Assembly: GCA_944380025.1 (NCBI GenBank)
Contig: CALWGL010000003.1
Span: 1 to 35,780, forward strand
Length of the DNA: 35,780 bases
Direction of reading: 5' to 3'
DNA from: an uncultured Lachnospiraceae bacterium
Lineage (GTDB): Bacteria > Bacillota > Clostridia > Lachnospirales > Lachnospiraceae
The notes beneath the pieces were generated by a model. The model was not told the origin of the DNA. It made no database searches and worked only from the letters and a program-made list of their open reading frames with translations. This document shows, piece by piece, positions 1-35,780 of the stretch (the first letter of the stretch is position 1; each line of letters starts with the position of its first letter). The translations under genes were made by a program, and so were the position numbers.

Positions 1-1
1 G

Positions 2-49
2 GTCAAGCCGCATACCCTGGTTCCGGTCATTGAGCTGTTCCTGAAATAA
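2..49 (+). CDS. C-terminal end of an unidentified protein (5' end outside window)
   Basis: An open frame enters from the left edge, reads VKPHTLVPVIELFLK and stops at the TAA at 47-49. Only 15 residues are visible, so no family can be assigned. It points the same way as the radical SAM gene 238 bases downstream. Sulfatase-maturase genes often lie next to their sulfatase, but nothing in these residues shows that this is one. The spacer at 50-287 holds only a weak CAGGC/GCCTG inverted repeat near 213-229 and no convincing promoter. Confidence 0.4.
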   Translation, partial: VKPHTLVPVIELFLK

Positions 50-287
50 AAACAGAACGCATAAAGCAAATGCGCAGGCCGTTCATCGGAAAGGCAGGAT
101 TTTCGGTTACGCAGAGTAGTATATCACACCAGGAGCAAAAAAGCACCAGAAAGAATTGTCACCCGGAGCAGGATATGATAAGCTGGCCATAGCAGTCAGA
201 CGCTCCGCCTGCCAGGCAAAGCCTGCCAGACAGCGGCCGTTCGACTGCAATCCACTGCGCCCTGTACGCGCGGAAAGGAGGAACATC

Positions 288-1430
288 ATGTCAAAACAGC
301 CTGCCCTTTCTCTCCTGATCAAACCGGCCTCCGGGAGCTGCAACCTGCGCTGCCGCTACTGCTTCTACGCCGATGAAATGAAGCTGCGGAATGAGCCCAC
401 CCGCGGCTTTATGTCCGCGGATACGCTGGAGCTTCTGGTAAAAAAGGCGCTGGAAAAGGTGACGCATACGGTAACCTTCGCTTTTCAGGGCGGCGAACCC
501 ACCCTTGCGGGGCTGGATTTTTACCGGAGACTGACAGAGCTGGAAGAAAAATATCAGCCGGGCGGGATCGAGATCCACAACAGCATTCAGACCAACGGCA
601 TCGTTCTGAATGAGGAGTGGGCAAAATTTCTGCACGACAATCATTTTCTGGTGGGACTTTCCCTGGACGGCTATGAAGAGCTGCACGATGAGAACCGGAG
701 ATTTCCGGATGGAAGCGGGAGCTTTTCCCGCGTGCTGGAAGCGGCGAAGCTGCTGGAACGGTTTCAGGCGGATTTTAATATTCTGACCGTGGTGACGGCA
801 AAATCCGCCAGACGCATCCGCCGGATCTACCGTTTCTTTCAGGAGCAGGGCTTTGTCTGGCAGCAGTATATCCCCTGCATCGACCCCTTTGAGGAGGAAC
901 GGGGAAACGGAAGCCTCTCCTATTCTCTCACACCGGAGCGTTATGCAAAGTTCCTGAAGGATCTGTTCGACGACTGGTATGCGGACTGGAAGGCCGGACA
1001 TCCGGTTTATAACCGCACCTTTGAGAACTGGATCGGCATCCTGATCGGGCAGCCCCCTGAGGCCTGCAGCATGAACGGCATCTGCTCCGATCAGTGGGTC
1101 ATCGAAGCGGATGGAGACGTTTATCCCTGCGATTTCTATGTGCTTGACGAGTGGAGGCTGGGAAATATCCGCGAGGATTCCTTTGAAGAAATGAACCGGA
1201 AGCGGGAGGAGCTTCAGTTCGTCTCCCTTTCCCGCCATACGCCACAGGAATGCCGCTCCTGCCGCTGGTATCCGCTCTGCAGAAACGGCTGCCGCAGAGA
1301 CCGCACGCTTCTTTCTGACGGCCGCACGCCGGGCCTGAACGCCTACTGCAGCGCGTATCAGGATTTCTTTTCCTATGCGTATCCCAGGCTTGCGGAAATG
1401 GCCAAAGCGGTGATGCGGGCCGGGAGGTGA
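288..1430 (+). CDS. Radical SAM/SPASM protein, anaerobic sulfatase maturase-like
   Basis: This 380-residue protein starts at the ATG at 288, preceded by an excellent AAAGGAGG site; a longer in-frame reading from 156 has no such site. The N-terminus carries the radical SAM cluster motif CNLRCRYC (C-x3-C-x2-C), followed by a Gly-rich SAM-binding segment (FQGGEPTL). The C-terminal SPASM region shows CSMNGIC, the GDVYPCD signature and a final CRSCRWYPLC-RNGC cysteine set, consistent with two auxiliary Fe-S clusters. This layout is that of anaerobic sulfatase-maturating enzymes, which oxidise an active-site Cys or Ser of a sulfatase to formylglycine. The canonical second cysteine is usually followed by Gly; here it is CSD. 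No sulfatase is visible inside the window, so a different peptide substrate cannot be excluded. It converges with the next gene, leaving 11 bases between stops. Confidence 0.85.
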   Translation: MSKQPALSLLIKPASGSCNLRCRYCFYADEMKLRNEPTRGFMSADTLELLVKKALEKVTHTVTFAFQGGEPTLAGLDFYRRLTELEEKYQPGGIEIHNSIQTNGIVLNEEWAKFLHDNHFLVGLSLDGYEELHDENRRFPDGSGSFSRVLEAAKLLERFQADFNILTVVTAKSARRIRRIYRFFQEQGFVWQQYIPCIDPFEEERGNGSLSYSLTPERYAKFLKDLFDDWYADWKAGHPVYNRTFENWIGILIGQPPEACSMNGICSDQWVIEADGDVYPCDFYVLDEWRLGNIREDSFEEMNRKREELQFVSLSRHTPQECRSCRWYPLCRNGCRRDRTLLSDGRTPGLNAYCSAYQDFFSYAYPRLAEMAKAVMRAGR

Positions 1431-1441
1431 GCGGACGATTT

Positions 1442-2302
1442 TTATATTTCTGCCGCATCCTCCGGCAGGTTCTGTACCCGTTTCAGGAATTTTCTGCTGT
1501 TTTCCGCCTCCCCGGCATTATAGGGCAGTCCCAGCCCGCAGCTCACTTCCAGCGCCGTCTCTTCAAACAGGCGGCACATTTCCCATATGGATTCCCAGAG
1601 TTCCGGGATCCTGGCGGCAGAATAGGTGGAAAGATATCGGTCATATACCTCTGCCGGCAGGTAGCGGTTCATGTATTTCCCGCATTTTCCCGTGCTCACC
1701 GAGAAATTCCGCTCCATGCCGATCTTCCATTCCAGAAGCTGTCTGAGCAGGGGGCGGAGGTGGAAATTCAGCATATCCATGACATAGGGAAGCTCCCTGC
1801 GCCACATTCCCTTGGCAATGTTGTTGCAGCCCCACCAGAAATCGTTGCAGAGGCAGGAAAATTGCGCCGGATCCGGGCGTCTGATCCAGTAGATCTCATC
1901 GGAACGGTTTTCCTTCGCGGGAAGAAGTCCATCCTTGTCTACCAGCGCGATAAAAAGCTCCATTTCCTTCCTGGCATGATCCCAGGTGCAGACGTGCAGA
2001 TCCAGGCGGTTTCCGTCCGCGAACTGCATCAGCCAGCCATAGCAGTGTTCGGGATCCGAAGGATAATTCACATTATCCTCCGGATACTGCATGTAGAGCC
2101 GTTCCCCGAAGCGGTCGATCCAGCGGCGGTCCTCCCGAAAGGACCCTGTTTCCTCTACAATATAAACCACATCATAGTCCTGAAAGATATCCCGCGGCAC
2201 GTTGGGATTGGCCCGTGAGCCTTCCAGCCAGGCGGCGCGGATGCGCGAATCCTCCAGAGCCGTCGTTGTGATCAGAGCAAGCATTTCCTCTTCTGAACGC
2301 AT
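1442..2302 (-). CDS. Aminoglycoside 6-adenylyltransferase (ANT(6)/streptomycin adenylyltransferase family)
   Basis: This 286-residue protein matches the ANT(6) family along its length. The N-terminus reads MRSEEEMLALI, followed by the nucleotidyltransferase motif GSRANPNVPRD and the metal-binding QDYDVVYIV (D-x-D). Family members transfer AMP from ATP to the 6-position of streptomycin. Chromosomal homologues without proven resistance activity are common in clostridia, so the substrate is inferred. The start is supported by GGAGGGGGG just upstream. It lies 59 bases after fkp on the same strand and could be its last cistron. An inverted repeat (CCGGAG at 2316-2321, CTCCGG at 2331-2336) abuts and partly covers the ribosome site. 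Confidence 0.88.
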   Translation of the reverse strand: MRSEEEMLALITTTALEDSRIRAAWLEGSRANPNVPRDIFQDYDVVYIVEETGSFREDRRWIDRFGERLYMQYPEDNVNYPSDPEHCYGWLMQFADGNRLDLHVCTWDHARKEMELFIALVDKDGLLPAKENRSDEIYWIRRPDPAQFSCLCNDFWWGCNNIAKGMWRRELPYVMDMLNFHLRPLLRQLLEWKIGMERNFSVSTGKCGKYMNRYLPAEVYDRYLSTYSAARIPELWESIWEMCRLFEETALEVSCGLGLPYNAGEAENSRKFLKRVQNLPEDAAEI

Positions 2303-2315
2303 TTTAATCCCCCCT

Positions 2316-2336
2316 CCGGAGCAGCCGGTACTCCGG
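2316..2336 (-). repeat. Small hairpin abutting the ribosome site of the adenylyltransferase gene
   Basis: CCGGAG and CTCCGG form a 6-bp stem with a 9-base loop. In the minus-strand transcript the 3' arm runs straight into the G-rich ribosome site, so two stem bases overlap the GGAGG. It could limit translation, but the stem is short and may be chance in GC-rich DNA. Confidence 0.35.
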
Positions 2337-2361
2337 TATCGTTCCGTTTTCTTTTAATCAT

Positions 2362-5300
2362 TCAGACAAATTCGCTGTCCCACACATCCACGCCGCTGTC
2401 CTGGAAGATCTCATGCAGGCGCTCCCGGAGCATCTCTTTTGTGCAGCCGCGCTTTAAGAGAACCTGCAGGAAGCCGCCGCCGCCCGCGCCGGCGATGAAT
2501 CTGGCGTCGATCAGATCCTCGCAGGAAAGGAAGATCTGCTCGATGCAGGTATTGGTAGAGCCGGAATCCAGCTGCCTGGAAAGCTCCCAGTGACGGTTCA
2601 GCAGGTCAGCGAAGGCGTCCACATTGCCCCTCTCCAGTTCAAAGCGCATCAGAACAGCGACGGACTGCATTTTTTTCAGGGCGTCGATGGATTCGGGCCT
2701 TCCGCCAAGATAACCTCCCACCACGTCGCGAAGCAGGTTTCTGGCAAGGCGTCTCTGACCGGTGTAGATCAGGGCAAAGCGCTCCTGAAGCTCCTGCGCC
2801 GTCTCCGGAGGAATGGAGACCTTCTCCACATGAATCTGCTGATGGATGCCGGGTCTGGTGGTAATGAACTTGATTCCCGGCGTCAGGCCGCCCACCTGAT
2901 CCTGCCAGCCTCCGCCCGTGCTCATGATCTGCTCCATGGCCAGCACGATGGCATAGATCTCGTCGTCGGAGGCCTCTCTTCCCAGGAAACGGAACAGGCC
3001 CTTCACGCATGCGCCGGAAAGGATGCTGCTGGTGCCGAGACCGGAGCCCTGGGGAATCCCCACCACTCTGGTGGACAGACGGATGCCGCCGCCCAGGCGG
3101 GCGCAGATTTCCGGAAGGGACTCTTGCGCTTCTTTGCCGAGCGGAATGATGCCGCAGGCGATCAGCGCCGCCTTATGCAGGGCAAAGGGATCGTAGGGGT
3201 TGTGGCAGTCCTGGATCTCCTCCACGCTGTCCGCCCGCCCGGATACGCCGATGTCCGTGCTGGCAAATTCCACATGGGGTTCCGAAAGCCGCTCCACCAG
3301 GATCTGGATCGGATAAATTCCGTTCAGCTTCAGCGCGGCGTTCAGCACCGTGCCGCCCCTTTCATTGCAGTGGGGAGGGGTGTCCGTCCATCCGCCGCCC
3401 CAGTTGACGCGGACGGGAAGCTCCACATCCACTCTGTCACGGGCGATCCGGTAATCCTTTACGGCGGACAGCCGGGAAGCCGCGTCGTCAAAGATGGTCT
3501 TCTGGATGGTATCAAAGCAGAGAGCTTCCACCCGGTCGTAGCCTGTGCCGTCAAAGGAAAGACGGTGTTCCTTCATATACTGCGCAAGGGCATAATAAAT
3601 GCGGATCTTCATGAAAAATCCGGCATTCCCGGCATCTTCCATGAGCAGAGAAAAGATGTCCCTGTCAATGCCGTGGCTCCCGAAGGCGTTCAGGGCATCC
3701 TTATAATAAGCGCCCGCTTCCAGCGCCCACAGAAAACGGCTGGACAGGATCCGGTTTTCCAGCTCCCGCTGCCAGGCTCCTGCTGAAAGCACATCCGCCC
3801 GGTTGAAGCTGGACTGCAGGCTCAGCCTTTCCGAATTCCGCCAGGACTCCTGTTCTTCCCGTGAAGCTTCCCCGCATGCCATTCTGGCGATCAGAAGCGC
3901 GAAGCCGACTGCCGTTTCCATATCTGCCGCGGCCGGATACAGGCGGGCGTTCCACTGGGAATGCTCCTGGCCTTCTTCCCAGACCTGGGAAGGAAGGATT
4001 CCGTTCCGGGAGAGAAAAGCATCCAGCGTGCTGCCAAGAAAGCCGGCTCCGCCCGGCATTTCAAGCGTCCCCTTCGGATTATCGCCGACTCCGTAGATGC
4101 GCGCCACATACCGTCCGTCCAGCAGCCGCAGGCCGTGAAGGACCACGCCGGCCGGGACAGTCACATTTTTCAGCTTCACACAGGAAATGAGACTGCCGCT
4201 TCCCACACAGGATTCATCCAGAACAAAGCTGTTTTCCAGATAAGCGCCGCTTCCGATCTTTGCCCGTTTTCCCACATAACTGTTGTGGGCGGCATAATCC
4301 GCGCCTTCGGGAGCCGTGGTCACCACCTGCTTTTTCCAGTCCAGGAATTCATAATCGTCCACATCATGGGTCACCAGGCGCATCAGCTCCGCTGTGGTGC
4401 CGAAATGGATGAATTCCGCGGGAGACAGGCAGATCAGCTTCATGGAAAAGGTGTGGAGCGCGTCCCATATCTTCTTTCTGCAGGAAAGCAGTTCTTCGTT
4501 TCTCTCTCCCTCCGCCGCCTCCTCATAATACTGCTCCAGAGTGGAATGAACGGCAAGGGGATACAGAAAATCCCCGTAAAAGCTGATGCGTGCCTTCTCG
4601 TTCACAAATTCCTGAAATTTGGCGGCATCGGGTTTTCCGTCCGTGCTGATCAGGCCGTACAGAGCCTCCAGCAGCCTGGCTCCGAGAACTACCGCGCCGG
4701 TGTCCAGATCCACGTTTCCCTGCGCGTTCACCGCTCCCAGCGCCCGCAGCTTTTCTTCGCTCTGCTTGTGCAGGAACTGTCCCACATAGTCGCGGCCGTC
4801 ATTCAAAAACACCCCATGCTCTTTCCCGGTTTCCACATTCTCCTTCATGGAGATCGCCGCCGCTCCCTTTGCGTTGAAATCGATCTGAAGCGGATTGAAC
4901 AGAAGCAGCACATCTCCGGAGAGCACCAGCATTCCCTCGGGGATCCGGGAGGGAACGCCCGACATGCCGATCACGAACTCATCAAAAAGCGTGGAGCCAA
5001 AGCCGTTGGGAAGTTCTCTCGGAACCGGAGAAAACAGTTTGCCGCAGGCGGAATACTGAGGCACCCGCTTGCTGTCTCCTCCGGAATGAATGACAAGGAT
5101 CCGCAGCCCCTGAAAAAGGGCTGCGGCTTCTCTTCCTTTCTCCCGTTCCTTTCCGGCAATATACTCCAGCACATGGAGCGTGGCTCCGCCCGAGCCGACC
5201 CGCTTTCCTTCCGGATCCGGAAGCACTGCGTAATGGGTGTCGGCCGGAAGCCGTCCCTGAGCCAGCCGGTGATCGATCTGTTCCCGGTAGGTACGCGCCT

Positions 5301-5454
5301 GCTCCTCATTGGATGCGGTCAGCACCAGATAATCCCATTTGATAAAGCTTGGCTTCGCCAGGCTGTTTTCATAATCCGTCCAGGAATCCAGACAGGACTG
5401 CCTGAGAAACAGATTTTTCATTTTTTTACAATTCAATGGTCCATCCCCCGTCAT
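2362..5454 (-). CDS. fkp: Bifunctional L-fucokinase / L-fucose-1-phosphate guanylyltransferase
   Basis: This protein of about 1030 residues has the two-domain plan of Fkp, which makes GDP-L-fucose from salvaged L-fucose, ATP and GTP. The N-terminal part resembles the fucose-1-phosphate guanylyltransferase domain: GSGGATLHVL near residue 86, then HSGGDSKRVPQ and LSGDVLLLF. From about residue 680 there is a GHMP kinase: NWGGGWTDTPPH, the phosphate-binding loop PQGSGLGTSS near 800, and the C-terminal AGAGGGGF motif. Its length is somewhat above the roughly 950 residues of the Bacteroides enzyme. The start is uncertain: the ATG at 5454 has GGAAGG only 3 bases away, whereas homology begins near an in-frame ATG at 5421 and a TTG lies between. 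It follows the aldo/keto reductase gene by 10 bases, so the two are probably co-transcribed. GDP-fucose would feed fucosylation of surface glycans or proteins. Confidence 0.92.
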   Translation of the reverse strand: MTGDGPLNCKKMKNLFLRQSCLDSWTDYENSLAKPSFIKWDYLVLTASNEEQARTYREQIDHRLAQGRLPADTHYAVLPDPEGKRVGSGGATLHVLEYIAGKEREKGREAAALFQGLRILVIHSGGDSKRVPQYSACGKLFSPVPRELPNGFGSTLFDEFVIGMSGVPSRIPEGMLVLSGDVLLLFNPLQIDFNAKGAAAISMKENVETGKEHGVFLNDGRDYVGQFLHKQSEEKLRALGAVNAQGNVDLDTGAVVLGARLLEALYGLISTDGKPDAAKFQEFVNEKARISFYGDFLYPLAVHSTLEQYYEEAAEGERNEELLSCRKKIWDALHTFSMKLICLSPAEFIHFGTTAELMRLVTHDVDDYEFLDWKKQVVTTAPEGADYAAHNSYVGKRAKIGSGAYLENSFVLDESCVGSGSLISCVKLKNVTVPAGVVLHGLRLLDGRYVARIYGVGDNPKGTLEMPGGAGFLGSTLDAFLSRNGILPSQVWEEGQEHSQWNARLYPAAADMETAVGFALLIARMACGEASREEQESWRNSERLSLQSSFNRADVLSAGAWQRELENRILSSRFLWALEAGAYYKDALNAFGSHGIDRDIFSLLMEDAGNAGFFMKIRIYYALAQYMKEHRLSFDGTGYDRVEALCFDTIQKTIFDDAASRLSAVKDYRIARDRVDVELPVRVNWGGGWTDTPPHCNERGGTVLNAALKLNGIYPIQILVERLSEPHVEFASTDIGVSGRADSVEEIQDCHNPYDPFALHKAALIACGIIPLGKEAQESLPEICARLGGGIRLSTRVVGIPQGSGLGTSSILSGACVKGLFRFLGREASDDEIYAIVLAMEQIMSTGGGWQDQVGGLTPGIKFITTRPGIHQQIHVEKVSIPPETAQELQERFALIYTGQRRLARNLLRDVVGGYLGGRPESIDALKKMQSVAVLMRFELERGNVDAFADLLNRHWELSRQLDSGSTNTCIEQIFLSCEDLIDARFIAGAGGGGFLQVLLKRGCTKEMLRERLHEIFQDSGVDVWDSEFV

Positions 5455-5464
5455 TATCCTTCCG

Positions 5465-6463
5465 TCAGGCGCCCAGCGAGATCCGGTCGATCTTTTTCAG
5501 CTCTTCCTCCGTGAACGGCGCACTTTCCAGCACCTTCAGGTTATCCAGGATCTGCTGCGGCTTCGATGCGCCGATCAGGACGCTGGTGACCACTCCGTCG
5601 CGCAGGATCCATTTCAGCGCCATCTGCGAAAGCTTCTCTCCTCTCTGCGCCGCCATGTCGTTCAGGGCGCGGATCTGAGAAAGCCTTTCCTCCGTCAGGC
5701 TGCCTTCCTTCAGGAAACGTCCGTCCGTACGGATGCGGCTGTCCTGCGGGATCCCGTTCAGATACCGGTCCGTCAGCATTCCCTGGGCCAGGGGGCTGAA
5801 GGAAATGATGCCTTTTTTCAGCCTTGCCGCCGTATCCTTCAGGCCGTTCTGCTCGATGGTACGGTTGAATATATTGTAGGAATTCTGGTTGATCACAAAG
5901 GGACATCTCAGATCCTCCAGGATGCGGCAGGCCTTTTCCATGGTCGGACCGTCATAGTTGGAAAGGCCGGCATAAAGCGCTTTTCCGCTCTTTACCGCCT
6001 GATCCAGGGCCCCCATGGTTTCCTCCAGAGGCGTCTCGGGATCCATCCGGTGATGATAATAAATATCCACGTATTCAAGCCCCATCCGCTTCAGGCTCTG
6101 ATCCAGGCTGGCGATCAGATATTTCCTGCTTCCCCAGTTCCCGTAAGGGCCTTCCCACATGTCATAGCCTGCCTTTGTGCTGATGAGAAGCTCGTCCCGG
6201 TATCCGCCCAGCTCCTCCTTCAGGATCTTTCCGAAGTTTCGCTCCGCGCTCCCGTAGGCCGGTCCGTAGTTGTTCGCCAGGTCAAAATGGGTGATCCCGT
6301 GGTCGAACGCGGTGAATACCAGGCTTTTCATATTTTCGTAGACCGCCGTATCCCCGAAATTGTGCCAGAGTCCCAGAGAAAGCTCCGGAAGCTTCAGGCC
6401 ACTGTTTCTGCAGCGGTGATAGGTCATGGTCTCATATCTTTCTGCTGCTGCCGTGTAGTTCAT
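5465..6463 (-). CDS. Aldo/keto reductase, YghZ-like (glyceraldehyde-3-phosphate reductase type)
   Basis: This 332-residue protein is a complete aldo/keto reductase of the YghZ subgroup. Visible family marks are LGLWHNFGD, the catalytic Asp/Tyr segment FDLANNYGPAYGSAE, the Lys in STKAGYDMW and the His in YYHHRMDPETP, so the Asp-Tyr-Lys-His tetrad is intact. The NADPH-binding C-terminal part has SVLIGASKPQQILDN. E. coli YghZ reduces L-glyceraldehyde 3-phosphate and other aldehydes; whether this one serves fucose metabolism (for example lactaldehyde) is only a guess from its position 10 bases ahead of fkp. GGAGGAA precedes the ATG. The gene is 26 bases behind the cytidylate kinase-like gene. Confidence 0.9.
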   Translation of the reverse strand: MNYTAAAERYETMTYHRCRNSGLKLPELSLGLWHNFGDTAVYENMKSLVFTAFDHGITHFDLANNYGPAYGSAERNFGKILKEELGGYRDELLISTKAGYDMWEGPYGNWGSRKYLIASLDQSLKRMGLEYVDIYYHHRMDPETPLEETMGALDQAVKSGKALYAGLSNYDGPTMEKACRILEDLRCPFVINQNSYNIFNRTIEQNGLKDTAARLKKGIISFSPLAQGMLTDRYLNGIPQDSRIRTDGRFLKEGSLTEERLSQIRALNDMAAQRGEKLSQMALKWILRDGVVTSVLIGASKPQQILDNLKVLESAPFTEEELKKIDRISLGA

Positions 6464-6489
6464 GTTCCGTTTTCCTCCATAGTATGATT

Positions 6490-6975
6490 TCAGATATATT
6501 CCATTTTCCGGAAATAGCGCATCAGGATATCCGCGCAGTTCTCCGCTCCCAGTTCAGAAGTGTCCAGGATCATGTGATAGTCATTCACATCCCCCCAGGT
6601 TTTTCCCGTATGCTCATAATAATAAGCGGCGCGGCGTTCATCTGTCCGCTCCACTTTTTCCTTCGCCTGTTCATAGCTCAGGCTGTCCCTTCCCATGATC
6701 CTGCGGATCCGGTCTTCCTTGTCAGCGCGGATGAAAATATTGAAAACGTCCGGCCGGCCCTTCAGGATATCCGATGCGCAGCGCCCGAGGATGATGCAGG
6801 GCTGTTCGGACAGCTTCCGGATCGCCTCCGCCTCGCTTTCATATCTGTGTCCGCTGAGCTGCTCCTCGATATAGGCCTTGTCATAGACGGGAATACCCAG
6901 CCGTTCCGACAGCTCCTTCGCGATGAGGCTTGCCCCGGTCCCATATTTCCGGCTCATGGTGATCACCAGTTTCAT
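6490..6975 (-). CDS. Cytidylate kinase-like family protein
   Basis: This 161-residue protein begins MKLVITMSRKYGTGAS, the variant P-loop of the cytidylate kinase-like (AAA_26) family common in clostridia, followed by GIPVYDKAYIEEQL, CIILGRCASDIL and the Arg-rich lid segment IRADKEDRIRRI. It is shorter than housekeeping Cmk (about 220 residues) and is probably not the essential CMP kinase; its substrate is unknown. The start has a strong AGGGAGGGA site. It is the first gene after the promoter at 7026-7054 and probably leads the aldo/keto reductase-fkp transcript. Confidence 0.8.
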   Translation of the reverse strand: MKLVITMSRKYGTGASLIAKELSERLGIPVYDKAYIEEQLSGHRYESEAEAIRKLSEQPCIILGRCASDILKGRPDVFNIFIRADKEDRIRRIMGRDSLSYEQAKEKVERTDERRAAYYYEHTGKTWGDVNDYHMILDTSELGAENCADILMRYFRKMEYI

Positions 6976-7025
6976 ATGCAGATCCCTCCCTTTTTCCGGT
7001 TTGTCTGAAGTTCCGCCACGGGTTC

Positions 7026-7054
7026 ATTTTACCATGAGGCGGAGCAATCCGCAA
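7026..7054 (-). promoter_or_regulatory. Predicted sigma-A promoter for the cytidylate kinase-AKR-fkp unit
   Basis: On the minus strand TTGCGG (7049-7054) and TAAAAT (7026-7031) are separated by exactly 17 bases. The -10 lies 50 bases ahead of the ATG at 6975, in the 108-base gap after the pyruvyl transferase gene. The match is good for a GC-rich region but has not been tested. Confidence 0.55.
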
Positions 7055-7083
7055 GGCTCGGAAAAAAGGCGGCATCCGGCCTG

Positions 7084-8109
7084 TCATTTTCTGCGCAGGC
7101 CGTTCTTCCGGCAGAATTCCTCAAAGATCCTCTTTTTTTCAGGGAGCCGTCTGTTGAATTCTGAATAGTCACTTTTTTCATACCAGTATGCAACGGGCCT
7201 GTCGTCTGTAAATTCCCGGGCGGCGATCATCGGGAACCGGAAAAATTCACACAGCTCCCGGACCCTTGAATCCGCATAGAAAAACAGAGCGGGGATCCCG
7301 TTGTTGACAGCCATTACGTTTCCATGAAATCGATATCCCATGGAGAAATCATACTTCCGTATCTCCTCCTGCCATTCGCTGTAAGTGAAGAAGACCTTTT
7401 TCCCGGCCAGCCACCGTGAGACCTGCCGAAAGGAATCCGTTCCCCCCGGCCAGTCAGCCTCCTTCAGCTCCCCTGCCGTCTGTTCAATGAAGGAAAAACG
7501 GTTCTCCGCCAGATATTTCAGGAATCTCGCCTCATGCTCCTTCAGTTTTCTCCAGAAGGTGGAAAAATTGGAGACCGCATGCTGCGGTTTACAGGAAGGA
7601 AGGGATCTGACGGGAGTTCCGGACTCTATCCCGGCATAGACGGAAGGGCAGCCGATGACCATCAGATCGCGGATCCCGTGCCTGTTCAGGATCTCCGCTG
7701 TGTATTCCCCTCTGCAGCCTATCGTACATCTTTCCTCTATTTTCTTCAGATCCGCGACGACTTCGGGATGGATCTGAAAGCCGGGATCGTAATCGTTTGC
7801 CTGAAGTCCCACGCTCATTGGGATCAGAGGTCTGTCCCCGGCCGGCTCCAGGATGCCGGGGATGGGCGTATTCTGCCGGATCCAGATATAGGATGTGGTG
7901 ATAAAACTGTCGTACTGTGCCAGAACATCCGGCGGAGTATCCCAGTATACCCTGTCTGCATCGATCAGCTCTGACAGCGCCGTATCAAAAACGATATTTC
8001 CCGTATTGTTTCCAAGGGCCCTGTATCTGTCTGAGACATTCATCTGTTCATGGACCGGCTTCAGGCTGAATATCGCCGTTTTGCGATTGCTGATATCATT
8101 CACAGTCAT
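7084..8109 (-). CDS. Polysaccharide pyruvyl transferase family protein
   Basis: This 341-residue protein has the features of the PF04230 pyruvyl transferase family (CsaB/WcaK relatives), which adds ketal-linked pyruvate from phosphoenolpyruvate to sugars of surface polymers. Recognisable segments are IPMSVGLQAND, the central GCRGEYTAEILNRHGI with VIGCPSVY, and the C-terminal GYRFHGNVMAVNNGIPALF, where the His in RFHG is typical of the fold. The ribosome site (GGGAAG) is modest. It is the last gene of the polysaccharide locus, 35 bases behind the large GT2-HAD gene. The sugar acceptor cannot be read from the sequence. Confidence 0.88.
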   Translation of the reverse strand: MTVNDISNRKTAIFSLKPVHEQMNVSDRYRALGNNTGNIVFDTALSELIDADRVYWDTPPDVLAQYDSFITTSYIWIRQNTPIPGILEPAGDRPLIPMSVGLQANDYDPGFQIHPEVVADLKKIEERCTIGCRGEYTAEILNRHGIRDLMVIGCPSVYAGIESGTPVRSLPSCKPQHAVSNFSTFWRKLKEHEARFLKYLAENRFSFIEQTAGELKEADWPGGTDSFRQVSRWLAGKKVFFTYSEWQEEIRKYDFSMGYRFHGNVMAVNNGIPALFFYADSRVRELCEFFRFPMIAAREFTDDRPVAYWYEKSDYSEFNRRLPEKKRIFEEFCRKNGLRRK

Positions 8110-8144
8110 CTGCTTGTCTTCCCTTCTGTCTGTGTCAGGTCTGC

Positions 8145-11100
8145 TTAATGAATGAAGCGGGATACGATCTTTTTCACCGTCTCCCGTTTCCTGCTTCCGA
8201 TGGGCAGCTTTCTGTTCAGGAGCTCATAGGCCTTCAGAAATATTCCGTCCGCATAGATGCCCTCTGTTCCTTCCGGCTGCCGGTCCCCCGCGCCTGTCTG
8301 ATCACCGGCGTTTGACCGGATGACAGACTGTACGATCTCTTTCTCCGGAATCTTCTCATTCAGTCTGTGATAGACGAGCGCATTCTCCCATTCGTCAGTG
8401 AGTCTGATCTTTTCTCCGGCAAAGGAATCATCCTCAAAGGTGACGCAGCCAAGAACGGCTCTGTCCTTTCCGGATGAATAATGCATAAAATATTCAAACG
8501 GGAGCGAGGCGTCAAAATTCCGGAACAGGAGGGGAATGTCGGTATCTCCGAAACATGCTTCGAAATCTCTGACAAAATCCAGAGCGGCTGCCTGCATCGT
8601 ACTCAGGACGAATTCATTGAAATAATGCTCCGTATATTCCGGATCCGGCAGAGGACGCATTCCGTTTTCCGCGTCGTATCCCACGCAGGAAGGGCCGATC
8701 TCGGAAAAGATCAGTTCTCTGGCCGCCGCATAGGCCGACGGCGTATGGTCATAAAAGGTTCTGATCGTAAATCCCTTGTTCCGCGCCCTTTCCGCCGCTC
8801 TGCTCTCGTTGGTGTACAGATACAGACAGTCTACGGGATGACCTGTCAGGGAGCTCAGGATGTGTTCTTTGTTGGCCCGGTATCCAAGATCGAACAGAAT
8901 GTCATTCTCCCGGATCAGCCCCTGAAAATATTCCTTTGCCTTCTGATTATAGGCGGCAGCCTGTCCGGCATCGATGTAATCGGTGAACAGGTTCTTTCCC
9001 AGTTTCATGGTTTCCGTAAAACCGCCCGTTTTTCCAAAATAAATGAAGCCGTTTTCGCTGAGCGTTTCCAGACGGCGGCCGTATTTTTCACGGGCGGCTG
9101 CCGAAAAGGCATCGATCGGATTTTTTATGGGAATACGAAACGAGGAAAAGGAGCTGAGATAAGATTCCACATCCGCGATCGATCCGCTCTGCAGAGCGGC
9201 AGTCGCTTTCCTGGAGATATGCAGATAATGGGCTTTTGTCCCGAATCCTCTCTTCTCCTTCAGGATCTCAAAGGCCTTCATCGGCAGGAAGCCGTCGCGG
9301 GAAACAAAGTGGACCGTGTCCCTTTTTTCCGCTTCCGCAGTATGGATGATCCAGTTTGTCACGGCATACAGATGCATCCCAAGCAGGTAGTATCCCATAT
9401 AGAAGGGATCACAGTTAAAGTCCGTATCCGGATGGAACTGTACGGTATAGGGATTGTCAAAGATCCTGTCTGCCGCGACCGCAAGCATGCACCGGATCCC
9501 CAGATATTCCGCGGCGGACTCTCCCATATAGATCTTTCCGGACGGACCGAATATTCTGTGGTAGCTGTGTCCGGTATAGATCCCCGGATTTTCCCCTTTG
9601 AACATGCTGACCGGAGATGCCAGATGAAAGGATCTCATTCCGGCATTTTTGGCCATGACGACATCGCTGCTCCAGTCATCCCCGATGTGCATCATTCTCT
9701 GCGGAGGTATTTTTTCTGTCTGAAGCATGACTCTGTACAGATTCCCGGACCGCTTCGTCATCAGATAATCCGAGGAGACATAGATACGGTCCGCTTCATA
9801 TCCGCACTTTCGGAGCATTCGTTCGATCACCTCTCCCGGCAGATACATGTCGCTCACGCAGACGATCCTTTTGTTCCTTGCCCTGGCCAGTTCAAAGAGT
9901 TCTTTTCCGGTTTTTCTCGCCCGGATGAACCGGAGCTCCAGATCGATCTCTTCCTTCTTCAGAGCGTCTGTCTGTTCCCGCGTCAGTTCAAAGATCTCGC
10001 CGATCCTCTGATAGACGGCGGCAAGCGTGATTTCCTCCGCCCCCATGCTCAGCTCCTCCCGGAGTGCCTCTTCCGTCCGGATCCGGATCTTCTGAAAATC
10101 CACATAGGACAAAGTCTTTACCATGGAATGAAAGGTCCGGTCCATGAGCGCGAACAGATCCGACGGCTTCAGGAAAGGCCTGACCAGAAGGGTATCAAAA
10201 ACATCAAAGCTGACCGTTTCCGTCTGCTCCGAACAGATATTTTTTTTGATATCCTCATAAAAGGCAAAGGAGGCGATGGAAGACCTCACCGTGTAATGAT
10301 AATGATCCTTATCGTTTCTTTCACTGACATGCCCAAAAAGCTCCCGGACCAGCTTCCTGCCCCTTTTTCTGTCACACTCCGGCAGCGCGTCCGCATTTCC
10401 CGTCCAGAACTGAACATAGACTTCCAGAAAGTCTTCATAGTCTTTCCGATATCTTTCAAACAGCTCCTTTTTCTGCAGCAGATCTCTGAAGAAGCAAAAG
10501 ACAGCGGATACATCATTCAGGTTTTTGGAAAATTTGGAAATGTCCCTGTTGGCAACGGACTGCTCCGAGTGATGGAAATAGAAATAGAAGGCGTTATGAC
10601 AGTTCACCACCTTCCGGGCTGCCATCCAGAAAGCAGCGGAAAAAGCGATATCTTCCGTCATGATCAGATGTCCGTATTCTTCCGAAAACCGCTCCAGCTC
10701 CGGACGCGAAGCCTCCCACAGGTTTTTTCTGTAGATCTTGTTCCAGACGGTATGCCATCCGAACCAGAGCCCGTGCTGTCTCATAAAAGCTTCATACACC
10801 TGTTCTCCTGTCAGTTCAATATCCCGGAACCGGAAATTGTCAAAATTGTAGTATTCGATCCGCCCGTCTTCATATTCATCCGCGAAATCGCCGATCACGA
10901 TATCGGCTCCGCTGTCCGTGATCCTGTTCATCAGCAGGCGGTAATAGTCGATGGAAATGTGGTCGTCACTGTCCAGAAATGCAAAATATTCGCCGGACGC
11001 GTATTTCATGCCCGTGATCCTGGTCTGAAACAGCCCCCTGTTCCGGGTGTGCCTGATATACTTTATTCTGGAATCCTTCCGGCAGAACTCTTCGATGACA

Positions 11101-11321
11101 GCCCTCTCATTCTGCGGAGAACAGTCGTCCACGACGATGATCTCTATATTCTGCCAGGTCTGCTCCACCGCGCTTTCCAGGCATCTCCGAATATATTTTT
11201 CCACCTGATATACGGGAATGATGACGGAAAGGACCGGCTGGTCCGTTCTGTACGGATGATTCCCGTCATGGAGCAGATGTTCGGTCTTTGACGATAGATG
11301 ATCTGTTTTTTTTCGAGCCAT
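8145..11321 (-). CDS. Multidomain glycosyltransferase (GT2) - HAD phosphatase - RDG/SR/DxGW domain protein
   Basis: This 1058-residue protein has three parts. Residues 30-270 are a GT2 glycosyltransferase (LSVIIPVYQVEKYIRRCL, IIVVDDCSPQ, FLDSDD metal site). Residues 370-600 form a HAD domain with all four motifs: SFDVFDTLL, VSDMYLPGE, TKRSGNLY and HIGDDWSSD, as in COG5610-type proteins. From about residue 660 to the end is a domain shared with the proteins at 14204-16207 and 17864-19279: HFVSRDGFLP, YLHISRKATAAL, LFDLGYRANKEHIL and RELIFSEIGPSCVGY. The start at 11321 has GAGAGGGA upstream; the frame stays open 32 codons further but without a ribosome site. No signal peptide or clear membrane helix is seen, so it is probably cytoplasmic. 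It may add a sugar and process a phosphorylated intermediate of the polymer; the third domain is unassigned. Confidence 0.85.
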   Translation of the reverse strand: MARKKTDHLSSKTEHLLHDGNHPYRTDQPVLSVIIPVYQVEKYIRRCLESAVEQTWQNIEIIVVDDCSPQNERAVIEEFCRKDSRIKYIRHTRNRGLFQTRITGMKYASGEYFAFLDSDDHISIDYYRLLMNRITDSGADIVIGDFADEYEDGRIEYYNFDNFRFRDIELTGEQVYEAFMRQHGLWFGWHTVWNKIYRKNLWEASRPELERFSEEYGHLIMTEDIAFSAAFWMAARKVVNCHNAFYFYFHHSEQSVANRDISKFSKNLNDVSAVFCFFRDLLQKKELFERYRKDYEDFLEVYVQFWTGNADALPECDRKRGRKLVRELFGHVSERNDKDHYHYTVRSSIASFAFYEDIKKNICSEQTETVSFDVFDTLLVRPFLKPSDLFALMDRTFHSMVKTLSYVDFQKIRIRTEEALREELSMGAEEITLAAVYQRIGEIFELTREQTDALKKEEIDLELRFIRARKTGKELFELARARNKRIVCVSDMYLPGEVIERMLRKCGYEADRIYVSSDYLMTKRSGNLYRVMLQTEKIPPQRMMHIGDDWSSDVVMAKNAGMRSFHLASPVSMFKGENPGIYTGHSYHRIFGPSGKIYMGESAAEYLGIRCMLAVAADRIFDNPYTVQFHPDTDFNCDPFYMGYYLLGMHLYAVTNWIIHTAEAEKRDTVHFVSRDGFLPMKAFEILKEKRGFGTKAHYLHISRKATAALQSGSIADVESYLSSFSSFRIPIKNPIDAFSAAAREKYGRRLETLSENGFIYFGKTGGFTETMKLGKNLFTDYIDAGQAAAYNQKAKEYFQGLIRENDILFDLGYRANKEHILSSLTGHPVDCLYLYTNESRAAERARNKGFTIRTFYDHTPSAYAAARELIFSEIGPSCVGYDAENGMRPLPDPEYTEHYFNEFVLSTMQAAALDFVRDFEACFGDTDIPLLFRNFDASLPFEYFMHYSSGKDRAVLGCVTFEDDSFAGEKIRLTDEWENALVYHRLNEKIPEKEIVQSVIRSNAGDQTGAGDRQPEGTEGIYADGIFLKAYELLNRKLPIGSRKRETVKKIVSRFIH

Positions 11322-11368
11322 ATATTTTTCCCTCTCTGCGGATAATGATCCGGATCTGTCGGAAAGTA

Positions 11369-11397
11369 CCCTGTCTCCGGGATCTCCGGAGGCAGGG
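11369..11397. repeat. 12-bp inverted repeat between exported-protein gene and GT2-HAD gene
   Basis: CCCTGTCTCCGG (11369-11380) and CCGGAGGCAGGG (11386-11397) pair along 12 positions with one G-T, around a 5-base loop. It lies in the 143-base spacer. No T-run follows on either strand, so it is not a typical intrinsic terminator; it may be a leader structure. A second small hairpin (CCTGTC-TCT-GACAGG on the minus strand) lies nearer the upstream gene. Confidence 0.45.
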
Positions 11398-11464
11398 CAT
11401 CTTTCATGAAACCACACCTTGTGTATCAGCCTGTCAGAGACAGGTTTCCGATTTCCGGAACCGG

Positions 11465-12157
11465 TCAGGTCCCGGGAGAAGAAGCTGCTGCTGCGGGAAT
11501 GGATGCTGAGGGAGTTCCCTGAGCGACAACGAAGGTCACATTCACGGCTCCGCTGAAGGCGGGAAGCGCGATCGCAACAGCGTTGTTGATGATAACGACC
11601 GGCAGTGCCGCCCAGGTTCCGTCCGCTCTCTGATACAGAGCCTGAATGGTCTCGCCTTCCTTCAGCTCCCTTCCGCCGAGGATATCGCCGAGGGCAAAAG
11701 CCGCGGAAATGGAGCCGTTCTGGGATACCGCTTCACCGGAAGCGGTGGCAAGGCCGATGGTCATGTTGTTTACGATGTTCAGGTTCCCTGCGGCGTCCGT
11801 CAGGGACAGGGCGCCGTGGCCGGTGAAGTTCAGAACTCTCCCGCCGCGGGAGGTGATGGCCGCTGCCAGGGATGCCGCCGCATTCTGTGCCTGCTCAGAG
11901 GTGGTCGGAGCTGTCACTACGGCAACGGCTGCCGGATCAACAGTCTGTCCGCCCGCAGTGACAAATGCGGTTCCGGGCAGGATGGCGGTCTGTCTGCCGG
12001 GAAGGCTTGCTGCCTGCAGGTTTTCGCCGATGGAGGAGCTCACCACCACCTGCTGAACGGTTTCTGTGATAATGGACGGGCTGGGAGCCGCCATTGCAGT
12101 CGTCCCCATGGCAAGGGTCATAACCGCGGAAAGTACGATCGTCAGTTTCTTTTTCAT
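11465..12157 (-). CDS. Exported Ala-rich protein of unknown function
   Basis: I do not recognise this 230-residue protein. It begins with a clear Sec signal peptide (MKKKLTIVLSAVMTLAMG, with a likely cut after TTAMA). The mature part is rich in Ala, Val and Thr, poor in charge and has no cysteines. It ends with a low-complexity Ala/Ser/Pro tail (IPAAAASSPGT) and has no LPxTG or hydrophobic anchor. AGAAAGGGG precedes the ATG. It lies 121 bases behind the LCP gene, a gap with a GCCTGC/GCAGGC inverted repeat (12252-12273) and a small GCGG-GAAA-CCGC hairpin. Its position beside the LCP and sortase-like genes suggests a cell-surface role, perhaps as a partner or substrate; that is inference. Confidence 0.75.
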   Translation of the reverse strand: MKKKLTIVLSAVMTLAMGTTAMAAPSPSIITETVQQVVVSSSIGENLQAASLPGRQTAILPGTAFVTAGGQTVDPAAVAVVTAPTTSEQAQNAAASLAAAITSRGGRVLNFTGHGALSLTDAAGNLNIVNNMTIGLATASGEAVSQNGSISAAFALGDILGGRELKEGETIQALYQRADGTWAALPVVIINNAVAIALPAFSGAVNVTFVVAQGTPSASIPAAAASSPGT

Positions 12158-12278
12158 ATGGTTCCCCTTTCTGAAAATAAAATGAGTCTGTGTGGCTTCT
12201 ATATATCAACAGGCGGTTTCCCGCACCGTTAATACCATTGTCAGATACGGCGCCTGCGGCCATGGCGGCAGGCAGCCG

Positions 12279-13379
12279 TTACGGTATGTTTCCCTCCGGG
12301 ATCTCCTCATAGAAGACCTGAAGGATCAGTTCGTAAAGAGCGGTTTCATCCGGATAAAATTCCTCAAAGAGTTCTCCCTCCTTCACCTCTCCCTGCAGGG
12401 AATAAAGATTTTCTTCGCTGAAATCGCAGGAGACTGCCGTTTCTGCGAGACGCGCCGCTTCCCGGAGAGTAATGTCCGTTACCATGTACGGAGCGGCTGT
12501 CCGATACAGGGTGAAGGGAAGGATGACGTCTTTTTTAACGGCGTTCACCGCCTGCGGGATAAACGCCCGCAGATAGTCCTTCTGCCGTTCCAGGCGGGCT
12601 GCAGCGCTCTGCGCCTGTCCGGTATCTCTGTATCGGATAAAGGTATAGGCGTCCTTTCCCATCAGACGGACCCGTTCTCCGGCTTTCCAGCCGGGCCTGT
12701 AGCGTCTGTCGTCAATCTCGACATCCGCCCCGCAGGCGTCTTCCGGGATGATCACTTCCACACCGCCCACCGCGTCGTTTAACAGCGCGACCGCTTCCAT
12801 GTTCAGGGCGAAGTAGCCGTGGATGGGAAGACCGTAGAACAGGCGGCTCACCGCGTCCGCCGTGTTTTCACAGCTTTTTTTCAGCCCGTCGCCGTAAGCG
12901 TGGGCGAGGGCGATCTGGCCGGTCCGGGTCCCGGCATAGAGACCGTTTCTGTCAAACACGGCGATTTCCGTCATGGTGTCACGGCTGATGCCGATGATGC
13001 TGACTGTTTTTCCCTCCGGGTCCAGAGCTATAAGGAACAGCGCGTCCGCCTGTCCTCCATTGTAAAGATCCTCAGAGGCTTCCGCTTCGCCGGTTTTGTC
13101 GATGCCCATGAAAAGAAGAGTCACGATATCGCTCTTATAAGCATAGGTCTTTCCTTTGTAACGGAGTTCTCCGGCCTGAAGGATTTCTCCCTCTTCCGGA
13201 TGAGCCGCAAAAAGCTGATGCATGCCTTCCGGCGCCGCCTCCTGTCCGGCGGCCGGCCCGGCTTTTCCCCATCGGTCCGGGAGCAGCCATGCCGCGGCGG
13301 CGAAGATGCCTGTCAGAAAAAGGAGACAGGCCAGTATGACGATTGCAGGGAGTCTTCTTTTCCGGCCGTTCCTTCTCAT
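12279..13379 (-). CDS. LytR-CpsA-Psr (LCP) family glycopolymer ligase-like protein
   Basis: This 366-residue protein has a basic N-terminus and one membrane helix (IVILACLLFLTGIFAAAAW), then an extracellular LCP domain. Diagnostic segments are LLFMGIDK, QADALFLIALDP, ISRDTM near residue 131, VGGVEVIIP and YTFIRYRDTG with ARLERQK. LCP proteins transfer glycopolymers from undecaprenyl carriers to peptidoglycan or proteins. Its ATG overlaps the stop of the sortase-like gene by 4 bases (ATGA), implying translational coupling, and AAGGGA lies upstream. In this locus it is the natural candidate for attaching the exported polysaccharide to the wall. Confidence 0.9.
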   Translation of the reverse strand: MRRNGRKRRLPAIVILACLLFLTGIFAAAAWLLPDRWGKAGPAAGQEAAPEGMHQLFAAHPEEGEILQAGELRYKGKTYAYKSDIVTLLFMGIDKTGEAEASEDLYNGGQADALFLIALDPEGKTVSIIGISRDTMTEIAVFDRNGLYAGTRTGQIALAHAYGDGLKKSCENTADAVSRLFYGLPIHGYFALNMEAVALLNDAVGGVEVIIPEDACGADVEIDDRRYRPGWKAGERVRLMGKDAYTFIRYRDTGQAQSAAARLERQKDYLRAFIPQAVNAVKKDVILPFTLYRTAAPYMVTDITLREAARLAETAVSCDFSEENLYSLQGEVKEGELFEEFYPDETALYELILQVFYEEIPEGNIP

Positions 13380-14152
13380 GTTCCCTTTTCCTTTCCGTTC
13401 TGAGATTTCCCGGATACAAGCACAGCCTGTACCAGATACCTTCTGTCATCCTGTCCGCTTACGCCTGTGGAAAGCGTGACGATCCTGTCGTCCGCGGTCA
13501 CTTCCGCAGAATCATCCACGCAGGCGTCCATGGCCCTCTGGGAAAATATCGTTTCCAGATAGGCGGAAAAAATGTCCTTATCCCAGAAGTCATATATTTT
13601 GATCAGATGTCTGTCGTCGTAATTGTAGGCGGCAAAAATGCGGTAACTCATCACCCGGTCTTCCAGATAAATGTCAAGGGCACGGTGAGAATCAAAAAAA
13701 TCCCTGTCCTGAAAGCGGTGCAGTCCGGCGAATCTGCCGGCCGTGTTCCTTCCGTAGATCACCGTATTCGGGTCGGAGAAATCCTTCCGGCTGAAATACT
13801 CCGTATAGATACAGCCTCCGTCGTCCGCTTCCTTCGCTTCGTTGTGAGTCAGATAAAAAGCTTCGTCTTCTGCCGACTGCAGAAGGGGAAAGCTGATCCC
13901 GGTTCCCGGAAGGTCCAGCCAGGCATAGATATCGGGATTGATCTGCCTGAGCCGGTCCAGATCCAGATATCCTTCCTCTGTCAGATAGGCCGGGAGGCCG
14001 ATCCCTGCGCCATCCGAAGACGCTGCGGCGCCGCTTTCTTCCCGCATGCCGCCGCAGGCGGCAAGGAACAAAGCAGCCAGAGCCGCGGCCGGGAGAAAGA
14101 AACGTCTTCTGCCTGAGGGGAACCGGTTCCTGAATTTCCTTTTTCTATTCAT
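13376..14152 (-). CDS. Sortase B-like lipoprotein lacking catalytic Cys and His
   Basis: This 258-residue protein follows the class B sortase fold pattern: NPDIYAWLDLPGTGISFPLL, YLTHNEAKEADDGGCIYTEY, NTVIYGRNTAGRFAGLHRF and VTLSTGVSGQDDRRYLVQA. In active sortase B the second-to-last motif reads YGHN and the last LSTC. Here the His is Arg135 (codon AGG) and the Cys is Gly230 (codon GGC), while the Arg of the RRY segment (about residue 238) remains. The frame is intact, so this is a coherent gene, not a wreck. The N-terminus ends in a lipobox, LFLAAC with Cys33, so it is probably a lipoprotein rather than a helix-anchored sortase. It overlaps the LCP gene by 4 bases. Transpeptidation appears impossible; binding or scaffolding of surface polymers is inferred. 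Confidence 0.85.
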   Translation of the reverse strand: MNRKRKFRNRFPSGRRRFFLPAAALAALFLAACGGMREESGAAASSDGAGIGLPAYLTEEGYLDLDRLRQINPDIYAWLDLPGTGISFPLLQSAEDEAFYLTHNEAKEADDGGCIYTEYFSRKDFSDPNTVIYGRNTAGRFAGLHRFQDRDFFDSHRALDIYLEDRVMSYRIFAAYNYDDRHLIKIYDFWDKDIFSAYLETIFSQRAMDACVDDSAEVTADDRIVTLSTGVSGQDDRRYLVQAVLVSGKSQNGKEKGT

Positions 14153-14203
14153 ATAACTGATCTTCCTTTCCGATCATTATTCTGTTCCGGCATGCGAAGC
14201 CCT

Positions 14204-16207
14204 TCAGGTCAGGACGCACCGGATATCTTCTTCACGCAGTTTCTTCCGCTCCGCTTCCATCCACAGATAAGCGGGCGCCGCCGCATCTCTTCCGCTGATA
14301 CAGGGAAGGAAGGCCTCCATACCGCTTTTTTGATACAGCCTGCAGAAATCCAGGATCCCCTCCTGGATCCGGCCGGCCTCTGCGGCGCGTCTGTCCGTGT
14401 CCGGCCGGAGCGAGCGTTCCTCCCAGTCCGGTCCTGCAAAGCCCCGGAACCCCGGAAGGGGAGAAGAAAAAAGCTTTTCCATCGCCACGTTGTCGCCTCT
14501 TGCCGGATCGTGTTTCGCCCAGAGATCCCGGTTGTGCGCCTGAGAGAAAACATAACTGACCAGTTTCCCGGAGGCAAGCTGAGCCTCGCTCATATCCGGC
14601 TCCGCGCTGCAAAGGGTATTGGTGCCGGCAAGGATCCCTGTGACCTGGCAGTCCAGGTTCCAGATCCGCTGAAACAGCGTATCCAGCGCCATCGCTCCGC
14701 TCCCTGCCCAGCCGATGTCTATGACGGCGGCTTTTTTCGCGCCGGAAAGCATCTTTTCGTAGTAGCGTTTTCCCGTTTCCAGCTGACTGTCATAATGAAC
14801 TGCGGTCTCCTCCCAGCGTCCGTTCAGATAATCCATTACCGCATGGACATTCCTGTCCGTCAGAATGTCGTTTTCCTTCAGCCCTCTTCCGCTTCTTTCC
14901 GTCAGGCCGCCCAGCATATCGGAAAGCTCCATGGCTTCCAGGATCTGCTTCAGGGTGAAGCCCTGGTTGACCTTGTGAAACAGAAATCTTCGGAAATAAT
15001 CGTATTTGTAACAGCGGGCGGCCATTTTTGCCGCTGCCAGCCGGGACCAGAGGACATAACGGATCTTTCCCTCCTCTTCCGGGTAGAGCAGACGGTATAC
15101 CCGGAAAAGGATATGGCCGTCTCTGGACAGGAAGAGGATCCTTTCGATCCCGTGCGACTGTGTATACCGTCGGATGAACTGACAGTAGCCCAGCGCCAGG
15201 ATGCCGCCGTAGAGGAAGCCGCATTCGTAGTCCCGGTCTCTGACCTGCAGGCCGTTGTGCAGATGAGCGTTGACCAGTCCGCGGTAAACGCTTCCGGTGA
15301 CGCAGGACATTTCCATGGCGCGGAAAGGCTCTCCTGCCCTGTTGACATTCTGATATAGCATGCTGTCCCATCCGGCCTTCCGGGCATTTTCCACGTCTGC
15401 CGCACGGCAGTCTCCGATATGGATATAGCTTCCCGGTCCGAGCGCCTTTTCGATCTTTCCGTACAGGCCGCCGCCGCTTTTGGAACAGCCGCATTCGCAG
15501 GATACGTAACAGGCTTCTATCCCGGAGAAGCCGCATTTTTCCAGCATTTCGCTGACGGTTTCCTTCGGAAGGTACATATCCGACAGGACGATGATCCGTT
15601 TGCCTTTTCTTTGGAGGATGCGGAATACATCCAGCAGATAAGGATTGGCAAAGCACAGCTCCTTCTCCGTCTCCTGTTCCAGCCGCATCCCTTCTTCTGC
15701 GGGTATGCCGGCCTCCTGTTCCAGCCTTCTGTAAATGTCCGACAGGGTGATCTCCCCGCAGCCCCTTAGCCGTCTGTTTTCCTCTCTTTCCCGCTCCTCA
15801 GCCTTCCTGCGGATCCGCCTGAAATCCGGATAGTTCAGCTTCTGTCCCACGATATAGAACAGATCCTCCGGACTGGCAAAGGGACGGAAAAGCAGGGTAT
15901 CAAAAACGTCGAAGGAGATCACGTCATACTCCGCCAGTCTGCGCGCAAGGCTTTCCGGAACTTCTCTTACAGAGGCGGCGGATTCCGGCGTTTTTCCGGA
16001 AAGCCTCCGGGCCGTCCGGCTGTCCTGCCCTGTCTGTCTGCCGCCGGCCTTTCGAAGAAGCCGGTCCGCATGAAGACCCGCCAGGCAGACCCAGGCGAAA
16101 GGACGCTGCCAGGACGCCGTCTGTGCGCTGCGTATCCTCTGATATTTTTCCCTGATCTCCGGCGCCCGGCCGACCAGTATGCTGTAGGCGCGCATTCTGA
16201 GCGTCAT
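14204..16207 (-). CDS. HAD phosphatase - RDG/SR/DxGW domain protein
   Basis: This 667-residue protein has a basic N-terminal segment, then a HAD domain at about 95-300: SFDVFDTLLFRPFASPEDLF, VLSDMYLPKE, CSKSGGGLY and YIHIGDCRAADVENA, so Asp nucleophile, Ser, Lys and acidic motifs are all present. The C-terminal half shares four motifs with two other proteins of this locus: ILFLSRDGHIL near 361, YVLWSRLAAAKM near 387, VIDIGWAGSGAMAL near 498 and EKLFSSPLPGFRGF near 578. It equals the large protein at 8145-11321 without its GT2 domain. Its ATG overlaps the stop of the ABC ATPase gene by 4 bases with GGGAGGGA upstream, so it is coupled to the exporter. The substrate is unknown; a phosphorylated sugar or polymer end is a reasonable guess. 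Confidence 0.82.
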   Translation of the reverse strand: MTLRMRAYSILVGRAPEIREKYQRIRSAQTASWQRPFAWVCLAGLHADRLLRKAGGRQTGQDSRTARRLSGKTPESAASVREVPESLARRLAEYDVISFDVFDTLLFRPFASPEDLFYIVGQKLNYPDFRRIRRKAEEREREENRRLRGCGEITLSDIYRRLEQEAGIPAEEGMRLEQETEKELCFANPYLLDVFRILQRKGKRIIVLSDMYLPKETVSEMLEKCGFSGIEACYVSCECGCSKSGGGLYGKIEKALGPGSYIHIGDCRAADVENARKAGWDSMLYQNVNRAGEPFRAMEMSCVTGSVYRGLVNAHLHNGLQVRDRDYECGFLYGGILALGYCQFIRRYTQSHGIERILFLSRDGHILFRVYRLLYPEEEGKIRYVLWSRLAAAKMAARCYKYDYFRRFLFHKVNQGFTLKQILEAMELSDMLGGLTERSGRGLKENDILTDRNVHAVMDYLNGRWEETAVHYDSQLETGKRYYEKMLSGAKKAAVIDIGWAGSGAMALDTLFQRIWNLDCQVTGILAGTNTLCSAEPDMSEAQLASGKLVSYVFSQAHNRDLWAKHDPARGDNVAMEKLFSSPLPGFRGFAGPDWEERSLRPDTDRRAAEAGRIQEGILDFCRLYQKSGMEAFLPCISGRDAAAPAYLWMEAERKKLREEDIRCVLT

Positions 16208-17034
16208 GCCGTCCCTCCCGCACGATCTGCGAAGGAGCTTTTCCGGTAAGCCTCGCAGACCTTTGCCGGTTCTCCGATCTCCTTCAATATGCCTTTTTCG
16301 ATCCAGACGGCCCTGGTGCAGTTTCGGACGATGGCGTCCGCGGAATGGGATACCATCAGAACGGTAGAACCGCTTCGGATCATTTCCCGGATCCTTTCCT
16401 CGCTCTTCTTCCGGAAGAAGATATCTCCCACGCTGAGCACCTCGTCCAGGATTAGGATCTCCGAGGCCTTTCCCGCGGTCGCGATGGAGAAGCCGAGACG
16501 GGAGACCATGCCGGAGGAAAAATTTTTGATTTTTTCTTCCATAAAACCGTCCAGTTCCGCGAACGCTGTGATCCGGTCAAAATTTGCGTCGATAAATTCC
16601 CTGCTGTAGCCGATGATGGCCCCGTTCAGGTAGACGTTCTCCCGGGCGGTCAGTTCCGGATCAAAGCCGGTTCCCAGCGTGAGGAGCTGCACCTTTTTCC
16701 TGTCCGCTTCGATCCTCCCCTCCGACGGCTTCAGCACACCGGCGATCAGCTTTAAAAGGGTGCTCTTCCCGGAACCGTTGGTTCCGATGATGCCGAACAC
16801 CTCTCCTTTTCGGATCTCAAGAGAGATATGCCGAAGGGCCTCCAGCTCATGACAGCGGTTCTTTCGTTTCAGGGTGACCAGAAGATATTCCTTCAGGCTG
16901 CCCGCGTTCACATCGCTGATGCGAAAACGCATGCTCACGTTTTCCAGGCGGATGGCCGGCGGTTCCTGCTGCCGGCCTCTCTGGTCTGTGTCAGGATTAT
17001 GTCCCGGCCGTTCTCTTTCCATTGCTTTTGTCAA
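16204..17034 (-). CDS. Polysaccharide ABC transporter ATP-binding subunit (Wzt/TagH/KpsT type)
   Basis: This 276-residue ATPase energises export of a lipid-linked glycan with the permease encoded just upstream. It shows Walker A GTNGSGKST, the variant signature FSSGMVSRL usual in this subfamily, Walker B ILILDEVLSVGD and the H-loop MVSHS. I choose the TTG at 17034 because AGAAGGAG lies 7 bases ahead; an ATG four codons later (17022) is the alternative, and the frame remains open far upstream without a ribosome site. It lacks the extra C-terminal carbohydrate-binding domain of long Wzt proteins, so export probably does not depend on a recognised terminal cap. The 4-base overlap with the downstream HAD gene suggests coupling. 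Confidence 0.92.
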   Translation of the reverse strand: MTKAMERERPGHNPDTDQRGRQQEPPAIRLENVSMRFRISDVNAGSLKEYLLVTLKRKNRCHELEALRHISLEIRKGEVFGIIGTNGSGKSTLLKLIAGVLKPSEGRIEADRKKVQLLTLGTGFDPELTARENVYLNGAIIGYSREFIDANFDRITAFAELDGFMEEKIKNFSSGMVSRLGFSIATAGKASEILILDEVLSVGDIFFRKKSEERIREMIRSGSTVLMVSHSADAIVRNCTRAVWIEKGILKEIGEPAKVCEAYRKSSFADRAGGTA

Positions 17035-17087
17035 AATATCACTCCTTCTGCGAATGATGCTCCATATCTTTGTCTCTCCGGGGGCTG

Positions 17088-17879
17088 TCAGACGGTCTGC
17101 ATGATCCGGTCCCTGTTTTTCTGAAAGATCAGATATCCGAGCAGGTACACGGCGGCGGCCCACAGAAGCATCTGAAGCCACTGCGCCGGTCCGGGCCAGG
17201 AGCCGTTCAGCATGACAGCCCTCATGGATGCGATATAGCCGTATACCGGATTGGCCTCGATCATCCTGCCGATCATCTCCGGAAGCTGCTCTACCGGATA
17301 GAAGATCGCCGAGCAATACATCCAGAGGTTCAGAAGGACGGAATACAGATATCTGATGTCCGCAAAAAACACGTAGGCCACGGCAAGCAGGCAGCCGATC
17401 CCCATGGAAAACAGCGTCAGACACGCAATGATGGCAGGCGCGGCCAGCATGGGCAGCCCCGGACGGATCCCAAAGACCAGGAGCATCACCAGGTAGGCCG
17501 CAAAGGTGTACAGATAATTGATCAGCGCGCTGTAAACTCTTGCCGCCGGAAAGATCATCATGGGGAAACGGACCCTGGTGAGCATCACCCGGTTATCCAC
17601 CATGGCGGTCATCGCCGTACTGGTCGCTCCTGTGAAGAGCTGCCAGATGGTCTGCCCGGTCAGCAGATACAGAGGGTAGTTTTCAATATTCCGGCTGAAC
17701 ATTCTGGTGAAGATGAAGGAAAGCACCACCATGTTCAGCAGCGGATTCAGCACACTCCAGACGATTCCAAGGCAGGAACGGGAGTATTTCCTCCGGATCT
17801 CCCGGGATACGAGCTGTCTGACCACAAACAGATACTGCTTCAGTTCCGTATGATTCTTCATTTCTATGCCGTCTTCCAT
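17088..17879 (-). CDS. Polysaccharide ABC transporter permease (Wzm/TagG type, ABC-2)
   Basis: This 263-residue integral membrane protein has about six hydrophobic helices and the ABC-2 signature near its N-terminus (RRKYSRSCLGIVWSVLNPLL), plus VRFPMMIFPAAR and the C-terminal SAIFYPVEQLPE segment typical of Wzm/TagG. It forms the channel for exporting undecaprenyl-linked glycan with the ATPase 53 bases downstream. Two starts are possible: ATG 17879, directly abutting AGGAAAGG, or ATG 17861, two bases after the stop of the preceding gene. No flippase (Wzx) or polymerase (Wzy) is present, so this is an ABC-dependent system. Confidence 0.92.
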   Translation of the reverse strand: MEDGIEMKNHTELKQYLFVVRQLVSREIRRKYSRSCLGIVWSVLNPLLNMVVLSFIFTRMFSRNIENYPLYLLTGQTIWQLFTGATSTAMTAMVDNRVMLTRVRFPMMIFPAARVYSALINYLYTFAAYLVMLLVFGIRPGLPMLAAPAIIACLTLFSMGIGCLLAVAYVFFADIRYLYSVLLNLWMYCSAIFYPVEQLPEMIGRMIEANPVYGYIASMRAVMLNGSWPGPAQWLQMLLWAAAVYLLGYLIFQKNRDRIMQTV

Positions 17880-19279
17880 CCTTTCCTGAAACTGCTCTGC
17901 ATCCTTGCAAAGGACGCATATTTATAGAGAAGGATCCCCGCCCTGTGCCATGGGAACAGGCATCCGCCGTACAGACGGACGCTTCCTTCGACCCAGCCGC
18001 TGTCCTTCAGCTTCCGCCTGCCGGGCAGAAACATCAGCCTGAGCCGGAAAGGAAGGTGATGGTCCAAAAGCTGGCGCTGTGTCAGCCGGGAAGCCAGCGG
18101 CTGCATATGATCTTCCGTCACGTCATCGGAAAAGGAGAAGCTTCCGAAGCAGAGGCTTTCTTCCCTGGAAGGGTTTGCCATGAATCCGGACAGAAGCGCT
18201 TCCGGATCCAGGCCCTCCGCTTCCCGGCAGAGGCTTTCCCCGTAGGCATCCGCGGCGGCCAGCACGTACTGCTCCAGAAGCCCGAGCTGACGGCGCACGC
18301 GTTCTTCCTGCGCGCCAGCAACAGCTGCCAGACGCGGCTGCCATCTGCCGTCCTTCTGCTCATATCCCAGCGTCATTCCATGGGGCGCGGTAAAAATACA
18401 CTCGAACAGGCAGTTGGAAAAACGGGTCTTTCTGCGCAGTCCTGTCTCCGGTTCAAAATAGAAGCCGTGAAAAAGCTGTCTGTCTGCCTGCGGCGGAAGG
18501 CTGTAAAGACCGAAATAATAGCCTTCCGTCTTTCCCCGGTATCCGGCGCTCTCCAGCAGATGGCGCAGACTCTCCTGCATGGTCCCGATCCAGCCGCTGT
18601 CCACCAGGGCATAGGGAACCTCCTCAAAAAGCCCCTCCTGCCTGAGATAGCCTATGGCCGGTTCCAGGCATTCTTCCGAATGTTTCCGGGCAGGCTCCAG
18701 GAAGGTTCTGCAGCCGGAAAGCAGAACGCGCAGATCCCGGATCTCCTTTCGGGAGAGGATGACATCCATCCCTTTTCCGGGACAGATCTCTGCCGCAACC
18801 CGTTCCGCCTCTTCCGGTGTCAGCCCTGCCCTGCGCATCAGGGAGGCAAAGGTTACGTTCATCCCTCCCCGGCATACCCGTTCCAGGAAATCCTCTCCGA
18901 TCAGATGCTGTTCCGGAAGCCTCCAGGCAAGACGGGAAGCATACAGATAACGGCAGTCGAAAGGAAGCCCGTACATCCGGCAGAGTTTTTCAGCCAGCCG
19001 GTACATCAGATATCCGTCCCGGGCGAGGAAATACAGCCGGTATCTGCCGGCCCGTTCCGCCTGACGGAATATCCACAGGAGAAAGGACAGAAGCACAGGC
19101 CCCAGTACGAACATGCTGACGGCAGCCTGCGCATCCGGGATCCACTGCCGTTTCTTTCCGTCAGCCTGCACCGTTTCCGCGTATGCCTGTTCGGACAGCC
19201 TCAGAAGCTCCGGCGTCCGGCTCAGCAGGTTCCGGTAATCATTCAGTTTTCCGTTCTGTCTCCGTTTTTGTTCCTTCAA
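17864..19279 (-). CDS. Stand-alone RDG/SR/DxGW domain protein of unknown function
   Basis: This 471-residue protein is the version without a HAD or GT domain. The shared motifs are YFLARDGYLMYRL near residue 86, YLYASRLAWRLP near 116, ALVDSGWIGTMQESL near 228 and FECIFTAPHGMTLGY near 293. A hydrophobic stretch (MFVLGPVLLSFLLWIF, about 56-71) precedes the first motif and could be a buried helix or membrane contact. The start appears to be a TTG at 19279, overlapping the 3' end of the glycosyltransferase gene by 41 bases, with a weak AAAAGGGGCGG upstream; no better start is seen. It also overlaps the permease gene by up to 16 bases. Tight packing between a glycosyltransferase and the exporter suggests a role on the glycan chain. 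Confidence 0.75.
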   Translation of the reverse strand: MKEQKRRQNGKLNDYRNLLSRTPELLRLSEQAYAETVQADGKKRQWIPDAQAAVSMFVLGPVLLSFLLWIFRQAERAGRYRLYFLARDGYLMYRLAEKLCRMYGLPFDCRYLYASRLAWRLPEQHLIGEDFLERVCRGGMNVTFASLMRRAGLTPEEAERVAAEICPGKGMDVILSRKEIRDLRVLLSGCRTFLEPARKHSEECLEPAIGYLRQEGLFEEVPYALVDSGWIGTMQESLRHLLESAGYRGKTEGYYFGLYSLPPQADRQLFHGFYFEPETGLRRKTRFSNCLFECIFTAPHGMTLGYEQKDGRWQPRLAAVAGAQEERVRRQLGLLEQYVLAAADAYGESLCREAEGLDPEALLSGFMANPSREESLCFGSFSFSDDVTEDHMQPLASRLTQRQLLDHHLPFRLRLMFLPGRRKLKDSGWVEGSVRLYGGCLFPWHRAGILLYKYASFARMQSSFRKGWKTA

Positions 19280-20102
19280 TGGCTGCCGCCCCTTTTTCCA
19301 CCTGTTTTTTCTTTATGTACATCAGCAGCGGGGAAGGCAGAAGACCTGCCGCAATGGGGCGGGCCGCGTAAAACCATACTGCCGGCCCTCTCATTCCCAG
19401 ATTTTTAAAGCTTCGCTGCCGGACCTTTGCCTCATCCAGCCGGTATCGGATCTTTCGCCGCGCGTAGGCTGCTTTGTCTTCCCTGTAGCAGAACAGGCGC
19501 TCCTGTATGTTGTAACCACGATAGCCCTGCGCATACAGCCGCATGAATAGCTCGTAGTCTTCACAGCGCCTGGTCTCCCTGGAAACGAAATAGCCGCGGC
19601 TCGTAAGATAGACCTCTCTGCGTACCATGACCGACGGATGAATAAAAGGAGAAAACGGAAGAAAATCCTTCCTGTCCGGCTGCTCCGGCATGATCCGCGT
19701 TCCCCATACTCCGTTCTGGTCGATCAGATCCGCGTTGGTTCCGACAAACGCATACTGCAGATTTTTTTCCAGAAAATCCACCTGCCGTTCCAGACGATCC
19801 GGCCTCGAGATATCATCCGCATCCATGCGGGCGATATATTTCCCTGCCGCCTGCGCGATACAGGTATTCAGCGCAGCGGCAAGCCCCAGGTTTTCCGTAT
19901 GCCGGAGGATACGGATCCTTTCATCCCTGTTTTCATAAGCCTTCAGGTGCTTCGCCGCTTCCCTGTCCGACCCGTCGTCGCAGATGATCAGTTCCCAGGC
20001 CTGCAGAGTCTGAGCGAGGACGGAACAGACCGCCTCCTCCAGCTCTTCTCTGTTGTGCTGGTTATATACGCCCATCACTATCGTAACCCGTATGTCCGAC
20101 AT
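19239..20102 (-). CDS. Family 2 glycosyltransferase
   Basis: This 287-residue protein has the GT-A fold marks of family 2: VTIVMGVYNQ at the N-terminus, ELIICDDGSDRE, GLAAALNTCIAQAAGKYIAR and the metal-binding MDADD. It ends in a short hydrophobic, basic stretch that may touch the membrane. The start at 20102 has GGAGGTGA at good spacing; the frame is open further upstream into the preceding gene but that part lacks homology. It follows the GT4 gene by 16 bases. It probably adds one sugar of the repeat unit; donor and linkage are not readable. Confidence 0.9.
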   Translation of the reverse strand: MSDIRVTIVMGVYNQHNREELEEAVCSVLAQTLQAWELIICDDGSDREAAKHLKAYENRDERIRILRHTENLGLAAALNTCIAQAAGKYIARMDADDISRPDRLERQVDFLEKNLQYAFVGTNADLIDQNGVWGTRIMPEQPDRKDFLPFSPFIHPSVMVRREVYLTSRGYFVSRETRRCEDYELFMRLYAQGYRGYNIQERLFCYREDKAAYARRKIRYRLDEAKVRQRSFKNLGMRGPAVWFYAARPIAAGLLPSPLLMYIKKKQVEKGAAAIEGTKTETERKTE

Positions 20103-20118
20103 ATTCTTCACCTCCGGA

Positions 20119-21342
20119 TCATGCCCTGCTGTTTTTCCAGTTTCCGCGCAGCGGAGCACGTTTCCGGCCTCCGGCGCATTCCCTGCCGCGGGAAGCTGCC
20201 TCGTACACCTGCTCCATGATCCTTTCTGTCGCTTCCGCGCTGAACCGGAATGATCTTTCCCGGCTTTCCTGTCCCATTTTTTCCCGTTCCCTCGGACAAT
20301 ACAGCAGCCGGCGTACTGCCCTTTCATATTCTTCCGCCCGGTTCTTTCCGCAGACGATACCGGTTATCCCATCCTGCATATACTCCCGTATGCCGCGGCA
20401 GTCGGAGGTGATGAGCGGAAGCCCTGATGCCATGGCTTCTGCTGCCGCCATGCCGAAGCCTTCCCTTCGGGAGGGAAACAGAAAGCAGTCCGCTGCCGGG
20501 AGCACGTCCTCCATGTTTTTTCGGTAGCCGAGAAGCTTTACCCGTTCCTGCAGGCCTTTTTCCCGGATCAGCGCTTCCAGCTTTTTTCTGCCCTCTCCCC
20601 TTCCGCAGATCCCGTAATAAACATTCTTTTCAGGAAGCAGGGACATCGCGTGGATGACCGCCGCATGATTTTTATTCCGGTTCAGTTCGCCTGCTGAAAG
20701 AAGAAGAAAAGCATCCGGCGGGAACCCGAGTTCTTTTTTTCTTCCGGCCCGTACTTCCGGTTTCGGAACGAACCGCCGCATATCCAGCCCTGTGCCCGGA
20801 ATTTTCCAGACGCTTCCGCCTGGTCTTAAGGGGAAACGTTTTCCCCGCTCATAATCCTCCCTGTTAATGGTGATCAGAATATCCGTCAGCCGTGCCAGGA
20901 CGAATTCGGCCGGGTAATAGAGCAGCCAGTTCTTCCAGGGAGCATTCCTGTAAAAATGAAAACCGTGAGCGGTGTACAGGATCACGGATCCCGGAGAAAA
21001 CAGACTTCCGGCAAGACGTCCCAGCACGCCGCCCATGGGATTGTGACAGTGGATGAGCTCAAATCGTTCCTTTTTCAGAAGCGCCTTCAGCTGCTGAAAC
21101 GCTTTCAGATTCCCACGGATACGCGCAGGACTTTTCTCAATGAAAAGGGGATGGGTGACGATCCCGTTTTTCGAAAAAAGATCTTTCTCATGATCATATA
21201 CAGGATGTTCAAAATTCGTCGCATAATGAACCTCATATCCCAGCTTCTGCAGCAGAAAAACCTGATTCATTTCAAACTGCGGCACAAAGCCGCTGACCGC
21301 GGTAATGATCAATGCCTTTTTCATTCTTCTGTACTCACTCAT
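20119..21342 (-). CDS. Family 4 glycosyltransferase (EpsD/CapM-like)
   Basis: This protein of about 407 residues has the two-domain GT-B pattern. The N-terminal domain has ALIITAVSGFVPQ and YTAHGFHFYRNAPWKNW, the latter characteristic of EpsD-type enzymes. The C-terminal domain carries LLSAGELNRNKNH and the nucleotide-sugar motif SRREGFGMAAAEAMASGLP (E-x7-E). The chosen ATG at 21342 overlaps the stop of the HTH gene by 8 bases, favouring coupled translation; an ATG at 21324 (MKKALIIT) fits the family N-terminus equally well but has a weak ribosome site. It is the first biosynthetic gene of the locus. Confidence 0.9.
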   Translation of the reverse strand: MSEYRRMKKALIITAVSGFVPQFEMNQVFLLQKLGYEVHYATNFEHPVYDHEKDLFSKNGIVTHPLFIEKSPARIRGNLKAFQQLKALLKKERFELIHCHNPMGGVLGRLAGSLFSPGSVILYTAHGFHFYRNAPWKNWLLYYPAEFVLARLTDILITINREDYERGKRFPLRPGGSVWKIPGTGLDMRRFVPKPEVRAGRKKELGFPPDAFLLLSAGELNRNKNHAAVIHAMSLLPEKNVYYGICGRGEGRKKLEALIREKGLQERVKLLGYRKNMEDVLPAADCFLFPSRREGFGMAAAEAMASGLPLITSDCRGIREYMQDGITGIVCGKNRAEEYERAVRRLLYCPREREKMGQESRERSFRFSAEATERIMEQVYEAASRGRECAGGRKRAPLRGNWKNSRA

Positions 21343-21556
21343 CCTGTTCTTTTTCTCTAAATAGATAGCCGAGTTCACATTCCGGAAACAGCACATCTCT
21401 GATCGTTACGGCTTCCCTGTATATCCATTCCGATGTTCCCTCTATCTTGGCTCTGATCGTTTCGTCCCTTTCTCCCAGCAGACACGCAAGCTCATGCGGA
21501 GAGATCCCTTTTCTTTTCATCTCACTGTTCAGGTTGCTGCAGTCGATCCTGCTCAT
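21335..21556 (-). CDS. Small phage-type helix-turn-helix protein (first gene of the polysaccharide operon)
   Basis: This 73-residue protein resembles short phage-type DNA-binding proteins of the DUF739/Cro-like kind: NLNSEMKRKGISPHELACLL, then GERDETIRAKIEGTSEW and a C-terminal helix ending EYLF-like (ELGYLFRE). The stretch ISPHELACLLGERDETIRAKI fits a helix-turn-helix. AAGGGGA precedes the ATG. It is separated by about 86 bases from the predicted start of transcription of the 21649-21677 promoter, and its 3' end overlaps the GT4 gene. As the leading gene behind paired operators, it is a candidate autorepressor or activator of the whole locus; the divergent XRE protein is the other candidate. 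Confidence 0.7.
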   Translation of the reverse strand: MSRIDCSNLNSEMKRKGISPHELACLLGERDETIRAKIEGTSEWIYREAVTIRDVLFPECELGYLFREKEQDE

Positions 21557-21623
21557 CTCTTCCCCTTATGATTCAGCTAAAAAAAATTTTTTACCGGATC
21601 AGCCGACTGTCCAGCGCAATGAT

Positions 21624-21639
21624 TTGCGATATATCGCAA
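21624..21639. promoter_or_regulatory. Perfect 16-bp palindromic operator (O1)
   Basis: TTGCGATATATCGCAA is identical to its reverse complement. It starts just downstream of the -10 of the minus-strand promoter, about where transcription should begin, an ideal place for a repressor. An additional CGCAA half-site at 21615-21619 forms a second inverted repeat (5-4-5) with its left arm, centred 10 bp away. Confidence 0.75.
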
Positions 21640-21648
21640 CTGACGCTT

Positions 21649-21677
21649 ATTTTATTGCAACGCATCGCAGCTGTCAA
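21649..21677 (-). promoter_or_regulatory. Near-consensus promoter of the polysaccharide operon
   Basis: On the minus strand TTGACA (21672-21677), a 17-base spacer and TAAAAT (21649-21654) give a near-perfect sigma-A promoter. It reads into the small HTH gene and the polysaccharide genes beyond. Its spacer is filled by operator-like site O2 and O1 follows the -10, so strong intrinsic activity is probably held down by a repressor. Confidence 0.82.
21655..21670. promoter_or_regulatory. Second operator-like site (O2) inside the promoter spacer
   Basis: TTGCAACGCATCGCAG matches the O1 palindrome at 11 of 16 positions, including TTGC and ATCGCA. It occupies the space between -35 and -10. Its centre is 31 bp from that of O1, about three helical turns, so two dimers would sit on the same face of the DNA. 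Confidence 0.6.
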
Positions 21678-21688
21678 GCTGATACGGA

Positions 21689-21707
21689 CAGTGGATCTTT
21701 TCCACTG
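21689..21707. repeat. Inverted repeat upstream of the polysaccharide promoter
   Basis: CAGTGGA and TCCACTG form a 7-bp inverted repeat around TCTTT, 11 bases upstream of the minus-strand -35. It differs from the TTGCG sites, so it could bind a different regulator or form a short hairpin. Confidence 0.5.
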
Positions 21708-21725
21708 ATGATCATTATTGCCAGG

Positions 21726-21738
21726 ATTCCCAGGGAAT
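21726..21738. promoter_or_regulatory. 13-bp palindrome next to the XRE gene promoter
   Basis: ATTCCCAGGGAAT is a perfect 6-1-6 inverted repeat, 4 bases ahead of the plus-strand -35 at 21743. It is unrelated to O1/O2 and is placed like an operator or activator site for the XRE gene. Confidence 0.5.
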
Positions 21739-21742
21739 AACA

Positions 21743-21771
21743 TTTACAATGCGGGGAAAATGGGATATATT
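21743..21771 (+). promoter_or_regulatory. Predicted promoter of the divergent XRE regulator
   Basis: TTTACA (21743-21748), a 17-base spacer and TATATT (21766-21771) are followed 24 bases later by the ATG at 21796, with CGGGAG as ribosome site. It is divergent from the polysaccharide promoter, with about 65 bp between the two -35 boxes. Confidence 0.7.
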
Positions 21772-21795
21772 TAAAAAACGGGAGATTTTTACAAA

Positions 21796-22137
21796 ATGAA
21801 AAGAAATGATATTCTGAAAAAACTGATGCGGCAGAAAAATCTCCGCACCGCCGATCTTGCAAGAATGACCGGAATCCCATACACGACCCTGAAGTCCATC
21901 TTTGACCGGGGAGTGGACAGATCCGGTTACAGTTCCGTCTGTGCGATCTGTTCCGCGCTGGGAATCACGACAGATCAGCTGGAGCTCCTGGCACGGGAAA
22001 ACGGAGATCCCGGGGAGAGAGAGCCGTCCGCATCGGAGCTTCTGGAAATGACAGGGGATTTTTCGGAAGAGGAGATGCGGCAGCTGAAAAATTATATTCA
22101 TTACCTGCGTTTTCTGAGAGAACCTCCGGAAATGTAA
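21796..22137 (+). CDS. XRE/Cro-type transcriptional regulator
   Basis: This 113-residue protein has an N-terminal XRE helix-turn-helix: ILKKLMRQKNLRTADLARMT, GIPYTTLKSIFDRG and CAICSALGITTDQL. A short acidic linker follows, then a C-terminal helical part (FSEEEMRQLKNYIHYLRFL) that may mediate dimerisation. It is the only plus-strand gene among minus-strand neighbours for over 20 kb and faces the polysaccharide operon across a 239-base regulatory region. By analogy with phage repressor switches it is the likely ligand of O1/O2, but this is inference. No peptidase or sensor domain is attached, so the signal is unknown. Confidence 0.85.
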   Translation: MKRNDILKKLMRQKNLRTADLARMTGIPYTTLKSIFDRGVDRSGYSSVCAICSALGITTDQLELLARENGDPGEREPSASELLEMTGDFSEEEMRQLKNYIHYLRFLREPPEM

Positions 22138-22172
22138 AAATCGGACAGAGGAAGTTCCTTCCCCTATCCGAT
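22136..22172 (-). terminator. Intrinsic terminator of the SH3-protein operon
   Basis: In the minus-strand transcript two 15-base arms (22158-22172 and 22140-22154) pair fully with two G-U pairs around a GAA loop and are followed by a run of T. It ends the operon running from 26415 to 22219. It also touches the stop codon of the XRE gene; on the plus strand no T-run follows. Confidence 0.88.
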
Positions 22173-22218
22173 CATACAGATGCGCGGCTCACGGCATAAA
22201 TACCGCTCGCCGTATGTT

Positions 22219-23352
22219 TTATTTCAGTACATCCGACCGTACATATCCTGTCTGTCCCTGGTAGCGCACGCGGGTCCAGCCGTCCGCCTGCTTCATGAGG
22301 ATCTCCAGCGTCTCCCCCGGATAGCAGGTCCCGATCCTGTCAGAGGTTTCACTGGCGCCGCTTCGGATATTGAGAGTATCGCTGACGGTAAAATCTCCGC
22401 TGTCAGGAACGGAAGGACTGTCCTGACCTCCGGAAGAGGACGCGGCCTCTTCCTCGTTTCCGTCTTCTCCGCCTTCCTCACTTCCGTTTTCTCCGGTTCC
22501 CGCTTCCTGACCGCTTTCGTTCTGAGACGCGCTTTCCCCGTTCTCAGCCTCCTGCGTGCTCGCCGCTTCCGAGGTCTGCTCTTCCAGGGCTTCTCCCACC
22601 GCTACCACCATATCATTCTGATAGCTCTCCAGATAGGCGGCAAGGACCTCATCCTGCGCAAGTCTGGCAGCATATTCCTCATTGACCTGCGCATACAGCT
22701 CCGTCACATCTTCCTGCGCGGCCACTTCGTTCGTGTATGCCGCGGCGGCTTCATCCTGGCTCAGATCGTGCAGATAATACCCGCCTTCCTCATTCCTGCA
22801 TACATAGAACGGATCGATGCCGGGAAGCGTGGTATCACTTCCACGGAACTTCACCTCGTAGCGGGCGAATACCACAAAGGAATCCGCGTCCGCACCAGGC
22901 TTGGTATAGCAGACAAGATCCGTATAAGCCTCGATATGCGAGCTGTTTTCCTGAATGCGAAGAAGCTCCGTGGTCTCCGTATTGTCCCGCAGGGCAATGA
23001 GCGTTTCCCGGTCGCCCTCCTGCATGGCGGCATAATACCTGCCGATCAGATCATTGATCTCCGGATAGGCATTTTCCTGAAGAGGATAGACGACGTTGAA
23101 GGGCTCCCCTTCCACATTTTCCACCGTTTCCATCTGCATCTTCTCCCCTGGTCCGGACAGAGCGCCGAGAAGAGCCCATACGATCAGAAGCATGCAGCAT
23201 GCGGCAAGGGCACATGCTGCTGCCGCCGTCACCATTCTTTTCCGTCTTCGCAGCAGACGCATCAGCCGCCTACGGCAGCGGGAAAAGTCAATGCTTCTCC
23301 GATCCATTTTTCCGTTCTGACTGTTTTTTATGCGTTTTCTTTCCTTCTCCAT
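22219..23352 (-). CDS. Membrane-anchored protein with extracellular SH3b domain
   Basis: This 377-residue protein has a very basic cytoplasmic N-terminus (RRRLMRLLRRRKR), one membrane helix (AAAACALAACCMLLIVWALL) and a long outside part. The middle region (about 75-240) is a mixed helix-strand domain, resembling the NTF2-like region found in clostridial surface proteins (assignment uncertain). A Glu/Ser/Gly-rich linker follows, and the C-terminus is a bacterial SH3 domain (LNIRSGASETSDRIG, GWTRVRYQGQTGYV), which typically binds peptidoglycan or its peptides. CAGGAGAA precedes the ATG, and it lies 23 bases behind the dipeptidase gene. It probably acts at the wall; no enzyme activity is visible. 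Confidence 0.82.
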   Translation of the reverse strand: MEKERKRIKNSQNGKMDRRSIDFSRCRRRLMRLLRRRKRMVTAAAACALAACCMLLIVWALLGALSGPGEKMQMETVENVEGEPFNVVYPLQENAYPEINDLIGRYYAAMQEGDRETLIALRDNTETTELLRIQENSSHIEAYTDLVCYTKPGADADSFVVFARYEVKFRGSDTTLPGIDPFYVCRNEEGGYYLHDLSQDEAAAAYTNEVAAQEDVTELYAQVNEEYAARLAQDEVLAAYLESYQNDMVVAVGEALEEQTSEAASTQEAENGESASQNESGQEAGTGENGSEEGGEDGNEEEAASSSGGQDSPSVPDSGDFTVSDTLNIRSGASETSDRIGTCYPGETLEILMKQADGWTRVRYQGQTGYVRSDVLK

Positions 23353-23375
23353 CTGTTCTCCTGGTCTTTATCCGT

Positions 23376-24461
23376 TTACTGCCTCAGGACCTCCCGGTAT
23401 ACCCGGAGCATATTTTCTGTGAATATTTTATCGATCTGACGGCCGGAGAAACCGGCTTCAGACAATGCGTCGGCAAGAAGCGGCAGGCAGGAAGCATCCG
23501 GAAGCGCCTCGTTGGAAGGAATCCCGTCAAAATCACTGCCGAGCCCGAGACAGTCTTCTCCTCCCACATTGAAGATGTGCCGGGCGTGCGCGACGACGGC
23601 CGGCAGACTTCCTTTCGTTCTGTTCCCCGGTTTTTCTTCCTCCAGAAAAGAAGGGCAGAAATTCAGCCCCATAACGCCGCCTTTCTCTGCCAGTGCGCGG
23701 ATCATCTCATCGTCCAGATTCCGCACATGAGGGCAGACTGCCCTCGCGTTGGAATGGCTCGCCACAAAAGGCTTCGCGGCCGTACGCGCCACATCCCGGA
23801 AGCCTGCGTCTGACAGATGGGACACGTCCACGATCATCCCCAGCCGTTCCATCTCGGAAAGGAAGGCGAAGCCCGTTTCCGTCAGGCCGTGCTCCCGGTC
23901 CGGCACGGTAAGATCCGGCGCCTCTTCGGAGCCCTTCGGAGGCATCTTTACATTCGGCCAGCCCAGCTCGTTGGGATAATTCCAGGTGAGCGTCAGCATC
24001 CGCACGCCCAGACGGTAAAGGTGTCTGAGCTTTCCCGTGCTGCCCCCGCACACCGCGCCTTCCTCCACCGTCAGCATGGCGGAGAGCTTTCCTTCTGCCC
24101 GGTTCTTTTCAATATCAGACCAGGTAAGGACGGGACGGATCAGATCCTTATTCCGTTCCAGCTCTTCATAGTACAGATCCGCAAGCGCTGCGCACTCCCG
24201 GAAGGGATCCTCACAGTCGGCGATGGAAACGAAAAGAGCGAAATTCTGAAGGAGATACCCTCCCTTTTTCAGCTTTTCCAGATCGATATGCAGCCGGTTA
24301 TGCCTGAGGCCGCCGCATACCGCCGCCCCGGAAGCGTCTGCCCCGGAAAGCCCCTCTCCCGGAACGGATACAGCCGCATCCGGCCGGTATTCCCCGCTTC
24401 TTTTCAGGGAAAGGAGCGCGGATATGGTATCACAGTGCATATCAGCGACAGGCCTCATCAT
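23376..24461 (-). CDS. Membrane dipeptidase (renal dipeptidase, peptidase M19)
   Basis: This 361-residue protein is a zinc dipeptidase of family M19. Metal-binding and signature segments are present: ADMHCDT (His and Asp), TVEEGA (Glu), VDVSHLSD, ASHSNARAVCPHVRNLDD and LGSDFDG. No signal peptide is visible, so despite the family name it is probably cytoplasmic. It would hydrolyse dipeptides, possibly with D-residues from wall turnover. A strong AAGGAGG lies inside the end of lgt, with a 4-base ATGA overlap, so it is coupled to lgt. Confidence 0.92.
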   Translation of the reverse strand: MMRPVADMHCDTISALLSLKRSGEYRPDAAVSVPGEGLSGADASGAAVCGGLRHNRLHIDLEKLKKGGYLLQNFALFVSIADCEDPFRECAALADLYYEELERNKDLIRPVLTWSDIEKNRAEGKLSAMLTVEEGAVCGGSTGKLRHLYRLGVRMLTLTWNYPNELGWPNVKMPPKGSEEAPDLTVPDREHGLTETGFAFLSEMERLGMIVDVSHLSDAGFRDVARTAAKPFVASHSNARAVCPHVRNLDDEMIRALAEKGGVMGLNFCPSFLEEEKPGNRTKGSLPAVVAHARHIFNVGGEDCLGLGSDFDGIPSNEALPDASCLPLLADALSEAGFSGRQIDKIFTENMLRVYREVLRQ

Positions 24462-25396
24462 TTTTCTTCCTCCTTTTCAGCGCTGTCACCGTAGCCGACA
24501 CCTTCCGGCACATCGGCGTCCGGTGCACCCTCCCTGGCGTCCGGCGCATTCCCGTCCGGAACGCTCTCCTCTCCGGTGTCATCCGCAGCGTTTGGCCAGA
24601 AGGCCGTTCCGTCCGGCCCCGTCAGGAAGGCGTTCACTCCCCGGGACGCCATGTACCGGGAGCCGAGCACGATCACGATCCCCGCAAGCAGGGTGAAGAC
24701 CGCGATAAACTGGGAGGTTGACAGCTCTCCCACGCTGCCCCGCGCCATATCGCCCCGGAAGTATTCCAGAATAAACCTCCCGACGCTGTAAAAGATCAGA
24801 TAAAAGCCTCCCACCTGTCCTTCCGCTTTCTTGCGTTTTGCGATAAACAGAAGCACGAAGAAATGAAGGAAATCCAGGCCGCTGGAGATCAGCTGGGTCG
24901 GGATCAGGGAAACGCCGTTTGGCGCGTAGGCCGAGTCCGTAAAGGTGATCCCGATGGGACTGTCCGTGGGAAGGCCGTAGCAGCAGCCCGCCAGGAAGCA
25001 GCCGATCCGCCCGAAGCCCTGCGCAAGAGCTACGGACGGCAGCGCAAGATCGAAGTAGGAAAGGAAATTGATCTTCTTATGCCGGCAGAACAGAAAGCCT
25101 CCCAGCACACCGCCGATCAGTCCGCCGTACACCACCCAGCCGTTTGCCAGGGAATGCAGCAGAAAGGAAGGGTCCGCAAGGATCTGATCCAGCGTGGTCA
25201 GGCAGAACAGAAGCTTGGAGCCAAGTCCTCCGAAGATCAGACACCAGATTACCAGGGAAAACACCTGGTCCGGATCCAGCTTCAGTTTTTTCGCCCGGTA
25301 TTCCGCCGTCAGATAGGCGGCGATCACACCGATGCCGATCATCAGCCCGTAGCCGTGAATGGTCACAGGCCCTATGGTAAGCAGGTCATTTTTCAT
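24458..25396 (-). CDS. lgt: Prolipoprotein diacylglyceryl transferase
   Basis: This 312-residue multi-helix membrane protein transfers diacylglycerol from phosphatidylglycerol to the lipobox Cys of prolipoproteins. Lgt features include TIHGYGLMIGIGV, WVVYGGLIGGVLGG, FGRIGCFLAGCCYG and RFILEYFRGD. In E. coli Lgt the glycine-rich motif contains His103 and the signature reads GRxGNFxxGE; here the His is Tyr and Asn/Glu are Cys, a variant also usual in clostridial proteins. The start at 25396 has GAGGAGAT at good spacing; an in-frame ATG six codons earlier lies on top of that site. The last 50 residues are an acidic, Asp/Gly/Glu-rich tail with no known role. The sortase-like lipoprotein in this window would be a substrate. 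Confidence 0.88.
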   Translation of the reverse strand: MKNDLLTIGPVTIHGYGLMIGIGVIAAYLTAEYRAKKLKLDPDQVFSLVIWCLIFGGLGSKLLFCLTTLDQILADPSFLLHSLANGWVVYGGLIGGVLGGFLFCRHKKINFLSYFDLALPSVALAQGFGRIGCFLAGCCYGLPTDSPIGITFTDSAYAPNGVSLIPTQLISSGLDFLHFFVLLFIAKRKKAEGQVGGFYLIFYSVGRFILEYFRGDMARGSVGELSTSQFIAVFTLLAGIVIVLGSRYMASRGVNAFLTGPDGTAFWPNAADDTGEESVPDGNAPDAREGAPDADVPEGVGYGDSAEKEEEK

Positions 25397-25443
25397 AAAA
25401 ATAAATCTCCTCATCCGGTGTTCCGGTCATTATAGCACGCCTC

Positions 25444-26415
25444 CTACGGCAAGGCAAGATAGATTACCGCCGCGCAGAGCATGATCTGAATGATGGCAAA
25501 GCGGAACACGGTCTGCGTGTTGGACCACTCCCATACCTTCCTCGCCTGGTCATGCAGGGGGGTGCGGACCTTCGTCAGGATCCGGATCTTCAGGAAACGA
25601 AGAAGGGATACCTTCACAAGACCAAGTCCGCCGTCCAGGATCAGCACCAGCGCCACCGGGATATACAGAAAAGGGCTTCCCGTCTTCAGAACGGCGATGC
25701 TGATGAAAAGCCCCATGGCACGGGAACCCGCGTCCCCCATCATCAGACGGCTCGGCGTGGCATTGTACCACAGGTAGCCCAGGATACAGACGGCAAACAG
25801 CAGGATCAGATAAGGGAAGCCGCCCTCCCCGCTTTCTGAAACAAGCATGTCCACCAGAAATATCGTCATCAGGGTGATGATCGTCAGGGTCCCGGACAGT
25901 CCGTCCACCCCGTCGGAGCAGTTGGTCACGTTGATGGACACCCACACCAGGATCACCGCAAGCACGGCGAACAGGACAGGCGGAAGCACGACGGCCTTTC
26001 CCGTGAGGAGAAAGGAGACCTCGCTGGAATTGAAATTCAGAAAGGTTACGGCGGTCATCACGGCGATGACCAGATCGAGAAGCCCTTTCTTATATTCGCC
26101 CCAGGGCGTTTTCGCGCAGTCGTCCAGAAAGCCCGTAAGCATGGCGGCCCCTACCAGGATCAGATAGATGACCATCTCACGCCCGGGTCTCGCAAACAGA
26201 AGCGCCGCCGCAATAAATACGAGCACGAACAGAAAGCCCGCTCCTCTGGGCTTGCCCGCCGATTTTTTTCCGTCCACGGCAAAATCCCGCCCGTGATCCT
26301 TGGGCAGGAAATCCATTCCCTTATACATCGTCAGGCAGGTGGCTGCAAACGCAAACAAAATGCCAAGAAAGGCCACTGTCCTGCTGCCGGCTTCCCCGGC
26401 CAGATAATTGATCAT
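25444..26415 (-). CDS. MraY-like phospho-N-acetylmuramoyl-pentapeptide transferase
   Basis: This 323-residue polytopic protein belongs to the MraY/WecA superfamily, which links a sugar phosphate to undecaprenyl phosphate. It has the LDD motif (TGFLDDCAKT), NVTNCSDGVDGLSG and MMGDAGSRAMG. The cytoplasmic loop that reads LHHHFE in classical MraY is TPLHDQARK, so only one of three His remains; an LHDxAR loop is seen in a clostridial MraY subgroup. It could be the main MraY or a second transferase for another polymer. AGGAGATA precedes the ATG. It is the first gene of the operon with lgt, dipeptidase and the SH3 protein rather than lying in a murein cluster. Confidence 0.82.
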   Translation of the reverse strand: MINYLAGEAGSRTVAFLGILFAFAATCLTMYKGMDFLPKDHGRDFAVDGKKSAGKPRGAGFLFVLVFIAAALLFARPGREMVIYLILVGAAMLTGFLDDCAKTPWGEYKKGLLDLVIAVMTAVTFLNFNSSEVSFLLTGKAVVLPPVLFAVLAVILVWVSINVTNCSDGVDGLSGTLTIITLMTIFLVDMLVSESGEGGFPYLILLFAVCILGYLWYNATPSRLMMGDAGSRAMGLFISIAVLKTGSPFLYIPVALVLILDGGLGLVKVSLLRFLKIRILTKVRTPLHDQARKVWEWSNTQTVFRFAIIQIMLCAAVIYLALP

Positions 26416-26479
26416 ATCTTATCTCCTATCCTTCCTGCTTTTTTCTGTCAGTTTCTGACCTCATCTATTCTACCATTAA

Positions 26480-26497
26480 CATTCCCAAAAAGGAATG
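26480..26497. repeat. Inverted repeat in the MraY-like/PHP divergent spacer
   Basis: CATTCC and GGAATG form a 6-6-6 inverted repeat, 65 bases from the MraY-like start codon, in the only non-coding gap between the divergent genes. A TAGAAT on the minus strand nearby could be the -10 of the envelope operon, but no good -35 is seen. It may be an operator. Confidence 0.4.
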
Positions 26498-26532
26498 ACC
26501 TAATAAAAAAATGTCATCTGACCATTTTCCCC

Positions 26533-26561
26533 TTTTCAAAAATGACAAAAAAGGCTACAAT
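26533..26561 (+). promoter_or_regulatory. Predicted promoter of the PHP-domain gene
   Basis: TTTTCA (26533-26538), a 17-base spacer and TACAAT (26556-26561) lie 30 bases ahead of the chosen start. The -10 is good, the -35 fair. Confidence 0.55.
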
Positions 26562-26590
26562 AGGGACAGATATGAGGAGGTATGCACGAC

Positions 26591-27385
26591 ATGAAGATCG
26601 ACATGCACTGCCATGTGAAGGAGGGTTCCATTGACAGCCGGGTGCCCATGGAGGAATATATCCGGCTGCTGCAGGAAAAGGGCTTCGGGGGGATGGTCGT
26701 TACCGATCACGATACCTATAACGGCTACCGTTACTGGAAAAAAAACCTGAAGGGGAAGAAATATACGGATTTCAAGGTATTCAAGGGGATCGAATACGAT
26801 ACCAGCGGCGGCGGACATATCCTGGTCATCGTTCCGGAGACCATCAAGCTGCGCATTCTGGAGCTGCGCGGTCTGCCGCTCAACATCCTGATCTCCATCG
26901 TCCACTCCTACGGCGGCGTGCTCGGCCCCGCCCATCCCTGCGGGGAAAAATACATGAGCTTCCGGAATACCCGCGCCTACCGGAGGGATCCCAAGATCGT
27001 GGAGCTGTTTGATTTTGTAGAGATCTTTAACGCCTGCGAGGCGGAGGAGTCCAATGACACAGCCTGCAGGCTTGCGGCGAAATACCACAAGCCCGGTGTG
27101 GGAGGAAGCGATTCCCACAAAACGGACTGCGTCGGGCTCGCCTATACGGAGGTTCCGGACACGGTGGAAACGGAAACGGATCTCATCAACTGCATCCGCG
27201 CAGGAGAGGTCATCGGCTGCGGAGGCACGCTGTACCACCGCACCGCCAAGGAAAAGATGGGAAAGATCAGCACGGTACTGGTCTATTCCTTCTGGTTTTA
27301 CAACAAATTCTCCAATCTCATCCGGACAAGCAAAAGGAATCAGAAGCTCCGTACGGAGTATGCGGAGAAGGAATCCCAGATCTGA
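26591..27385 (+). CDS. PHP-domain metal-dependent phosphoesterase
   Basis: This 264-residue protein has the PHP metal ligands in order: KIDMHCHVKEG (His-x-His), VVTDHDTYNGY, KGIEYDT, GPAHPCGEKY and GGSDSHKTDCVG (Asp-x-His). Small stand-alone PHP proteins of this type hydrolyse phosphate esters of nucleotides or amino alcohols; the substrate here is not known. The C-terminus adds a basic helical tail. AGGAGG at 26575-26580 is at proper distance from the ATG at 26591, while the ATG at 26582 is only one base away from it. It is transcribed alone, against the flow of its neighbours. Confidence 0.88.
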   Translation: MKIDMHCHVKEGSIDSRVPMEEYIRLLQEKGFGGMVVTDHDTYNGYRYWKKNLKGKKYTDFKVFKGIEYDTSGGGHILVIVPETIKLRILELRGLPLNILISIVHSYGGVLGPAHPCGEKYMSFRNTRAYRRDPKIVELFDFVEIFNACEAEESNDTACRLAAKYHKPGVGGSDSHKTDCVGLAYTEVPDTVETETDLINCIRAGEVIGCGGTLYHRTAKEKMGKISTVLVYSFWFYNKFSNLIRTSKRNQKLRTEYAEKESQI

Positions 27386-27450
27386 CAGCGGTTTCCGCCC
27401 ATGGATCACGGCGTTTTTTCCGGCGTGCTCTTTTCGAAAATCGTTTTCCC

Positions 27451-27488
27451 GGCCTGAAAAGACGGCAGCGTTTTTTCAGGCCTTTTTT
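27451..27488 (+). terminator. Intrinsic terminator of the PHP gene, reaching into the convergent exporter gene
   Basis: GGCCTGAAAA (27451-27460) pairs with TTTTCAGGCC (27473-27482) over 10 bp and is followed by TTTTTT. The 3' arm contains the stop codon of the minus-strand exporter gene that ends at 27476. No T-run follows on the minus strand. Confidence 0.85.
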
Positions 27489-27976
27489 CCGCGGCTTTTT
27501 CCGACGGAAAAAAGCCCCTGGGGCAGCTCGAAGATGCATACGATGCCAAGAACGATGGCGGCCACCGCCTTCACCGCGGCAAATCCCGCGTCCGCCGCTT
27601 CCGCGAGCTGATCCGTCACCATATAGTAGGCGGCCCAGTAGATGCCCGCTCCCGGCACCAGAGGAATGATCCCCGAGATCAGGAATACGGTGACAGGGCA
27701 TTTTTCGCGCACCGCAAAGAAACGGGAAAGCAGCATCACCAGCACAGCCGCAAAAAAGGTTGCCGCCGCCGCGGAAAACCGGCCGTCCAGAAGGCTGTAC
27801 AGAAGCCAGCCCGCGCCGCCGATCATGCCGCAGCAGGGATAAAACCGTCCGGGCACGCCGAACAGCAGGGCAAAGGCCACCGTTCCCCCTGCCGCCGCAA
27901 GAGTGGAAACCATCGTCTGCGCAGCGGCTGACGCCGTCCATTCCGTCAAAAATGAAAAAAAGGAAACAGGATTCAT
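27476..27976 (-). CDS. ThrE/YjjB-type exporter, small subunit
   Basis: This 166-residue membrane protein matches the ThrE_2/DUF3815 half of threonine/serine exporters: four to five hydrophobic helices and the signature ISGIIPLVPGAGIYWAAYYM. It works with the larger subunit encoded just ahead; in Corynebacterium both parts are one protein, ThrE. E. coli YjjP/YjjB has been reported to export succinate, so the cargo is not certain. The start at 27976 overlaps the stop of the large subunit by 4 bases (ATGA). A longer reading of this frame from 28372 only shadows the other subunit. Confidence 0.88.
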   Translation of the reverse strand: MNPVSFFSFLTEWTASAAAQTMVSTLAAAGGTVAFALLFGVPGRFYPCCGMIGGAGWLLYSLLDGRFSAAAATFFAAVLVMLLSRFFAVREKCPVTVFLISGIIPLVPGAGIYWAAYYMVTDQLAEAADAGFAAVKAVAAIVLGIVCIFELPQGLFSVGKSRGKKA

Positions 27977-28776
27977 AACAGCCTCCCTCCCGTCAGTCCG
28001 TGACAGCCCGTGATCACCAGTCCCACTCCCGCAGCGATACAGACGAAGACCAGGATCGCATCCAGCAGCCGCACCGAACCGGCGATATAGTCTCCGTCCG
28101 CAATATCCCGCACCCCGTTGGTAAATGCGATTCCCGGAACCAGCGGCATGATCGATCCGATGATCATGGAGTTCATGCTCTCTCCCAGGCCGATCCCGCA
28201 AAGAAGCATGCAGGAAAGGGTAACGAGCGCGCCTCCGCCGATGTTTCCGATGATCTTGGACAGGTGCGGCGTAAACAGCTTCAGCACATATATATAAAGG
28301 AGAAATCCGGTCAGAAAGGCGCCGATGCAGTCCCTCAGGCTTCCGCCGAACATACAGCAGAAGCAGCCGCAACCTGCCGCGGAGGCCAGAAGCTTGATCA
28401 GGGCGGGTTTCTCCGGCATCCTTTCAATCTCCATAAGCCTCTGTCTGACATCCTGCGGATGCAGATCTTTCTCCTCGATCTCCCGGGAAAGCTGATTGAC
28501 CGCCGCCACCCTGTCAAGCCTGGCCCCGCTGACGGGGATGTGCTGTACCTTGGCGTAAAAAGGCTCGTTCCCGCTGCCGGCCGTCAGAAAGATCCCGTTG
28601 CTGAGGACAAAAGCCTTTTCTGATTCTACTCCGTAGTGGGTGCACATCCGGGCAACGGTTTCCTCCACCCGGAAGATCTCCGCTCCGTTTTTCAGCAGGA
28701 TACTGCCCGCCTGCATGGCGCAGTCAAGCACGAGTCTTCTCTCCTGCGCGGTGTATGCCCTTTTCTGCTTTTCCAT
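27973..28776 (-). CDS. ThrE/YjjP-type exporter, large subunit
   Basis: This 267-residue protein is the ThrE_1/DUF1212 half of the exporter. The N-terminal soluble part has CAMQAGSILLKNGAEIFRVE and FVLSNGIFLT; the C-terminal part has helices with NIGGGALVTL and MIIGSIMPLVPGIAFTNGVR. The start at 28776 is preceded by GGGGGA at good spacing; an ATG five codons upstream overlaps that site. It lies 84 bases behind the nitroreductase gene and is translationally coupled to the small subunit. Confidence 0.9.
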   Translation of the reverse strand: MEKQKRAYTAQERRLVLDCAMQAGSILLKNGAEIFRVEETVARMCTHYGVESEKAFVLSNGIFLTAGSGNEPFYAKVQHIPVSGARLDRVAAVNQLSREIEEKDLHPQDVRQRLMEIERMPEKPALIKLLASAAGCGCFCCMFGGSLRDCIGAFLTGFLLYIYVLKLFTPHLSKIIGNIGGGALVTLSCMLLCGIGLGESMNSMIIGSIMPLVPGIAFTNGVRDIADGDYIAGSVRLLDAILVFVCIAAGVGLVITGCHGLTGGRLL

Positions 28777-28860
28777 TCTGCCGTCCCCCATCTTTCATTG
28801 CCCCGTCATCTTTCTTCTGTCACCGTTTTCTTCGGATGCGGCCCCGTTTTCCGCTGCTTT

Positions 28861-29604
28861 TCAGTCCCCGGCATTCACCCAGGCATCCAGCATGGCCTTT
28901 ACGGACCGGGACATTTCCACGCTGAAGGCGCTGTTGTATTTTCTTTCACAGAAAGCGCGCACATGTGCCTCATAATCCCGCGTCCAGCCGTCACGCTCCT
29001 GCAGCATCTGCGGCATGCGGTCAGATCTTTCCGCATCATAGCCGTTTTCATGGACCAGATCCGTCACCGAAAAGCGGGGCGTCTGGCTGCGCTCCTTCTG
29101 CTGTTTGGTAGGATATCCGCCCACCAGCATGGCCACAGGAGCCACGTAATCCGGAAGGGAGAGAAGCCGTCTGTGCTCCTCATAATTTTCCAGGATATCC
29201 CCGATATAGCAGGTTCCAAGGCCAAGCGCGTCTGCGGCGGTAGCTGCCGTTTGGGCGGCGATCACCGCATCCACAGCCGCCAGCATGAAATCCCCGTAGG
29301 AGGGATGACGGACCTCTTCTGCCGCCCCCCGGAATACCCGGTACCATCTCCTGTAGTCCGCACAGTAGACAAGCACCAGCGGTGCATCCGCGATAAAGGG
29401 CTGATTGTCACAGGTAACGGAAAGCCTTCTTTTCAGTTCTTCATCCGTCACGTCAATGATCGTGTACAGCGCCATATTTCCCGCGCTGGCAGCCCGCAGG
29501 GATGCTGAAAGGAGCTTTTGCTTCACCTCCTCCGGCACAGGCCTGTTTTCAAAAACGCGCATGGACTTCCGGTTTTCCAGAAGCCGCAGAGTCTCAATGC
29601 TCAT
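28861..29604 (-). CDS. Nitroreductase family FMN-dependent oxidoreductase
   Basis: This 247-residue protein has the nitroreductase pattern of the NfsA/FRP group: ENRKSMRVFENRPVPEEV and SLRAASAGNM at the FMN site, LGLGTCYIGDI, and PVAMLVGGYPTKQQKER. It likely binds FMN as a dimer and reduces nitro compounds, quinones or flavins with NAD(P)H. I use the ATG at 29604, which has AGAGAGGA upstream; the frame extends 18 codons further, into the hairpin at 29636-29671. The physiological substrate is unknown. Confidence 0.9.
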   Translation of the reverse strand: MSIETLRLLENRKSMRVFENRPVPEEVKQKLLSASLRAASAGNMALYTIIDVTDEELKRRLSVTCDNQPFIADAPLVLVYCADYRRWYRVFRGAAEEVRHPSYGDFMLAAVDAVIAAQTAATAADALGLGTCYIGDILENYEEHRRLLSLPDYVAPVAMLVGGYPTKQQKERSQTPRFSVTDLVHENGYDAERSDRMPQMLQERDGWTRDYEAHVRAFCERKYNSAFSVEMSRSVKAMLDAWVNAGD

Positions 29605-29635
29605 GGTTTTGTCCTCTCTTCCGTTCCCGCAAAGA

Positions 29636-29671
29636 GGAGCCGCCGCCCCTTTTTGCATGGGCGGCGGCTCC
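29636..29671 (-). terminator. Strong GC hairpin after the aminotransferase gene
   Basis: GGAGCCGCCGCCC (29636-29648) and GGGCGGCGGCTCC (29659-29671) form a perfect 13-bp stem with a 10-base loop. It lies between the aminotransferase stop and the nitroreductase start. The T-run on the minus strand is poor (TCTTT), so it may be a weak terminator or an RNA-stabilising hairpin. Confidence 0.55.
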
Positions 29672-29691
29672 CCGCCTGTTTCCTCAACCGT

Positions 29692-30978
29692 TTATTTTGT
29701 CTCCAGAAGCTTTTCCACGCTCGCCAGCTTTACGCACAGGACGAACAGTTCCGTAGCCTGCACCAGTTCATGCAGAGGCGGGAAGGAAGGCGCGATACGG
29801 ATGTTGCTGTCGTGAGGATCCTTTCCGTACGGATAGGTCGCTCCGGCTCCGGTCATCACCACGCCGGCCTCCTTTGCCAGAGAAACGATCCTTTTCGCAC
29901 AGCCCTCCATGGCGTCGAAGGAAATGAAATAGCCGCCCTTCGGCTTCAGCCAGGATCCGATCTCAAGACTGCCCAGCTCTCTCTCCAGGATCTCCTCCAC
30001 CGCTTCAAATTTCGGACGCATGATCGCGGCATGCTTCTTCATATGTTCCTTGATTCCGTCCAGATTTTTGAAATAGCGAACATGACGCAGCTGGTTCAGC
30101 TTGTCATGACCGATGGTCTGGATGGACATCTGCTTTTTGATGTCCTTCAGATTATTATAGGAAGCGGAGATCGCCGCCACGCCGGAACCGGGGAAGCTGA
30201 TCTTGGAGGTGGAGCTGAACTTGTACACCAGATCCGGATTTCCGGCCTCCTCACATTCGTGCAGGATCTCCAGGATGGTATCCTGGTCGTCATCATACAG
30301 ATGATGAACGTTGTAGGCATTGTCCCAGTAGATCCGGAAGTCCTCGGCGGCGGGCTTCAGTCTGGCAAACCTGCGCACCGTCTCGTCAGAGTAGGTGATT
30401 CCCTGCGGATTGGAATACTTGGGCACGCACCAGATTCCCTTGATCGCCGCATCCGTGCTGACCAGTTTTTCCACCATGTCCATATCCGGTCCTTCCGGCG
30501 TCATGGGAACGTTGATCATCTCGATCCCGAAATATTCCGTGATCGCAAAATGTCTGTCATAGCCGGGCACCGGGCAGAGGAACTTCACAACGGGAAGCCT
30601 GCACCAGGGAGTGCTCCCGCATACGCCGTGAGTCATGGAACGGGCTACCGTATCGTACATCACGTTCAGACTGGAGTTGCCGTAGATGATGATCTTGTCA
30701 GCGGGAACCTCGATCAGATCAGCCAGAAGCTCCTTTGCCTCCTGGATGCCGTCGATCACGCCGTAGTTTCTGCAGTCGATCCCCTCTCTGCACTTCAGAT
30801 CGGAAGAGCTGTTCAGCACATCCATCATTCCCATGGAAATATCCAGCTGCTCCGCCGACGGCTTTCCTCTGGACATATCCAGCTTCAGGCCCATGTCCTG
30901 AAACTTCTTATATTCGGTTTCCAGTTCATTCTTCAGAGCCTCCAGCTCTTCTCTGCTTCTGTCTTTGTACGCCTTCAT
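29692..30978 (-). CDS. PLP-dependent aminotransferase (PF12897-type aspartate aminotransferase family)
   Basis: This 428-residue protein is a fold-type I aminotransferase of the MocR-domain-like group often labelled aspartate aminotransferase. Visible marks are LKLDMSRGKPSAEQLDIS, YGNSSLNVMYDTVA, SNPQGITYSDE, the cofactor-contacting YWDNAYNVHHL and the PLP lysine in SSTSKISFPGSG, plus an Arg near the end (NIRIAPSFPP). The start at 30978 is favoured because GGAGGA lies just upstream; an open extension to 31035 runs into the tRNA terminator. The donor-acceptor pair is not settled by sequence alone. Confidence 0.88.
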   Translation of the reverse strand: MKAYKDRSREELEALKNELETEYKKFQDMGLKLDMSRGKPSAEQLDISMGMMDVLNSSSDLKCREGIDCRNYGVIDGIQEAKELLADLIEVPADKIIIYGNSSLNVMYDTVARSMTHGVCGSTPWCRLPVVKFLCPVPGYDRHFAITEYFGIEMINVPMTPEGPDMDMVEKLVSTDAAIKGIWCVPKYSNPQGITYSDETVRRFARLKPAAEDFRIYWDNAYNVHHLYDDDQDTILEILHECEEAGNPDLVYKFSSTSKISFPGSGVAAISASYNNLKDIKKQMSIQTIGHDKLNQLRHVRYFKNLDGIKEHMKKHAAIMRPKFEAVEEILERELGSLEIGSWLKPKGGYFISFDAMEGCAKRIVSLAKEAGVVMTGAGATYPYGKDPHDSNIRIAPSFPPLHELVQATELFVLCVKLASVEKLLETK

Positions 30979-31035
30979 CTCTTCCTCCATGCGGGAGCGC
31001 TTCCGTCTCCCCTGATGCCAGTCTGCGTGCTTCAT

Positions 31036-31062
31036 AAAAAAGAAGCTGATTATGCAATCAGC
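31036..31062 (-). terminator. Intrinsic terminator of the tRNA-Thr gene
   Basis: On the minus strand GCTGATT, loop GCAT and AATCAGC form a 7-bp stem followed by TTCTTTTTT. It lies 19 bases after the tRNA and before the aminotransferase gene. Confidence 0.82.
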
Positions 31063-31081
31063 CCCTTTCCCCGGACGAATA

Positions 31082-31154
31082 AGCTGGAAAAGGGACTCGA
31101 ACCCTCGACCTACTGATTACGAATCAGTTGCGCTACCGACTGCGCTATTCCAGC
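31082..31154 (-). tRNA. tRNA-Thr (anticodon CGT)
   Basis: The minus strand gives a complete 73-base cloverleaf including the discriminator base. The acceptor stem GCTGGAA pairs with TTCCAGC, the anticodon stem ACTGA/TCAGT closes loop TTCGTAA, and the T arm contains GGTTCGAGTCC. The anticodon CGT reads ACG (threonine). No CCA is encoded. Confidence 0.95.
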
Positions 31155-31172
31155 GTAACTCGAACAATCAGC

Positions 31173-31201
31173 ATTATACGTTATCCATTCTGATTTTGCA
31201 A
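31173..31201 (-). promoter_or_regulatory. Promoter of tRNA-Thr
   Basis: TTGCAA (31196-31201) and a perfect TATAAT (31173-31178) are separated by 17 bases and lie 18 bases upstream of the tRNA 5' end. Confidence 0.82.
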
Positions 31202-31224
31202 GACTTTTTTTAATATGTTACACT

Positions 31225-31286
31225 CGTCCGCCAGAATCAGTCAGATGCCGTGCTTGCACGAGCAGATGACTGGCTCTGAGCGGACG
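31225..31286. repeat. Long imperfect hairpin, possible dispersed intergenic repeat or structured RNA
   Basis: Nested pairs make one extended hairpin: CGTCCGC-CAGA (31225-31235) with TCTG-A-GCGGACG (31275-31286, one bulge), CAGTCA (31238-31243) with TGACTG (31267-31272), and TGCCGTGC/GCACGaGCA closing a two-base loop at 31254-31255. About 25 base pairs form in 62 bases. Part of it can also pair downstream (GACTGGC with GCCAGTC at 31295-31301). Confidence 0.6.
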
Positions 31287-31462
31287 GAGGGAACGCCAGT
31301 CTCTGAGCAAAGGTAGCTGCGAAGCAGCTGGAAAAAATATTGCATCTGTTTCTGTTCTGTGTTATGGTAACTTCATCCAAGCAGAAAAAGGCTTTTCTGA
31401 CTTCTGCCATTCCGCGGGCTTTATCGTTTTGACGGGGCTGTTCAGCCGGTTCGTCACATGTC

Positions 31463-31555
31463 TCATCGGTCTGCGATGATTTCTTTCAGCATCTTATTTA
31501 CTGTATCTTCAGAAACATTCCCAATGGCTATGAAATCCTCAGAGCGGCATTTCAT
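31463..31555 (-). pseudogene. Possible C-terminal remnant of an IS200/IS605-type transposase
   Basis: The minus strand reads a 30-residue frame, MKCRSEDFIAIGNVSEDT, continuing VNKMLKEIIADR before a stop. The segment resembles the end of IS200/IS605 TnpA proteins (a YF-A-x-GNVSED-type strand followed by a helix), but the catalytic Tyr and HUH residues are absent and a stop lies just upstream in frame. Similarity is judged by eye only. Confidence 0.25.
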
Positions 31556-31801
31556 CTATCCTATCAGCTTTTTTCTGTATATCCGGAACATCCCGCTTCT
31601 GACTGCCTGAAGGTCAGGCAGCAGGTTGTCAGTTCAGCCTTCGGCAGAGCCGCAGCGGCAGCAGACTGCTGTTTTCCGGAGCACCTTGACAACAAAACAG
31701 ACCCTGCGTTTCAGCCAGCCCGCGTTTTGCTGCAAAGGAGAAACAATGTGAAAAATAAGCCGTCGGACTCATTTTTCACAGGCTCCGGAATGGAGGACAA
31801 T

Positions 31802-32383
31802 ATGGATCAGGAAACAAGAATGATGTTTGAACTGATTATTGATAAAATGGACACCCACTTTGAGGCCATAGACAAAAAGTTCGATGCTGTGAGTGAGCGT
31901 TTCGATGGCATCGACAGAAGACTCGACGCCATGGATGAACGTTTCGACGGCATCGACAGAAGGCTCGACGCCATGGATGAACGCTTCGACGGCATCGACA
32001 CAAGGCTCGATGCCATGGATGAACGCTTCGACGGCATCGACAAAAGGCTCGACGCCATGGATGAACGCTTTGACGGCATCGACAAAAGGTTTGATGCCAT
32101 GGATGAACGGCTCGACGCCATGGATGAACGCTTTGACGGCATCGACAGAAGGTTCGATGCCATAGACGGACAGCTTGCCGTTATCAACGGCCGTCTTGAT
32201 ACACTGGAAAATACGGTCGGATATCTCAAGGCGCGGCAGGACAGGGATTCCCGCAAGCTGAACGATCTGCAGCTCCAGATGAAAATCTTCGAAAGGGACA
32301 CCCAGCGTAATTTTGCCCGGCTGAATGATTCCATCGATACGATCGTTGAAGTGCTGAAGCTGAACGGACTGATTCCGCGTTAA
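31802..32383 (+). CDS. Coiled-coil repeat protein of unknown function
   Basis: This protein of about 193 residues starts MDQETRMMFELIIDKMD, followed by 14-residue repeats of the type RFDGIDRRLDAMDE and ending in a further helical segment (LQLQMKIFERDTQRNFARL). Hydrophobic residues recur every seven in hendecad/heptad fashion, so it should form a long parallel or trimeric coiled coil. It has no signal peptide, membrane helix or cysteines. Two starts have good ribosome sites: ATG 31802 (GGAGG, 5 bases away) and GTG 31748 (AAGGAG, 7 bases away), the latter adding 18 residues. Proteins of this repeat type are frequent in clostridial accessory DNA and have no established function. It converges with the phospholipase D-like gene. 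Confidence 0.75.
   Translation: MDQETRMMFELIIDKMDTHFEAIDKKFDAVSERFDGIDRRLDAMDERFDGIDRRLDAMDERFDGIDTRLDAMDERFDGIDKRLDAMDERFDGIDKRFDAMDERLDAMDERFDGIDRRFDAIDGQLAVINGRLDTLENTVGYLKARQDRDSRKLNDLQLQMKIFERDTQRNFARLNDSIDTIVEVLKLNGLIPR
31898..32170 (+). repeat. Six tandem 42-bp coding repeats plus one half unit
   Basis: Full units begin at 31898, 31940, 31982, 32024, 32066 and 32129, with a 21-bp half unit at 32108-32128. Each full unit encodes 14 residues with the plan RFDGID-x-R-[LF]-DAMDE; the last is more diverged. Unit identity is very high at DNA level, pointing to recent expansion and likely copy-number variation. Confidence 0.92.
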
Positions 32384-32461
32384 CCGGAAAGGGGGGCGGG
32401 ATCAGTCCGAATGAAGAAATAGAGATTACCGCTGATGAAATGCAGTCTGTTTTTTGTCGTG

Positions 32462-33886
32462 TTACATTAAAAATCTCGCCCAACCAGCGACGAAGGAAAG
32501 CAGACCTTTCAGCGCGCGCTCCGTCAGGCCGTCCTTCTGAGGCGTCATCCCTTCCGGGGCCAGAACGGTATTGTCGTCCAGCACGGTCAGCGTTTCCCGC
32601 TCATATTCCGCCATTTCCCGGCGCAGATCCGCGTTCAGGCCTTCGCTGTCGATGACCAGCATGAGCTCCGTGTCCAGATATGCGCTGCGCATGTCCCAGT
32701 TAAAGGAACCGATGCCGGAAAGGCGTCCGTCCATGACAAAGCATTTTCCATGATAGGATACTCCGCCGTCATATTCGAGAATGCCGACGCCGGTTTCCAG
32801 AATTTTCTTCCGGTTCTTCGCATAATCCATGGAGCCGAAGGGATTTCCGTTGTTGGCCGCGGAATTGGTCATCATGACCACCTTCTCCACGGACCCGCAG
32901 ACTTCGGAAAGGCGCTGCAGCATCCAGTCATTGCAGATGATATAGGGCGTATGAAAACGCACCTCCTCTTCGGCGCGCTTCATCAGCTCCGTCATCTCAT
33001 AATAGACCACGGGCTCCTTGGCCTGGCAGTGAACGGGGTTGGAAAGCAGCTCGATATGGCTGGTTTCTTCCGTCATTTCCCGATAATCGCAGTCCGTGAA
33101 CCAGTCCGGATGCTCCTCCTGAAGGGAGGCATACCGTTCCTCCAGCGCCGTGCGCGCCTTTGCGACCCTGTTTCCGGCGGAAAGGCCGGGATCGTCCTTC
33201 CAGATCCGGCTCAGGGGAAGCTCCCGGACCTGCGTGAAGTAATCGAGCAGGTCAGAAAGCGACTGTCCCTGTCCCGGCTCTTCGCTGTATACCAGCACGT
33301 CCCAGTCATAGTTTTTATAATTCCCGTAGTCGCCCAGGAAAAAATCATAGGTATTCCGGCCGCCCAGGATATAGGCCGATTCGTCCGCGATCAGATATTT
33401 GTCATGAAGCCTTCCCATCAGCTTCCATGGCTGCAGGAGGTTCACCGGATTATAGATGAAGATCTGTATGTTTTCATGGGAAGAAAGTGCCTGAAAATAC
33501 GGATCCTGCGTTAACTGCAGGTTCTTGAACGCAGGGAAGCCGTCCATCAGGATCTCTACGTTAACGCCCCTGTCAGCCGCGGCAAGAAGCGCTGCCATCA
33601 TATCCTTTCCGCTTTCGTCATTGCGGAATTCAAAGGTGGACAGGATGATCCGCTCTTCTGCATGGGAAATGAGACGGATGCGCTCCGCGAGCGCATCCAC
33701 GTTGTCGGAAAGAACGGCGGCACGTTCCGCGCCCGCCGTTTCCCCATAAAAATTCTTCTGCTCAAACCGTTCCTTTGTCTCTTCACTGACCTTTGGCTGA
33801 CGGACAAAGGGAAGCACGGCTCCGGCCAGGATATAGCAGAGCGCTGCCGCCATCAGGATCAGAAGGATCCGGACTGTTTTTTTCAT
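32462..33886 (-). CDS. Phospholipase D family protein (cardiolipin synthase-like)
   Basis: This 474-residue protein has an N-terminal membrane helix (ILLILMAAALCYILAGAVL) and two HKD motifs, LHDKYLIADESAYILGGRN near residue 160 and YHGKCFVMDGRLSGIGSFN near 380. Two intact motifs make a full phospholipase D active site, as in cardiolipin synthases and related phosphatidyltransferases. The usual two N-terminal helices of ClsA are reduced to one, so it resembles YmdC/ClsC-like or secreted PLD enzymes. GGGAGGAG precedes the ATG. It lies 84 bases behind the esterase gene. The phospholipid substrate is unproven. Confidence 0.88.
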   Translation of the reverse strand: MKKTVRILLILMAAALCYILAGAVLPFVRQPKVSEETKERFEQKNFYGETAGAERAAVLSDNVDALAERIRLISHAEERIILSTFEFRNDESGKDMMAALLAAADRGVNVEILMDGFPAFKNLQLTQDPYFQALSSHENIQIFIYNPVNLLQPWKLMGRLHDKYLIADESAYILGGRNTYDFFLGDYGNYKNYDWDVLVYSEEPGQGQSLSDLLDYFTQVRELPLSRIWKDDPGLSAGNRVAKARTALEERYASLQEEHPDWFTDCDYREMTEETSHIELLSNPVHCQAKEPVVYYEMTELMKRAEEEVRFHTPYIICNDWMLQRLSEVCGSVEKVVMMTNSAANNGNPFGSMDYAKNRKKILETGVGILEYDGGVSYHGKCFVMDGRLSGIGSFNWDMRSAYLDTELMLVIDSEGLNADLRREMAEYERETLTVLDDNTVLAPEGMTPQKDGLTERALKGLLSFVAGWARFLM

Positions 33887-33921
33887 GACTGTAAATTCTC
33901 CTCCCGGTGTTTTCCTGTACA

Positions 33922-33958
33922 GGCGGCCGGGCCCTGACAGGCGCTGTTTCCGGCCGCC
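33922..33958. repeat. GC-rich inverted repeat between esterase and phospholipase D-like genes
   Basis: GGCGGCCGG (33922-33930) and CCGGCCGCC (33950-33958) form a 9-bp stem with a 19-base loop. No T-run follows on the minus strand, so a terminator role is uncertain. Confidence 0.45.
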
Positions 33959-33970
33959 GCAGAGCCTGCG

Positions 33971-34783
33971 TCAGCCCAGCTCCTGATCGGTCTTCAGCCA
34001 CCAGCGCAGGACATCCTGGATCTTTTCATCCCAGTATTTCCACTGATGGTCGCCGGAAGAGCTTTCCGCCGTCAGGTCATAGCCCAGCTCTCTCACCCGC
34101 TTCCAGGCGTTCTGATTTCCCTCGTACAGGAAGTCCTCCGTCCCGCACCAGGCATACAGAGGCGGAAGCGCATTCCCTTCTTTTCCGACGGCAAGCTTCT
34201 GTGCCAGAGTCAGGATCTCGTTGTCGCTGCCCTCTAGATCGGAAAGGCTTCCGAAGATCCCGCGAAACAGCGGCCTTCTGTCGTCGTCCGTTTCCATATG
34301 CTTCTTATAATCCTCCACGATGTCCAGCGCGCCGGACAGGGACGCTCCCGCCCCGAAGGTCTCCGGCGCTCCCAGCGCCAGCTTCCAGGCGCCGTAGCCG
34401 CCCATGGAAAGGCCCGCCGCCAGGGTATCCTCTCTTTTTTCTGACATGCGCGGGAAAAACTCCCGGCAGATGCGGGGCAGCTCCTGCGACACATAGGTCC
34501 AGTACCGGACGCCGTAGGTGGTATCCGTATAAAATCCCAGATGGGTGGTCGGCATTACCACCGCAATCCCGAGACTGCTGACATAGCGTTCGATGGAGGT
34601 CCTTCTCTGCCAGGTCGTCTGATCGTCGCTCAGACCGTGCAGCAGATACATGGTCTTATATTTTCCGTCCGCGGCCGTTCCCTCCATCCCGATCTGCCCG
34701 CTTGTCTGCTGGGGAAGGATCACGTCCATTTCCGCGCACATTCCCAGTACGTCTGAGAAAAAATTCACATGAAGAAGCGCCAT
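33971..34783 (-). CDS. Alpha/beta-hydrolase esterase (EstA / esterase D family)
   Basis: This 270-residue protein belongs to the esterase D/tributyrin esterase family: YLLHGLSDDQTTWQ oxyanion region, nucleophile GLSMGGYGAW, acid in WCGTEDFLY and His in SSGDHQWKYW. No signal peptide is present. Such enzymes split short acyl or feruloyl esters, and in gut clostridia they commonly deacetylate glycans. The start at 34783 has AAAGGAGA; the frame extends 11 codons further without support. It follows the beta-helix gene by 84 bases with a strong hairpin between, suggesting a joint role in glycan processing (inference). Confidence 0.9.
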   Translation of the reverse strand: MALLHVNFFSDVLGMCAEMDVILPQQTSGQIGMEGTAADGKYKTMYLLHGLSDDQTTWQRRTSIERYVSSLGIAVVMPTTHLGFYTDTTYGVRYWTYVSQELPRICREFFPRMSEKREDTLAAGLSMGGYGAWKLALGAPETFGAGASLSGALDIVEDYKKHMETDDDRRPLFRGIFGSLSDLEGSDNEILTLAQKLAVGKEGNALPPLYAWCGTEDFLYEGNQNAWKRVRELGYDLTAESSSGDHQWKYWDEKIQDVLRWWLKTDQELG

Positions 34784-34812
34784 TTTTATTCTCCTTTCCA
34801 GAGAGCGGCGGA

Positions 34813-34848
34813 GCATCCGGGAAATTGCGGATGCAATTTCCCGGATGC
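34813..34848. repeat. Perfect 16-bp stem with 4-base loop between beta-helix and esterase genes
   Basis: GCATCCGGGAAATTGC (34813-34828) and its exact complement (34833-34848) flank GGAT. On the minus strand it is followed not by T but by the esterase leader, so it is an intercistronic hairpin rather than a standard terminator. On the plus strand a T-rich stretch (TTTTTTCTTA) begins about 12 bases later. Confidence 0.75.
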
Positions 34849-34867
34849 CTCTGTTCTCCCTTTTTTC

Positions 34868-35779
34868 TTACCAGAGTCTCTGCCCGTCCGCAGGTTTTGC
34901 GGCGAACGGTCCGGGAAGGATCTGCGCTCCGCGGTGGCTGCCGAAATAATCCCGGTCGAAGGTGATCGGCGTCCCGTCCGGATTCTCAAAGCGTTCCTCC
35001 GGCTCAAAGGCCTTTCCCAGAACATCGCTGTCGATCAGATCGACCGTAAAGCCGTCCAGGAAATCGTACAGATTGGTGGAAGGGACCGGCTTTCCGTCCC
35101 TCAGCTGCACGTCCACCGTTACCTCATGCTCCGTATCCACCAGATTGTGCGTTTCCTTCCTGCAGGCCTTCGCTCCGTTGAAATAAACGTTTCCTTCCAC
35201 CCAGACCGGCAGATGTCCTTCGTGCGCAGGCTCCAGCTTCGCCATGTCAGGGGTGTCCGTATCCATGTCGAACTGGCTGATCCATTCCTCCCAGGTGGGA
35301 TACTCGTCCATCACATGGGTGCCTGCCTCCCGGTTTTCCTCATCGGAGCCTTCCCTGCTGTCGCGCAGGACGGTAAAGGCCTCGGTCGGCCATTTCTGCA
35401 CGAAGATATTATTGTAAAAACGATCGTCGCCGTGCAGGACGGTCATGAAGCCCATCACCTCCGTGCGGTGCGGGATATGATAAGGCGTATAGCGCGGCCC
35501 GGTGCCGCCGCCCACACAGGTGAACGCGCCGCAGATCAGGTTGTGGACCATGGCGACGCCCTCGGTCGCCATCCGCAGGGACGCGTCCGACAGGAGGATG
35601 TTGTTGTCGATCAGCGTGGGGCCGTGTCCCACCTCCACGAAAATATCCTGGCTCATCATGCCGCCCTTTAACTGCTTCGCGAAATCCGGACGCTGATTAT
35701 CATGGAACAGGTTCTGGGTGATGCGGGTTCCCTGCGCCTCCCAGTCGCACCAGATTCCCATGGTACAGTGATGGATGTG
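34868..35779 (-). CDS. C-terminal part of a right-handed beta-helix carbohydrate-active protein (5' end outside window)
   Basis: The visible 303 residues read without stop to the right edge, so the ATG at 35761 is internal: upstream codons give HIHHCT before MGIWCDWEAQG. The sequence shows beta-helix rungs (TRITQNLFHDN, ILLSDASLRMAT, DRFYNNIFVQ, VEGNVYFNG) followed by a C-terminal domain (FDRDYFGSHRG). This arrangement resembles right-handed parallel beta-helix glycosidases such as GH141-like proteins, some of which act on fucosyl or xylosyl residues; the assignment is by eye and substrate is open. It is followed by the esterase gene on the same strand. Confidence 0.72.
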   Translation of the reverse strand, partial: HIHHCTMGIWCDWEAQGTRITQNLFHDNQRPDFAKQLKGGMMSQDIFVEVGHGPTLIDNNILLSDASLRMATEGVAMVHNLICGAFTCVGGGTGPRYTPYHIPHRTEVMGFMTVLHGDDRFYNNIFVQKWPTEAFTVLRDSREGSDEENREAGTHVMDEYPTWEEWISQFDMDTDTPDMAKLEPAHEGHLPVWVEGNVYFNGAKACRKETHNLVDTEHEVTVDVQLRDGKPVPSTNLYDFLDGFTVDLIDSDVLGKAFEPEERFENPDGTPITFDRDYFGSHRGAQILPGPFAAKPADGQRLW

Positions 35780-35780
35780 G

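Follow-up and report, generated by a model that had tools for sequence, protein, structure and literature searches.

The window analysed here, a stretch of 35,780 nucleotides from an uncultured Lachnospiraceae bacterium, carries a surface polysaccharide operon headed by one of two divergent HTH genes, and it raises the question of whether a phage-type decision circuit has been placed in control of a host glycan and, if so, how it would operate there. The initial annotation had tentatively read this arrangement as a domesticated repressor/Cro pair forming a bistable switch. The genome was placed near Candidatus Eisenbergiella (Lachnospiraceae), the named relatives of which are MAGs, several of them labelled as chicken-derived.

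Anatomy of the control region

The two divergent HTH genes (encoding P0002 and P0001), the near-consensus promoter of the glycan operon (matching the consensus at 11/12 positions), the perfect palindrome O1 and the related site O2 filling the promoter spacer were all confirmed where the initial annotation had placed them, the promoter and both sites by a check of the sequence (Table 1), with a distance of 31 bp between the centres of O1 and O2. Four perfect 16-bp palindromes were counted in the window against 0.8 expected from shuffles, which alone is weak evidence, while the probability of finding one by chance within the 239-bp intergenic spacer is 0.0055. When the entire window was scanned with an O1 matrix, in which O1 itself was included, O1 ranked first and O2 second (13.9 vs 6.0 for the third site). 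O1 is the sole copy with fewer than two mismatches in the 3.34-Mb assembly, and a genome-wide O1 regulon was discarded, as the local site alone was recovered; across the genus, the scan recovered the locus of the pair in each of the six genomes that carry it, and beyond that approximately one background match per genome. The CGCAA half-site proposed alongside O1 is indeed present, but separated from it by 4 bp rather than 5 and not kept as CGCAA in relatives, and it was dropped as a third operator half-site, being probably non-functional. Rfam gave no match for a leader RNA element, its only match being one tRNA.

Table 1. Features of the control region and the polysaccharide locus, with positions in the window.
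Feature	Position	Strand	Remarks
P0001, 113-aa CI/SinR-type HTH repressor	21796..22137	+	Divergent from P0002; Pfam HTH_26 (E 4e-8)
Terminator-like hairpin	22139..22173	.	Between repressor gene and SH3-domain gene
Repressor-gene promoter, TTTACA-17-TATATT	21743..21771	+	Own promoter of the P0001 gene
Direct repeats ATTGCCAG/ATTCCCAG	21717..21733	+	9 bp apart, 5′ of repressor promoter
Glycan-operon promoter	21649..21677	-	TTGACA 21677-21672, 17-nt spacer, TAAAAT 21654-21649
Operator O2, TTGCAACGCATCGCAG	21655..21670	.	Imperfect palindrome occupying the -35/-10 spacer, related to O1
Operator O1, TTGCGATATATCGCAA	21624..21639	.	Perfect 16-bp palindrome just 3′ of -10, ~+3 to +18
CGCAA half-site	21615..21619	+	4-bp gap to O1
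P0002, 73-aa HTH protein, cro/mor position	21335..21556	-	Glycan operon gene 1; phage Cro-position homology, fold model
GT4 glycosyltransferase	20119..21324	-	Operon gene 2; Pfam Glycos_transf_1; ATG ~10 nt past P0002 stop
GT2 glycosyltransferase	19239..20327	-	
471-aa locus protein	17864..19279	-	Matches no family
Polysaccharide ABC exporter	16204..17879	-	Permease 17088-17879 and TagH/Wzt-like ATPase 16204-17424
Remainder of locus	7084..16207	-	HAD protein, class B sortase, LytR-CpsA-Psr ligase, secreted protein, GT2-HAD fusion, pyruvyl transferase

A separate promoter serves the repressor gene; neither O1 nor O2 overlaps it, and its -10 region shares positions with the 16-mer that is the most conserved in the spacer. 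No clear operator copy was found in this promoter in the seven Eisenbergiella species described below, whereas several phage relatives have one, and none of the seven has a clear copy of the repressor-side operators O3/O4, weak half-sites being all that was detected. The best repressor-side match is a degenerate half-site over the repressor -10, a weak signal (p ~0.04–0.08 for the window and for three to five of the close species) that may reflect the promoter sequence itself. The direct repeats 5′ of this promoter are kept in close species and absent from E. merdigallinarum; as a lead only, they could be an activator site through which a host regulator brings in a host signal. As a regulon marker, the ATTGCCAG repeats gave too many background matches for interpretation.

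Conservation within Eisenbergiella

The same divergent pair was found in five other genomes of the genus, in which both the polysaccharide locus and the genes around it correspond to those of the window, and in one further named species (L041), making seven species with the window. In all seven the -35 and -10 of the glycan promoter are kept, O1 is TTRCGATRYATCGYAA or near it, O2 lies inside the -35/-10 spacer (degenerate in several species) and the GT4 gene directly follows that of P0002, starting about 10 nt after it in each; the O1–O2 distance is 31 bp except in one species, which has 30 bp. This comparison of the spacer across relatives, which the initial annotation had suggested, revealed O1 and O2 kept before the same pair and operon in six further species, and it is because of this conservation, which is strong evidence, and not of the palindrome alone, that we hold the O1/O2 observation to be real.

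One genome (G003, L035:1694-10190) has the polysaccharide operon elsewhere, by flagellin and another glycosyltransferase gene, and without the HTH pair; the module is therefore an added control and not a requirement of the locus. In trees of both genes the Eisenbergiella copies form a single clade, to which a prophage copy (L056) is sister in the P0002 tree (94/92), and as far as the sampling reaches the sequences point to one domestication event.

Phage and prophage relatives

A P0002 profile search of approximately 400 Lachnospiraceae genomes yielded 14 relatives, 12 of them with a divergent P0001-like neighbour and a thirteenth with a weak one. Pairs with long enough flanks were mostly located in prophages, accompanied by an integrase/recombinase, with an ImmA/IrrE-type peptidase following the repressor and replication genes following the small HTH gene. 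The named phages YMC-2011, X2 and NIIg3.2 share this divergent arrangement, the gene order in YMC-2011 being integrase, metalloprotease, HTH, divergent HTH and antirepressor. P0002-family proviruses are present in IMG/VR, and no close viral relatives of P0001 were found in that database.

Nine mobile-element copies have one site in the cro-promoter spacer and another just past the -10, 31–33 bp apart, and between copies the operator sequences vary in step with the proteins. A third site (O3) lies 62–64 bp from O1 in eight mobile-element loci (p ≤ 0.03 in six), and some of these relatives have an operator site in the repressor promoter. Parageobacillus phage NIIg3.2 carries TTACGACATATCGTAA after the -10, in the place of O1, and TTACGATGTGTAGTAT in the spacer, in the place of O2, along with two additional operator copies on the side of the repressor gene. 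The recognition helix of its CI (GVPYTTIRSMIER) is near-identical to that of P0001 (GIPYTTLKSIFDR), but its Cro helix (MRYPTIVDKT) is unlike that of P0002, so it is the CI-like protein that the operator tracks. The resemblance to phage control regions noted in the initial annotation is thus one of homology, as judged from the hhalign matches to named phage proteins (E 1.4e-18 for P0002 against phage Cro-position proteins and E 4.8e-13 for P0001 against phage CI N-terminal domains), the prophage contexts and the operator identity with NIIg3.2.

A second, separate clade of the divergent pair, with operators TACCCNTNAGGGTA, was observed apparently outside prophages (L024:7858-8617 and L067:6026-6719), one of the two pairs preceding a sugar-type ABC transporter; this is possibly another domestication.

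The two HTH proteins

P0001 lacks an S24 or other peptidase domain. Its best fold match was SinR (1b0n_A, E 0.003, with a poor global fit), which it also matched in sequence at E 0.025. Among the seven species its recognition helix is nearly invariant, as is O1. No ImmA-type peptidase (Peptidase_M78) neighbours the pair, and a search of the 84%-complete assembly found none; an ImmA acting in trans was set aside on this result, the incompleteness of the assembly being borne in mind.

P0002 had no above-cut-off match in Pfam or NCBIfam, and its model is a confident five-helix Cro/C1-type fold (pLDDT 88) with CylR2, MOR (6tri_B) and 434 Cro as structural neighbours. Its recognition-helix segment contains 2–4 acidic residues in all seven species versus 0–1 in 15 relatives and, unlike that of P0001, is variable among the seven; the net charge of the protein (-3 to -5) is below that of nearly all relatives. 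These acidic residues do not prove that DNA binding has been lost, although P0002 is less likely to be a DNA-binding Cro than an antirepressor of the TP901-1 MOR type or a Cro in decay. The description of the first operon gene as Cro-like holds for its homology to phage Cro-position proteins and its Cro/C1 fold, while a role as a DNA-binding Cro is less likely given the acidic helix. Both HTH genes are under purifying selection, with dN/dS mostly 0.1–0.2 (synonymous sites often being saturated); for P0002 it ranges from 0.08 to 0.38 and is mostly ~0.1, and the C-terminus of the protein contains a strongly conserved FPECELGYLF motif.

How the glycan operon may be controlled

The evidence computed here comprises homology, the anatomy of the region, the conservation of the operators and their identity with those of a phage, a single origin and selection on both genes. 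We consider it probable that the lysogeny-control module of a Gram-positive siphophage has been domesticated here and that P0001 represses the glycan promoter through O1/O2, both the binding and the repression being inferred from sequence. These sites are the most likely route of repression because NIIg3.2 shares the operator, its places and a near-identical CI helix. P0001 dimers on O1, 3′ of the -10, and on O2, in the -35/-10 gap, would block RNA polymerase and thereby keep the polysaccharide operon off. Points that weigh against this reading are the degenerate O2 of several species, the lack of an S24 domain in P0001 and of a neighbouring ImmA-type peptidase through which repression could be lifted, and the G003 locus that occurs without the pair. 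A domesticated repressor/Cro-position pair leading a polysaccharide operon, as originally proposed, is upheld by phage homology, phage-type geometry and conserved operators.

The bistable double-repressor switch that had been built upon this pair fared differently. It would require both HTH proteins to act on the same operators, each silencing the other's promoter, so that the ON or OFF state of the glycan is inherited, and the divergent CI/Cro pair with its phage promoter-spacer operator geometry speaks for it. The O3 and repressor-promoter operators of the phage relatives are nevertheless lacking in Eisenbergiella, the repressor promoter offering at best its degenerate half-site; because O3/O4 are absent and the P0002 recognition helix is acidic and variable, mutual repression is not supported as written and we regard it as improbable. 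The same loss of O3/O4 and the altered helix would suit a vestigial Cro, with P0001 repressing in a SinR-like way and P0002 providing only the leader position and the coupling to GT4, with no regulatory role. We think this unlikely, as P0002 is under purifying selection and retains a strongly conserved C-terminus, and it therefore does something. Least of all do we favour a decaying prophage remnant lying beside polysaccharide genes by chance: the prophage ancestry is clear, but both genes and both operators are kept in seven species, GT4 begins at the same short distance behind P0002 in each, and the window has no recognisable integrase, ImmA/S24 peptidase, lytic or further phage genes.

Under repression by P0001 through O1/O2, P0002 would be made first from the operon and, while retaining the Cro fold, has most likely lost its recognition of the operator. 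Its inferred target would be P0001 itself, on which it would probably act as a MOR-like or SinI-like antirepressor, a role that we advance tentatively and by analogy. Once the promoter fires, P0002 would help to hold the operon on in self-sustained expression, and such antirepressor feedback could produce all-or-none behaviour without O3/O4. That the phage decision circuit has in this manner become a host glycan toggle, with P0002 capturing the repressor, the operon sustaining its own ON state and subpopulations being all-or-none, is conceivable though rather doubtful.

Comparison with known systems

The CI/Cro regions of Gram-positive siphophages (phi11/X2, YMC-2011, NIIg3.2) encode homologous divergent proteins, as here, and their cro promoter combines a spacer operator with a post-(-10) operator approximately 31–34 bp apart (31 bp here, 30 bp once), the operator sequence of NIIg3.2 being common to the Eisenbergiella module. 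Unlike these regions, the Eisenbergiella module drives a chromosomal polysaccharide operon, has no nearby integrase, ImmA/S24 or lytic genes, has lost the repressor-side operators and encodes a Cro-position protein with an acidic helix. In phi11, CI binds O1 and O2 cooperatively while Cro binds O3 only (PMC3991615); this Cro site is the operator that is missing in Eisenbergiella.

The CI-MOR systems of TP901-1 and phi13 have an HTH protein of ~72 aa in the Cro position, like P0002. High-affinity binding to DNA has not been demonstrated for TP901-1 MOR, which acts through the capture of CI (PMC11149083). The MOR fold is among the closest to the P0002 model and the acidic helix may also fit the MOR type, but the sequence link is not significant (E 0.08) and MOR membership by sequence was set aside.

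SinR/SinI of Bacillus subtilis, a short phage-type repressor over a polysaccharide operon together with a small antagonist, can be likened to P0001/P0002, and by this analogy SinR is the closest functional analogue of P0001. SinR has several target loci, and its antagonist SinI is not of the HTH type. Unlike SinR, P0001 has its gene next to the target, together with a phage operator pair, and P0002, as candidate antagonist, lies inside the target operon. DicA/DicC of E. coli act inside a recognisable cryptic prophage, whereas the Eisenbergiella module has no remaining prophage and has host glycan genes as its target. These retained phage-type regulators of the Qin cryptic prophage matter to the host (PMC10448788).

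In the open-access literature, no precedent was found for a chromosomal glycan operon under the control of a phage CI/Cro pair and its operators; the component parts are known and the new element is their use. The locus offers a traceable transfer of a complete phage decision element, comprising the repressor, the Cro-position protein, the promoter and the two operators, from lysogeny to surface polysaccharide, with identifiable steps (loss of the integrase, ImmA and O3/O4, and a recognition helix turned acidic), so that the rewiring of a viral switch for host use becomes testable. As the sequences stand, a viral decision circuit probably controls the outer coat of the cell in Eisenbergiella, which suggests that a surface glycan of chicken-gut members is under phage-derived switch control.

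The polysaccharide locus and its surroundings

Within the locus, the GT2-HAD fusion has a HAD region that shares ~40% identity with the 667-aa protein also encoded there (window 8145-11417 and 14204-16207). Beside the locus, at 1442-2302, we noticed by eye a look-alike of a streptomycin-type (ANT(6)-like) nucleotidyltransferase, and on the plus strand, at 31727-32383, a reading frame of low complexity contains short repeats and possibly encodes a coiled coil.
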